Below, piece after piece: positions 1 to 64,000 of a DNA stretch of 64,000 bases. The DNA lies in the NCBI GenBank assembly GCA_963556145.1, contig OY744467.1:1116001-1180000 (forward strand), read 5' to 3'. This DNA comes from Hygrocybe punicea. Taxonomy: Eukaryota; Basidiomycota; Agaricomycetes; Agaricales; Hygrophoraceae. Numbering within the stretch: position 1 is the stretch's first letter; every line of letters begins with the position of its first letter. The notes beneath the pieces are model-generated. The model was not told the origin of the DNA, ran no database searches, and saw only the letters and a list, made by a program, of their open reading frames with translations. The position numbers were made by a program, and so were the translations under genes.

Positions 1-540
1 AGACATGGCTCAGCCAAGAGGGACAATTCCCACTCCGAGTGGGCCAGCCAATCTCGGCCGACCAATATCTTTCTCCAGGGGAGATGGCTTGGCCGAGGGG
101 TCTATGTTCTGAGGGACATGAGTTGGCCGAAGCAGGGGGATATATTGGCCAATGGGTCTGGATATTTTGGCTGGCCATGGGAGATGGATTGGCCCACCGG
201 TCTGGGTATCTTGGCAGGCCATGGAACATGGATTGGCCGACAGCCCAGGGTAATTTGGCTGGCCATGAAAGGTGGATTGGCCGACGTGTCTGGGTATTTC
301 GGTTGGCCATGGAACATGGATTGGCCGATGGGTCTGGGTATTTCAGCTGGCCATGGAACATGGATTGGCCGACGGGTCTCGGTATGTCGGCTGGCCATGA
401 AAGGTGGATTGGCCGACAGGTCTGGGTATTTTGGCTGGCCATGGAACATGGATTGGCTGACGGGTCTGGGTATGTCGGCTGGCCATGAAAGGTGGATTGG
501 CCAACAGGTCTGGGTATTTCGGTTGGCCATGGATTGGCCA
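1..540 (+). repeat. Left terminal inverted repeat with 44-bp minisatellite
   Basis: Positions 1-165 are unique sequence matching the reverse complement of about 20,165-20,327 with few differences. From about 165 to 540 follow some eight 44-bp units built around GGCCATGGAACATGGATTGG. The units vary at a few fixed positions, for instance a GAC/GAT step and a short TCTGGGTAT block. The unit length is not a multiple of three, so long open frames appear in several frames; these are not genes. Confidence 0.85.
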
Positions 541-690
541 ATCCTGGTTAGTATACCGTCAGCCATGGGACATGGGTTGGCAAATACCATATATTGGCTT
601 GCTGGTCATTCTTGGCAGATGGTTATGGTCCAGTTGGTTAAAAATATATTACTTTCTTCTGTTCAACTATATCTTCTCTAATAATATGTA

Positions 691-3600
691 TTACTCCATC
701 TTGTTGGAAAAGGCAGTTTCTGCTTGTGCTATCATATTCCTCCACATTACCATTTGTTTTTCCGCATAACAGATGTGCCCCCTCAGTCCCAGACCAACTT
801 TGTCACGACGTGCTTCCCATTGCACCTTCTGGTGTTGCAGCCAACGAATCACGTTACCCATTTCTGACTTGACGCTTTGCAATTCTTCAGACCACCGATC
901 ATATCTGGCCTTGCCACGGAGCCAGTTTACACGATACACTGTATAGCAGTAAGATCTTCCATGAATTGCTGTAGCAGAACCATTCACCTTCTTGCATCCA
1001 ATCGTTGTCACCAGTATTATTCCTTTCTTTCCTCCGCCAGATCCAGGGCAGCTTGTGACTCCTCTAGCCCACTCTATTCTCCTCAAGCATATCACCACTC
1101 ATCTTGATATCCTCCTGCCTCAGCACTTTGAAACGATCCAAAATGTCTGCATTCCCCCCCTAGATTGACCAATGCTCGACGAGCCTGCCTGTAGCTGGTG
1201 GCATATTTACCAACTTTTTGCTGGATGGCATGTATGTCGTCCCATGCTCGAGTCTTCTTCTTCTGGCTGTTTGCTCCACGAACAGAGGTTCGAAAGATTA
1301 CCATTTTCTCACCCAGTGTCATCCTCAAGTTTTCCAAACAATCGTTTGCTTGGCCCACCCTGAGTTCCACCTCCTGAGCCACCAAAATTTCCAAACCCAG
1401 CCGAGCACATTCCTCCACTCCTAAGGTCGATGGCATTGTGAGTCGGCAATTTTCTGGCCATTCTGCAACATGGTCATCATCTTCTTCATCTACCCCACCC
1501 TCCTCATCCACATCCACAATCCAGTCATCAGCAGTGGGATCATAATTGACCAGATTACACTCATCCACATCTTCACCAAGTATTCCTTGTATTTTTCTGT
1601 GGAACGAGTCGATCCGAGACTGCAGTCTAATTCGCTGATCCTCCAGATTTGCCTTGTCTGTGAAACTGCCCGTTTTTTGAACAGCACGAGCCGTTGTTTT
1701 CAGAGTATTCCTGTAGGGTAAACAAATGTCAAAGAGACGATCGATGAGAATGAGGATACATCCTACTGTGCTTGTTCTATGTTTATTCCTTCATTTAAGA
1801 TGGTCACCCGACCAGCCATTACATCTTTGGGATTCCCTGTCATCAGTCTCAACCTGATCTCAGCCTGCGATGGTGCTGGTGAAACATCATTACCGTGTCC
1901 AAAACATCAACACTTTACAAGACAAACCTTTCTCCATTCTGACGTCGAATACCCTCAAGTAGTCACCACGGAAATCCATTGCCCTTCTTTCTTCTTCCTT
2001 CCACTCCGCCAGCACTTGCTCATCCACAGTTTCGGAAAGCTCCTCAAAGGCTGCCTTCATTTCCTGCATTCCATCTACTGCTTTATCATATCGTTTCAAC
2101 AAAGACCGAACTGTGTGACAGCTATGGTGATGATATGTATTGATGACATGCCTATGAATCACCTACCCATTCCTACCAACTTCTTCCAATTCGAATCCCT
2201 CATAAGGTCATCCAAGATCTCACGTCGTTGGGATTTTGACATGAAACGAATAAAACTGGAAATCTTGTTGATGATAGCCCACAGTGTCTCCAAAATTTCA
2301 CCATCCTGCTGACCAGCACCACGAACGAAGTTGAGACTGAATAGGGCAAAACACTTGGCAACATGTGCACCAAGATGAAACTTGCCCACAGCCCCAATGA
2401 TCTCAAGCGCCTCAGGGAGAGTGAGGTGGTCGGAATCGGAAACCCTTTTAGCAAAATTGATCAGCCAACTGCAGGCAATATCATATTCCACCAGTGCTTG
2501 GGTGATACCACTGTGGCACAGCCTATTGAGAGCGTTGCATATCGAATAATCAACGTTCATGTGTCTGGTGCAGACTCTTTAATAAATTTGTCACGATTCA
2601 TAGCTCAAAATACATGACTAACCGTTCACCCTTCTGGAAGTCGACGACACTGTGGGGTACAAAGCAACCATGCTTGGCACATGCACATGCACCGATGCCA
2701 GTAGCGTATAAGTTATGATGATTGGCATTTGCTTGGTTGACGGCCTTGTGATTGGAGCACTGTGACCTCTGATACATGATCATTGATTTAGCATTCACGA
2801 AATTCACAATTCGATAAATACCTCTTTGGACTCCAGGGAAGCTGCCAGATGAGCACGATAAGGTGCATCCTCAACCATATAGCCTTGTCCATCGATAAGC
2901 CCAACGTCGTCATCAGGCTTCCGCATGTTAATCTGCTCAGCTTTGAAATTGCCATCGACGACGATGCTGGGCCTGTAAAGCCACCTGTTTCCCTGTTTGG
3001 TGTGGAACTACATGAAAGCTGATCAGAATGACCCACTGATGCGGTCTATCCATCCAGTTCTGCGGAAGATTTATCCCTGGCTGGGGACATGCAGGGCAAA
3101 ACAATGCCAGATCGCCATTACCAGGCTCCCTCTCAGTGTCATGCCCAAAGCCGAATCGTTTCTTGAGGTGCAAGTATCGCCACTGTCTTGACACCCTCAT
3201 TAGCTCACGATAACGATCCTGAACACCATAACTCAGTACTCCGTTCTGTATGCACAATGTAACAAAACAACTAGTATATCACGAACCGGCAATGTATCTG
3301 GAAATGCATTGGAAGACAGTCTCCTTAACTTGTTATAAAAGTTGTTTGCAGACATTTTGCACTCCATCGAATCAATGTAGAAATGATCCAGGAGCTGGAA
3401 AGTGAATGCTGACGACGGCCGTTTTGCTGTTGCAGGATACAAATGCATTTGAAGTAGTTGAATATCTCGAGTGGGGGAATCTGGGCAGGAGCACCATTGG
3501 ATTCGACGTCGGTAAATTCCATTCGTATGAGTGACAGTTATGATATCTTCCTCGGCGTGAACTGCCAAAGCCAGATCCAAATCGTCCTCCTCACCACCAC

Positions 3601-4255
3601 CTGACATAAGAACATCATGCAGATATGTATCTTCGACAGATGGCTGGGGGCCATCTTTTCTGTATGACGGACAATCGCCTCCACCATGGCCAAGACGCAT
3701 GACCAGGCCAATCGTATTAAGGTCATGTTTCAGGAAACATCTGCCGTTCCATATCTCAATTCTGTGGAATGGATTATGAATGTGTGTCTGCAAACAACAA
3801 CGCTGGCAGAACGAAGGGCAACCATAGCAATCAGGGCAACGAATGGTGATATCGGCCATCAGACATGACTGGCATGTAACATCGGAAGGGGGGGCCTCAG
3901 ATGATAAGAGTTCGGAGAGGTATTGCTTGTGAATCGCTTTCCAGGCTTCCATTTCATCATTCTGTGTCTAATTGACATGCAATCAAAATCAAGTCGTACA
4001 GATAATAGTTGTGTCAACCTTTCCACGCTTATTGCGATGTCTCCTTGTCTGAGGGTCCTCCTCTTCCACAAACGACGTTGAGGGCAAGGGAAGATCTTCA
4101 CTCCTGTGTGATTGTTTTACAGGACTTGGCGGACGAATAACTGGACGAGCCTTGACTGTCTTTCCACCTCGTTTCTTTTCCACCACCATAAATTCAACCT
4201 CTCTGGCAAATTCCTTTTTTTTTCCCGACCGGGAAATGACTTTTGATTTCGGCAT
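691..4255 (-). pseudogene. KDZ family transposase, frameshifted
   Basis: Starts at a methionine at 4255 (MPKSKVIS) and runs leftward through about ten exons. Exon 2 (3287-3967) holds the cysteine cluster that precedes KDZ transposases (CxxC and H-rich spacing, then a PFHRIEIW block). The catalytic core follows: VVDGNFK for the first acid, CACAKHG, then VEYDIACSW for the second acid and DGEILETLWA for the glutamate. The C-terminal part has the LRVGQAND helix region and ends at 691. The DDE-type residues are present. Two lesions break the frame: a seven-base C run at 1154-1160 (G7 on the coding strand) that shifts frame, and an in-frame TAG at 1064-1066 just before the PWIWRRK block. The junction near 3,010-3,040 would need a 25-base intron and is unresolved. 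It would mobilise the element between the inverted repeats. Confidence 0.88.
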
Positions 4256-4398
4256 GGATGAACAATAGTTAGATGAGTGTGGGAATAGTGAGAAAATGAC
4301 ACGCCTTATAAAGACCAATACACGAGGCAAAACACATGGATAATAATAAAGATTATTACGTCGCTTGATATACAAATATATTTGAGGACAGGAAAATG

Positions 4399-6222
4399 TT
4401 ACAAATCCGATGAACTGTCAGAATCTGATACCATAGTTGGGGCCTCAAACCAACCAGGGACCAATTTAACATCACCGGATGAACCCTCCTTTCCTTCCAA
4501 TACAACCCTTTCCAGCGCATCACCCTGAATGCAATTACGAACAGCTTGCCTGCGCAACGCCCCCTGGAGTTCCTGACGGAGCGTGGGTATCCGCCAGTCT
4601 TGCCATGGATCTTTGGCAGCTCTGATAGCAATCTCGTCACCCAGCATGATGTTCATCATTTCTATTGGGTTTTCTAAGAAGATTCGGAGGAAGTGCAGCA
4701 TGTAGATGCCGCAATCATCAAAATTCGGCTGGACAGGTACCTGAAAACAAACGTTCAATTCATTCGCAACACGGAGGTTAGACGTGGTTCACCTTGGGGG
4801 TGATTCTCTTGATAGGTGCCAGCTTTTTCACCTGTCTGGTGTTCTTCGCAATGCAGGCTAGCCACGCATGAACCAGGGATATATCTTTTTGATGGTGTGC
4901 TGGGGGCAGTGAATTGAGAACAAATGTTACACTAACCGACGATGAGTAAGTTCAATGCAAAGCTGAAATGGATAACTACGTGTGTAGTCCATCAGGAGGA
5001 TTTTCTAACAAACATGCAGCAGGATTTGCCACGATAATCAAATACCAGTGGTCACTGATGGTGAAGTGAGATGTTGCCTTCACAAAAACTGACTACACTC
5101 ACCCAGTGGGCACAGGAAAGACCAAGTATGGGAGCGAAAATATGTCGATTGCCTTCGTCCACCTCTTCAAACTCTTCACCCCGTTCTTCCTATGACCAGA
5201 TTTAGAGGAAATGAAGTTATATGAACAACCAAGCAACGTGCACCTCAGTTTCTCCATGAAAAAAGTAATGAATATGTGTATGTTTGCCGGCAACTCCGGC
5301 TGATGGATTGCTGCTTGCTGCAGAGCGTAACTGAAACAGGGAATAAGCTACTGCACTGGAGGGTTGAAATGTACCTACTGGGTACCGAAATTAATCAGTT
5401 CGTCATCTAGCCAATCCTTTTCCAAACGTTGATATGACATCCACGGAACAGCACCCCGCTCTGAGTATTTTGCAACAGTACACGTGTTTTCAAACCTAGA
5501 ACACCTGAGGTGAGTGACGGGCCTGGCCATGGCAATGTGATGTACATGACCGCATCTGGCCTTTCATTCAACTGCAAAAATTGGCCATTGGTTTCGATGT
5601 CATTTCTGTTGAAGTAGAGATTAGTTGTGGTATGATGAATGTGTGATACTCACTGTAAATACTTGATGCTACTTTCGCCCAGTGTACTGGTGAGAAAACT
5701 GAGCAAATCCGCATACATATCTGATGTCCAGGATGCATGCTCGTTGTCGAAATAAATGCCAATTTGATGTTTTGAAACAATCTCTGAGTATCAATTGCAG
5801 TCACATGTAAGCTTATTGAAATGGTGGCGTACCATTGTTCTCTCTGCCTAAAAACACACATGTGGCTTTATCCACATGCCGAGAAATAAGCACATACAAT
5901 ACCAAGCCGCGTATCTGCTCTTCATTTGGTTTGGTGGCCTACAAAATTACTTGAATATCAAGGGTGGGCTGTTGAAGACTGACAATCACCTGGCAACTGA
6001 CAACATCGTGTTCCACCAATAGTTGCATGGTCACAGAGCTGTCCTCTGTCAAAATACAACAAACACTTGTATACGACAGTGAGTGATGATTAGGATGCTG
6101 AACATGATGACTTACCATGATCCTTTGCATTCAAACTCGACAGATGTGGTCCCTTCCGGAGATTTGTGGTAGGTGTTTCCACCAGAGACGGTGAAAAGGA
6201 CGGGGAGTAGGAGAGATGGCAT
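4399..6222 (-). CDS. Ulp1-like (C48) cysteine peptidase of the KDZ element
   Basis: Multi-exon gene read leftward. Visible blocks in order: WLDDELINFG (the usual Ulp1 entry motif), an RWTKAIDIF helix, DHWYLIIV with the catalytic histidine, FVLNSLPP where the family normally has Asp-Ser-Leu, and the last exon (4399-4740) with VPVQPNFDDCGIYML giving the glutamine and the catalytic cysteine. Introns are about 42-78 bp, and phases agree across every junction followed. The start at 6222 (MPSLLLPV) is the weakest part; an upstream start is possible. The family cleaves SUMO or SUMO-like modifiers. In Zisupton-type elements such a domain accompanies the transposase. The Asp-to-Asn change may alter the His-Asp-Cys triad. 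Confidence 0.75.
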
Positions 6223-7640
6223 ATTCGATTGATGTGAGGTTATGCACGTGATGGTTGAGAACAAAGAGAGCTGTTCAATCATGTGATGCCGGGTCACATG
6301 TAATGTGGTCCCGTGACATCACACATGCGTGATGTCACGCCGCTGTTGGACACATTTAACGCAGTAGGGAAATTGGATAGCAAAGAATAGGTCATCGCAG
6401 CGCTGCAGAAATTGCACATCCTCTATGAGATTGTCCATTCCCCACGTAGCCATTATTCTATGTTTTCTAGTAGATATGATACCCTAAAATGGGCATTTGT
6501 TTTTATTTGGTCAGAAATCACCTTATTCCATCACATCCTGAGTCGCACCATCAACGTTGGCCAAGGTAATTTCTCTTGATTCCAACACACTACCATCTTG
6601 CTGCATGGCAATAATCACTAGTACGGCAGCAAATGACAGCGCCGTTGTTTCCTTGGTAGGGCGCTGTACCAGGGAAATGTGGAACGCCGCATTTACGGTG
6701 GTTCTTGTTGACGTGCGGCCTGGTAAAGCTGCTGCTTTTCATGACATTGAATGCCTCCCCCAGTGTGTTTACAACATTACACTGACCCCACTTTTGATTG
6801 TTTAGGATGTGCCTGAAATCTATTCGTGTCTTTTCATGCGGCCGTCACCGAACAAGAACAATATTCTGTCCGATGGCTCGGCATGATGCGATCGGAAGAT
6901 GCAGGCCATGCACGAACGCCGTTCCTGAAAGGAGGCTGGCCACACATGTTTGGTGTGGACGAAAATGTTCGTATGCGTATGGGATATTTCGTTCACCTAG
7001 CCACTAGGTTTGTTGCAGGTGTGCTACATCCCTTGATGGTCGGTGAAACCTGTGAACGTTAATTTTCACCAACCGCCCACATATACAGTTGAAATCAAGG
7101 CAAAGGTGTTCATTATTCGGCAGCGACACTGTAATTAAACGTCTGTGCAACAAAGTGCCATTCACAAGCTTCCTGCCCAGAGCATGAATTTCAAATGTAA
7201 CAATATACAGTACTGACGTTTCCGTAACTACGGGCCTTTGCAACACTGCCATTTACGACTTTCCTAGCCAGTATATGAATGCACACAACAACGAGTCACC
7301 ATCCAAACTTGGCCACATCATGTGAGTCAAGTCATTTCACGTGATGAAAACCAACCACGTTTGTCACGTGAACAAATACAACCAATCACAAGTGCTGATT
7401 GAATTCATTTTCCCATCCTTCGTTGTTTTCCCCCTCATCATTGTACATCCCACACTGCGAGATTGTTGTACCGGGCAACAATCTCGCATTATGGGATGCC
7501 ACGCACTTTAGGTTACATATCATTCTTCTACCCGAATGGTGAGTGGTTTGTTATGTCTCTGCTGAATGCCATTCACTTAGAATATTCGTAAGTGACTGAT
7601 TGTTTGTCACTGCGATTGATCTTCTACAGCTTCCTGCCAA
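6223..7640. other. No convincing gene; short plus-strand open frames
   Basis: Short open frames at 6557-6805 and 6826-7062 (plus) can be joined through a possible intron near 6764-6805, but the products show no motif I know. The rest is low in coding signal. This stretch separates the leftward peptidase from the rightward cargo genes and may hold promoters. Confidence 0.4.
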
Positions 7641-7659
7641 GGTTTCCACATGCATTAAT

Positions 7660-9060
7660 TGTGGAATCAGTACGTGCCAAACCGATGGTGGCCGGTCCTC
7701 GGACATGGGTGCTTGCTGCTGCCAGTCAACCTGGAATGAAAAGGTGGGTGAATCTCACCGATTTGCTTGCCAGGCAACCTCCTTGCAACAGGCCTGGCGG
7801 TATACCCGTTTGCATCCAAGGTGTGTGTCTTCTCATTTTAATATTGCGCTTTTAGTAGTGATTCACTTTCATTACAGCTGCTCTTTCCATCATGTTTTGT
7901 GGCGGTGAATAGGCTTACTGACAATTTTACTGCATTCAGATAAGTTATCCATGAGCGCGAGTTGTGGCATCAGTGCGTGCCAAACCGGTGGTGGCAGGTC
8001 CTCAGACATGGGTGCTTGCTGCCGCCGGTCAACCTGGAATGAAAGGGCGGGTGAATCCCCCTGATTTCCTTGCCGGGCAACCTCCTTGCAGCGGGCCTGG
8101 CGGTATTCCTGGCTACAACCGAGGTGTGTGTCTTCTCATTTTAATATTGCGCTTTTAGTAGTGATTCACTTTCATTACAGCTGCTCTTTCCATCATGTTT
8201 TGTGGCGGTGAATAGGCTTGCTGACAATTTTACTTATTTCAGACCACTCCTTCATAGCGCAAGTTGTGGCATCAGTGCGTGCCAAACCGGTGGTGGCAGG
8301 TCCTCAGACATGGGCGCTTGCTGCCGCCGGTCAACCTGGAATGAAAGGGTGGGTGAATCCCCCTGATTTCCTTGCCAGGCAATCTCCTTGCAGCGGGCCT
8401 GGCGGTATACCCGTTTACACCCAAGGTGTGTGTCTTCTCATTTTAATATTGCGCTTTTAGTAGTGATTCACTTTCATTACAGCTGCTCTTTCCATCATGT
8501 TTTGTGGCGGTGAATAGGCTTGCTGACAATTTTACTTATTTCAGACCACTCCTTCATAGCGCAAGTTGTGGCATCAGTGCGTGCCAAACCGGTGGTGGCA
8601 GGTCCTCAGACATGGGCGCTTGCTGCCGCCGGTCAACCTGGAATGAAAGGGCGGGTGAATCCCCCTGATTTCCTTGCCGGGCAACCTCCTTGCAGCGGGC
8701 CTGGCAGTATTCCTGGCTACAACCGAGGTGTGTGTCTGCTCATTTTAATATTACCCATGTTGACAGGTTGACTCACAGGTGATATATGTCGTCTTATAGT
8801 AGTGATTCACTTTCATTACAGCTGCTCTGTCCATCATGTTTTGTCGCGGCGAATAGGCTTGCTGACAATTTTACTTATTTCAGACCACTCCTTCATAGCG
8901 CAAGTTGTGGCATCAGTGCGTGCCAAACCGGTGGTGGCCCATCCTCAGAAATGGGCGCTTGCCGCTGCCGGTCAACCTGGAATGAAAGGGCGGGTGAATC
9001 CCCCTGATTTCCTTACCAGGCAACCTCCCTGTAGTGGGCCTGGTGGCCTTGTTGACGTCA
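7660..9060 (+). repeat. Five-copy 302-bp tandem array with exon-like units
   Basis: Five direct copies. GTGTGTGTCTTCTC landmarks fall at 7821, 8124, 8426 and 8728, so the period is 302-303 bp; the fifth copy ends differently near 9045. Each unit looks like an exon with intron: an acceptor such as TTATTTCAG, then 183 bases (for example 8243-8425) ending in a GTGTGT donor. One frame stays open in each copy and begins VASVRAKPVV. The length of 183 is 61 codons, so copies could be added or lost without changing frame. I do not recognise the peptide; it may instead be a non-coding array upstream of the TET/JBP gene. Confidence 0.7.
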
Positions 9061-9379
9061 AGAAAAGTAAGTCTTGCTGTACTTTTGACTATTCTATCAT
9101 TCACCAAACGGCACAGGTATCAATCAGCTTATAAATGTGCATGGTCTGTATATGTATATACACTGAATCTGCTCGGCATTGCCATTTTTTGTGCTATATT
9201 GTGTGTTATATCATAGTTGGTCGTTCTTGTGACATGGCGAAATTGCTGTATGCAGCAAATTATTAAATGCTAAAAGTTCTAACCATAATAACACCTTATT
9301 AAATTATACCGCCTCGAGGCCACCATGTGTACTAAAACTGACCTAACCAATTCTCAACCAATCTCACTTCTCAACCATT

Positions 9380-10940
9380 ATGTACGCCGACAGAATCCCC
9401 TCAAAGAATGCACAATCCAAGGCAATGGAAGCCTCGCTTTCCGTCAACATGAAAACAAAGGATTGTGGTCTCGCTCCAAATCTAAAGAAAGATATGTGGA
9501 CGAGGCTGAGAAGAATCCTCTCAAACACTACATCGTATTATAGGAAGTCGGGCATGTGCCCTCCGAAGTCTCCTGTAGAGGAATGCAAACGGCTGAGGTC
9601 AGATCCATGCTGCTTCAATGTCATATCTTACATGTTTTGTAGATCACGTTTGATGATGCTGAGGGATCAGCTTCCAGTTAGCAAGGTCTTGGGAGATTCG
9701 GCCCCAGATTGCGAAACATTCTCCAAGTCGGACATGGTCTCAGAATCCGAACTGGAGAGGGTTCTCCTCACTGTGGCAGCCGCGATTTTGAACCCTAGTA
9801 CGTTGCTGCCATGAAAGTCGGCATATTTAGACTGACATCTTGCCTCAAAGTAATTGTGCCCTTGGATGCGAATAGACTGGCAAATCGAGTGAAGAATATC
9901 AAGGACACTTCGGATGCTGACAATGAAAACCTACTCAGGTTTTTTCAGGAGATTCACATCGGACATGTGAATGAACCAGCTACAGTAATCGACACGTGTG
10001 GTTCAATTTTGGTCTGGTATCTACCTGATGTTGTAACTCCAAGACGTATTGTGAGTCACTTGCCCCCCGGAAATGTGGTTTTTGACAGTACCCACTGCGA
10101 CACAGGAGGAATTGAATGTCAGTGCTGAAATAATAACCGAAATTCTGGAAGAATCCTATTCGGAGTCCCTCAAAAAACTTGAGAAAGGGAAAGATCCGCA
10201 ATGGAGGAAAGATCCAAACATTTTCTTTCCACCTCCAAACCCACGATTTCACCCAGGATCAGTGGATTTCGCCGCAGCATGGTTTGCTCAGGGTAGAGAG
10301 GTAACACCTTTAGTTAGTCGTCTGTTTTACATGAGCTGACCGCCTGTTTTTTCAGCGACTTACCAATAGGTTGATCACATCGACAACTCTTCGAACAACT
10401 GAAGCCACCATGTGGATGGCTGCAATCGAACCCAGCGAGCTGATCTTCAACGCAATTACTGCGTTAACCCATCAGTCATTGTACACAGCTGGCCTTCTGG
10501 CTGTGACGAAAATCCAGGACGGCAAAACGATCGAGAACGTGGAAACACATGAAAATGCTAAGGAGTGGACATCTGTTTACACTGGAATCGCCGTTATCGT
10601 TAACAGGATTACAACTCGACACAGAGATGCTGGAGGGTGTCCAGAATGGTATGATTTGCTGGCGAGTTGTGGGACACATACGAACGCGGAACTAGCCATC
10701 CCTGAGTTGGATGCTACGTTCTCTTATTCGCCAGGAACCGTCATCGAAATTTGTGGCAAGGTTCTCAGTCACAGTGTAGGCAGATGGGAGGGCGGTGAAA
10801 GAATATGCATGGCGCATTATATGCGAAACATGGTACATGACCGTCTCAACATTGACAAGCCCACCTGGAGCCGACACAATGTGTTTGCAAGGGAGATGAA
10901 TGCCGAGTTTCGGGCATCACAGGAATGGAGATGGAATTAG
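9380..10940 (+). CDS. TET/JBP-family 2-oxoglutarate/Fe(II) dioxygenase
   Basis: Exons: up to 9797, 9851-10045, 10089-10300 and 10356-10940; phases agree across all three introns (53, 43 and 55 bp). The N-terminal part has EPATVIDTCGSILVWYLP, typical of fungal members. The last exon carries the double-stranded beta-helix core: TTRHRDAGG with the HxD iron ligands (His codon at 10620), a YSPGTVIEICG strand, VLSHSV with the distal histidine, and GERICMAHYMR, whose arginine would hold 2-oxoglutarate. The family oxidises 5-methylcytosine or thymine in DNA; activity here is inferred. The 5' end is uncertain: an ATG at 9325 sits in a perfect GCCACCATG context but in another frame and would need one more intron. 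An optional 45-base in-frame intron may lie near 9599-9643. No lesion was found. Confidence 0.85.
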
Positions 10941-11332
10941 CTATTGTGCCAAGGGAGATATCATCCTAATGTAAAAGTACGACGGCTACCGTTGCATGCT
11001 TTGTACGACTGTAGTCAGAAACCTCTGTGGAACTAAATCTCGTTATCCTCATTCACGGAAGACGAAGGCCTATGAGTTTCAACTAACAGATAGCTAGACA
11101 GTGTTAGACAGTGTTCGGAGAATTTCCATGGCTTTACATTGATAACTCTGTCACATTGACAACTCAGTCAATTCGAAATGTGTACTTAAATGTGGCAATT
11201 CACGTGATGTGGTCACACGTGATCACAGTAAACCGTGACGCGTCATTTTTTTTTTACCTTCTGCACCCTTATCATCTAGCCTCAGCCTCTCTTGAATTGC
11301 TCTCAGATACACTCGAATTGAACATTTTGGCA
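10941..11332. promoter_or_regulatory. Intergenic gap between TET/JBP and JmjC genes
   Basis: About 390 bases without a gene. It contains the 3' region of the dioxygenase gene and presumably the promoter of the JmjC gene. A CACGTGATGTGGTCACACGTGATCAC stretch near 11,200-11,226 repeats the CACGTG/CACGTGA core, an E-box-like palindrome. No other signal is clear. Confidence 0.35.
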
Positions 11333-14300
11333 ATGTCGTCATCAGCAAGCACCTCGGCGCTGTCAATCGCTTCTCTACATGCGTCTGTAATGTCTGGCAG
11401 TAATTTCCGAAGCATGAATGTGTTCCAGGACTTCCCGTGGGTCAATGGCATGCCTCTTGCTGAAGATTCACTTGAGAAGGCTATCGTAACCTTAATTGGC
11501 AATCAGTCTGCTCTAGGAAACACACCGTCCACCTTGGCTGTGATGGTGCATCACATCTCCCACCTTGTAACATTGACGGTCAACTTGTCTGCTAGGCCCT
11601 GGCAAAGCAATTGGATTATGTGAATCCCACAGGTGAAATCTCACGTAAAGCCCAAACCATCCAAGAATACCTCTCTGCTGATGGCTCTGCTATGCGTGAT
11701 GTGGCAAGGTGGACTACTGTGTACCAGAATGACCTCCTGGTAGCGGCTCACTCAATCCTTCGCTATACCCTGCTCGATAAGCTCATGGACGCTGTTGGGT
11801 TGCCTCGTCATCCAAGTTTCAAAGTAATTCGGAGATCAGCGAAACCAGAGATGAGCGAGAAGTTGACCAAGGTGAGTTCACCATTCACATTTGGGCAGAC
11901 GTTTTAAGTTGACGTTTGCACACCGTCTTGAAGCTCTACAAATTTCTGAGAGACTGGAGTAAGCCGATCACGAAGCTTCGTATGACATGCAAAAGTCTAT
12001 TAATCACGCAACAAGATCAAGAAGTGGTGGGTGTTTCAGCCGTGGCAGTGCCGCAGAAAGTGGTGTCCAGTATGGACACCATCCCTATCTTTGCAGTCGC
12101 TCTCCCAGCACACTTGACACCAGCCCAAAAAGAAGTAGAAATGAACATCCGGATCCTTTACCGTGCATCTGTCAACCTCGAATCCTCCGACGTCAACCAG
12201 ATCCTCCTCAATCTAGAGCTTCTTGCATTCTCATTCACGTGGTTTGGCCAGGTATGTGACGTATGTCCTATATGAAACGTGTGTCAGATTTTGTACAAAA
12301 ACAGGGCAACTCATATGTAGACTGCGACTTCACAACATGGGTGGAGAAGCTACAGAGGTTGGGATTGCATTACAATCACATTACGCCTGCCGCAAATAAA
12401 TAATTCACATGGTTTCAGGATGGCAAAGAGTGTTGATCTACCGTTGCAAGACTCATTTGTCAATGCCCTCACCACCAAGTCTTTCGGAGGTTTAATGTAT
12501 GATCGGATGAGAAATCTATTCCACCTAAGCCTCACACTGTCACCCATAATTACTCTTCTCCCACGACGTTTCAATCATGAATCTCATGCACGGCCATCTC
12601 TCATGGCAGTGAGTCCATTATTTGTGCCAACTTGGACGTAGTTGACATAAGGAAAAGATCACGTTTGCCTTGGGCAATGAAAGGCCTCCATTCCTTGCCA
12701 AAACGGAGAGGGCGCTTTGGAGGGCCATTACAAGAATATGTTTAGGATCTTCGGCGATGCAGGAGCTGAATGTATTCCTCCAAGAATACGATTTGTTGGA
12801 GGACAGCGTCCAGGGAACAGAACAGGACTTCAGTTGGTTTTGTTTTGACAGTACGCCGCCTGTCTCTACATTTATCGCTGGGACTGACAACAGATGTTGC
12901 AAGATAAGGAAGTGGATGACCTGACCAACTCTGCTAGTCAGCTTACGGTGGCAACGAAACAAAATGTTCCAACAGACCCCAAGGCAAAGAATGACAAGCC
13001 TGCGTCAGGCAACCCTCTGTCCAGCGATGATGAACCGCTTCAATTGAAATTAACAAGGAAGAAGAGGGGTGGACCATCGAAGGAGCTTGCTTCAGGTGGA
13101 CAGAGCTCCATGTTGACCCGAAGCCAGGCCAAAATGTTGGACAAGGTTGGGGACTCTTCGAAAGGCAAGGAGAAGCAGAAGGCAGAGAAAGTCCAGAAGG
13201 AAGAGAAAGTCGTGGTTGCGCCGGGGAGGTCCTATCGGAGGAAGAAAAGATCCACTCGCTGGTCGACAAGAAGTTATCCCAAGTCCAAGAAACGTGATGA
13301 TCTTGAGGATGAAGATGACGATGATGACGAGGATGACTATAAGAAAGCGCCAGAGAAAGTGAACGTGATCATCGACCTTACCGGAGATGTAAGTGATTCA
13401 AGAACGTGTCATTTGTCATGAATGAATATTTTGATAGGATTATGGGGAACCTGATTTGCTCAGCCGTCCAGCACCCATTGTGTGTCTTTTGTTGTTCGAT
13501 AACGTGCCACCCCACTGATGATTCATAAAGCGAGCATCAGAGGGTGTTCATCTCACGATGTATGATGGTGACACTGTACATGAACCTGTTGAACATGTGC
13601 ACTATTCACCATCCGTCGTTGTACGTTGATGTCTGATTTTTGTACCGTTTGATTGTTAACTGGTAAGCACGATACAGGCAAAAGTGGAACATGCATTGTT
13701 GCGGGAAACATATGAAATGATCCGATCCAGTTACATTGATGGGGTTCCTCCACATCGGCTGCCCAGTGCAAGAGAACAAATGTATGATCCTCATGCATCA
13801 TGTGTGTTCGTGGTGGAATGGAACATCTTCAAGTCGATGGATGCTGCAACAATTCAAGGAATCTTTCGTCATCGTCACATCCTCGTGCTCAATGCCCCTG
13901 TAGAAACAGTGGAGTTTGATAGGGAAGGTTTGGAGACATTGGGGTCTTTGTCGTCCATTCGTTCAGTGCAAGGTCCGTTTCCGGAGCGATGTCTGGGCAT
14001 AGCGACTAAAGTGCCTTTGTTAGTTGCTGAATTGCGATTGGTGCCTAATATCGAGAATATGAACAAACCTGGCACATTGGAGACATTATATCAGCTTGCG
14101 CTTGACCCTGACAACGAAAGGGTTTTCAATTTCCTTGACCTTCCCATGGGTCATATGACGTTGGACCCACCTCCAAAATTCCGGTGAGCAACCTTGTTTC
14201 GAAGATCAAACACGAGATTTACCTGTCTATTCGTGAAAAGGTCCTTTTCATCATCTGAGGTTGCTTGGCACGAAACCCGCGGCCGACCGGGGTTTGTCCG

Positions 14301-16478
14301 CGAGCAGCCTTTAAATGACGATTTGGCTTGGGGAACGGCAGCGACAGCTTGAGCCATTTCTTGGACACATGTAGATGATGATGGCTTTGGCACGGTGGTT
14401 ATTGTCAGGACTGGCGCAAAGTACTGGGTCCTCATGAGGCCTCGAAGGGATGCCGAATGGGATCGCAAGGCGGGCAATCTTGCGACTAACAAGGCCTATC
14501 CTCAGGAGTGGGAGCCGAGAAAACATGGTGGGAAAGGCTTGTGGGAAGCAGAAGGATTACTGCTCACAAAGGGTTCAGTGCTGTAAGTGGGAATATATTT
14601 CGTGACAACTCGGATGTGTGCTGAAACACACAGTTACATGAGGCCGTGCACCCCACATTATGTCCTCGGTGTGGAGCACTCCATTGTGAATGGGCGTCAT
14701 CTCTATGCGACGTCAACTATACGGGATACCTGTTATGGGATTATCCATACTTTCGTGATGAGTCATACCATCACAAACGCGGAGCATAATGTGACACGTA
14801 CATTTCTGCGCCGACTTCTCACCATGTGGATGGAGTACTTCACGGGGAACCACGAATCATCATGTGAGCTACTTTGGGCGAGGTTTACAAATTCCTGAAG
14901 ATTAAAATGCTCACTGCACAGCTACTGTCTTCACCAAGTCTCATATGCCCAAGATCGAAACCGAAGACGGCTTCCTCGACCTTGTGATTGTGGGAAACCT
15001 GATCGAGCTTGCGGATATCATCAACAGGAAGTTCTACACCCATACCATATCGGCTGACATTCATGAGGAACAGAATATTGCACAATGCAGATATAGACGT
15101 TTCCAAATCTGGTTTGCGGAACATTTTGTTGTCTTCATGGAAGACCACTGGATCAGCCCCTCTTACATTTTCCAACGAAGTCTTTTGGAACTATCTGCTG
15201 CAATTGTTGGGTATAAATGGGACAAGGATGGGGTTGTGAAGGCACCAGCACATTGCACAGCCAAAGCTGTTGAGTCAGCGGTCCGCCGACATTTTCAAAA
15301 CGATTGGCCAGATTTGGTGCCAAAGCTGAATGAGCTGCTTCAGATCCCACCATCGGAATTCTTCTGGACCGGCCCCAAAATACACATTCAGACCCGTCCA
15401 GTGGAACCCATCAGTCCCATTCTTGTTGAATGCTTAGATTTTCCACCTCATCCAATTCTGCTCGTCAACACAACTACCGGTGAAGGCGAGGTACAGGATG
15501 ACACAGATACACAGGAAAAGGCGAAAGACAATGAGCGCGACAAAGGGGAGGGCACCGATGGTGAGGAAGAGGCGGATGATCCATCTAGGAAGGTGGGAGA
15601 TTTAGTGGATGCAGCTGGCGAAGAGGTAGCCACAGAGGAAAACCAGGATCCACCTGCAACGGTTTGATGTGCAAACGACATGGCTGTGGACACTGAGAGG
15701 GAAGAGGATCCACCTGTAACGGTGGGAAATTCAGCCGACGTGGCTGGGGAAGATGCGGGAGAAGAAATGGACGTCGCTGGCCCAAATGAGGAGGATCCAC
15801 CTGAGCAGGTGGGAAATTCAAATGACGCAGCTTCGTGGAATGAGGACAGTCTAATCATGCCCCTGGGTATGTCAAATGAGGAAGATGTAGACCGTGACGA
15901 GGGGAAGCAGCAGGAAAAGAAGGGGGGGGAGGAGGGCGCGGTGCAGGGCAAGGGGGTGCAGGCAGGGGAGGTGCAGGAGGAGGGGGAGGAGGACGAGGAG
16001 GGGGAGGAGGAGGAGGAGGGGGAGGAGGAGGAGGAGGGGGAGGAGGAGGAGGAGGGGGAGGAGGAGGAGGACAGGGAGCTGCAGGACGAGGAGGGGGAGC
16101 TGCAGGAGGAGGGGGAGGAGGAGGAGGAGGGGGAGGAGGGGGAGCTGCAGGAAGAGGAGGAGGAGACGGATGGGGATGGGGCAGAGGAGGAGGACGAAGA
16201 GGAGGAGGATCGAAATGAGATGGTGGGGAAGTTAAATGCCCAGAGTGTGGACAGTGACGAGGGAGAGGATGACGATCAAATGGACATCTCATCTGGCAGT
16301 GATGCAGTGTATAATGATTTCGATGGATCACCCCAACCCCCGACACCCCCTGTGAAACGTCCTCGGAGGGAAGACTCGGGTACGATAAATTGCCTCAACA
16401 GCTTGTATATACACTGATATGATCATTCACACAGATTCACCAATACGTTCCACAGACCTGAAACGCCGTCGTAAGTAG
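11333..16478 (+). pseudogene. JmjC-type protein with acidic tail, two in-frame stops
   Basis: Fourteen exons with consistent phase: 11333-11539, 11596-11871, 11934-12251, 12305-12357, 12419-12608, 12658-12850, 12904-13388, 13438-13479, 13543-13620, 13678-14183, 14241-14582, 14634-14863, 14922-16379 and 16435-16478, about 1,473 codons. Order: helical N-terminal region; basic/acidic linker with LTRSQAKML and a SUMO-interaction-like VIIDLTGD; JmjC core with SWTHVDDDGFG (HxD ligands), RTGAKYWVL, YMRPCTPHYVL and a GRH histidine; then a glutamate-rich tail and a basic KRRRK end. JmjC proteins are 2-oxoglutarate oxygenases, classically histone demethylases. An in-frame TGA at 14350-14352 lies just before the HxD motif, where relatives have glycine. 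A second TGA at 15665-15667 replaces a GGA seen in a neighbouring copy of the same peptide. The upstream exons could be a separate gene. Confidence 0.72.
15900..16215 (+). repeat. GAG/GGA-rich low-complexity tract coding polyglutamate
   Basis: Long purine-only GAG/GGA repeats inside exon 13 of the JmjC gene, encoding runs of Glu with Gly and a recurring GELQEE variant. The other frames read as Arg/Gly- or Pro-rich shadows. Such tracts easily change length. Confidence 0.85.
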
Positions 16479-16616
16479 CTGGGAGGATCATATCATTCAT
16501 ACTGCTTCCTACTCATGTATATTCCTGACATTGCAATGCATCATCTGCCTCCTCTGCTGTTAAATGTATTCCTTGTAATAAACACCGAACCATTGAGAGG
16601 CATGGGTAGAGGAAAA

Positions 16617-16700
16617 TGTTATGTCACGTTGGGCCTTGCACAAGTGACATGTCACAAGTGTTATGTCACGTTGGGCCTTGCACAAATGACATGTCACAAG
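16617..16700 (+). repeat. 42-bp tandem duplication
   Basis: Two adjacent copies of a 42-bp unit beginning TGTTATGTCACGTTGGGCCT, differing at one base (CACAAG/CACAAA). They lie between the convergent ends of the JmjC and HMG-like genes. Confidence 0.85.
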
Positions 16701-16842
16701 TATTATATATTTATGATTTATTCCACATATCACCTTTTTAGGCACATTCAACAAAGCCTATTTCCGCCGTATAGAACGTCGCAAGGGTTGACTGCTTGTG
16801 GTAATGCAAATTGTGAGCTGCATCCCCACAAACGGGATAGCT

Positions 16843-19212
16843 TTACCTCACATTTTTACCAGCATTTCTTGAGCTGTCCAACTTCCCTGGGCGTCTTTGT
16901 TGTGCAACATCACTCTCCTGTACCTTGTTTGTCTCCCTCTCCCGCGCCTCTCGTGCCTCCCTCTCCTGGGCATCTCGTGCCTCTTTCTTCCTAGACTCCT
17001 CCTGGCCCTTTCATGCGTCCCTCTCCTGTGCCTCTCGTGCCTCCCGTTCCGCCATCTCCCGCGCCTCTCGTGCCTCCCTGTCCTGTGCCTCTCGTGCCTC
17101 GCATGCCTCCCCTTCAGCCCTCTCCTGCGCCTCTCGTGCCACCCTCTCCTGGGCGTCTCGTGCCTCTTTCTTCCTGGCCTCCTCCAGGCCCTTTCGTGCA
17201 TCCCTCTCCTGTGCCTCTCGTGCCTCCCGTTCCGCCCTCTCCCGCGCCTCTCGTGCCTCCCTGTCCTGTGCGTCTCGTGCCTCGCGTGCCTCCCCTTCAG
17301 CCCTCTCCCACGCCTCTCGTGCCTCCCTCTCCTGGGCCTCTCGCGTCTCCCGCTCTTGTACTTCTTGTAACTGTCTTGCCATCTCTCGGTTCTGTGCTGC
17401 TACCCGTTCTGCTTGCTCCTTTTGCTTTGCTTGTCTCTCTGTCTTCTTTTTCATCCACAGAAGCTTCAACGTCGATGTATCGTCATCCATCTCGCTGTCG
17501 CCACCACGTCCATCAAAGCTACCACTACTTGCACTCTCGTCACTCTAACTATCGTCGCCCTCTTCGCTACTGACTGCTTTCTGTTTTCCCTTGCTGGACT
17601 TGGCGGCATTTTCTGTTTTCTTCTTGGGGTGGACTGTCTTTAATGCTGGAACATTCGATTTGGATCTGCGAGGTCCGATAGCATTCGATTGTGCAGCTCC
17701 CATAGCACTCGATTGTGCAGCTCCGGCAGGAATAGATGTCGTTTCCCTACTGGAGTTTGATGGCGCCAAACAATCGGTCCTGGCCAAAGCAGCAGCAGCA
17801 TGGAACTTCTTCTTTTTTTGCACGAATGCATTTGGTGCTCGCTGGTCGGTCTTCAGGACGGTTTTAAATCGGAATGGTTTTTTACTGAGTTTCTGCCGTT
17901 GCAACCAAAATTGGTGGACGGTCCGAAGTTCATCGAGTTTCATTTTCCACAGTTCCTGTAGTTCTACGTGAGAGGGAAAGTAGATGTCCTCGATGTATTG
18001 GTTTCGATTTTGTCCAATTTTTCCCCATGGAACAGCGATGACGCTGTTGTTGCACATCTGACCTTCAAATGAATATGAGTACAGTAAGCTTGGCCAACGT
18101 CGAGGTACGTACGATATGACATGGTCATCAGTGATCTAAACATGTTTCTTACATCGACCAATGACATAGTTGACACATTCGGTACCATAGGAAAACCGTC
18201 CTCATCGATCTCAAGCTTGAACGGCAGGCTTTTGTCATATCTGGTAGTTGGACCACCATCATCGTCTTCACTGTCGGTCTTCACTCCATCGGATTCATCT
18301 GGAACACATTACATGGGAAAGATGGAACAATGGCTAATCGTACCGTCATGATTAAAAAGGGACCCCAAATGTTCATCCCATTTGGTCCAAATGTCATCCC
18401 CGTTATTTTTGAAGACGCCGATGAACTTCTTGTGTACCGGGGCCGGTGTCTCGAACCTCACAGGAAGGGAAGATAAGTACGTGATTGACACAAAGCAGGA
18501 ATCGACCCACTTTCCTTTGGTTACAGTCCCATCTTCGTCTTCATATCCCACCAACATGAATATTTTTACTCCCATCTGCTCATCCATGTCCTTCATAAAC
18601 TTCATCGCCGTCTTACCGAAATCTTTTGCTGCTCGGCTGGATAAGGTAGAAGATTAGCATCATGCAGACGAAAGAAGATTATTAGTACCGTCGTTTGACT
18701 TCCAAGGGTGGACCTTGCTGGTTCCAGGCGTCGGCAAGAGCTTCAAATTCTTGTTTTTTCTCTTCGGTCAAGGAACCGTAAATATCACTCCACGCTTTGC
18801 CATAGTGCTTGATGTAGCCGGGCTTTCCTCCGGTTTCTCCAGACAGCTCCACCGTCCTAGCGTCGATTTCCTTGGTCATCTTTTCTCTTGTAACCAACCT
18901 TGCATTCCACTTCTTTGTATATTTCGGAGCATCCTCAGTGTCGCTCTCCAATTTTGACCGATGATTGTGGTACCAGGTTTGAATTTTCTGTATTCATGCT
19001 ATAATGCTGTTAGGCTTATCTGAAGGGTAGTATTAGAATATACAGACCTGTTGCATATTTGGGGGCCATTGTGTGTTGGTTTGTTGTGCCGATTTTTTTA
19101 AAAGTTTCCTGATCCCTTTCAGGACACGAATACAATCTTCACCAGTGGATCTCCTAAAATCAGGATAACCGTCCTCAAGGATCTTAGTAAATTCTGGGGT
19201 GATCCACTTCAT
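16843..19212 (-). pseudogene. HMG-like / coiled-coil protein of the KDZ element, two stops
   Basis: Five exons, phase-consistent: 19048-19212, 18689-18987, 18344-18636, 18113-18298 and 16843-18062 (721 codons). The start MKWITPEF leads to a helix ending IQTWYHNHRSK. Next comes an HMG-box-like segment around IYGSLTEEKKQEFEALADAW and WNQQGPP, of a kind common in agaricomycete transposon-linked proteins. Exon 5 is basic (KKKK, KGKQK) and ends in a long E/A/R heptad-like coiled coil built from duplicated coding repeats. In-frame stops: TAG at 17545-17547 and TGA at 17011-17013. The second sits where the neighbouring repeat copy has CGA, a C-to-T change at a CpG. A 486-residue product lacking the coiled coil is still possible. 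Probable role: DNA binding or bending; inferred. Confidence 0.65.
16960..17350 (-). repeat. 183-bp direct duplication in coiled-coil exon
   Basis: The block beginning CTCTTTCTTCCT at 16981 recurs at 17164, an offset of 183 bases or 61 codons. Within it, shorter 21-24 bp steps encode alternating REAREA/QERxARE heptads. The phase-preserving length means the coiled coil can grow without frame loss. Confidence 0.75.
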
Positions 19213-19584
19213 TTAGGCAAAAACTGAGGAGAATGAAGGCAAATGTCGTTGTCTGGAACAAAGGCAGAACGTCGTTGTCCGGAACAATGGAAGAATGCCT
19301 CGTGGTGAACATGAGGTGATGACAAATCACGTGATTGATGGCAACAAATAGCAATGTGGATTACAAGTAGATGACTCAGGGGATTGCAAGTCGGTGCAGG
19401 ACGTGATTAGGAGAATATGATGAATTGTGAATATTGATAAATTCCAGAACACAAGGATAGAGGAGCAAGTACCAAATCTGTGGCACATGGCAAGGGGTGG
19501 GTAAGAGTCCAAAGATGTAAGGTGGGTATGTTCAGAGCAGGCTGAATGAACAGATACAACCTACCTGTTGCATTTGTGGCAACA
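19213..19584. other. Subterminal gap of the KDZ element
   Basis: About 370 bases between the HMG-like gene start and the right inverted repeat. No coding sequence is supported; it should contain the promoter of the HMG-like gene. A near-duplicated pair of short blocks (ACGTCGTTGTCCGGAACAA and TGTCGTTGTCTGGAACAA) lies at about 19,243-19,290. Confidence 0.5.
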
Positions 19585-20327
19585 CTGTTCCATGGCCAGC
19601 CAAAATACCCAGACCCGTCGGCCAATCCACGTTCCATGGCCAGCCAAGATACGTAGTCCGGTCGGCCAATCCATGTTCCATGGCCAGCTGAAATACCCAG
19701 ACCCATCGGCCAATCCACGTTCCATGGCCAGCCGATATACCCAGCCAGGTCGGCCAATCCATGTTCCATGGCCAGCCAAAATACCCAGACCCGTCGGCCA
19801 ATCCACGTTCCATGGCCAGCCAAAATACCCAGACCCGTCGGCCAATCCATGTTCCATGGCCAGCCAAAATACCCAGCCAGGTCGGCCAATCCACGTTCCA
19901 TGGCCAGCCGAAATACCCAGCCAGGTCGGCCAATCCATGTTCCATGGCCAGCCCAAATACCCAGACCCGTCGGCCAATCCACGTTCCATGGCCAGCCAAG
20001 ATACGTAGTCCAGTCGGCCAATCCATGTTCCATGGCCAGCCAAAATACCCAGACCCGTCGGCCAATCCACGTTCCATGGCCAGCCGATATACCCAGCCAG
20101 GTCGGCCAATCCATGTTCCATGGCCAGCCACAATACCCAGCCAGGTCGGCCAATCCACATTCCATGGCCAGCCGATATATCCCTCTGCTTCGGCCAACCC
20201 ATGCTTCTCCGAACATGGAACCCTCGGCCAAGCCATCTGCCCTGGAGAAAGATATTGGTCGGCCGAGATAAGCCAGCCCACTTGGAGTGGGAATTGTCCA
20301 TCTCGGCTGACCCATGTATCATGGAAA
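19585..20327 (-). repeat. Right terminal inverted repeat with 44-bp minisatellite
   Basis: Inverted copy of the left end. About 13 units of 44 bp run from about 19,590 to 20,165, then the unique outer part follows to about 20,327. The right array has roughly five units more than the left. Every unit contains an NcoI-like CCATGG and a GATTGGCC block, which could serve as repeated protein-binding sites; that is inference. Confidence 0.85.
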
Positions 20328-20335
20328 AGATATGC

Positions 20336-20798
20336 TGAAAGGGCTCATGGACTTGACTTTCTAATGGTGACAACAGTACAAGTTGACTCACACGACAGGT
20401 TGGTTTTTCATCTTCGTCCACTTTCAACATGACTTCCTCTCCAACAACGTCGGTAAATGCCTTGGCTACAACGGCTGAGCTAAAGCGTTCACCGCGTCGC
20501 CTTTATTGTCATTGAAGATCCGCTGTCCCAACTTCTGATAGATATCAAGGGCGTTCTCGATACTCATCTTCTTGGCAAGAAGTAACGCAATTAAGCCACC
20601 AGTAGAAGTGCCGCAAATTAAATCGAAGAACTCGTGAGGATAGAGTTGGGCAGGCTCCGTGCCAGGTTGCGCCAAGGTGAGGATGTGCTGAAGAATAAGA
20701 AGAGAGCCGTAACCTCGGTAGCCACCACCGTCGAGGCAAAGCACTTTGAGAGGTCTGCTAGGCTGTAAGGCATCTGGCATGTCGGAACTTGTCAGCAT
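20336..20798 (-). pseudogene. Patatin-like phospholipase, truncated by the KDZ element
   Basis: Starts at a methionine at 20798. It shows the patatin oxyanion-hole motif LDGGGYRGYG about 20 residues in and the nucleophile motif GTSTGG about 35 residues later, so the N-terminal half of the catalytic domain is present. Near 20,475-20,490 one base seems missing: the downstream frame (SSAVVAKAFTDVV) continues the family pattern. The frame then runs to a likely donor near 20,395 and meets the right inverted repeat at about 20,335. The catalytic Asp half is absent and may lie left of the window, beyond the element. Family role: acyl hydrolysis of phospholipids. Confidence 0.7.
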
Positions 20799-20955
20799 TC
20801 AAGTTTGAAGCATCAATGTTTTCCACCTCGCACCTCCCATGGTAGCCCGGCCTCAACGCCAATGGCGATAGCTGTGCCCAAGCGCCGTTTGTGACTCGGA
20901 GTGCCGTACTACGCGGTGTCGTTCTAGACTCTTCGACCATCAAACTTGAAGTCAC

Positions 20956-21518
20956 TGCTGCTGAAAAAGGAAATTACTGACCATCCATGTGGAGAAGGAC
21001 AAGAGTATTCTGCGTGACGTTCATGCGTCCGATCTCATTCTTTGGAAGGTGAGTACTTCCTGATGTCAACCTCTGTGGCGAAAAGCACTAGAACGAGAAA
21101 ATTATGCGAACATAAAGTACCGCCCATTTCTGCCCTGCGTCCTACTTTCAACCACCACCAGATTGGATGATTATGCCACACAAACCAGCGCGATCGTCAT
21201 TCTAGCATTTGGATCCGATTCCTGCCTTCGGAAGTATCTGCCTTTCTCCCTTGCAAAACGATCAAGACATTGGTTAGTGCTGACCGGCATTGACATGAAA
21301 GGAGGAATCTTCGGTGGTACGCTGCTCACAGCCATTTCTTCAGTCGAGGGCATCCATTCTTCCGTACGATGAGTCCATCTATCACGGCAATTCCCACCGT
21401 TTATCATGCATAAATAATATTATTCGAGGATGGTTGCAAAATACATCAGTTTCCAATTTTTGGATTAGTGCCAGTTATAAATTATGAATGTTTACAGTAT
21501 GGAGGACAATATTAATAT
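20956..21518. other. Intergenic, nothing recognised
   Basis: Contains only short overlapping open frames on both strands with no motif. It includes the 3' flank of the MIOS gene and sequence upstream of the patatin fragment. Confidence 0.5.
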
Positions 21519-24500
21519 CTAGAACTCATCAGCGCATCGACAATCACAGTCCGATACTGGACATGTGTCGTGTGACCTAACACCATGTTCTCCGAAGAAC
21601 CACTCGAGTATATGAGAGGCATGACCCCCATGTCGACACGTCTGACAAATTACAATAGCTTCATCAATAGTATCTGATAAAGTAAGCCTTCAGTGTGAAT
21701 TATGGTTTCATTCAGAGTGTAGATATATACCTCTGAAAGGTGGATGGGCAAGCTCCGCATCTCGTGTATCATCCAGAACAATGCTAAGTGTCATCAGGCA
21801 GATCGAGCACCTGGGTAACGCCCGACCACAATGAGGACACGCTGTCATCTACAAGAATCTCAGTAGGCTGAAAATCTACAGACAGCAAGAATATGACTCA
21901 CCCGTCCCCTTTGCCCAGCTTCTGCACCTAACACACTGATGACCTTGCTACAGTAGTTGCACCTTAAGTGTATTTGCGGCGGTGCCCATTCAAAAGGAAC
22001 AAGGTTGTCGTTAAGAATGGCATCTTGTAAAATTTGACCGCGATCAATGTCAAAGCCAACACGATGGTGAAAAAGTTTAAATCCGTCCAATAAATCCCGG
22101 TACGCTTCTCGCCAATGTTCTGCTCTCGGGTCTGGAAATTTCGAAGGACAGACGTAGGACGATAATATGGCCGCGGTCTGGACATCGCCGGTGCAGTCGA
22201 CATAACTTTGTAAGATGTCCATGCCAGGTTTTGTCAAACCCGTGACAATGAGAGCTTCAATGTCCCCTCGAGCACACGACTTATCGGCGGTCCGTCGTAA
22301 GTATGATGAAAGATCTTCGTCGTCTAGAAATTGGAAAGCAATGGCGAGCCGTTCCCGGAACGGTAGAGCTTCTTCTTCCAAAACTTCAGACCAGTCTCCC
22401 AGAGTCAAATGCGTAAGCATAGCTCTAAAGTATGGATCTTGCAGTCGAATGATCAATCGTCCACAATGATCACGAAGTTCAGAATTTTTTGTAGGTGTTC
22501 CAGATCCATGAGGGATTAGGGCAGCAAGCGTACCCGACATCATGTGATGAGATTCATCTGAAATTTGCGCATTTAGATGACGGTGAGTCAAAAAGCTGGA
22601 GAAAATACCTTTACTCCGCATTAACAGCTCTACAGCTTTGGCATACTGTCTTGTAAAGACAAGCCAGCAAGTTGCTCGAGAGTATTGATCCTCCTTTTCC
22701 CATCTGTCCGCCAAAGCATGCATCAAATACTACAACTCCCACACCAAATTTGACCAACCGTTTAATTGCGTTGGCCAGATCCTCATCCTTCAGACTCCAT
22801 CCACAAAGTAACAAAGCAACTTTTCTTTCCTCCAACTTTGCTGTCGAGACGATGGGTTTCCAAGCTGATTTTCCCGAATCTCTTCGGGAAGCCAACTCTA
22901 CCAACGCCGTACGAAAGTCTCTATGAAGATCGTTAGCTGGGGAATGACTGCGTCGTAATGCATGTCTCTCCTGGCGAGAAGTAAATCCGGGAGCAGCAAG
23001 ATAATCTGTCTGCTGAACTAGAGGCGCCGATTCCGATTCGGCTAGGGGGAGACGAGATGGCGGAAATCCGTCCCAAATGCCCATAACGCCCTTGTACGAG
23101 AAATCGTAGCCGTACAACTTGGCGGTAGGCGAGCACAACAACTCCTTCGCATCTGTATACCAAATCGGATTGGAAAGCTTGTACGGGGCGAGGTGACATT
23201 GTACTTACGAGTCAGCCAAGCCCATAACTCCAACAGTGTCCGCACGGATTCATCAGCAGGTTCAAGATCATTTCGCAGGGCGATTATATTTTGCCGAGGC
23301 TGTAGATAATGTCAAAAATGAATTGTGTTAGACCTTCATTAGTGACAGACAGATATGAAGTTCCCACATTACCGAGTCCGTATCCCTCGATGACTCTATG
23401 CCTCATAGTCATAGAAATATCATTCTCCACAACATGGGTCATTGACTTCAGAGAAACACGGGTTTCAACTCTGTTTCGAGTTGAGACTTGATTCCGTCCT
23501 CGCGAGTTCTCGGCCTTCCCCCGAAAACCAACATCTCCAGAGCTTCTTCCTGAATGTTCGAAATGATAGCTGTACTTCCACAAAGATGCTGGACTGTATG
23601 TCTTGGACTTTCTCGGCTTCGTTGCAGCGAGATTTGTCGATACCTGACTCAATGGCACCGTCGAAGTCAAGGCAGGAAAACCATCATCGTCTCCACGACC
23701 GAAGGTTGGAGCTGGCGGAACACTACCAACGTTACTTCTGCCTCGGTTTTGAGTAGAAGATGAAGCCTCAAAAGGCTGCGATCCCTGACCAGGAATTGCA
23801 GCCCACGATTCCGTGGACGGTTCGACCTCATGGAACCCTGGGAATATCCTTAACGTCTGGCCTGCGCCTATAACAAGATCTCCACGAGCACTCCAGATGG
23901 CTTGCTTTGGAGCGTCATGCATCGCATATAGTTCTAGATCACCGTCTTTGTTGACTACCATGACGTTGGATGAAACAGCCTGCGTTTGAGTGCCAGGAAC
24001 AAAAGCGAACGACGCCAATGGGCGATTGAAATCTTTCGCTGGCAGGATAAGTCGTTAGGAAAGAGACGGGCTTAAGGAGAGGAGAATATATTCACTTTTC
24101 CGAGTGTCAGAGATAATGAAATGATATTCCGCTGAGTGAGACTCCGATTCTTTACGAGACAACTGAAGCTGATTCCCACTGGGTCCCGCTGTCCAAGGCA
24201 AATTCGCCCAAGACATCCTCGGAGCCCTTGCTTGGGACGAATCTCTAGAACGATCCCCATCTGACGAGCCGTCCCAATGGAGCGCCTGGGTCCGCATAAG
24301 GTCCCAAAAGCGTACGTGGGTGGCATCCTTCTCCAAAGTTCCAAGCATACCTCTTCGGGTGCTCGAGAATTCAATCGTCGTGTAAGTGGTGTTTGTGCCA
24401 GGACGAGGCTGAGCCCCATCCGCACGAGCATCCTTCTCCGAGAAAGTCAGTAAAGGATTCATGAACATTCGGGCGTCCCAGATGGTTACAAGTCCATCAC

Positions 24501-25293
24501 CAAAAGAAGCTATTCTGTGGGGATCGAAGAGGTCCGTTGCAATCCCTTGCACCTTTGAAGGGACATTAGTTATGGATGGCGAAGCAGCGCGGAGATCAAA
24601 GAGACGGAGCCAACGATGGGATATTCCAGCCAGAAGAAGGTGTGTGGATTGCGGAAGAAATGCCAGAGATGAGACTATCTCTGTTGGGGCATGTTGCTGA
24701 AGGATACGAGTGTCGGTTCGTGGTCCTGTATCAGCACGAGGGATCTGCGGCTGAGGACGTGATGGGAGTGTGGTATCTCCACCAACGAGATACGGTGATA
24801 TCGAAAGCGAAGGTGAGGCCGACTGGATGTCCCAAATGACTAAACTGCAGTCTCCTCTGACTTTGTCAAGTCCCACAGCGAGGTAATTAGGATCCACAGA
24901 ACAAAATGCTAATGCATGGCAGGAACGTGAATTGCGCACGGGTAGAGATACACTGGGACCACTGGAAAGTACGTTGTTTCGGCCGGCAAATTTGTTTGCT
25001 TCGAGCCGTAAGAGGTCGACCCTTCCTGTACTCAAACCTACCGCTACAAAGTCATCGAATGTAGGATCTGGGGACCAGGCAAAGCACTGTACAGTAGTCG
25101 TTAACACCAGTAATATGCGGCTTGTTGCACTCACCTTCATAAATTGCAGGTCGTGTTGCGAAGTCACATGCCGAATCTCTTGATCGTCAGGCGCCCATTC
25201 GTACAAGGTTATCTGAGAACCTCCCCCAACCACGAACTTGTTGTCTCGGCGAGGGTGCCATAGCAGACGCTTTTCTGGCTGAGCCAAGACCAT
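21519..25293 (-). CDS. MIOS / Sea4 subunit of GATOR2 (SEACAT)
   Basis: Nine exons on the minus strand: 25135-25293, 24096-25086, 23368-24038, 23209-23299, 22759-23152, 22609-22703, 21902-22557, 21731-21848 and 21519-21673. They total 3,330 bases, giving 1,109 residues. The N-terminal half is a WD40 propeller ([21 protein letters not shown]). The middle has the LLCGW block of the alpha-solenoid. The conserved core reads [16 protein letters not shown] and TGDVQTA. The C-terminus holds a zinc-ribbon/RING-like pair with [15 protein letters not shown] and [16 protein letters not shown], ending CDCRC. The protein is a subunit of the complex that relays amino-acid sufficiency to TORC1 at the vacuole/lysosome. 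Introns are 48-68 bp; the 55-bp intron at 22704-22758 uses a GTTGGT donor. The gene appears intact and looks like a conserved host gene beside the mobile elements. Confidence 0.93.
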
Positions 25294-26099
25294 GCAGGAA
25301 GTTCAGTATCAGTCACGTGCAGCCTGACGTATGTGGGAAATAAAATTCAGTGTCTATACTATTAATGTCACCAGGATTTTGCAGAATTGGCCAAAAGCAA
25401 GACGGGGAACTACTTCAAGCTTATGAAACGTCTTTGAGCCATTTCCCCGTTTATCCGCTGAGAACCTGTTCAGTGGGTGCTCACCGCTCAGCTGGCGCCA
25501 GGGTGTCAACGTGTCAACTGCCATCAAAACCAAGAACATAATGAGTTGCTACCAAACTTCTCGACCTAATCTCAGGCTGTGGACATCCACAAGTTCTCCC
25601 GCCTGTTGCAACAGCCTGAGATCGTTGATTGCCCTGCATCATATGCCTTGTACGGATCATAGCAAGGTAGGTTCTTTGACAAGTCCCGTCGAACATGCGC
25701 TTACATGTACGTACTGTATTTTCCCCACACTGACAGTCCGTGGATCCAGGCGTGTACCGATCATATAGTATCAGCATCAGACATCAGACATCAGATTGTC
25801 CAAAGGATGGCAAACGAGTTTCTTGAAACAGCAGTTGAGCAGATCCTGCCCAAATTTATTGCTGAAGTTTGTGCTAACTTAGCTCGCACTCGCACCAGTG
25901 ACTCGGGGTCCCCTTGTAACGGAATAATCAACGCATGAGAGCATTGGTGTCCGGTACCTACCTGCTTTCGACAGCTATCAGTCACCTGTGTTGGACCCTG
26001 CTGAGACCAAAGATCATACAGTAAGTCCTCTGTGGATGGTTTCTTTCCAGCCAGCCTTTATATACCAACATCCCATCTTGAGCTTAACTCGAAACCTTG
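25294..26099. other. Intergenic between MIOS and CFEM gene
   Basis: Short open frames only. This is the divergent region between the leftward MIOS gene and the rightward CFEM gene, so it should contain both promoters. A TATATA box-like stretch lies at about 26,059, some 40 bases before the CFEM start. Confidence 0.45.
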
Positions 26100-26788
26100 A
26101 TGTTCCAGTTCTTGAACAACAATCTCTTCACTCACCTATTTCCTATAGTTGTTGCAGTACTGACGGGGTTGACCACAGTTGTGGCCATCTCTCCTCTCCC
26201 TATCTGTGTCGTCCAATGTATCAACTCAGGCCTTACTTCTGTTGAATGTACTTACCCGTACGTTTCGCTCCTGTCCGCACCCACAGTTGTTCGATGTCCT
26301 CCCATATGATTTTCCACATCACTTCCCAGTGACCCCCTTGCCTGCTTCTGCGGCAACCCCGCTTTTGTACCCAACGTCGAGCACTGCCTCCAGTCATCCT
26401 GCACCCCATCCGAGCAACAAGCCGCCGTCGTAGCCTTAAACAGGGCATGTGGTGTCAGCAGTGGGTTCCCCCGAATAGTACACCTGGCTGAATGAAAATT
26501 TTATTCCATCTGTGTATAGCAAGGACCAGCTTTTATTCCTTCCCGCCAATTACGCCTCTAGCCACCACATCATCGTCCCTCGCCTCTACGAACAGTCCGT
26601 TGCCATCTCCCACAGTGCCTCCACCGAGTGTATCAGCGTCTACTACTACGACGCAACAACCATCCTCTTCGACTCCTTCCACCACACCGACTTCGGCTGA
26701 GACCAAGGCCCACCTTCGACTGGAAGGCGTAATAATCGGAGCCGTTGTCATACTTGGCACCATCGTTTGGAATGCTCTCCTGCGCTAA
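26100..26788 (+). CDS. CFEM-domain surface protein (paralogue 1)
   Basis: Three exons, 26100-26257, 26330-26460 and 26520-26788, 558 bases in all, giving 185 residues. A hydrophobic N-terminus (PIVVAVLTGLTTVVA) acts as the signal peptide. The CFEM cysteine pattern follows: PICVVQCI, a later C, then a DPLACFCGNP block with HCLQSSC and a final C. A Ser/Thr/Pro-rich stalk leads to a hydrophobic tail (VIIGAVVILGTIVW) that fits a GPI signal or membrane anchor. CFEM proteins of fungi sit at the cell surface, some binding haem or acting in host interaction. The last donor (26461) is a choice between two nearby GTs. Closely related to the gene at 32,104. Confidence 0.85.
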
Positions 26789-27178
26789 TGTCCCTTCCCT
26801 TTGCTTATGCCCCACAATTCTTGAGTGCCAATCGGATCCATTCAATTACGGTTCCCGCATAAGTAGTGTATAAAATACCTTTATCACCTCTTTCCCTTGA
26901 ACAGTTTTCACCCATCGCCCAGCGTCGACACTTGGTACTGGGCTAAGATATTTGACGAACGGGGTTGTGAAGCATTATTATAGTACACGGGGATGCGAGA
27001 GTAACTGGCGAAGATTTGACTGGTGTCAGTAATGAAATTTGGTAGATCCCGAATTCCTCAGTATTTTGTTGTAGATGCAAATGAACAATCGCCGTTGCTC
27101 GAGACAACACCATCTCGACTATTCTGCTGGCGATATCACTGGAGTGTGCATACGAGAGAACGAGAGCACATCACACCC

Positions 27179-27620
27179 TCATTTCCACCTCCACTCTGTG
27201 GCATCGAAGTACCACTTGGGTTGCTCCTGCTCCTTTCCAAGAAATCGAGCCAACTCCTGGATATCCTCATGAGGAGGGATCGTTTTCATTGAGTAGTTGT
27301 TGTAAAGCGCAATTACACATATTCCGCCAGCTTCTGACGCAATTATGGGGAGGCGAATAGGGATAGAAGAAATCTTGAGCTCTGTCAACATGGCTTGGAC
27401 CGCCGTGTACATAGTGTCGAGTTCCAACAAGACGGTCTCCCCCTCGTTTTCCCCTGGGCATTCCTGTAGTAAACCATGGCGACGAGCGTATCCGAACAAA
27501 AGCTCCTTTTCCGCAAGATAGCCGCAATGAAGAAGGGGCGGTTTCTGATTGACTCTCTTCTTAAGGCCCATTACCTTGAAATCCTTCTTCTTGGGCGGGA
27601 TAAGGTGCTGATAAAGAACG
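27179..27620 (-). CDS. Hypothetical protein, small
   Basis: An open frame reads from about 27,650 to 27,179 on the minus strand, either from a methionine at 27571 (MGLKKRVNQ) or as a second exon after an acceptor TTTAG near 27,655. The product (at least 130 residues) includes AEKELLFGYARRHGLL and ends in a charged WYFDATEWRWK tail. I do not recognise the family. The steady hydrophobic pattern and lack of low complexity suggest it is real. No membrane segment is seen. Confidence 0.45.
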
Positions 27621-27659
27621 GGAAGTGGGCCGACTTTTAGTAAGTTAGGGAAATCCTAA

Positions 27660-28868
27660 ACATAAGTCAGATTATGATGCTGATTCGACGGTTGAACGAG
27701 ACACAAGCCTTCTGTGTAGAACACATACGGTTTTTGGGGGGCAGGATTGGGACCACTTTGTGTTCGTTTGGTACTTGCGAGATGGAGATGGACATCGAGA
27801 TCTAGTTTGGACGACAGTTACTTGATGTGCTTTGGAGTACCAGTGACACTTGTGACACGTGACGGTTCCTCCGCCTTCAACGTCTTGATTTTTGAAAGCA
27901 ATGACTCGTCCTACATCCGCCACCGTTGACCTTTCTACGCACATTAAAGAACTCCACCAGCTCTTCGAGCAAGCTGGCGGTCGCGAACCTCCGTTCTATG
28001 AGCCGTGGGGTCACGCTTTGACTTTCAACACAACAGTGTCGAGGGCCCAAGAGCCTGGTTAAGCGTTGCGCCACAGTACGAGCTCGGTCGACATTATGTG
28101 GCGGACCTAGAACCAACACCGCCAGCTGAGTCTCTGGAGATCTGAAGTGGAGCGAACATTAATACTGTACGTTCTTTGACGTAGTTCGTGGAAGGACCTC
28201 TCCTAGTGGCTCCACTGGCAACCCCGGTGTGAGCGAAGGCGAGTCTTTTGACATTAGTCTATGAAAGACAAGTCCCTTTCATTGACACAGTCTACTTTCG
28301 ATGTAGTCGAAGATGGCCTCTCTGGAGGAACATCGCACGCCAGCGAGTCTGCTCAGATGACTGATTCAGCGGTGTCGCATGAGTCTGGCACTCTACAGCT
28401 AGTCAGCGAATACCGCCGACCGGTTTTTCTTGTCTTCTTAAACCACAAGGAGGATGAGGACGACGTGACCAAGCCAAAGCCATCATCCACGGCCTGGCCT
28501 AGCATTTCCGAAAGCTGGAGCCGCTAAAGCCAGGCCAAGCCGGGCCGGCACAACAGTAATGGGGGATCCAAGCTCTGAAGTCCGAGTCCGAGTCCATTGG
28601 TGGGCCCTTGTCCTATCCACAGGGAAGTTCGCAGAGTCACGCTTTTTGGAGGATGAGTATCCGTCAAGAGAACTATCTATCGTTATTGGCAGCAGATGAG
28701 TAGAATACACATATTCCGGTGCACATGCTAGATACCTACACCCATCCTACCGAAAGACTCCAGACGACGTTACCTTCGTAACGAATTTACGATCTCCATA
28801 CATGCAAAATAATGTCTGGGTTCAAGTTCGAGATCAGTCCTAGCTCTAGACTGGCAATAATCACTACT
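27660..28868. other. No supported gene
   Basis: Only short frames, including a Ser/Thr-rich one at 28261-28527 (plus) without a start context or splice partner. It ends at the foldback element. Confidence 0.4.
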
Positions 28869-29683
28869 ATTACAGCCGTTTGCATTATTTATAGCAATTA
28901 AACAAAATTTTGTTCAATAATCAATAAGAAAAGATGGACTTATTATAATAAACAAAATTTCTGTGCTCTGTCTTGTATCTCATGAAATATTGCATGGATT
29001 GACATGGTGATAGAGGGAAAGTTGTACTATTTTTGAAGGGCTATCAGGACCTGTAATTACATTTGGACAATATTGAATTGTGGATGAAATTAAAGGTAAA
29101 CTAGTATGTTTTGACACTCAAAATGATATTGTCAAATTATGACATCAAATGAACTCCTATGGGGAAGATTGTAGGGAGAAACTTGTTTAGTTTTTCAAGG
29201 GCTAGAAGTACATATATTGTGTTTTTCTTTATTTTTCTCCTTTGAGTCAATATTTATGATTCTTGTCATGTTTCTGGCCTAATGCAGACAAACATAGTAT
29301 AGATGTAATATTGGCTGAAAGGAGAAAAATAAGGAAAAACACAATATATGTACTTCTAGCCCTTGAAAAACTAAACAAGTTTCTCCCTACAATCTTCCCC
29401 TTAGGAGTTCATTTGATGTCATAATTTGACAATATCATTTTGAGTGTCAAAAAGTACTAGTTTACCTTTAATTTCATCCACAACTTACTACACACTCTCA
29501 ATATTGTCCAAATCTAATTACAGGGCCTGATAGCCCTTCAAAAATAGTACAACTTTCCCTTTATCACCATGTCAATCCATGCAATATTTCATGAGATACA
29601 AGACAGAGCACAGAAAATTTGTCCAAGTCCATCTTTCCTTATTGAACAAAATTCTGTGCATAAACAATGCAAATGGCTGTAAT
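28869..29683. mobile_element. Foldback element with arms of about 385 bp
   Basis: The sequence from ATTACAGCCGTTTGCATT (28,869) to about 29,257 returns as reverse complement from about 29,307 to AATGCAAATGGCTGTAAT (29,683), with scattered mismatches and small gaps. Only about 50 bases separate the arms, so a transcript would form a long hairpin. It is AT-rich and holds no coding sequence. It resembles a MITE or foldback transposon; the target duplication could not be fixed by eye. Confidence 0.85.
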
Positions 29684-29876
29684 TCCTTTCATTCACTCTA
29701 CTCTTCCTTAATGACTTCCCAAGTATTATATCATTCTAATGACCACCGCAGATGACCATCTTTTTGTTTGATAATGGGGCGAAACGAAGGCTTCATTTCT
29801 TTTGGAATAATGAACATATTTCTCACACTGTCGACACAACCACCACCAATCAATGTGTTCGCATGCATTGTAAAAC

Positions 29877-31736
29877 TCACTGGTCATATCCCGGTGGTTG
29901 CTCAAGCAACTCCAACAATCTATGAATATCCCTTCGCATCGCCCTCATATCATTCAGCCCGCCTTCCCCGCCCTGAACAGGTGACCGAGGAGAAAGCTCT
30001 GGATCTCCCACCATCTCCGTTATCCTGCTGACACCTCTTTGCACCGACCGGAGTTCTTCTGCCAGCTCCCCATTATTTTGTGTGGACAAACGCAGAGGTT
30101 GCAGTTGAGGTTCTGGTTCTGGTTCTGGTTCTGGGGGCGGTGGTGGTTCTGTTCGTAGTGCAGGGTCGACGGGGGTCGACTCCTGTGTCTCCTCTACCCG
30201 AACAGCAATAGGACGAGATGCGGAAGCCCAATCCTTCTTACGCCTGACTGGTCGGCGTGGCGGTGGTACTGGATTGGCTATAACTTTTCTTGGCGTGATC
30301 TCAGCAGAAGGTACGGCATCGAAAACAGTTGGAGATGCAGACTCGGAAGCCTTGAGCAAAGCTTCCTGGTGACGACGGCGACGACGGCGACAGAGAACCG
30401 CAAATGCTGCCAAAAGGAATAACAATATGATGCCGCCGAGCGCCGGTCCGATGATAACTCCCGGCGAAGACCGGTTCCGATGGTTGGGCGATGAGGTTCT
30501 CGTTGGGGAACGAGAAGTGGATGATGGTGAGTGAGATTTTGAGCCGTAAAGCCTAAACAGGGGGGGAGAGAAATGGGGGGGGGGGGGTGATCACGTCAGA
30601 CGGAATCAACGTTCACTCACAAAATAGGAAATCTCAGACGCACGGTGAACCACTAGAAACAGTGATTATTTCGACATAGTCCAACGCCACCACTCCATTG
30701 CCGTCCGCATTGTTGATGACCAAGTTATGCTGGGATCCCATTGGGTTGGGTTGGAAGAACATCAGGCCGTCTGTGTATAGGACGTTGAGCGAAGTGTTGC
30801 TGAGGGCCGAGTTGCCATAGAACGTTGTGGGAACTTGGTTGTCCAGAGAGACGGTGTATGGCGAAGCGAACCATGATCTGGAGAGACCGTATACTAGACT
30901 GGCATGTCCTGCTTTAGGAGGTGAGGACACTGAGGACGGAGAGTATGAAAGGTGGGGGAGGGAATGAAGAAAGAAGAAGAAAAACTGATGGTACTTTCCT
31001 GAAAAAGGAATATTGACAGAACCTGGTGTGGACACATCGATTTGATGCCAGGTTGCGTTTGAAGGTGGGTGTTGGATCCCGCTGGTATCAAATGCCATGG
31101 AAAACCAAGATGACGTTGGTGAGTATGTCAGCGAGGTATCGTCGTCTTGTAGAATAGACCGAGTAACGGTTGCGCTAATCAGAAAAGAATGTGAAATCAA
31201 GGCAAAAAAGAGGGGGGGTGGTCTATGGAGGACGATAATCACCCCGTGAGACCTGTTCCAACGGTCACGACGGCACTTTCAAACGATAAAACGGAGCTGG
31301 AGGTGGACGGGTGCGCCGTGACGCTCGCTGTATGGTCTCCGAGCGACAGATCGGATATAGAAGCTAGAACCTGGCCTGATGTCGTCCCGTTTTGTGTCGA
31401 CCCATCGACGGTCACCTCAAAGGCCATCCCGGAGGTGACACTCCCAAAAAATTGGATGGTCTGACCTGACATTCCACTGATAAGAAGAAGAACAAAAAGA
31501 AACATCGATTCGCTCGTATGCTTACCGTAGAAAGAGAGGGAAACGGTTGCGCCCTCGAGGGATGTGGTGTGCACTGAGGATAAGTCACAGATCGGTAAGG
31601 ATGAACCCGAAGTGATGGGGCAGTTCTGCTGCCAGCCCGGGTTCAAACCCATCCCTTGACTGCCACTGCTGCTCCCAGAGTATTGTAAGAGGGGGGAGAA
31701 ATCCTGTATGCTGTAAGTCCAGGTAGTTTCAGCCAT
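29877..31736 (-). CDS. Single-pass membrane protein with Pro/Glu-rich cytoplasmic tail
   Basis: Four exons, 31526-31736, 31243-31465, 30644-31174 and 29877-30552, total 1,641 bases, giving 546 residues if a pyrimidine-rich 81-base stretch at about 30,914-30,994 stays in; its ends look intron-like but do not keep phase when removed. The ectodomain has two beta-rich halves, each with a Gly-aromatic strand pattern (TIQFFGSV; SLVYGLSRS). A Ser/Thr linker precedes the membrane segment PALGGIIILLFLLAAFAVL-like near 30,440 and an RRRRRR stop-transfer. The tail has PEPEPEPEP repeats and ends LEQPPGYDQ. The architecture is common among agaricomycete membrane proteins of unknown role. No signal peptide is seen after the 31736 start, so a short upstream exon may be missing. 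Confidence 0.72.
30553..30643 (-). other. Intron with poly-G/C run
   Basis: Intron of the membrane-protein gene, containing a run of 12 or more G on the plus strand near 30,577-30,588 and a second G run near 30,560. On the coding strand these form an all-C pyrimidine tract before the acceptor. Confidence 0.7.
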
Positions 31737-32103
31737 GAAGATGGCAAGTCACTGGCAGCCGTGAGGCGAATCAGGCGATACATCTTTCTCTGAACTTCTT
31801 CTGTGGGGTTTGACAATTGAAGTTTCCTTTTTTTGATTTGTTTCAATTAGGTCGAGTGTCCTGGGTCCCATCATGATGAAGAGACTGTGAAAATTTAGGC
31901 TCGAACGTACAACGAGCCGTCTTTTTGGTCCTGGACTGGCTATAAGGGGCGTCGATCATTTCGGCGAATGCCGTGTCAGCCAGTGATCGGGGATATTGGA
32001 GATCTGGACTCGGATAGGTCAGTACTATGATGTTCAGTATGCTTTATTACCCTTCTGCACCCAGGGCCAGACGGTTTTACCGACTATCTCACCCCGTTCA
32101 ACC

Positions 32104-32856
32104 ATGTTCTCAAACGTCTGCAACATTCTCGCTGCCGTCGTCCTGGCCTTGAGCAGTATCCTCACTGTTACGGCCTCACCCCAGTTGCCCATCTGCGTCA
32201 TCCAATGCATTAACTTGGGTATCAGTGATGTCGACTGTACATTCATGTGAGTAATGTTGATGAACATTCAAGTTCATCTGTCTGACCAATATTCACCACC
32301 ACCACCACCACCACCACCACCACCACAGCGAGCCAGACAGTTGTCTGTGTAATAACCCCGCTTTTGTGACCTACACTGAGCAGTGCCTCCAATCAGCTTG
32401 CACACCCACCGAACAAGCTGAAGCCGTCTCTTACATGAATCAAAGTTGCCGTTCCGGCGGTTAGTACTACACCAACTTGTGTTCTAACATAGCCACCTCT
32501 GTCTTCTACTAATTTGCGATTGAATTTATACAGTCGGCTCTGGGGCCGTTTCTTTTCCACCCATCACAGGCCCTATCATGATCACCACGTCAACTGGCAC
32601 CACGACGAATGGTACATCGTCCATGTTAACCACGACTCAAACCACGCCAACTCTAACCACACCAACATTGTCAACTACACTTACACCAACTCGGAGTGCT
32701 TCTGCTTCCCCTGCTGTCACGAGTTCCCAGCCTGCTAGCGTGAGCGCGGCGATGAAGCAAACTCAGGCAGTTGGATTGGATAGAGTTGTTGTTCTGCTTG
32801 GCACCATCGTCGGTGTTGCACTCGTGCAATACCTAGCATTCGTGCTGGAATACTAA
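32104..32856 (+). CDS. CFEM-domain surface protein (paralogue 2)
   Basis: Three exons, 32104-32246, 32329-32459 and 32534-32856, total 597 bases, giving 198 residues. Signal peptide around ILAAVVLALSSILTV. The CFEM cysteines appear in PICVIQCI, CLCNNPAF and QCLQSACTP, then a final C. A Thr/Ser-rich stalk (TTSTGTTTNGTSS) precedes a hydrophobic tail ending LAFVLEY. Exon 2 is 131 bases long, the same as in the paralogue at 26,100, and the flanking phases match, so the two arose by duplication. They are now separated by about 5 kb that includes a foldback element and a membrane-protein gene. Intron 1 contains a (CAC)n tract next to its acceptor. Confidence 0.87.
32294..32326 (+). repeat. (CAC)n microsatellite at a splice acceptor
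   Basis: About eleven CAC/ACC triplets fill the place of the polypyrimidine tract of CFEM paralogue 2 intron 1, ending directly in the CAG acceptor. Confidence 0.9.
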
Positions 32857-33048
32857 ATTCTCGACGCCTGGTCTTGACGAAGCTTTACCCATCCTGGTGC
32901 CAGCCTACCTGGAAATAACATCCATGGACGACGACCACTTCTGCATTTCAATTTGGGGTTGACTACCTGCCCCATCTCACGGATCTTCTTTGTAAAAATC
33001 TATGTTCCTGGGTATCGACAAGTAAACGAAGTGAACGCGGGTGTTGTA

Positions 33049-34164
33049 CTACATGTTATTATACAACCTGTCTATCGTCGACAAGGCTTGTTCTCTTCCG
33101 CGCATGGCCATTTTGTATTTATGTTCTGCGAGGAGGTCTTGCAGAGGTGATTGTATAATGCGAATTTGTCCAGACGCCACCTGCACACCCTGAATCAAAG
33201 TAGCGGAGACGACGGCCGTTAACAGTATCGTAAGCCACACCACTCGGGGTTGGGTGTCGATCATGAAGAAGATGAGTCCCAGAAAGAAGACCCATACTCC
33301 AGCTATCATCACTAGAGCATAGATGAAGCCCTGTGTATTCCAGTTCGCAATGAGACTGTTGGTGACAAGCATATTCGTAACATGGTCATGATGGGTCGTA
33401 CCCCACAGCCGCAATCGATCACGAAACAACTGGTGGTTGCGGTTTTGTGAGTGCATATATATCGAATTTAGCATATTCAACGTTGGTTATGGACTTACTG
33501 TTGAGGTAGCAGGTGAATCACCGGAGCTATTTATTTCGCCGAATAACTCCTCAGCTTCGTCTATTGCCCTGTGGTATGCCCGGAAACCCTCTTCGAGCGG
33601 TGTTGGGTTGGGGAGAGAACTGGCACCTATCAAACCCGTTGCCGCGCCCATCACGTTGAGGGTGACGCCCAAGAAAAAACATATGTTTGCCCCCTTTTGC
33701 AAAGGGTTGTCATTGCGCTGATATGTGAATGAGATGAATTGCCCCTGCACGCCGGCAAGGAATGCTGACTACAGTCAATCGGTCAAAAAGTTATCTTCTT
33801 GCAAGATATTGGAGGTCCAATGGAGGAAGCACATACAATAGCGGACAAGGAGCCAATGTGCTGTGATCGTGTCCGGAACAGAACCATGTTTTCCTCTGGT
33901 GTTCGACGAGTCAACACTTGTTGCAATATGATGGCTGTCGCTGAAAAGTACGGCACTGGGACCAGAGAAAGGACCGTTGATAAGGTATCCATGGTGAAAA
34001 GCCAGAAAATCAAAGTCGCGATGGACAACACCAGTCTGCGACTTGTCGAGGCCTTGAGACAGCCTGTCAACTTTGGGCGCGTACAGTTTAGTTCTAGTGT
34101 TGATCGTGGCGGACACACGTGTCGTCTTGGCAGGGGAAGACGGCGCTGTCTCTAAAGTTGTCAT
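33049..34164 (-). CDS. Multi-pass membrane protein, N-terminus unresolved
   Basis: Exons read leftward: the last is 33049-33429, the middle 33499-33768, and an earlier one ends near 33,836. Phases match across the two introns. Hydrophobic segments: LVLSIATLIFWLF and PYFSATAIILQQVL in the first part, CFFLGVTLNVMGAATGLIG in the middle exon, FIYALVMIAGVWVFFLGLIFFM and WLTILLTAVVSATLI in the last. The conserved look is that of fungal integral membrane proteins with no assigned function. A methionine at 34164 (MTTLETAPSS) opens a frame that differs from the first hydrophobic exon, so either a short intron or a one-base shift near 34,050 separates them. The gene lies head to head with the glyoxal oxidase gene. 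Confidence 0.55.
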
Positions 34165-34508
34165 TTATAGTCCACCACGATAGACAAAAGTGCACACTGT
34201 ATGTTCGGTTACCTACAACGCAAACTGTTCGTACATGCAGCAAGGGTTGAACGTTGAACGTTGAACCAAGGTGACCGTGTATGACTGATGACGGTCTCCA
34301 GCGCCAGCGGTCTCCTCGCGCCTGCCATCTCTCGTTGCTGTTATCAGTATCTAAGCTATCAAGTTTAGCGCTTGTGTGGTCGCTTGTTTGCGAAGCGGCA
34401 TGTCGGCACCGTTTGTCAGTCCGACAACATAGCCCGAGAGCCAAGGCCAAGCCATCACACAACTGTCGGTCACCGTTCCCCACGTCACGCCCGCGCTTGT
34501 GGGCATTC

Positions 34509-34576
34509 GATACAGACAAAAAAAGGATTAAAAGTTCCCAAATTCAATTGAATTTGGGAATTTTTTTGTCTGTATC
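34509..34576. repeat. 68-bp palindrome between divergent genes
   Basis: GATACAGACAAAAAAA at 34,509 is repeated exactly inverted at 34,561-34,576. The centre TCCCAAATTCAATTGAATTTGGGA is itself a perfect palindrome. It lies about 260 bases before the oxidase start. It may be a tiny MITE or a regulatory hairpin. Confidence 0.85.
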
Positions 34577-34836
34577 AGGGTTTCACGACAGAAAATCCCC
34601 GATGAACTCGCAAATTCGGTTTTGCTGTCAAAAGACATGGAGGCGATCCGGTACCGACCTCAAAATTAGCCGTATATTGTTATTCGGAGCATCCACACGG
34701 CGGCACTCTTTCCCCGCTCTGCAACATTTGGCTTCAGATGAGGCTTACCTGTGGTAGTCTCTACGTCTCGTAATGCTCCGTACCACCCGTCCTTCATCAC
34801 TTGTATGCCAACCCAAGATATCTCATCATCTCACCA

Positions 34837-37483
34837 ATGCCGGCCTTCCTCGCTCTGTCCTCTGTCCTCCTTCTTTCCTTCGGTCGCGCGTTAGCGCAGT
34901 CTACAGCGACACCCCCAACCCAGCCTCCCAATACTGGTAATCCTGGTGCATTCCAAATCGTGGGCAACAGCCTTGTCAGTGGCCAACAAGTACGTTCTAT
35001 TACACTTACATGGCTCGGATGCTGTTTACCTAGTCCTCTTCTGCTTCAGCTATTTCTTGGGACGCCCGGAAAAGTATACATAGTCGATAAAACAGAGAAC
35101 AACCCCGCCCAGATTAAGGGACACCCTGCTTGGGCAGCCGGTAAGTAGTCGTCGTCATTGATCGATTAACAATTACTGACAACATCCTTTCTGCTTCTTT
35201 GCCATGTCCGTGACCATCAGAATATGACATCATCACCAATGTAGCTCGACCAATGGACATTATCACCAACACTTTTTGCGCTGTGAGTATCATTTTCATC
35301 CCGGTCACATCACAAAATTTATTTGACCTAATCCAAGGGCGGCAATGTTTTGGGCAATGGAACTTGGATGAATGTCGGTGGAAACCAAGCCGTCACATAT
35401 GGGGGTGAACAAGCCGCAAGTCAGACCGGTGGTCTACCTTATGATGACCCTGATGGCCGAAATTCGTGAGTCACTCAGATTTTCAACGGTTTTGGCATAA
35501 CTAATTTTTTTTGTCAAACCCGACGCAAGAGTCCGGTTGGTACTTTAGTACACGTGAAAAAGTTGATTATTTTTCTGATTAACGTATAGTTTACTAAACC
35601 CCTGCGACGATTCTTCCTGCAATTGGGCTCTTGATGCTGACTTGTCTACCTCTCGGTGGTATCCCACTCTGTAAGTTCATGCTTGGAGTTCCGAACATTG
35701 ATCTCGACTAAATTTCATCAAAGGGAAACCCTCGAAGACGGCACTATGATTATTGTAAGTTACAAGAAAGTTCCTAATTTATATTCACACCCGTCACCTC
35801 GTTTTTTTTTGTAGCTCGGTGGATGCCAAGCCGGAGGCTATGTCAACGATGCCTTCCAAACCAATCCTACTTACGAATTCTTTCCCTCAAGAGGGATGCC
35901 CGTCGCTTCCCCCATTCTCCAAAACACACTCCCTACTAATTTGTATCCCCTCACTTGGCTTCTACCCTCGGCCAACCTCCTAATACAGTCGAACTGGAAA
36001 ACGGTCGTTCTAGATTACAAGACGAACGTGGAGACACCCCTAGATGACATACCCGATGCTGTTCGGACTTATCCAGCCAGTGCAGGAACTGTTATGTTAC
36101 CCTTGACGCCAGCCAATCAATGGACAGCTACAATTTTGTTTTGTGGCGGAACCAACTTGCAGCCTTATCAGTCAGTTAATTTCATCTTGTTGAAATTTTT
36201 ATTGTTTGGGACAGCGGGCTGAAAAAAACTCATCCCCCCATGTGCAGGTGGACAACGGATTGGAACATTGCGGCATTCCCGGCCTCCACCTCCTGTGTTC
36301 AACTATCGCCAGACATTTCTACATCTTACGTACAAGACGATCCCATCCCTGAAGGTCGGTCCATGGGTAACCTGATTCTTCTTCCAAACGGAAAAATCCT
36401 GTACTTGAACGGCGCTGGATTGGGTAAACAAACTTTTTTTTTCTTCCTTTTTTTTCTTGCCGTTGTAGTAACTTCAATGGCTCACCGTAGGAACCGCTGG
36501 GTACGGGAACACGTCTTGGGCGATCGGGCAGTCCTTTGCCAATCGACCAGTACTGAAGCCTGCCATATACGACCCATCCGCGCAGGCGGGCCACAGGTGG
36601 TCCCGAGATGACCTCTCTGCAAGTACTGTTCCCAGAATGTATCACTCTTCGGCTACATTGCTACCTGATGGTCAGTATTCCATTCCCTTTATAGAGAGTT
36701 TTATTTTATGTTCATGTTTTTAAAAATTTCACTAGGTTCCGTCCTTGTTTCCGGATCGAATCCAAATTCGGATTATAACGTCGGTGAAGACGTGACTTAT
36801 CCGACGGAATATCGTGTGGAGATATTTTATCCGTCGTATTTCAACGAGCGAAGACCAGAACCCGAAGGCCTTTTGCAACAGCTTTCATATGGTGGACCCT
36901 CTTTCGATGTATCACTTTCGTCTCGTGATCTGCTTGGAGATGTCGGCAACATCAACGCCACTGAAGTCATTGTGTTGAGGACTGGGTTTTCCACCCATAC
37001 GATGGTGAGTGGAGATACATACTCGCAGCTCCTTTGCACGTCATACTGATTACCACCTGGTTTTTCTTGAACGGAAAAAACAAAAAAAAAATATAACAGA
37101 ATATGGGCCAACGACTCCTTCAGCTCAATGCTACTTACTCTGGCAACCTTGATAACAACACAGCGACGTTGCATGTCAGTCAACTCCCCCCTAACCCAGC
37201 GATCTTCGCACCTGGGCCAGCACTCCTCTTCGTCGTCGTGAAAGGTGTCCCTTCCGTTGGGAGTGCCGTTATGGTTGGGTCAGGTCAGCTGGGCACGCAG
37301 GAGGTGCTGCCTGTCGCGGACCTGCCTGTATCGAGCACATTTCAGTCCACTCAAGACACTGGGTCTAGCACGGGCTCTACTAGGAAATCCGGTGCAAGCG
37401 GGATTCGTGTGGGTGTTTGGCAACCGTGGTTTGTAGCTCTCGGCGTCTCGATGACAGTTTTGCTCCGTTGCATTCCACCATAA
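34837..37483 (+). CDS. Glyoxal oxidase-like copper radical oxidase
   Basis: Eleven exons, total 1,911 bases, giving 636 residues: 34837-34989, 35050-35140, 35221-35282, 35338-35465, 35590-35670, 35724-35754, 35815-36170, 36248-36423, 36491-36670, 36736-37004 and 37100-37483. Signal peptide AFLALSSVLLLSFGRALA. The beta-propeller shows the copper site residues: TFCA with the cysteine of the Tyr-Cys cofactor, RWYPT with its partner tyrosine, RMYHS with the Tyr-His copper ligands, and FSTHTMNMGQR with the second histidine. The galactose-oxidase-type C-terminal domain follows. A hydrophobic end (WFVALGVSMTVLL) suggests a GPI or membrane anchor. The family oxidises aldehydes or alcohols to acids with release of hydrogen peroxide, feeding lignin-degrading peroxidases or cell-wall processes. 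All key residues are present. Confidence 0.93.
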
Positions 37484-37493
37484 TTTATCCCTC

Positions 37494-37528
37494 CTCCTCC
37501 TCCTCCTCCTCCTCCTCCTCCTCCTCCG
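37494..37528 (+). repeat. (CTC)n microsatellite
   Basis: About eleven CTC triplets just after the oxidase stop codon, presumably in its 3' untranslated region. Confidence 0.9.
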
Positions 37529-38433
37529 CATGCCTCTCTTACGGGGTTCTTTTGGAAGGATGCGCGCCTTGGACTTTTTTTCTTCTTCTTGTTGCAGGGA
37601 CTATCTATCTTTTGGATATTTGATTATCAACTTTTTTTTTCATTCTTTTTCGTGGGGACATTGTTGTAGCATTATTTATTTATTTGCTCCCCCCCTCTTG
37701 TCATTGTCACCACCACCACCACCACTGCATACATTGTACACAGGTTTTCTCTACCTCTGCATCTGTATATTCTCTGTTGTAGATATATTCCTCTGTTGTG
37801 CCAATGTAACTTGTTTCATTATACAGGAGATGGAAGAGGATTTTTGCAATCAATTAATATGCAAATAAGCATGTATGCAAAATTATTTGTGTGTCATTGG
37901 GTGACTTTCTGCAGCATAAAGATATGATATAGGTGTAATTCTGAGTTTTCTCACGGCCACCAGTTTATTCGTCAGATTTAATGCATTGAACAAACCTTGG
38001 GATAAAATAATCAGTTAGCTAGCATAACCTCGACAACCCAAATAAGGTGACTGAACTGCATGGACCATTATTGCCTGATACAGGAAGAAGAGGAGAACGA
38101 GAACGAGATGGAAGATGACCATCAAGCATGCCTTGCTGTGTTGGCACTTGCATTTGTGATCAATGGAGCGGAACAAGCACGCATTCTTCATGCACAACAC
38201 CAACAACCTTCACGGCTCTACCTCTGCCACCCCCAGCTCCTCCCAAATCCTTGCATTGCTACTCCGTGGGTGCAGTTACAGGAGAGTCGAAGTGATCGTG
38301 CCTATGTCACCACCATGGGGTTCAATGTCTGTACATTTGAGGCCATTGTGGCCAAAGGATTTGGGCAACTGATACACTGATCCCCTGTGGAGATGTCAAT
38401 GAGAGCGCAACACCACGTGGTGCATGTCGTTCA
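37529..38433. other. 3' flank and AT-rich spacer
   Basis: Pyrimidine-rich 3' flank of the oxidase gene, then AT-rich sequence. The frame at 38060-38380 may be a damaged N-terminal part of the transposase that follows, but this is weak. Confidence 0.4.
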
Positions 38434-39415
38434 TTGGATGCCGAAGGTGCCTTGGGCTTGGTACTTCATTACCTCAGCTGGACAATGCGTGAAGTCAGCT
38501 TGCAACAGATTTTCACCCTGATTCCTGCAACAGTATCCCAATATATCACATTCGGAATGCGCATTCTACATGAAACCCTCCTTGATATGGAGGATGCCAA
38601 GATATTGTGGTTCCACGAGCTCTCCAAATTCCAGCATCACAACAAACTCATTCTCGAGCGCCATCCACTTTTAGTTGGTGCCTTCGCCAGTATTGATGGT
38701 TTGAATCTTCCTGTACAGGTGTCAGAGGATCATGAGATTGAGAATGCTACACAAATGGTTGGAAGTGTGAGCATTTCATCAGCTCTGTGTTTGTCTTCTC
38801 TTTGAGTGGTGAGTGTCTGTTTGTCTTTTGTATGATCATTTTCATCTCATTTCATATGCAGGGCCCATAATAGCAGCCAACCTCAATGCTCCTGGAAGTT
38901 GGCATGACTCCCATGTCGCATTGCCAATATATGAGAAGCTGTGGACTCAAACACCACCAGGATTTTATGTTGTCGCAGATACAACATTTTCTTGAGGTGG
39001 GAGCACCCAAAGTGGTGGTCGTATCCATGCTCCATTTCGATCAGGCGACAAGGTTGTAGGGACACCGGAGGAAGTTGAGAAGCATCTAAAACTTCACTGG
39101 CAGCTTTTGTCATATTGGCAGACTGCAGAATGGGGTAACCATGCCCTTCAAGGTTCTTTTGGTCAGCTATGAATCCCACTGGTTGTCCAACACAAGGAGG
39201 ACTGTGCTGACTTGCTAGAGACATGTCTCCGACTTCACAATTTGAGGTGTCGCTGGGTAGGGTACAACCAGATTCAGTTTGTGTATGTGAGGCATTGGCT
39301 CGCCGATCCTGATCAGATGCACATTTGGCACCAATTTGAGGATATTGTTTTTTCTGAGCAGTGGAGGATGGATCATGTATCAAGATTTCACATTGCGGCT
39401 GACTATTACAAGTAA
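38434..39415 (+). pseudogene. PIF/Harbinger-type transposase, decayed
   Basis: The frame at 38434-38805 contains AFASIDGLNLPVQ with the first catalytic acid of the DDE domain used by Harbinger-derived transposases. After a gap the frame resumes with LNAPGSWHDSHVALPIYEKL and GFYVVADTTF, the second acid region. Then come stops, followed by EWGNHALQGSFGQL and LRLHNLRCRWVGYNQI. At least two in-frame stops (after TTFS and after FGQL) break it, so it is not functional. Active family members pair with a second Myb/SANT-like protein. No terminal repeats could be placed. Confidence 0.75.
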
Positions 39416-39879
39416 AGACTGTGTATTGTTAATACTTCAAATGGTAAAGACTGTGGGGCCCACTGGTGGCAAGAATGGGACAGTTAATGAGTAATGAGGC
39501 AAGAAACTGAGTAATGACTGTGAGTAATGACTGTGACAGAGAGAAGATGAGAGCTTGGAACATTGTAATGACTGTGGGGGTAGAAGAACTTGAAGGCAAT
39601 AGATTATACTTTCCTCGGAGAATCCTGGAAGTCAGGGTTTTTATTTTGAGAAGTGTGGGCAGCAGGATGACTGGGACTGATCTGAAGTGAGATTTGAGGG
39701 CCACTCAGAGGTGTGAGTGTGAGGGCAAATGCCTCCATGACATTGGGTGGGTCAGGCAAAAGAGAGATTGGTTCCAACTTCGTGAAGACAGATGAAGTAG
39801 GTGGATTAAGCATGGCAGAGATAGTAGAATTGCGTAGGGGAGAGAGGGAGCTCCTGAAAGCATACATGCGGGAGAGGGC

Positions 39880-41444
39880 TCAGGACTTCATGGGCTTGGT
39901 CGCAATGTGCTCATCGTCACTCGTCTCATTGTCCATAACCCATGTTACACTATGGCCCCCATCTCCATAGTGTATCTCGTTGTGGAACTTCTTACTATTA
40001 GCGCCATTGTGGCCATGGTACTGCCCGCGATGAACATGGTGGTTCATGTTGTGCTTTTCCACTGTGCCTATGCTCATCTCCAGCTTCAACTGAGAGAGAT
40101 CCCATGCACGATTGGCTTCATAAATGCAGCCCTGCATGGTGACAAGCTGACTGTGTAAGGATTCAATGAGCACCTGCGAGTCGTGATATTGTTGGGTTGA
40201 CATCAGCAGCTGGGCATTTTGGAGGGACCTGTGTGAACGCTCTTGGTCTCGGGACTCCTCTGCTGCAAGACCAAAGGCTGCCAATATTTTCTGGACCAGA
40301 TCAGCACCATTTCCACCACATGCATTCCGTTGAACTGGTGCAGAGCTACGTATGCCTCACATGACTGCAGTGCCCACTGCGGCCACATTGCTGACCGGTG
40401 CTTGTTCACAAGTAATCATGGGAGTGCTACCGATGCTGACAGCACTAACATGGTTGCTTAAATCTTCGTCATCGGCCAAATCCGAGTCATCGAGATTACA
40501 CATCCCACCTTTCTCATTCAGCATCTTGTCAATTTTCCGGGAACATTGGATGTGGGCTGGGCGAACAGCATCTCCAGTTGGCTTGGTGGTTCTCACCATC
40601 TAGCAGGTCACAAAGTGAGTGGTAGAACATGAAGGTATACAATGAAGTGAGCATACCATTCGGAACTTGGTTTCTAAAGACTCCTGAGTCCTCACAGGGC
40701 ATGCATGAAGGCACGACCAACAGGAAAATCAGCGATGCACGTTGGACTAGTGGATTGTGGCCACTAGTCCAGTGATCACGTGACCTTCCCATGGTTCGAG
40801 CCAGTAGATAGCCCTGTTTAGTAGTCAGTAGAGATTCAGTCTTAGCTTTAGCCTCTGAGCCTAGCGATAGCTCAAGGACTCTCTTCGTGTCCAACATCAA
40901 CCCAGCCATTTGTTCCCAATGGTAGCCTCGACTCAACATTGTCGAGCAAAACCTTGATATCTTCAAGTGTGAAATTCATGGCACATCTGGGCCGGCCTCA
41001 CTTCACCTGTGGCTTCAAGACATCATTGTTGTCTGTCAGCAGCTGCAACTTGCACTTGCTACTCTGTTTTCTGGCTTTTTCAGTGGGTATCTTGGTTTCT
41101 GGCGGCTTCCCCTTTTGTCTCGTGCCAGCAATTTTCTCAGCCACAGTGTGACTGTGAGCTTTGGCAAGACGGTGCACATTGACTGGTCCCTCACCATCAG
41201 ATCCATGAACAGGAACAAGAGAGTGATCAAGGTGAACCTGAGAGCTGGAGCTGGCATTCCGGCTCTCCTGTTCATATTGGTTGAACCCTGATGACATCTG
41301 CAAGCCATGCCAGTCATTCTGATGAAAAATACAGCCTAATTCAAGATTCAATGGCCAACAAACAGGCATCAAAACATACCAAGTAAGAGTCAGACTCATT
41401 GGTGCTGTTGTGGTAAGGAGAATCCAACGGGAGCTGTTTGCCAT
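39880..41444 (-). pseudogene. Probable second ORF of the Harbinger element, decayed
   Basis: Opposite to the transposase, broken frames at 39880-40284, 40357-40599, 40529-40966 and 40998-41444 give a helical, Gln-rich segment (LESLHSQLVTMQGCIYEANRAWDL), a KKPTG-like block (TTKPTGDAVRP) and N-terminal pieces. The arrangement fits the DNA-binding partner protein of PIF/Harbinger elements, but no clear Myb/SANT tryptophan pattern survives. Function is inferred from position only. Confidence 0.4.
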
Positions 41445-44400
41445 GCAATGTCAGCATCCATTTATCACAAGACATTGTCACTGCTTACTGGGAGTGATGT
41501 CAAAGGTTCCTTGGGGGAAAACCATACAAGGGTGGCTGAAGGGATGTAAATGAATTGGTGAGTACAGGCATTCCAGTAGACATTCCAGTAGACAATTACT
41601 TACTGGCAGGAACTTGAAGGGACTCAGTGCCAGGGCCACGCCAACGGCATGATTATATGGGGCCCAACTGTCATGTGGGGCACAGAAATCAGCATCATGC
41701 ATGGCCTCTTGAGGGCGAAGAGGTGAGCGTGGAGTGGCAGAAGCTAACGCCAGAGGTAGTAGCATAAGCAAAGGATTGTGAGTAGAGGACATACTCATAA
41801 GAAAAGGAAGGAGGGAAAAAGATATTGACAAAATCCAGTCAACTGGTGAGTTCTTATACAAATTGACCATAAGGTCCAGCTGACCTATCAAGCACCCATA
41901 TAATGCTCTGTGATGGGGGTCCATGCACCTAGCAGGGTCAATATCATTGATGGAGGAATGAGTGGTACCACAATTCAAAGTCTTGAGATGAGGACATTTG
42001 TTGAAGAGAGAAAACATAGCTACAAAGTTGCCTGTTTTTCTCTGAATTGTCATCAAGTCCATTGCAAGTGTGGTGGAATTGGGTGACCATGCATCCAACA
42101 GCATGTAAATCCAAAAAGTTCAAATTGGGCAGAGCAGTATTGGTAGAGTGGATGGGGAGTGCAATCAGGGCAGTTTCAGCACTGGTTTTTGAGATTAGAC
42201 AGTTCTGCATTAGCAGTGTAGTTATGGGATATATATTGGGAGGTTTTGAAGCTGGTGAGCAGTGAGCAGTGAGTGCTGTTGTTCGTGGGGAGTGTTTCTT
42301 AGAAAAACAGTTCCTCACCAAGGGTTTCCGGAGTACGACTTTGATCAGGAAATTACCTTGTTGTTCGGCAAGGGTGGATTTGTCCTTGTTTCAACTCAAT
42401 GTACTTACTCACTTGCTAGTGGGGTTATAGGTTGAACCTAGTGATGATAGTTATATGAGATAACAATACAGTTATCTTATGTCAGTTGTTATTAGATAAC
42501 AAGGCAGTTATCTAATAGTAGTGGTTAAGGATATGAGATAGCAGTATACAGTTACCTATCAAGAGTAGTTGATACTTGATAACAATATACAATACCTGTC
42601 AAAGATTAGTTGATGTTAGATAACAATGAACAGTTACCTTATAATAGATGTAAGTCAGAGTATATGACTTGAAGGATGAAAGTATAGTGAGGTCTTCCAA
42701 TCAAGGTAAGACTTTGAGATGATAGACACTCAAGCAAGGGTAGGTGATGAGTGTAAGTGGCAATGATGAACAATGAGCAAGAGGATAGTGAAAGTCAATG
42801 AGGGATATGACAATAGACTATCAACAAAGGATGTGATGATAATGGATACGTGGATAAAATAAAAGTAACAAGAGCAGTTGATGTTCAAGATATCAGACAA
42901 TATTCCAAAGCTTCAAACGCACATTGGCTACTAGTGCAGAATAAAGTACTGGGATATCTTTATGAAGATCAATAGTTTCTTGCCAGAAGAAGTTGACAAT
43001 AGTGACGGTACTATGTCAAGAATATTCTCAAACAAGTAATAAAAGACTATCAATATATATCTGATATTGATAACTCAATTAAACTTAATGTCTGAGACTA
43101 ACAAGCTGACTGAGAACGGAACTGTGACTGTGACTGTGACTGTGACTGAATTGATGTACTGACTACTACCAAAAGTAGGTATGTACAAAGAAGAAGGGGG
43201 GTTGAATCAAAGGAATGACTGACTGTCTCCTGCAGAAACTGGGCCCTATTTATACCTTTGGCTGCTGCAGGAGTCACTGTGAGTCATAGAAAGAATTTGA
43301 AATAAGTGGGTAGGGTGTGAATCATAAGGGAGTAATTATGAAATGGGGAAGGGGGTTTGTAAGCATAATATGAAATAAAAGTGCTAACTACTGAGTCATT
43401 AAAGAGTAATATGAAATGAAAAGTAGGGTGATGAGTAAAGAGGCATAGGTCTGTAAACATAAAAGGAAAATGGGGCATAGGTGATGAATCATAGACAGGA
43501 ATTGGGGCATAATGCTGTGCAGGTATTGGAAATAGTGCACAGGTTGGTGAGTCATATAGAAGAATGGGGCATAATGTTGTGCAGGTATTGGAAATAGTGC
43601 ACAGGTTGGTGACTCATGTGGAGTCAATTACTGAGATTCCTAAGGTAGATGTGATGGGAATGCTGGCATAATTGGTCATAAGGTCATAATTTGGTCATGA
43701 TGAGCCATAGATGGTCTTAGTGGTCCATATATGGTCATAGTAGTCATAAAATGTTGAGGGTGGATCAACTGAGTCATCACAGGAGGGGATGAGTCAAGGG
43801 CTGATCTAATCTGTGATCTGGGGGAGTATTCTATGATTCTCCAGGAATCATGGATCAAGGCTGAGTCATGCTATTTCAAATTGTGCTTGATAGATCAATT
43901 CTTCAGACAATGCTTCTTTTGATCAATAGATCTTGATGGATGATGTAAGATGGTGCTTCTTATCTTGTTTTGGTCCAACTGAGATAAGATTGTGGCTGTG
44001 CAGCTTCCTTGATCTTTTTGATCTTGATGCCTGATATGGTCCTGCCTTTAGCTAATGTCTTATCCTTAGCAGTTAAGTTAAGGATAATTCATCTAATAAC
44101 TAATCCTTTAACTGATAAGTGTCTCTCAACTTGGGACAGTGTCCTGGGGTAGTGTCCTTGTCTTTTCTTATCAGTGGAGGTAAGGTAGCTTAACTTGAAC
44201 TTTATTCTTGTTATTGGCTACTGTTTCTTCAGGCTGATAAACTCAGGTGTCCTTGCTGTCAGCTTGATACCATGTTTGATCCAAAACCACTTTGGATCAT
44301 GACATTTGTGCACAACGAGAAAAGTCAACTGTCCCCAGTTGCTTCTTCAACTCAAAAAAAAAACTACTCTCTATTCTTGTGAGACGGTCTTGCCCTGGTC

Positions 44401-44447
44401 CTAGTTCTCTGTTATATCAACAGAACTGTGCTGAATAAACAGTACTA
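41445..44447. other. AT-rich repeat graveyard
   Basis: No gene is supported; frames at 41478-42321 (minus) lack motifs. From 42,430 to 42,660 a GTTATCT/AGATAAC motif recurs several times. From 43,020 to 43,300 the sequence is related to 52,165-52,455. A minus-strand TGGTATCAAGCT at about 44,265-44,276 resembles the initiator-tRNA primer site of LTR retrotransposons, so part of this may be an old retrotransposon. Confidence 0.4.
43020..43300 (+). repeat. Dispersed repeat, copy 1
   Basis: Shares ordered blocks with 52,165-52,455: a TATCAATATAT/ATTGATAA block, an ACTAC-rich AAAGTAGG block and CAGGAGTCA...GAGTCATAGAAAG. It includes a (GTGACT)n run near 43,128-43,146. Probably a diverged LTR or MITE. 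Confidence 0.6.
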
Positions 44448-45480
44448 TTACCGTAGACGTTCTCTGTTAAGGTCACTCTTCAGGTTCTCTTCCAACAGGG
44501 CCAGTGTGAGCATGTCTTCCACTGCAGATGGAAATAGCATAGCAAAACTGAACTGTTGTGAAGGGAGAATGCGATCATGGAAGTGCGAATAACGATGCTG
44601 AGGTAGTATGCCTTGTATGCATGAGGGGCATTGAGGCTGAGGATTCACTGGTAGAATGAACATGATGTGAGCCTTAGTTATGAAATTGAAACTGAGTTGA
44701 ATGAGCGTGCTGATGTTCTTGGATAATTGAAACAAAACAAAACAAAAAAATTGATGGTGATGATGCTAAAAAAAATATTACAGGCAGCAGAGATAATGTC
44801 GAATGGTACTCCAGACATCTGCCTGCCTTTCATCCTTCTGTTCTTTCTTTACCATACGCTCTGACACGGCCAGTATAAATTGTCCACTGGAGTTGGTCCT
44901 GCAAAGATAAATGGCATAACCATTCCTAACCATCCACAACCTTTCTACCTCTCCTGCACCCATCCTTCCTGTAATGTGCAGTCCAGCACAGACTGGCTTT
45001 GCTGAGGGACTGCGAAGGAGCCATACATTGACTCCAGGGAGGAGCGGCTTTTGGATCTTGTTGAGGAGCGTGACGTCAAGGAATGTAGTCTCCCGGTTTG
45101 GGGTGAGATGACGTAGATAGACTTCAGTGGAATAGACCGGGGAGTGAATTGTGGGTGCATAAATGCGGTCCGGAATTGTTATGGGCGTTAATGGAGGGCA
45201 GCGGTATGAAGTAATCAGGACAAAAGCAGGGTTGGTGACATAAAGTGTAGGAGTAGTCCTGCCTTCCAAGGAAAGATGTGATAGCATAGTTAGCGTACTT
45301 GAAAATTCGAATGAAGAACGCATTCTGAATGAGCGTGGATAGAACACTACTTATAGTGTCTAAAAAAATCGAAGGTGCATATAATGGGTATATCCGAAAT
45401 AAAGGTCCAAGGGTGCCTGATTTAGCTATAGCGTTCCTATAGATCTGTGGTCTAGAACTATGACATATTTGATTGTACAA
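44448..45480 (-). CDS. Hypothetical open frames, doubtful gene
   Basis: Two open minus-strand frames, 44778-45347 (190 codons) and 44448-44735, might be joined across a short intron near 44,740-44,775. The product has no motif, signal or membrane segment I recognise. It sits among repeats and may be a relic. Confidence 0.25.
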
Positions 45481-46331
45481 ATATGGTTACCTGCATAATC
45501 CTTCCCAACTTGGGTCCTAGGGTCTGATGCTTGAACTGAAGAATATAGCTTGATCTGGAATGGGAATAATAATCATAAAAAGGGTACACATTGGTAAGTC
45601 ATGTGTTTCGGCTAATTTTGGTCCAATAATGAAGCGTCTTCTTAAGAAAATGGGGTGCACAGTGGGATGTCACATGAGGGAATGTGACTGCCACGTGTTC
45701 TGAGGGTATAAACAAATGATGGTTTGCCGTTTGACTTTTCCCCCCAGCTTAGTCACTGCGCCTTCGTGCGCCAGCTCCTTTTCCTTCTTGAACATCCAGG
45801 GGAATCGTAACTATCCACGGCTATGAATTATTTCTTCTTCCATCCATCCTTTACCTAGTACTATTTGGTCTCAACTGCAGGTGCGCTGGCTTGCTATTCT
45901 ATATGATCATGAGCGCTAATCTGAGCGTTTGACTTGATAGGCTTCCTGATCATACGATCCTGCGTTACCTTTAACGTTCTGTCCAATAGGACCTCTACTA
46001 GCAAGGGAGCGATGGATGTTCTACCGTCTTGGTTTTCAGTATGGAGTTTTCGTTTCCTGAGCGAGTTCTTGGGCGTGGTCCAACTGGGTCTTTTCCTTCT
46101 CACGTCTTGCTATTCATCTACTCTTCTCTCTTCCTTTTCTTACTGGACTTTTATGATCTTGGACTTCTATACATGGCGCAATAATAGTACGACTTCTTTC
46201 TTATCATCTCCTTAATTCTGGTGGTGTGCCGCTGTGACGGCGAGTTCTGTTGTAGACCCGAATGGGAATCTATGAAAAGGGTGATCAGCTAAGAAGTGAT
46301 CAGAGGAGTTTAGTCTTTCTATAGTCTAGTC
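45481..46331. other. No gene recognised
   Basis: Only short frames. It borders the hAT-like element that begins at 46,332. Confidence 0.4.
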
Positions 46332-47637
46332 TAGTGTTGGGGAAGTTCGGTTTGGTCCGGTTTGGGGCCTTTTTGCCCAAACCGGAAACCGAATGGTCCG
46401 GTTTTCCACCCAAAGTCCCCAAACCAGACCGAAACCGATGCAAACGGTTTGCATCGGTTCGGTTTCGGTCCAAACGCGGTCTGAACCGCGGACCGCTAGT
46501 GCTCAGTGCCCCTGCACCATTCTGACCTCGCAACAGTGCTGCGCACGTCAATTGACGTGGCCAGCCTGTTTGCGAGGTGAGATTGGGGTGCTGGGGTGCT
46601 GGCACACCCTGCGCCAGCATTGAGCCGCATGCGGGCTTCTCCATGGGTGTCCCGACGCGTCACACGCGTTGTACATGCGATGTGGGTTGACCGCGTTGGC
46701 CGTTTTCGGTGGACGCGTGATGGTGGTGGTGGTGGTGGTGGTGGTGGTGGTGCCCCACGCGTCATACGCGTTGTGCACGCGACGACGGCTGGGCCGCTTT
46801 GGTTGTTTTCGGCGGACGCGTGGTGGTGGTGGCATAGGAGCCTCTTCGCGAGGGTGTCCGGACGCGTCATACGCGTTGTACACACGACGACGGCCGGGTT
46901 GACCCCGCGTTGGCCTTCCTCGGTGGTGTTAGTGTTGCGTGGTGGTGGTGGTACGGTGCCGCGTTCTATAATGGACGAATAAATCAGTGAAAAAATGAAT
47001 AAAGGTACATACCACGAAGGAGCGGGGTGGATGCACCACCCCTGCTGCTCTTCCACCTTGTTGACTCCACCCCATTCACGTACGTTTGGCACGCGTTTTG
47101 AACGCGTTTGGCGTGGCGCTGGGGGTGGGCCGTGGGCGTTGCTGTGGGCGCGTCCGGCGTGGCGTTGACGGTGGTTGTAACCGTCGCCGTTGTCGTTGCC
47201 GTTGTCGTGGTCGTTGTTGTGGTGGTGGTGGTGGTGGTGGTGGTGGCCGTGGTGCATCAACCTGTAATTTGTAAATGCGTTAGTTAAGTTCGAATAAATA
47301 AAAATAAAAAACATACGCGGGCGGCAGGGAGTACCCCGCCGCCCGTTTTGTCGACCTCGGGTGCTCCATCGTCTTCGTTTGGCGTATATCGGGGGTGTTG
47401 TTGGTGGGGTTGGTGACTTTGGGTGACTTTCGAAGTCAGCCATGTAGCCGACTTTGGACTGTCGGTTTGCGGTTCAAACTGAGTTTGAAACCATTTCGGC
47501 CCGCGGCCAAATCTCCAAACCGGAGACTGAACGGTTCGGTCTCAGCCGAAATTTCCCAAACCGAAACCGAAACCGGCGGTTTCGGTTCGGTCTAAACCGG
47601 GTTTGGGTCGGTCTGAGACCGAACTTCCCCAACACTA
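46332..47637. mobile_element. Non-autonomous hAT-like element A, 1,306 bp
   Basis: Begins TAGTGTTGGGGAAGTTCGG and ends with its inverted copy CCGAACTTCCCCAACACTA, flanked by an exact 8-bp duplication GTCTAGTC (46,324-46,331 and 47,638-47,645). Subterminal parts are dense in CGGTTTCGGT-type motifs on both strands. The interior has GGT/GTG runs, repeated ACGCGTCATACGCGTT blocks and no transposase. The 8-bp duplication and the TAG-type tips suggest the hAT superfamily. Confidence 0.85.
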
Positions 47638-48476
47638 GTCTAGTCAATCCAACCCGAATCCAGGGTTCCGGATCAGAGGGGAAGTGAAGGGAGTGGAGTA
47701 CAAATACTAAATTGGAGATGATACGAAGCGAGGACTAAAAGTGTAGAACTGAAGGGGAGTGATAACCTGTATTTTCTATATGGTTGTAGTATAAGGGTAC
47801 ATCTTTTATACTACTGGGAGTGATCCTGTGCTGTAGTAACTATGTACTACAAGCGAAGGCTGTAACTGATGGTAGAGGAGTGGAGCGGAGTATAGGAGGA
47901 ATGGTGCTATGTACTAAGTAATGGGAAACAAAGATATATCATATGTAACTATATACGTAGTGATTCCGGGTCGTTAGAGACATCGCATCTCGAGTATGAA
48001 CGATTCTGGAGGCGGAATCCGGAGTGGAATCAACGGAAAGGACCGGAATCGGGCGGAATCGACGATGCATGAATGGGAATGGACAGGGACGAAGTGGGAT
48101 ATGAAGAGGATTCGGGTCCAGAGGGCCCGGAACCTCTACATCCGGTCAGGACTCAGATAGAGACCATCCCTGGTCGATCCATACGAAATAACGAAGATAC
48201 CGGGGTCGTGGGAATAAAGGAGCGGAGGCGATGTCGAAAACGGACGGAAACGGGAGTACAACGTGAACGGAGTTGAAGCCGGTGGGTATCGAAGCGTCGG
48301 GAGGGGCGATCCGGAGCTACCAAAATAGTATGGTCGAGACGGCTGGACAGGGAAATAAAGGTCACGTGACGGGGCAATAAATACAAACAAGAAAACTTTT
48401 CAACGCGACTTTCGACAATCTCGACAACAACCTCAACAAGCCCAACAAACCCAACAAGTACCAATACCAACACCAG
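47638..48476. other. Flank of element A; no gene
   Basis: No coding sequence is supported. The GGAATC/CGGAATC-rich stretch near 48,000-48,070 precedes the coiled-coil gene and may be its old promoter region. Confidence 0.4.
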
Positions 48477-49092
48477 ATGCCGATGGAATACAACAAATTC
48501 CTCAATACTCTCGATGCGGAAACGCGGCAAGACTTCGAGAGCGCCATAGCCGAGTTACTAGAAGTCGACGCGGCCAGAATCGATATTGTACGCGACGGAT
48601 TCGAGAACGAAGCACGGCAATGGGTGGTGAGACGACGACAGGCCATGGTAAGAGATCCTGTTTCCGTAAACGGCATGGACTAACGATACCCGGCAGTGGA
48701 ACTACAGGGGAATCTTGATGGAAATCCGGGACAACGGAATCGACGTGACAGAACCGAGGGATTTCTCGATGGGCGGAGAGATGGTGGTGGAGGTTGAGGA
48801 GTGGTTGCGGAGCTGGGAGGACTACGAACGGGAATGGAAAGAGGTGAGGTGTCGGGAAGCATTACGGTTGCAGGAGGAAAAGGAGGAGGAAGCGAGGAAA
48901 CAACGCGTTGAGGAGGCAGAAAGGATCGAGCGGAAACGGGCAGAGGAATCGCGTCAATACGAAGAGGAGATGAATAGGAGGGCGGAGGCGGAGAAGCGGA
49001 TTGAGGAGGTGGAAAGGGCGAAGGCGGCAGAGGCCTGCCCCCTCCCACCTGACTGGTTTTGCCCACCCTCACTACTCTATGACATCTTATAG
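48477..49092 (+). CDS. Coiled-coil protein, relic of a retrotransposon antisense gene
   Basis: Two exons, 48477-48647 and 48697-49092, give 188 residues. The start MPMEYNKFLN leads to helical segments (ETRQDFESAIAELLE; QWVVRRRQAM) and a long E/R/K coiled coil (EEKEEEARKQRVEEAERIE). This is the N-terminal style of proteins encoded antisense in the 3' part of agaricomycete Ty3 elements, like the gene at 58361-59194. Here the zinc-cluster half is missing, and the frame ends in unrelated sequence after about 49,030, as if cut by another insertion. Confidence 0.5.
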
Positions 49093-49737
49093 CCTATGTG
49101 TATTCCATAGATTTATATTCTTATAATAATCTTTATGACCTCATCAATAAGATATAACTCTCAAAAATGAACTCCAAACTGTGAGCACCATTAAGTGACC
49201 CATCAGCTTTTGGCTTTCCCTATCTTGTCAAATATTCTCACAATTTTACCTAATTTTATTAGCCTAAAAAGGCAATTTAAAAAAAAACCATCAGCTATAG
49301 TCATGGCAACACTAATCCAGTGCCAGTGGGTCCACTGGGAGGCTGTGCCACTGTTTTTCAAAGTCCCATGACAAGGTACCCCATGCAAGATTTCCAGATA
49401 TGGATTTGATGTCAGGTGATAGCCACATACAGCTGTCATGACCTCAAGACCCGAATCAATTTAGTTTTTGCAGAGTCACAATTGCCACAACCTTTTGACT
49501 TGATATCAACTCAAGCTCAACTCAAGGTCCACTAAGTAGCAGACTGTTCACATACATATCATCTTGTCCTTAGGCTGACGACAGACATTGTGGTCCTTCT
49601 ATATGCAGCCAGTAGAATGTCAAACCAATTACCATTATGCAAATATTATTATAGTACATGGTAAACTACTAAATGGGAAAGGGGAAAATGAAAAATGCTC
49701 TCTGCCACAAATCAGAGTCTGCAATCCTTCTCTCAAC
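49093..49737. other. No gene recognised
   Basis: AT-rich, without a convincing open frame, up to the left end of hAT-like element B. Confidence 0.4.
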
Positions 49738-50676
49738 TAGGGAATGACACAGGTCTATCGTGGGTCAAAATCTGTGACCCATACCCGTACCCAACACCAC
49801 GGGTATGGGTTTTACGTGGGTTACCCGCTGGTGTTCGGTGGGTCACAATTGTCTTGTGCAGGTCACGGGTACGATGCGTACCCGCCACATCGTACCCACG
49901 ACCAATGGCCGTGGGCAGGCTCTGGCTGCAGTTCTAGTCAGCTTAAGCTGCTAGCTACAGCTCAAGCCGACTGGCACCCATCCCAGGGAGGGCCCTATCA
50001 ACCTCGCGAAGGCTGTGTACACATCAATTGACATGACAACACTGTTCGCGGGGTGAATGGGGGCCACACGGGCCAGGCAGGGCATGGGCATTGGTGAGGA
50101 CGAGGGTGTGGGTGTGGGCAAGTGTGGGCATGGGCATGGGCAAGGGCAAGTGCAGGCATGGGCAAGGGTGAGGGCATGGGTGAGGGCAAGTGCGTGGGCA
50201 TGGGTGGGCATGGGCGTCAATGCTGTTGTTGATGTTGTTGTTGTTGTCCATTATCATTGTCTGCTGGCCTGGTGCTGTTTTGGTGAGTTGGATTCCTGTA
50301 GTTAGCAACGAAGGAAGCGTACCTAATGCAGCGGGGGTGGGTGCACCACCCCCGCTGCTCGTCTCCTTGTCTCCTACTGCTTTGTGTCGTGGTTGCATGG
50401 GTGTTGTTGCTGTTGTGTTGCCAGGCGTGCGTGTTTGACGTGTCGTGTGGTACCAGTTTAGTTGCAAAATAGTTAAGTAATATGAAACATAGAAATAATG
50501 TAAATACTTACCTGTTTTCTGAGGGTCGTTGGGGGTCAGTTGTACCCACCAGTGACCCGTTTAACCCGTGTCCAGGTATGGGTTTGATGTGGGTCCCGAT
50601 TTGGCAACCCGTACCTGCACCTGCACGAACCCATGATCAAAACCCGTGCGGGTTTTGAAACCCGTGTCATTCACTA
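49738..50676. mobile_element. Non-autonomous hAT-like element B, 939 bp
   Basis: Begins TAGGGAATGACACAGG and ends CCCGTGTCATTCACTA, an inverted match. It is flanked by an exact 8-bp duplication CTCTCAAC (49,730-49,737 and 50,677-50,684). Subterminal parts are full of CCCGTACCC/GGGTACGGG-type motifs; the interior has GGGCATG/GGGCAAG runs. It shares interior landmarks with element A: a CAATTGAC palindrome block (50,025) and a GTGCACCACCCCCGCTGCTC block (50,340). No transposase. Confidence 0.87.
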
Positions 50677-51327
50677 CTCTCAACCTTCAACATCAGCATT
50701 TGGATTGTCCATCATCATCATTGTCAGTGTTCTTCCCCATTGTTGTCCTGTTTTCATCCATGTGGATAACATGGTTTTTTTAACAAAAAGACTGTATAAG
50801 AGAATATACATCCTTGTTGTCTCCTAACCATCCATCATGGTCACATAGTATGTCATTGCCATGTGGTTGAAGGTGGGAGATGAACCATGTCAAATAAAGA
50901 CAAAGAAGGGACTTGAAGAAAATTGTGCTGGGCAAGCTTATTAAGCAGCTTACCTGTGTGGCATGAAGTTGATATCTTTCTCTGGATATTTTGTGGGTAT
51001 TTTGCCAGATCCCAGCAGGATGTTTATTCAAGACTTTTTGTCCTGGTCTTTAGGAAAGATCGAGCCAGGCCTCTAATTTCTAAGCTCTGCCAACATCAAC
51101 AAACAAATGTCAAACTGACATTTTCCTGAGTTGGCAGTGTACTAGTAGTACTAGTCATGCCAGTCACTGGTCATTGGCACAGTACTAGCACTAGTAGTAG
51201 TAGTCATACTTGAAGTCCTCACTGCCATATGATTGAACACTGTAAAAGAGTATTCATCACTGCCTCTTTATCTATTCACATTGGCAAGGGCTGGGGGTTG
51301 CAGGATTGAAATCCCAAACTGGGGTTA
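50677..51327. other. No gene recognised
   Basis: Short frames only; ACTAGT-rich simple sequence near 51,140-51,210. Confidence 0.4.
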
Positions 51328-51467
51328 CTGTACTAATTCGTTCAATTCGCCGGTCACACATCACATGGATTTTTTTTGACACCGGATTTAATTTTTTCTC
51401 AATTTTTTCAGATTTATTGGGAGTTTTCACACAGTCACGTGCTGGTGAATTGAATGAATTAGTACAG
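51328..51467. mobile_element. 140-bp MITE with TA target duplication
   Basis: CTGTACTAATTCGTTCAATT at the left is matched inverted by AATTGAATGAATTAGTACAG at the right with one mismatch, and both tips are flanked by TA. Size and TA duplication fit a Tc1/mariner-type MITE. Confidence 0.75.
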
Positions 51468-52698
51468 TACCTAGTTAGTCTGGCCATGAGGCTGGCTAAA
51501 TTCTTTTTGGACCCCTCTGCATAGACACCACTTTTTTGTTCCATCATGGTGGAAATATCACAACTGTGACTGTGACCAGGACCATGACCACAACCACAAT
51601 GGACACTGTTGGAAATTTCCAAATTGGATTTAGACTACATTATAAGGATAGAGTTAGTCTTATGACTACATTGCATTATATTCCTGAGACCAGCACATCA
51701 TAATACTGTCATAATACAAGAGATGTCAAGTAGAACAACCTATCTAGCAATTCAACCCTGTTGAAAAAAAGGTTTTTATCCAAGGACCAAGTTGTTATTT
51801 TTCTCACAAATTCAGAATCAATGAATTTAAGGCAATGTGACATCAGATCATCTCAATGAAAACTGAGAAGCTGACTTTCTCAAGTTTCTAGACAGTAGCG
51901 GGTAACCCGAGGGTCGGAACTTGTGTACCCGTGACAAAACCTGTACCCCAAGGGCAGGTATTGGTTTTCAACAGGTACGGGTATGGGTACCATCAAAAAA
52001 ACCCAAGGGTTCCCTGTGAAGTTCACTACATGTGAACATGGAACCGGACTTTAGGTCCAGTTCATGCCCTGCCTCAAACCTGGACCTGCCAGTGAACCAT
52101 GGTTCGGTTCCCATCGGTTCAGGTTCGAACCACGGTTCTGAACCTGACCTGTCCATCATTAGACAGAACACAAAGAATATATATCAAACAAGTGATAAGG
52201 GAGTATCAATATATCTGAGATTGATAATTACTTAGACAATGAATGATGACTGAACTGTAATGGTATTTGAAGTACTAGCTACCACTAAAGTAGGCCGCAA
52301 TACAAACAAACAACTTGAAAGAGGAGGTGAATCAGAATCTGGGAGAGGGACCATCCATGACTGGGCCTGTCAGATTAGGTGACTGGGCCTTCTCTAGCAG
52401 AAACTGGGCTCATTCTACAGCAGGAGTCATACTGAGTCATAGAAAGGTATATCAAATGGAGAGCATACTACACTGCCAATGATGCCCCTCCCACTGGCAC
52501 AGGGATATGCCAAGCTGCAACTGCTGACCAAGTGGGAGCAGTTTGAGTGGTGAAGTTGAAGTTGAAGCCCACACTCTCAGACCCAGAGTCCTATTAGCTA
52601 GTAGTACTAGTCCCACCATGGCATTCATGATTGTATTCAATTGGTAGCACATACTAGTAGCACCAACTTCTTAAAACATCAATGTGTAGACTACAATC
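51468..52698. other. Repeat-rich spacer
   Basis: Contains a further CCCGTACC/GGTACGGG-rich patch at about 51,895-52,020 and a GGTTC/GAACC-rich patch at about 52,025-52,155, possibly two abutting MITEs flanked by TAGACAG (51,888 and 52,159), then dispersed repeat copy 2. No gene. Confidence 0.4.
52165..52455 (+). repeat. Dispersed repeat, copy 2
   Basis: Diverged copy of the repeat at 43,020-43,300 in the same orientation and block order, without the (GTGACT)n run. Confidence 0.6.
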
Positions 52699-52835
52699 TG
52701 TTGGATTTCACATGTGTAGATTACATGATCGGGACACAATCGGGACACATGATGTTGTTTATCGTATATCAATGTCACACAGACTATTCTGCTACCTCAG
52801 TCGTTCTGTTCATGGCTGAGGTATGTATTCCTCAC

Positions 52836-53391
52836 TGTCATATCCCATGCAGCTCCGCCGGATTCCGACGAACTCCGCTCCGGACTTTTCCGCCGACTTA
52901 TCTTATCTTATCTTATCTTATCTTCTCGCGTACGTTATTGTTCTTCTCTTGTTAATTACTATTCTTCCCCATCTCCGTTTACTCCGACCTCCTTTTCTCT
53001 TCCTCCCCTTTGTTTACTTGTCACCGTACATAGCAACCTTTTATCCCTTTTATTTTCTTCCGAACTCCGGTCCTCTTTCCGGAGTTCATATTGTCTTCAC
53101 GTCTCCAAGGACATGACAATTAGTCTACCAAGTATATAAACTAGAACTACAATGTCCTGTAACTCCGTTCAGAAAATTAACTTGAGTTCCTTATTTCTTA
53201 CCCACTCTCAAACTTAAGGCTTTCCCTTAAGCTCATTAGTTATCTTAGTACTTAGTCCGGAACTCCGGACTAACTCCGCTCCGTCCACGTCTTCTCAATA
53301 CGACTTAAGGAAGTAGTGAACCTACTTCAAGAGTTGACGTCTCCGCTCCTCTGAAGAACTCCGATCCTTCCGGAGTTGCACGTCTCTAACA
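52836..53391 (+). repeat. 5' LTR of the chromovirus
   Basis: 556 bp, TG...CA ends, with a (TTATC)n run near 52,897-52,922 and a TATATAA box near 53,133. It matches the 3' LTR except at one visible position. Confidence 0.93.
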
Positions 53392-53437
53392 GTATTTTCT
53401 GAACAACTCTTGAGTCGTATTCCCTTTACATTTGATC

Positions 53438-54610
53438 ATGTCTTTCCAAGGCTTCTCCCAACGAAGAACCCCCACACGTTATCGACTTACACGACCGGCA
53501 AACACCTCATCCCAACGCCCAACGATAACCCCGGTCTCTCCGTTAGAAGAAACTCACACTCCGAGACACGAACCGTTTCCGCGCCCAGTCTTCGAAGAGA
53601 ACAATCCTCTTGGACCGGGCAATCCTAATCGCGATGATACCAACCTTGCTGAGGCCATCGCTCTTCTAGCCACTACTCTCCGAAACAAAGGAGACGACAA
53701 GCAACGCACCAAAGTCTGAGAACCGGACACGTTTGACGCCTCCGATCCGACAAAACTCCGCCCTTTCCTGGTTCAGTGTCAACTGAACTTCAATGACCGA
53801 CCAACCGCTTTCCAAACGGACGGCGCCAAAGTCAACTTCGCCCTCTCCTACCTCAAGGGGATCGCACTTGCGTGGTTCGAGCCTTACCTTTTGGAGAACC
53901 CGGATATCGATACCTATCCGCCAGACTTCATGTCCGATTACGGAGATTTCTGCATGGAGTTGCAGAATAATTTCGGACCTCTGGACCCTAAAGGTAGCGC
54001 CGAGAACGAGTTGGAAAACCTTGTAATGAAGGATAACCAACGAATTGCGAAGTATATCGTTAACTTCAATCGTCTCGCTACGCAGACTGGCTGGGACATT
54101 GGTGCCTTACGGCATTCTTTTTACCGAGGACTTCCGGATCGCCTCAAAGATCAACTTGCCCAATCCGAGAAACCAAAGAACCTCTACGAACTGAAGGATA
54201 AGGCTCAACTCCTTGACGCCCGGTATTGGGAACGGAAATCGGAGATTTCCCGCGCTTCAGGATCCTCTTCTGCTAAAGCCTCTATTTCCGAGGCCAAGTC
54301 TTCGACCGAAAAAGCTTCCGAGAAGAAGTCCCCTGCCAAAACTACCAACTCCGGTAGTACCTCCTCCACCACTCCGAAAACCCCTCCTGTCTACGCCGAT
54401 AAGCTAGGCAAGGATGGTAAACTCAAGCCCGCGGAACGTCAACGCCGCATCGACAATAAACTCTGCATTATATGCGGAGGAGCCGGACACATGGCCAAGG
54501 ATTGCACCAAGGCCAAATATTCGTCCACTCGCGTTGCCGCCCGCGCCGCCTCCACTTCCTCCGCACCTCCGGTCTCTAGTTCCGATTCTCTAGAGGAGCC
54601 GGAAAAATAG
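53438..54610 (+). CDS. Gag of the chromovirus, one in-frame stop
   Basis: From MSFQGFSQ at 53438 the frame is continuous to 54610 apart from a TGA at 53717-53719, just before EPDTFDASDPTKLRPF where relatives have arginine; CGA to TGA is the simplest change. The capsid region follows (ALAWFEPYL, FYRGLPDRLKDQL), then a Ser/Lys-rich linker and one CCHC zinc knuckle CIICGGAGHMAKDC. The stop codon TAG is preceded by an A5 run. A start downstream of the lesion would lack only the disordered N-terminus. Confidence 0.88.
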
Positions 54611-54711
54611 AGAGCAGTCTGCATACTCCGGCACAGGATGTAGGCTGCGTTGAACCTGACTGTGCGCTACCGGAAGTAAAACTCAACGCGTCCGCTCTTT
54701 CTAACGATTCC

Positions 54712-57700
54712 TTGACGATTTCTCTTTATCATTCTACTATGCTTATCGTTACCCTTGTGGATTGTGGATCGACGCATTGTTTCATTGACCCGGAATTTTG
54801 TTCCCTTCACAATCTTCCTATTTTTCCTACTGCTCCGAAACACCTCCGCTTGTTTGATGGTTCCTCCGGTGGAATCATCGACAAATGTGTATCTATCTCT
54901 GTCCGTTTTTCTACTGGTGAAATTCTAATCTTAGAATTTTTGGTCACTCCGTTGGATCCATCTGTTTCCGCAGTTCTTGGATATAGCTGGCTCGCCAAAT
55001 ACAATCCGTTGATTGACTGGGTCGAGCATAGCGTTAAATTCCGTTCTTCTGATTCCGCGCCTCCGTTGTCGACTCCGGTGCCTAGCGAGGCACCACTTCC
55101 GGACCCTCCAGTACGACCTCCGTCCCCTCCGTCCTCTCCGTCTACTCCGCCTGAACCTTCTTCACCATCTGCTTCAAAGCCTGACATCTCCTTTGTCAGC
55201 GCTCAAGCCTTTTTGCGTGGTTGCAAAGTACCCGGAACTCAGGTCTTCCGTATGGAAGTCCGATTACCTGACGCCACCGGTCGCTCTGCAAGCTACGGCC
55301 CTCCGGAGTCCTCCGAACCCTCCGTGGACCTTCACAATATCCCTGAAGAGTATCACGAATTCGCTGACGTCTTTAGCAAAACGAAGGCTTGGAACCTCCC
55401 TGAACACCGTCCTTACGACCTCAAAATTAATTTGGAGGATGGTGCAAAACCTCCTTTTGGCCCGATTTACTCTATTTCACCCTTAGAGCTCGAGACCCTT
55501 CGGGAATTCCTTGACAAGAATCTCCGGGCGGGTTTCGTCCGCTCCTCCCGTTCTCCCTGCGGAGCTCCCATTCTTTTCTCTCGGAAGAAAAATGGAAGTC
55601 TTCGACTTTGCGTAGATTTCCGAGGACTCAATCGTATCACGAGGAAGGACCGCTATCCTATCCCTCTTACGGCGGACCTTCTCGACGCTCCCCGGACTGC
55701 GCGCATTTACACTAAAATCGACCTTAAACACGCCTACCATTTAGTCCGGATTGCCGAAGGTGATGAGTGGAAAACAGCTTTCCGCACTCGCTATGGCTCG
55801 TTTGAATGGTTGGTAATTCCGGAAGGTCTTACTAACGCCCCGGCGGCCTTCCAACACTTCGTCAACGATATTTTTTCCGACCTCCTTGACGTCTCTGTCA
55901 TTGTTTACCTTGACGACATCCTCATCTATTCCGATGACCCCGCTGATCATGTAGACCATGTCCACGAGGTCCTCCGACGACTCCGGAAACACGGCCTCTA
56001 TGCCAACGCCGAGAAGTGCTCTTTTGGCATTGACACGGTGGAATACTTGGGTTACATTCTTTCCCCCCAAGGCCTTTCTATGGATCCTGCCAAGGTCCAA
56101 ACTATCCAGGATTGGCCGGAACCCCGGAGGATCAAAGATGTTCAATCCTTCCTTGGATTCGCCAATTTTTACCGGCGTTTCATTCCGGACTATTCCTCCA
56201 TCACTATTCCACTTACCCGGCTCACTCGTAAAGGGTTACAATGGAATTTCGATGATAAGTGTCGTTCCGCCTTCGATGACTTGAAATCCGCTTTCATTTC
56301 CGCCCCAATCCTTTCCCATTGGTCACCCGAGTTTGACACTCTGGTGGAGACTGATGCTTCCGATTACGCCGTTGCTTCCATTCTCTCCGTACGCCATCCT
56401 GACGGTGAAATTCATCCGGTTGCTTTCCGGTCTCGTACCCTTTCGGACTCGGAGTTGAACTACGATACCCATGACAAGGAACTCCTTGCCATCTTCGACG
56501 CTTTCACTGCCTGGCGGCATTATTTGGAAGGTACTGCTACTCCGGTCGACGTTATCACCGATCACAAAAATTTGGAGTACTTCTCCACCGTCCGCTTGCT
56601 TACCCGCCGTCAAGCCCGCTGGTCGGAGTTCCTTTCCCGCTTCAACTTTGTTATCCGCTTTCGCCCAGGCAAGCTTGGCACTAAGCCCGATACCCTTACT
56701 CGACGCTGGGACGTCTACGCTAAAGGGGGAGATAGCGACTACGCCAAAGCCAATCCTCACAATTTCCGCCCTGTTTTTGGGCCGGAACAATTGGCTTCGT
56801 CCCTCCGAGCGACTTCCCTCGAAGATGTAGTCCTTGGCGCCGGATTCACCATAGACGTCGATTCCCTTCACTCCGATATCATCTCCGGACTACAGGTTGA
56901 TCCTATTGCCTCCGGACATGTTTCCCGTACCACCTCCGGCCCAGATCCTCGATGGTCTATCGACGATTTAGGTTTTCTACGCCTCGATAATCGTATCTAT
57001 GTCCCCGATGTCAATGACCTACGACTCCGGATTTTGCGTTCCAAACATGATCATCCTACTGCAGGACACTTCGGGCAAAATAAGACTCTCGAAATCATCC
57101 GGCGGGAATACACCTGGCCCGGACTCCGGACTTTTGTCCGTGATTACTGCAAGTCTTGCACAACCTGCGCGAGATCCAAAACCCCTCGGCATCGTCCTTA
57201 CGGATTGCTTAAGCAGCTCCCTATTCCGGAGAAACCATGGAATTCAATTTCCATGGATTTCATCGAACAACTTCCGGACTCCGAAGGATTTACGGCCATC
57301 CTAGTTGTGGTTGACCGTCTTTCCAAGCAAGGGATCTTTATTCCAACTTACGATACGATTACTTCCCCCCAACTCGCACATCTTTTCCTTATTCACGTTT
57401 TTTCTAAGCACGGAGTTCCTAGTCACGTCACCTCCGATAGAGGCACGGAATTTGTTTCCCATTTTTTCCGGTCTCTCGGAAAGGCCCTCGACATGAAACT
57501 CCACTTTACCTCCGGTTATCATCCTGAAGGCGATGGCCAAACGGAACGCGTCAATCAAACCCTTGAGCAATATCTCCGCGTTTATTGCAATTATCAGCAA
57601 GATAATTGGTCGTCCCTCCTTCCTCTTGTGGAATTTGCTTACAACAACGCTCCAAACGCCACTACCGGAGTTTCTCCTTTCTTTGCCAATAAAGGTTACC

Positions 57701-58329
57701 ACCCTAACCTTTCCGTTCACCCGGAGCGCGACCTCTCCTCCGCCCACGCACGAAAATTCGCTGTGGACCTCGATGAGTTACATCAACAACTTCGACAAAC
57801 CATCTCTGAGGCACAACAACGTTATCAACACTACGCGGACTTGAAGCGCGCTCCGCCTCCGAACTTCAAGGTTTCGGATTCCGTCTACGTCAAAGCTGAG
57901 CATTTCCGGACTACTAGACCCTCCAAGAAACTTTCTGAGAAGAACTTGGGGCCTTTTGAAGTTATTGCTAAGGCCGGTACTCACTCATATACCCTCCGTC
58001 TTCCGGAGGCTCTCCGCTCTGTTCACCCGGTCTATCATGTCTCTCAGCTCGAACCGGCGACTCCGAATACCATTCCTAACCGTGTCCAACCTCTGCCTCC
58101 TCCGATCGTTGTCGACGGAGAACCGGAGTTTGAGATCTCCGAAATACTCGATTCCAAGATCAACAACCGCCGTCGTGCTTGCAAGCTACTGTACCTTGTA
58201 CGTTGGGAGGGCTACGAAGGCACTGACGAAGAAACTTCTTGGATCTTGGCCTCCGAACTTGGACATGCTACTGAGCTCGTTTCGGACTTTCACTCCGCTT
58301 ATCCTTCGAAACCGGGCCCATCCTATTAA
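54712..58329 (+). CDS. Pol polyprotein: protease, RT, RNase H, integrase, chromodomain
   Basis: Single open frame of 1,205 codons. Order: aspartic protease (VDCGSTHCFID); reverse transcriptase with VYLDDILIYSD; RNase H (LVETDASDYAVAS, DHKNLEYF); integrase with an HHCC zinc finger (HFGQNKTLEII to CTTCARSK) and the DDE core (MDFIEQLP, TSDRGTEF, YHPEGDGQTERVNQ); and a C-terminal chromodomain (CKLLYLVRWEGYEGTDEETSW), which in chromoviruses guides insertion to heterochromatin. The open frame extends upstream to the gag stop in the -1 frame, so pol may be made by -1 frameshifting. All catalytic motifs are intact. Confidence 0.94.
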   Translation: MTISLYHSTMLIVTLVDCGSTHCFIDPEFCSLHNLPIFPTAPKHLRLFDGSSGGIIDKCVSISVRFSTGEILILEFLVTPLDPSVSAVLGYSWLAKYNPLIDWVEHSVKFRSSDSAPPLSTPVPSEAPLPDPPVRPPSPPSSPSTPPEPSSPSASKPDISFVSAQAFLRGCKVPGTQVFRMEVRLPDATGRSASYGPPESSEPSVDLHNIPEEYHEFADVFSKTKAWNLPEHRPYDLKINLEDGAKPPFGPIYSISPLELETLREFLDKNLRAGFVRSSRSPCGAPILFSRKKNGSLRLCVDFRGLNRITRKDRYPIPLTADLLDAPRTARIYTKIDLKHAYHLVRIAEGDEWKTAFRTRYGSFEWLVIPEGLTNAPAAFQHFVNDIFSDLLDVSVIVYLDDILIYSDDPADHVDHVHEVLRRLRKHGLYANAEKCSFGIDTVEYLGYILSPQGLSMDPAKVQTIQDWPEPRRIKDVQSFLGFANFYRRFIPDYSSITIPLTRLTRKGLQWNFDDKCRSAFDDLKSAFISAPILSHWSPEFDTLVETDASDYAVASILSVRHPDGEIHPVAFRSRTLSDSELNYDTHDKELLAIFDAFTAWRHYLEGTATPVDVITDHKNLEYFSTVRLLTRRQARWSEFLSRFNFVIRFRPGKLGTKPDTLTRRWDVYAKGGDSDYAKANPHNFRPVFGPEQLASSLRATSLEDVVLGAGFTIDVDSLHSDIISGLQVDPIASGHVSRTTSGPDPRWSIDDLGFLRLDNRIYVPDVNDLRLRILRSKHDHPTAGHFGQNKTLEIIRREYTWPGLRTFVRDYCKSCTTCARSKTPRHRPYGLLKQLPIPEKPWNSISMDFIEQLPDSEGFTAILVVVDRLSKQGIFIPTYDTITSPQLAHLFLIHVFSKHGVPSHVTSDRGTEFVSHFFRSLGKALDMKLHFTSGYHPEGDGQTERVNQTLEQYLRVYCNYQQDNWSSLLPLVEFAYNNAPNATTGVSPFFANKGYHPNLSVHPERDLSSAHARKFAVDLDELHQQLRQTISEAQQRYQHYADLKRAPPPNFKVSDSVYVKAEHFRTTRPSKKLSEKNLGPFEVIAKAGTHSYTLRLPEALRSVHPVYHVSQLEPATPNTIPNRVQPLPPPIVVDGEPEFEISEILDSKINNRRRACKLLYLVRWEGYEGTDEETSWILASELGHATELVSDFHSAYPSKPGPSY

Positions 58330-58360
58330 TTCTGTCTATTTACGATTTTCGCAGACTGTT

Positions 58361-59194
58361 TCAAGGTTTTCCTCCTTTCCCCAAAAAATCCCCCTCTTCC
58401 CACTCCGTTTCCGTCTCCTCCGGCGCGATGTCCTCGGACTCCGGAGTGTACTTCCGGAGCTCGTATGAATTATCTCTGAGGAACTCTAAGTTCCTCAGAT
58501 GGTCGGCCCATTGAGCCGCATGTTCGCGGAGATCCTCCACGGTGTCCCATACCCCCTCGCATGCCTCCGCGACCCGTCCCAACATCGCCGTGTTTTCTTC
58601 TGTCGCCCGGAGCAGCTTGTGAAGAAGCTGCTCCGTCCTCGTCAGCGGTTTCTTTACCGCGGGCTCCACTCCGCGGTACTCCGATCCGGATTCCTCCTTT
58701 TCCTCCTTTTTCTTTTTCTTCTTCACTCCACCCTCTTCACCATCTACCTCGCATCGCGCTTTTCTCTTCTTGCATGCATCGCAACTCCGCGCCTTTCCGG
58801 ACGCGGGCCACACGCAGTTTTCCCGGCGTTCCGCGCACGCCTTGCATTGTACGGCCCTGCTTCTGTAGTCAACTCCGGTCTTTCATTTATGTGCCTTTGC
58901 TTACCCGTCTCTTTTTCTCTTCCCCTTCTCCGCACTTGAGGGCCCCTCCTCCGCCGCCTCCACTTTCTTTTTCTCCTCCTCCGCCGCCGTTTTCTTCTTC
59001 ATTTCCTCCTCCACCCTTTTCATCGCCTCCGCCTGGATCTTCTGTCTCCTCTCCTCTTCCGCCTTCTTCCTCTCGTCCTCCGCTTTTCTCCATTCTTCTG
59101 CCTCCTCTTTCGCCCTCATTTCGGCGAATTCGCGCTCCATCTCCTTGATGCGCGCGGCTATCTCTTGCGAGGACGATAATTGCGAGGACGACAT
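58361..59194 (-). CDS. Antisense coiled-coil zinc-cluster protein inside the chromovirus
   Basis: Two exons, 58905-59194 and 58361-58862, with a 42-bp intron; 792 bases, giving 263 residues. The start MSSSQLSSSQEIAARIKEME leads into a Glu/Lys/Arg coiled coil and a KGKRKR basic patch. After the intron come two cysteine groups, CKACAERRENCVW and CDACKKRKARCE, the latter like a fungal zinc-cluster DNA-binding motif, then a helical region (HKLLRATEENTAMLGRVAEAC) and an acidic end. The gene runs opposite to pol between pol and the 3' LTR. Similar antisense genes are seen in other agaricomycete Ty3 elements; the role is unknown. Both frames are intact across the splice. Confidence 0.82.
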
Positions 59195-59316
59195 TTTTTG
59201 GGTTGTCTCCTGGCCAGGAGTTTGTTTTATACCGTAGGCCCTCCGCTTTGAACTCCGCTGCGGTTCTCCCTTTGTTCCACAGGCGTCTCAAGGGTTCGAC
59301 GCTAAGGGGGAGATAC

Positions 59317-59872
59317 TGTCATATCCCATGCAGCTCCGCCGGATTCCGACGAACTCCGCTCCGGACTTTTCCGCCGACTTATCTTATCTTATCTTATCTT
59401 ATCTTCTCGCGTACGTTATTGTTCTTCTCTTGTTAATTACTATTCTTCCCCATCTCCGTTTACTCCGACCTCCTTTTCTCTTCCTCCCCTTTGTTTACTT
59501 GTCACCGTACATAGCAACCTTTTATCCCTTTTATTTTCTTCCGAACTCCGGTCCTCTTTCCGGAGTTCATATTGTCTTCACGTCTCCAAGGACATGACAA
59601 TTAGTCTACCAAGTATATAAACTAGAACTACAATGTCCTGTAACTCCGTTCAGAAAATTAACTTGAGTTCCTTATTTCTTACCCACTCTCAAACTTAAGG
59701 CTTTCCCTTAAGCTCATTAGTTATCTTAGTACTTAGTCCGGAACTCCGGACTAACTCCGCTCCGTCCACGTCTTCTCAATACGACTTAAGGAAGTAGTGA
59801 ACCTACTTCAAGAGTTGACGTCTCCGCTCCTCCGAAGAACTCCGATCCTTCCGGAGTTGCACGTCTCTAACA
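59317..59872 (+). repeat. 3' LTR of the chromovirus
   Basis: 556 bp copy of the 5' LTR, preceded by a purine-rich AAGGGGGAGATA tract that fits the polypurine tract used for plus-strand priming, and followed by the CTCAC target duplication. Confidence 0.93.
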
Positions 59873-59937
59873 CTCACATTGTATAGACCATCCGCTAACT
59901 GTATTATACTTAGCCTGACTAGGATACAGTTTTAACA

Positions 59938-59949
59938 GGTTATGAGCCC
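59938..59949 (+). promoter_or_regulatory. Copia primer-binding site
   Basis: GGTTATGAGCCC directly follows the copia 5' LTR and resembles the internal part of initiator methionine tRNA used as a half-tRNA primer by copia-type elements. Confidence 0.55.
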
Positions 59950-60019
59950 TGCGCGCTCGTGTGCTAGACACAACCCACTCCTTGCCAAGCTTGCCTTACA
60001 TTATTCTTGACTCAAAAAT

Positions 60020-63000
60020 ATGTCTACCACTGCTGCACCCTCCGTTGCACTTGCCCCCACCATCCAAGCGAGCCTTGTTTCTCAAATCGAATTACTCGAT
60101 AAATCAAAGAACAACTGGCCGAAATGGAAACACATTGTTGTCCAATGCTTAGGCATGGTTGGTCTTGATGACTACCTTACTGGACAGATAATCTGCCCTG
60201 ATGTTGCTATCAAACCTCGAGCCACCTCAAACTGGCAAACTAACAATAAAGTTGTACATTCTTTCTTAGGACTGAAATCAACAGAACAAGAACAAGAATT
60301 TATTGAGGGGAAGACCACTGCTGCTGAAGTTTGGAGAACACTTAAATCTTGCCACAAACAAGAAGGTCCCATCACCCAAATTCTGCTTATCCAAGAAGCG
60401 TTGAGTGTTCATTATTCCAAGAGCAAACGACTTTCTACAGTCAGTACAAAGCTCACTGATCTCAACACACGTATTTTTGCTATTGGTATTCCCTCGAAAG
60501 ATGTGTTCTTGAGTATTCTCATGCTCAACTCTCTCTGGTGAACTCACTAATGTTCGTGATCATGTCGCTACATCGCTTTCATCCAACGTTACATTTACCT
60601 CGAATGATATATGGAAATGCTTGGACATGGAGCAGCAAATCATTGATAGCGATACCACCAAATTTCCCTGAAATGCTTTGGATGTTCTTGTGGCTTGTGA
60701 CTCTTCTAGACGCAATACTGGACCTCAGAGAATGCCTTATCTGTGCAATAACTGCAAGAATGCTGGTCGTTGTTTCCAAGGCCACATGGATAGCACTTGC
60801 TATCATCCCAGCAGCACTATGGAGGGTAAACAAGATATTGTTGATGCGGAATGCATCAAATGCCAGAAACATTTTACAAACACCGCTGGGACTTGTGTTG
60901 ACAGCGACGGACGTGCCTTCATCCTTGACAAAATTACCAACAAAGCGTTCTATCTTGCTGGCTCGTCGCCTGCTGCTGCCTCACCCCATTTCACTGGTCT
61001 AACCACCAAAGTCATTTCCCCTACTGTGTTGGATCCCCTCTCTCCTGGTGACCGTTTTGAATATGAAGCCTTCCTCATTGCTGAACCTGAACCTAAAGCG
61101 TCTGTTAATTGGCTTGAATGCACTTGACACAATGTCGACATCACTGCTATTTCTGTTAGCACCCCTACTGGCCCTTGTCATTCAGTGTCTAGGAGCAATG
61201 GTCCTTACTTCTTAGACACGGGAGCTTCGATGCATATATCCCCTGACCACGGTGATTTCTTTGACCTTCGCCCAATTGATCCTCGCTCTGTTAGAGGCAT
61301 TGGCAGGTCTTCTATCCAGGCTGTAGGTATAGGTATGGTGGAGTGGTCCTGAGGGACCTCTCAGGATCAGGGACGGAATCAGACGGAAAGGTCAAGGGTG
61401 GATGGGACAGAGGTCTGTCTACTACATCCAGAAGTGGCTACTGACTAAGGTCCAGTCAAGTGACATGCCAGGCACCACTACTACAATGGTCAAACTGATA
61501 TTAGGCTGGGGTGTGCACATCCCTCTCCATGATGTCCTCTTCATCCCGAACAACCTCATCTCAATATCATCCCTATGCCATGCCCTGAAATTCATTTCTT
61601 ACTTCGACGACAGACAATGCTGGCTTACCAAAAGAAATGGTTCAATGGTAGCTTTGGGTACTCTCTGCCAGACCCACTCTCTAGTATTTCCTGCACAGTG
61701 CTGTGCCCTCGGTTGATCATGCATTCTTCTCTCATCACCTTCCTGATCTTGAAACCTGGCACCATTGTCTAGGACACACCAACTACCAAACCATCTCTGA
61801 CATGGCTCAAAAGGGCTGGTGGAAGGTATGCACATTGATCTTTCCTCATGACCTCCCAAGTGCGTGGACTGTATACTTGGTAAACAGACACAAAACCCTG
61901 TGCGTAAGACTCGCAAAGGCATTCAATCGATTCACAAATTGGGTGTGGTGTATGTTGACCTTACAGGTCCCAAAGCTGTCAGATCCGCGAGTGGGAACTT
62001 CTACAGTATGTACTTGATTGATGATTGTACTTCATTTATATGGACAATCCCACTTCCTTCCAAAGACATGGCTGCTCCTGCCTTTTGTGATTGGGAAACT
62101 GCTTATGAATTGGAAACTGGACTGAAGGTTGGCATTTTTTGCACTGATAATGGTGAACTAAAGACCAATCAAATGGTGGATTGGTTTTGGACTCGTGGTA
62201 CTCAACACCAGATAGGCTATGGCATGGGTATGGGTAAATCCTTACCTGTGAGGATCCATACCCGCCACGGATCGGGTATGGATACAGATTCTGGTATCTG
62301 TCAGCTTTAAAACAAGCTCCAGAACAAGCAAAACGGTCAAGAATTGACTGAGATACAGCCAAAACACTGTTTGGGGCCTATTTCCACCATTTCTTAACCA
62401 TTTCAGGTCATCCTTAGCTTGTTTTCATCCAGGATCCATGGGTAAAATCTGCAGATTTTTACCCATACCCTTGGGGGGTACGGATACGGATCGAAAAATT
62501 TGGATCCATGGATTACCCTTGCCATTGCCTAACACCAGAACTGCCCCCCATACTTCAGCTCATATTGGATGTGTTGAACATGTCCATCGGACTCTATGAA
62601 ATAAAGCTCATGCCATGCACATGCACATACACTGCAATTTCTTTCCGAATTGATGGGATGAACTCATCAACACTGCTTGTTTTCTTATGGTCCAAACCCC
62701 ATCCCATTCTTTGCCCGATACCACCCCCTTCAAGGCTTACACTGGTTCTAAACCTGAATGCATCCTGAATGGGTATGAATCTAATTCGAAAGCATACTGC
62801 TGTTATCATTGAGAATCCCATAAGGTTTTTTTGTCCTACCACATCTCCTTTATTGAATCACATGAGGGTGTTTCCCCCCTTCCCCCCCCTCATGCACCTC
62901 CCCCCATTCCTTTACCACCTGATTTCCCTGTGGTTGATGACCTGCCTGTTCCTGTGTCAATGATGATGCTCCTGCTCCCAATCTACCCCCTCCTTTGCCT

Positions 63001-64000
63001 GCCATTGCTCCAGCTCGCCTTTGCCACCAACGCACCAATGCCATCGACCTTGTTGACCCTGCTTCCCTCCGTTCTTCTGATCATACTCACACACCTTCTG
63101 CCTGCCATGCTGCGCAACGTGCCACTATGGAATCTAGGGAGAGTGCTGCCCATGTCGAACAACAATGTGCCGATGCCAAACATCTTCGCCAGGAAGCTCA
63201 ACACAAGATCTTTTCTCAACTCCCCGACCTTTGCCAAGACAATATTGACCACCTCAAAGCGTTGTTCTCCTCCATGGACAACCCCTCCATCAATATTGCC
63301 TACCCTGACAAACCCACCTCCATCAAGGAAGCTATGGCATCTGGTGACGCTGCTGAATGGTCTGCTGCCCTTAAGGAGGAGTTTGGGTCAATTAAGTCCA
63401 TGGGCATTTACAAACTCGTTCCCCACTCTTCTGTCCCTGCTGGATGGAAGGTCATGAAAGGGAGACTGGTCTTCTTATGGAAACATAATGAACTTGGTGC
63501 TATCGTTCACTATAAGGCTCATTGGGTATGCCGTGGATTTGAAGTGGTTTATGGCCTAGACTACACAAATTCAACCTCACCTATGGCACGAATGGAATCT
63601 TTTCACATTCTACTCCACCTCAGTGCTGCCCTCAATTATGACATGCAACAGATTGATGTCAAGACCACCTCCTTGAATGGGCTTTTGCCGCCTGGCAAAA
63701 CTTGCTATATGGAACAGCCACCAGGTTTCAAGGAGGTTGGCTTCGAAGACTATGTCTGGGAGCTCCAGAAAGGTTTGTACGGTTTGAAGCAGGGTGGACA
63801 TGTTTGGAACAAGATGATGAACGACGCCATGCTTTCATGGGGCTTCACTTGCCTCATATGTGAACACTGCATCCACTTCCGCCACACTCCATTAGGCATT
63901 ATCTTTACAGCCATACATGTCAATGACTTCCTTTCTGTTGCTAGTGACAAAGCAGAGAATGAACAGTTCAAGACGCAACTATGTAGACATTGGGTCATCT
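60020..64000 (+). pseudogene. Ty1/copia gag-pol, many frameshifts, runs off the window
   Basis: Gag opens at 60020 (MSTTAAPSVA) and stays open to 60541. After shifts come a zinc-knuckle remnant (CNNCKNAGRC to CYHP), a protease motif FLDTGASMHIS near 61,215, and integrase parts WHHCLGHTNYQTI near 61,762 and CTDNGE near 62,142. The hAT-like insertion C follows at 62,213, then further integrase (VEHVHRTL). Reverse transcriptase runs from about 63,320 (EWSAALKEEF, LVPHSSVPAGWKVMKG, QQIDVKTTSLNG, GLYGLKQ) to the window end. Several stops and frame changes show it is dead. Confidence 0.88.
62213..62531. mobile_element. Non-autonomous hAT-like element C, 319 bp
   Basis: Begins TAGGCTATGGCATGGGTATG and ends with the imperfect inverse ...TACCCTTGCCATTGCCTA. 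It is flanked by the exact 8-bp duplication ACACCAGA (62,205-62,212 and 62,532-62,539). It splits the copia integrase gene: the reading pattern resumes after the second duplication. GGATCCATACCC-type motifs repeat in both halves. Confidence 0.87.

Follow-up and report, generated by a model that had tools for sequence, protein, structure and literature searches.

A recent multi-copy KDZ transposon family of Hygrocybe punicea with a TET/JBP dioxygenase, conserved partner genes and a CpG scar

Introduction

Why transposons carry enzymes of the DNA-demethylation type is an open question. TET genes are reportedly linked to KDZ transposases, and Iyer et al. in 2014 are reported to have described additional proteins in this setting, including one with a divergent HMG domain; the element described here shares the TET-KDZ linkage. 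Complete TET+ transposons, among them Kyakuja and Zisupton, were published in 2025 (PMC12730594). The TET+ Kyakuja of Agaricomycetes shares with our element a KDZ transposase, an AG-type TET with equivalents of G331 and D337, a 7-bp target duplication and a left end of CA (Kojima, 2025, PMC12730594). The two differ at their termini, which are CA...TC in our element and CA..TG in Kyakuja, and in their ends, which are inverted repeats of 172 bp at 87% identity in our element whereas Kyakuja is described without terminal inverted repeats (TIRs). Membership in Kyakuja was rejected on these two features. Zisupton differs in its target duplication, which is 8 bp rather than 7 bp (PMC12730594).

The sequence-only reading of this locus had called it unusual for a single unit to contain its cargo together with both of its ends, a view that no longer holds now that complete TET+ transposons have been published. 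The main text of PMC12730594 makes no mention of HMG, SUMO, JmjC, Ulp1 or peptidase, and among the matches listed, as judged by titles and the starts of abstracts, no other publication dealt with JmjC or HMG genes in TET+ KDZ elements. What seems new, TET-bearing KDZ elements being already published, is the CpG scar and the conservation of the partner genes. The family offers many near-identical copies, internal evidence of CpG methylation and partner genes common with a second family.

Results and discussion

A complete element in many copies

The window analysed is a 64,000-nucleotide stretch of the H. punicea assembly GCA_963556145.1 (contig OY744467.1, positions 1,116,001 to 1,180,000). 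The element spans C33:1115974-1136346, which corresponds to window positions -26 to 20346 and a length of 20,373 bp (Table 1). It is flanked on both sides by ATGGACT, and arrays of 44-bp minisatellite units lie directly inward of the inverted ends, with a number of units in the left array that varies among the five copies counted. The inverted ends seen in the earlier reading were confirmed, and its proposal of one mobile unit was borne out for the KDZ transposase, a TET with intact catalytic residues and a C48 peptidase. Gene G4, the 27 bp to the left of the window and the 302-bp tandem repeats had been absent from that reading.

Table 1 Features of the element in the window.
Feature	Position	Strand	Remarks
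Whole KDZ element	1..20346	.	First 27 bp left of window; based on ends, target duplication, terminal inverted repeats and copies
Left terminal inverted repeat (part)	1..149	+	Outermost 27 bp outside window
Left subterminal array	144..533	+	44-bp units, 8.9 copies
KDZ transposase gene	691..4255	-	1003 aa in a model of 11 exons; has KDZ and CxC2 domains
Ulp1-like C48 peptidase gene	4399..5938	-	N-terminal exons uncertain, possibly extending further right
302-bp tandem repeats	7659..8752	.	3.6 copies; between divergent peptidase and TET genes
AG-type TET/JBP dioxygenase gene	9380..10940	+	465 aa encoded by 4 exons, the catalytic one at 10356-10940
G4	11333..13518	+	~620 aa; also in second family
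JmjC-like gene (JmjC_2-type?)	13558..16478	+	3' part from first model only
HMG-like gene (label unproven)	17011..19212	-	Last exon 17011-17518 model-only, repeat-rich
Right subterminal array	19587..20173	-	44-bp units, 13.3 copies
Right terminal inverted repeat	20171..20346	-	Terminal letters GGGCTC
7-bp target duplication ATGGACT, right copy	20347..20353	.	Left copy outside window

In 23 genomic clusters, five probes, one for the left end and one each for the transposase, the TET gene, the JmjC-like gene and the HMG-like gene, were found in identical order, so that the objection that other copies of the ends never enclose these genes together does not hold; 30 clusters contained the transposase through the HMG-like gene in order. 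The target duplication is a perfect 7 bp in 14 of 19 end pairs, namely in all five complete copies and in 9 of 14 further pairs, with one more pair matching at 6 of 7 positions, where the mismatch is a CpG transition, and four pairs out of the 19 without a duplication. Every copy with both ends located has CA...TC termini. The family is recent, because non-CpG differences between six copies amount to only 0.21-0.37%. The element is a member of a recent, multi-copy family of KDZ DNA transposons. None of the six copies read was open in every gene (the peptidase N-terminus and two 3' ends were unscored, and the HMG-like gene lies outside the E6 stretch).

Transposase, peptidase and TET genes

Pfam searches with spliced models matched the transposase to the KDZ transposase domain (PF18758, E 4.3e-47) and to CxC2 (PF18803, E 2e-24), a cysteine cluster associated with KDZ transposases, and the neighbouring gene to Peptidase_C48 (PF02902, E 3.7e-23), confirming both labels given from sequence. 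Inspection of the peptidase model by eye showed GDHW and VPVQPNFDDCG to be present and an Asn, in LNSL, at the place of the presumed catalytic Asp; GDHW, LNSL and VPVQPNFDDCG may hold the C48 catalytic His, Asp, Gln and Cys sites.

The TET gene had been described as a TET/JBP enzyme with intact HxD, distal His and Arg, and the similarity to TET/JBP profiles at 9.4-10.9 kb proved clear, with a match of the spliced model to the Tet_JBP domain at E 3.6e-13. The HxD is HRD, with the His codon at 10620-10622 and the Asp codon at 10626-10628; the solved CcTET of Coprinopsis cinerea (7vpn, 7w5p, 8jkk) has the distal His and Arg at aligned positions. CcTET, with aligned ligands and an E of 7.3e-25, was the only relative of solved structure among those listed; it matches residues 237-441 of the 465 in the element's TET, which differs in that its gene lies within a complete multi-gene element. 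The equivalents of the CcTET residues G331 and D337, which are named in PMC12730594, are Gly and Asp in this TET, as counted by hand in the alignment. Gene G4 had no Pfam match.

Proposed function and the CpG scar

The account that we favour, with a probability of roughly 70%, is that of a recently active KDZ transposon whose TET-bearing cargo would delay silencing by host CpG methylation, incompletely. The KDZ transposase would most likely recognise the 172-bp inverted ends together with the inner 44-bp arrays, and would insert the element with the 7-bp target duplication observed. The host would methylate the element at CpG, as its CpG-biased decay suggests, and TET would most likely oxidise 5mC on element DNA in trans, so that silencing is delayed. 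The remaining cargo may assist TET on chromatin; AG-type TET, G4 and the JmjC-like and HMG-like genes form the part common to the second family, joined by the Ulp1-like peptidase in this 20.4-kb family. Protection would be incomplete, with CGA-to-TGA changes as the main route by which copies lose genes. Live families would probably persist through the sharing of proteins between copies. Anti-silencing is the likely function of the cargo, incomplete at best, and the idea is testable in one genome by means of copies with open and with broken TET genes.

TET could instead mark the element rather than remove methylation from it, with oxidised cytosines retained at the ends or in promoter repeats as a signal for the transposase or for transcription, a reading that we consider somewhat unlikely. 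It fits the many CpG sites that remain in the element and the oxidised cytosine reported around Kyakuja and other transposable elements in Coprinopsis, mainly together with 5mC (PMC12730594, citing others), and enriched in transposable element classes of Laccaria and Coprinopsis (PMC8889193). However, CpG density exceeds that of the interior (3.80 per 100 bp) only in the right array (5.11, against 3.59 in the left), and no reader protein for oxidised cytosine was identified. CpG transitions account for 6 of 36 differences between units in the left array and 8 of 42 in the right, and are not the dominant class.

For the anti-silencing account, the evidence of host methylation comes from differences among copies. 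CpG transitions make up 292 of the 418 singleton changes, at a rate of 0.244 per CpG base compared with 0.0083 at other C/G positions, and 12 of 13 premature stops are CGA-to-TGA changes. By context, the rate is 0.215-0.281 in the four NCG contexts, lowest in TCG (0.215), and 0.002-0.013 in the other twelve. The host genome has five DNA-methylase domain matches (PF00145). The CpG-biased differences and CGA-to-TGA stops point to DNA that probably carries 5mC, the substrate of the element's own enzyme.

The same decay could in principle reflect an active RIP-like process instead of passive deamination of methylated CpG, which would accord with the very strong C-to-T excess within a repeat and with the TGA found within 22 of 122 genomic TET matches (a hand count that takes in stops of any origin). 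We regard this as quite improbable, as the four NCG contexts are alike, with TCG lowest, CpA has no comparable effect, and the pattern differs from the TCG and CpA patterns of Pucciniomycotina and Neurospora given in PMC12730594. The even NCG contexts and lack of a comparable CpA effect led us to set it aside.

A control element, labelled Copia-like from its motifs, gave a CpG ratio of 4.7, lower than that of the element, but it differs in age and copying mode and is therefore uninformative on the direction of any effect of TET on the CpG rate; a wider 3.2-kb version, whose alignment was partly wrong, gave a ratio of 2.3. Escape from silencing, as first proposed, agrees with the constraint on the genes and with the CpG scar. 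The scar means that copies get methylated and therefore counts against escape, which should prevent methylation, and because the copies decay by CpG transitions, escape would be partial at best.

Constraint and a second family

A second, diverged TET+ KDZ element preserves the gene order, with TET followed by G4, the JmjC-like gene and the HMG-like gene. Segment by segment, the matches between the transposases of the two families have 32-57% identity. No peptidase turned up in this second family, and it is the one gene seemingly absent there. Between two subfamilies, dN/dS was 0.25 for KDZ, 0.28 for Ulp1, 0.41 for TET, 0.30 for G4, 0.31 for the JmjC-like and 0.16 for the HMG-like gene, and the bootstrap upper limits were below 1 for all six when all codons were used. 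TET is under the weakest constraint of the six. Once CpG-type codons are dropped its value becomes 0.51 (95% range 0.25-1.39), so that constraint on TET alone is weak. That the cargo is passive, captured once and carried without function for the element, would suit this rank of TET, a range reaching above 1 and the stops in many copies, but is very improbable given a gene order common to two families with such diverged transposases, the all-codon dN/dS of 0.16-0.41 and an HxD kept in 25 of 25 covering rows of the JmjC-like alignment (rows inspected by eye, close relatives among them).

The cargo might more specifically form a conserved two-oxygenase kit for chromatin editing, although we think this unlikely as a whole. 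TET would act on the element's methylated CpG and a separate JmjC_2-like hydroxylase on a protein, which could be the transposase or belong to chromatin. G4 and the HMG-like protein would bind DNA as their partners, and the 20.4-kb family would add a deSUMOylase; the genes would be inherited as one ordered block, with the TET-G4-JmjC part exchanged between subfamilies. If confirmed, the conservation of another oxygenase next to TET would point to transposon-coordinated editing of DNA and protein marks. The sequence-only reading had also inferred a chromatin toolkit from the cargo, whose TET and C48 peptidase labels stand, whereas the JmjC and HMG labels fall below significance and the peptidase was missing from the second family as searched.

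JmjC-like and HMG-like genes

The JmjC-like gene was remodelled, as its initial splice prediction left out the HxD. The His of the HxD is encoded at 14368-14370 and a second His at 14656-14658, and the window copy has an in-frame TGA at 14350-14352. The second His is kept in 5 of 5 covering rows (by eye), and the diverged copy F1, which is outside the alignment, has Arg there. JmjC_2-type hydroxylases (PF08007; 1vrb, a putative asparaginyl hydroxylase; 7zcc, YxbC) were the top-ranked oxygenase in three weak searches and have the expected HxD...H motif order, with all matches below threshold (E 0.1 for the core and 0.039 in a further weak search, both against PF08007, and 1.1). The whole protein, taken from copy E6, had no Pfam match at E<=1, and among 26 relatives PF08007 appeared in one, at E 0.089, and PF13356 equally weakly in seven. 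Sequence and profile searches of the PDB and a search of NCBIfam did not settle the family, the profile matched host JmjC frames with 0.4% probability, none of the 14 genomic PF02373 JmjC matches falls within the element copies listed, and the structure model has a pLDDT of 32. The JmjC-like protein keeps its HxD...H site in the rows read, and its profile matches to JmjC families lie below threshold.

The HMG label did not find statistical support, as no HMG family was among the Pfam matches at E<=10, a range in which HMMER filters discard most weak matches. The structure model of the HMG-like protein is all-helical, with a pLDDT of 49.

Structure and gene content of the element

The element at the left edge of the window belongs to KDZ and to a multi-copy family, here family I, that makes a 7-bp target duplication, has a gene order in common with a second family, is under constraint and decays with a CpG bias. 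Its borders, set with 10 kb of extra sequence to the left of the window (C33:1116001-1180000 in a genome of 92.2 Mb and 42 contigs), delimit 20,373 bp that start with CACACC 27 bp left of the window, end with GGGCTC at 20346 and are flanked on both sides by the duplication ATGGACT. Both inverted ends claimed in the sequence-only reading are present as a 172-bp inverted repeat with 87% identity, and just inside it on either side lies an array of 44-bp units (see table).

Gene models from a simple splice-aware model, then checked against copies, comprise a KDZ transposase with CxC2 and a Ulp1-like C48 peptidase, both leftward, rightward genes for TET, G4 and a JmjC-like protein, and a leftward HMG-like gene. 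G4, which the earlier reading lacked, has no match in a Pfam search. The other five labels came from that reading; KDZ, TET and Ulp1-like hold, and the JmjC and HMG labels are unestablished, so the observation is partly confirmed. The profile search listed no HMG family for the HMG-like protein. A divergent HMG domain reportedly figures in the abstract of Iyer et al. 2014, which makes the HMG-like gene unlikely to be new; the other partner genes may also be described there. The TET protein aligns with the solved Coprinopsis enzyme CcTET (E 7.3e-25), and the alignment shows its HxD, distal His and Arg all in place. Gly and Asp occupy the positions of G331 and D337, residues that have been tied to 6mA and 5mC activity (PMC12730594).

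Coordinates of arrays, neighboring features and domain matches
Feature	Location	Detail
44-bp-unit array, left	window 144-533	just inside inverted repeat
44-bp-unit array, right	window 19587-20173	just inside inverted repeat
Patatin-like phospholipase frame	window 20347-20798 (-)	PF01734, E 2.4e-12
Nested inverted repeats	window 28952-29622	184 bp at 95%, 125 bp at 97%
Direct repeat, first copy	window 52834-53133	300 bp
Direct repeat, second copy	window 59315-59614	300 bp
TET match	C8:73763	
TET match	C1:9470614	
TET match	C6:18251	
TET match	C36:402853	
PF02373 match	C6:6935847	
PF02373 match	C33:3365276	
PF02373 match	C1:3151502	
PF02373 match	C39:2700450	
PF02373 match	C33:6170417	
PF02373 match	C34:1022331	
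PF02373 match	C7:5769979	
PF02373 match	C34:1592273	

The patatin-like frame adjoins the right end of the element; by eye it seems to continue up to the element, and the gene may have been broken by the insertion. Directly left of the target duplication (last 600 bases of the fetched locus L009; 8200-9000 of the C33 stretch left of the window) is a retrotransposon that we take from its motifs to be Copia-like, and an 801-bp probe from it matches 15 places in the genome. Farther right, the window holds nested inverted repeats and two identical direct repeats spaced 6.5 kb, possibly the LTRs of a young retrotransposon.

Mobility and copy number

Six further end copies were fetched, four of them complete within the stretch read, and a perfect 7-bp duplication flanks all five complete copies (the window copy and these four). 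Among 14 further end pairs, taken as 36-base cuts, nine have perfect 7-bp duplications, one matches at 6/7, the mismatch being a CpG transition, and the remaining four lack a matching duplication, the left end being displaced from its expected place in one. Perfect target duplications also flank F1, a diverged copy, and L031, a 1.29-kb derivative consisting of ends only. L031 and three other short loci (L032, L033 and L034; 3.5-5 kb read) contain element end sequence and none of the element genes, and three of the four also hold a piece resembling element bases 8932-9074, from 302-bp repeats.

Clusters were counted with five probes (left end, KDZ, TET, JmjC-like and HMG-like), each at 40 places with a 32-kb gap limit; for the left end, 40 near-full matches were taken and shifted array matches excluded. 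Scoring covered 40 of the 58-319 candidates for each probe, so the counts are lower bounds: at least 63 clusters, with all five probes in order in 23, all except the left end in 7, the left end alone in 13 and other partial sets in 20. Some clusters reach 56 kb and therefore contain further insertions. TET has 122 matches genome-wide, 96 of them above the family cut-off, and 38 of these 96 fall in family I, as defined for this count by 39 of 40 listed places, with one half-length place excluded. Four TET matches with nearly equal scores are perhaps a subtelomeric TET family; three of them lie less than 75 kb from a contig end.

A second family and constraint on the cargo

Another TET-bearing KDZ element, with inverted arrays, lies at C40:1036000-1061000 and matches the window element in KDZ (E 1.8e-156), JmjC-like (E 1.8e-110), TET (E 4.5e-35), HMG-like (E 8.5e-34) and G4 (E 6.8e-25). 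In this comparison with one element of one other family, gene order is common to both, with the HMG-like and TET genes inverted in the C40 element. A search of that element found no Ulp1-like gene (best E 0.89), nor were its exact ends and target duplication found.

F1, a single, partly decayed copy, was compared with the majority of family I (six copies, or five in the case of HMG-like), which gave dN/dS values of 0.25 for KDZ, 0.28 for Ulp1, 0.41 for TET, 0.30 for G4, 0.31 for JmjC-like and 0.16 for HMG-like, with bootstrap upper limits below 1. When CpG-type codons are left out, TET has 0.51 (0.25-1.39) and the other five have upper limits below 0.6. dS is 0.080-0.132 in TET, G4 and JmjC-like versus 0.205-0.259 in KDZ, Ulp1 and HMG-like, and this lower dS suggests that the central TET-G4-JmjC-like block may have been swapped between subfamilies.

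CpG-biased decay and a possible mechanism

Across ~15.3 kb aligned from six copies (five in the last block), 292 of 418 singleton changes are CpG transitions, at rates of 0.244 transitions per CpG base, against 0.0083 for other C/G and 0.0034 for A/T. By context, rates are 0.281 for ACG, 0.257 for CCG, 0.218 for GCG and 0.215 for TCG, and 0.002-0.013 in the remaining twelve. The modeled genes of the six copies have 13 premature stops at 12 sites (one common to two copies), and 12 of the 13 are CGA to TGA, among them the stop in the JmjC-like gene of the window copy. Non-CpG differences between copies amount to 0.21-0.37%. Our reading of this pattern is that copies multiplied in a recent burst and became CpG-methylated afterwards. 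The ratio of CpG to other-C/G rates is 29.4 in the element versus 4.7 in a Copia-like control (801 bp, six copies), which is older and copies via RNA and therefore fails to isolate a TET effect. The element has a CpG observed/expected of 0.66, against 0.76 for the remainder of the window, and since 4-kb pieces of that remainder vary from 0.26 to 1.17, CpG depletion alone says little. Within the end arrays, CpG transitions are a minority of unit-to-unit differences (6/36 and 8/42). A search of the genome gave five matches to DNA-methylase domains.

A mechanism can be proposed in which the transposase would bind the element ends and arrays, the host would methylate the element, TET would oxidize its 5mC and the other cargo would assist. 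Copies may also share proteins, since none of the six read is open in every gene.

TET-bearing KDZ elements and an anti-silencing reading are already published (PMC12730594). Neither that text nor the literature listings searched contained the G4 and JmjC-like partners, the peptidase or a CpG scar on a TET carrier. The Kyakuja elements described there resemble the window element in a 7-bp duplication and an AG-type TET but differ from it in its inverted ends and CA...TC border, and we therefore rejected a Kyakuja assignment (PMC12730594).

The JmjC-like protein

In the JmjC-like protein an HxD precedes a second His, the order expected for the motif. No JmjC profile matches it above threshold, the best being PF08007 (JmjC_2; E 0.1 and 0.039). 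A profile from two family members found 38 relatives, one named, from Athelia psychrophila. In an alignment of 24 of these with the two family members (26 rows), a reading by eye finds HxD retained in 25 of 25 covering rows and the second His retained in 5 of 5, some rows being near-duplicates; in F1, outside this alignment, Arg replaces the second His. One row matches PF08007 at 0.089 and seven match PF13356 about equally weakly. Against the PDB, the second and third matches of the profile are YxbC-type hydroxylases, weak at E 1.1, and the first is an unrelated peroxidase. Elsewhere in the genome, eight JmjC matches to PF02373 have open frames of 135-155 aa and look like a multi-copy family; among the matches listed, one of the eight loci (three read) is ~22 kb from a TET match and the others have no TET nearby.
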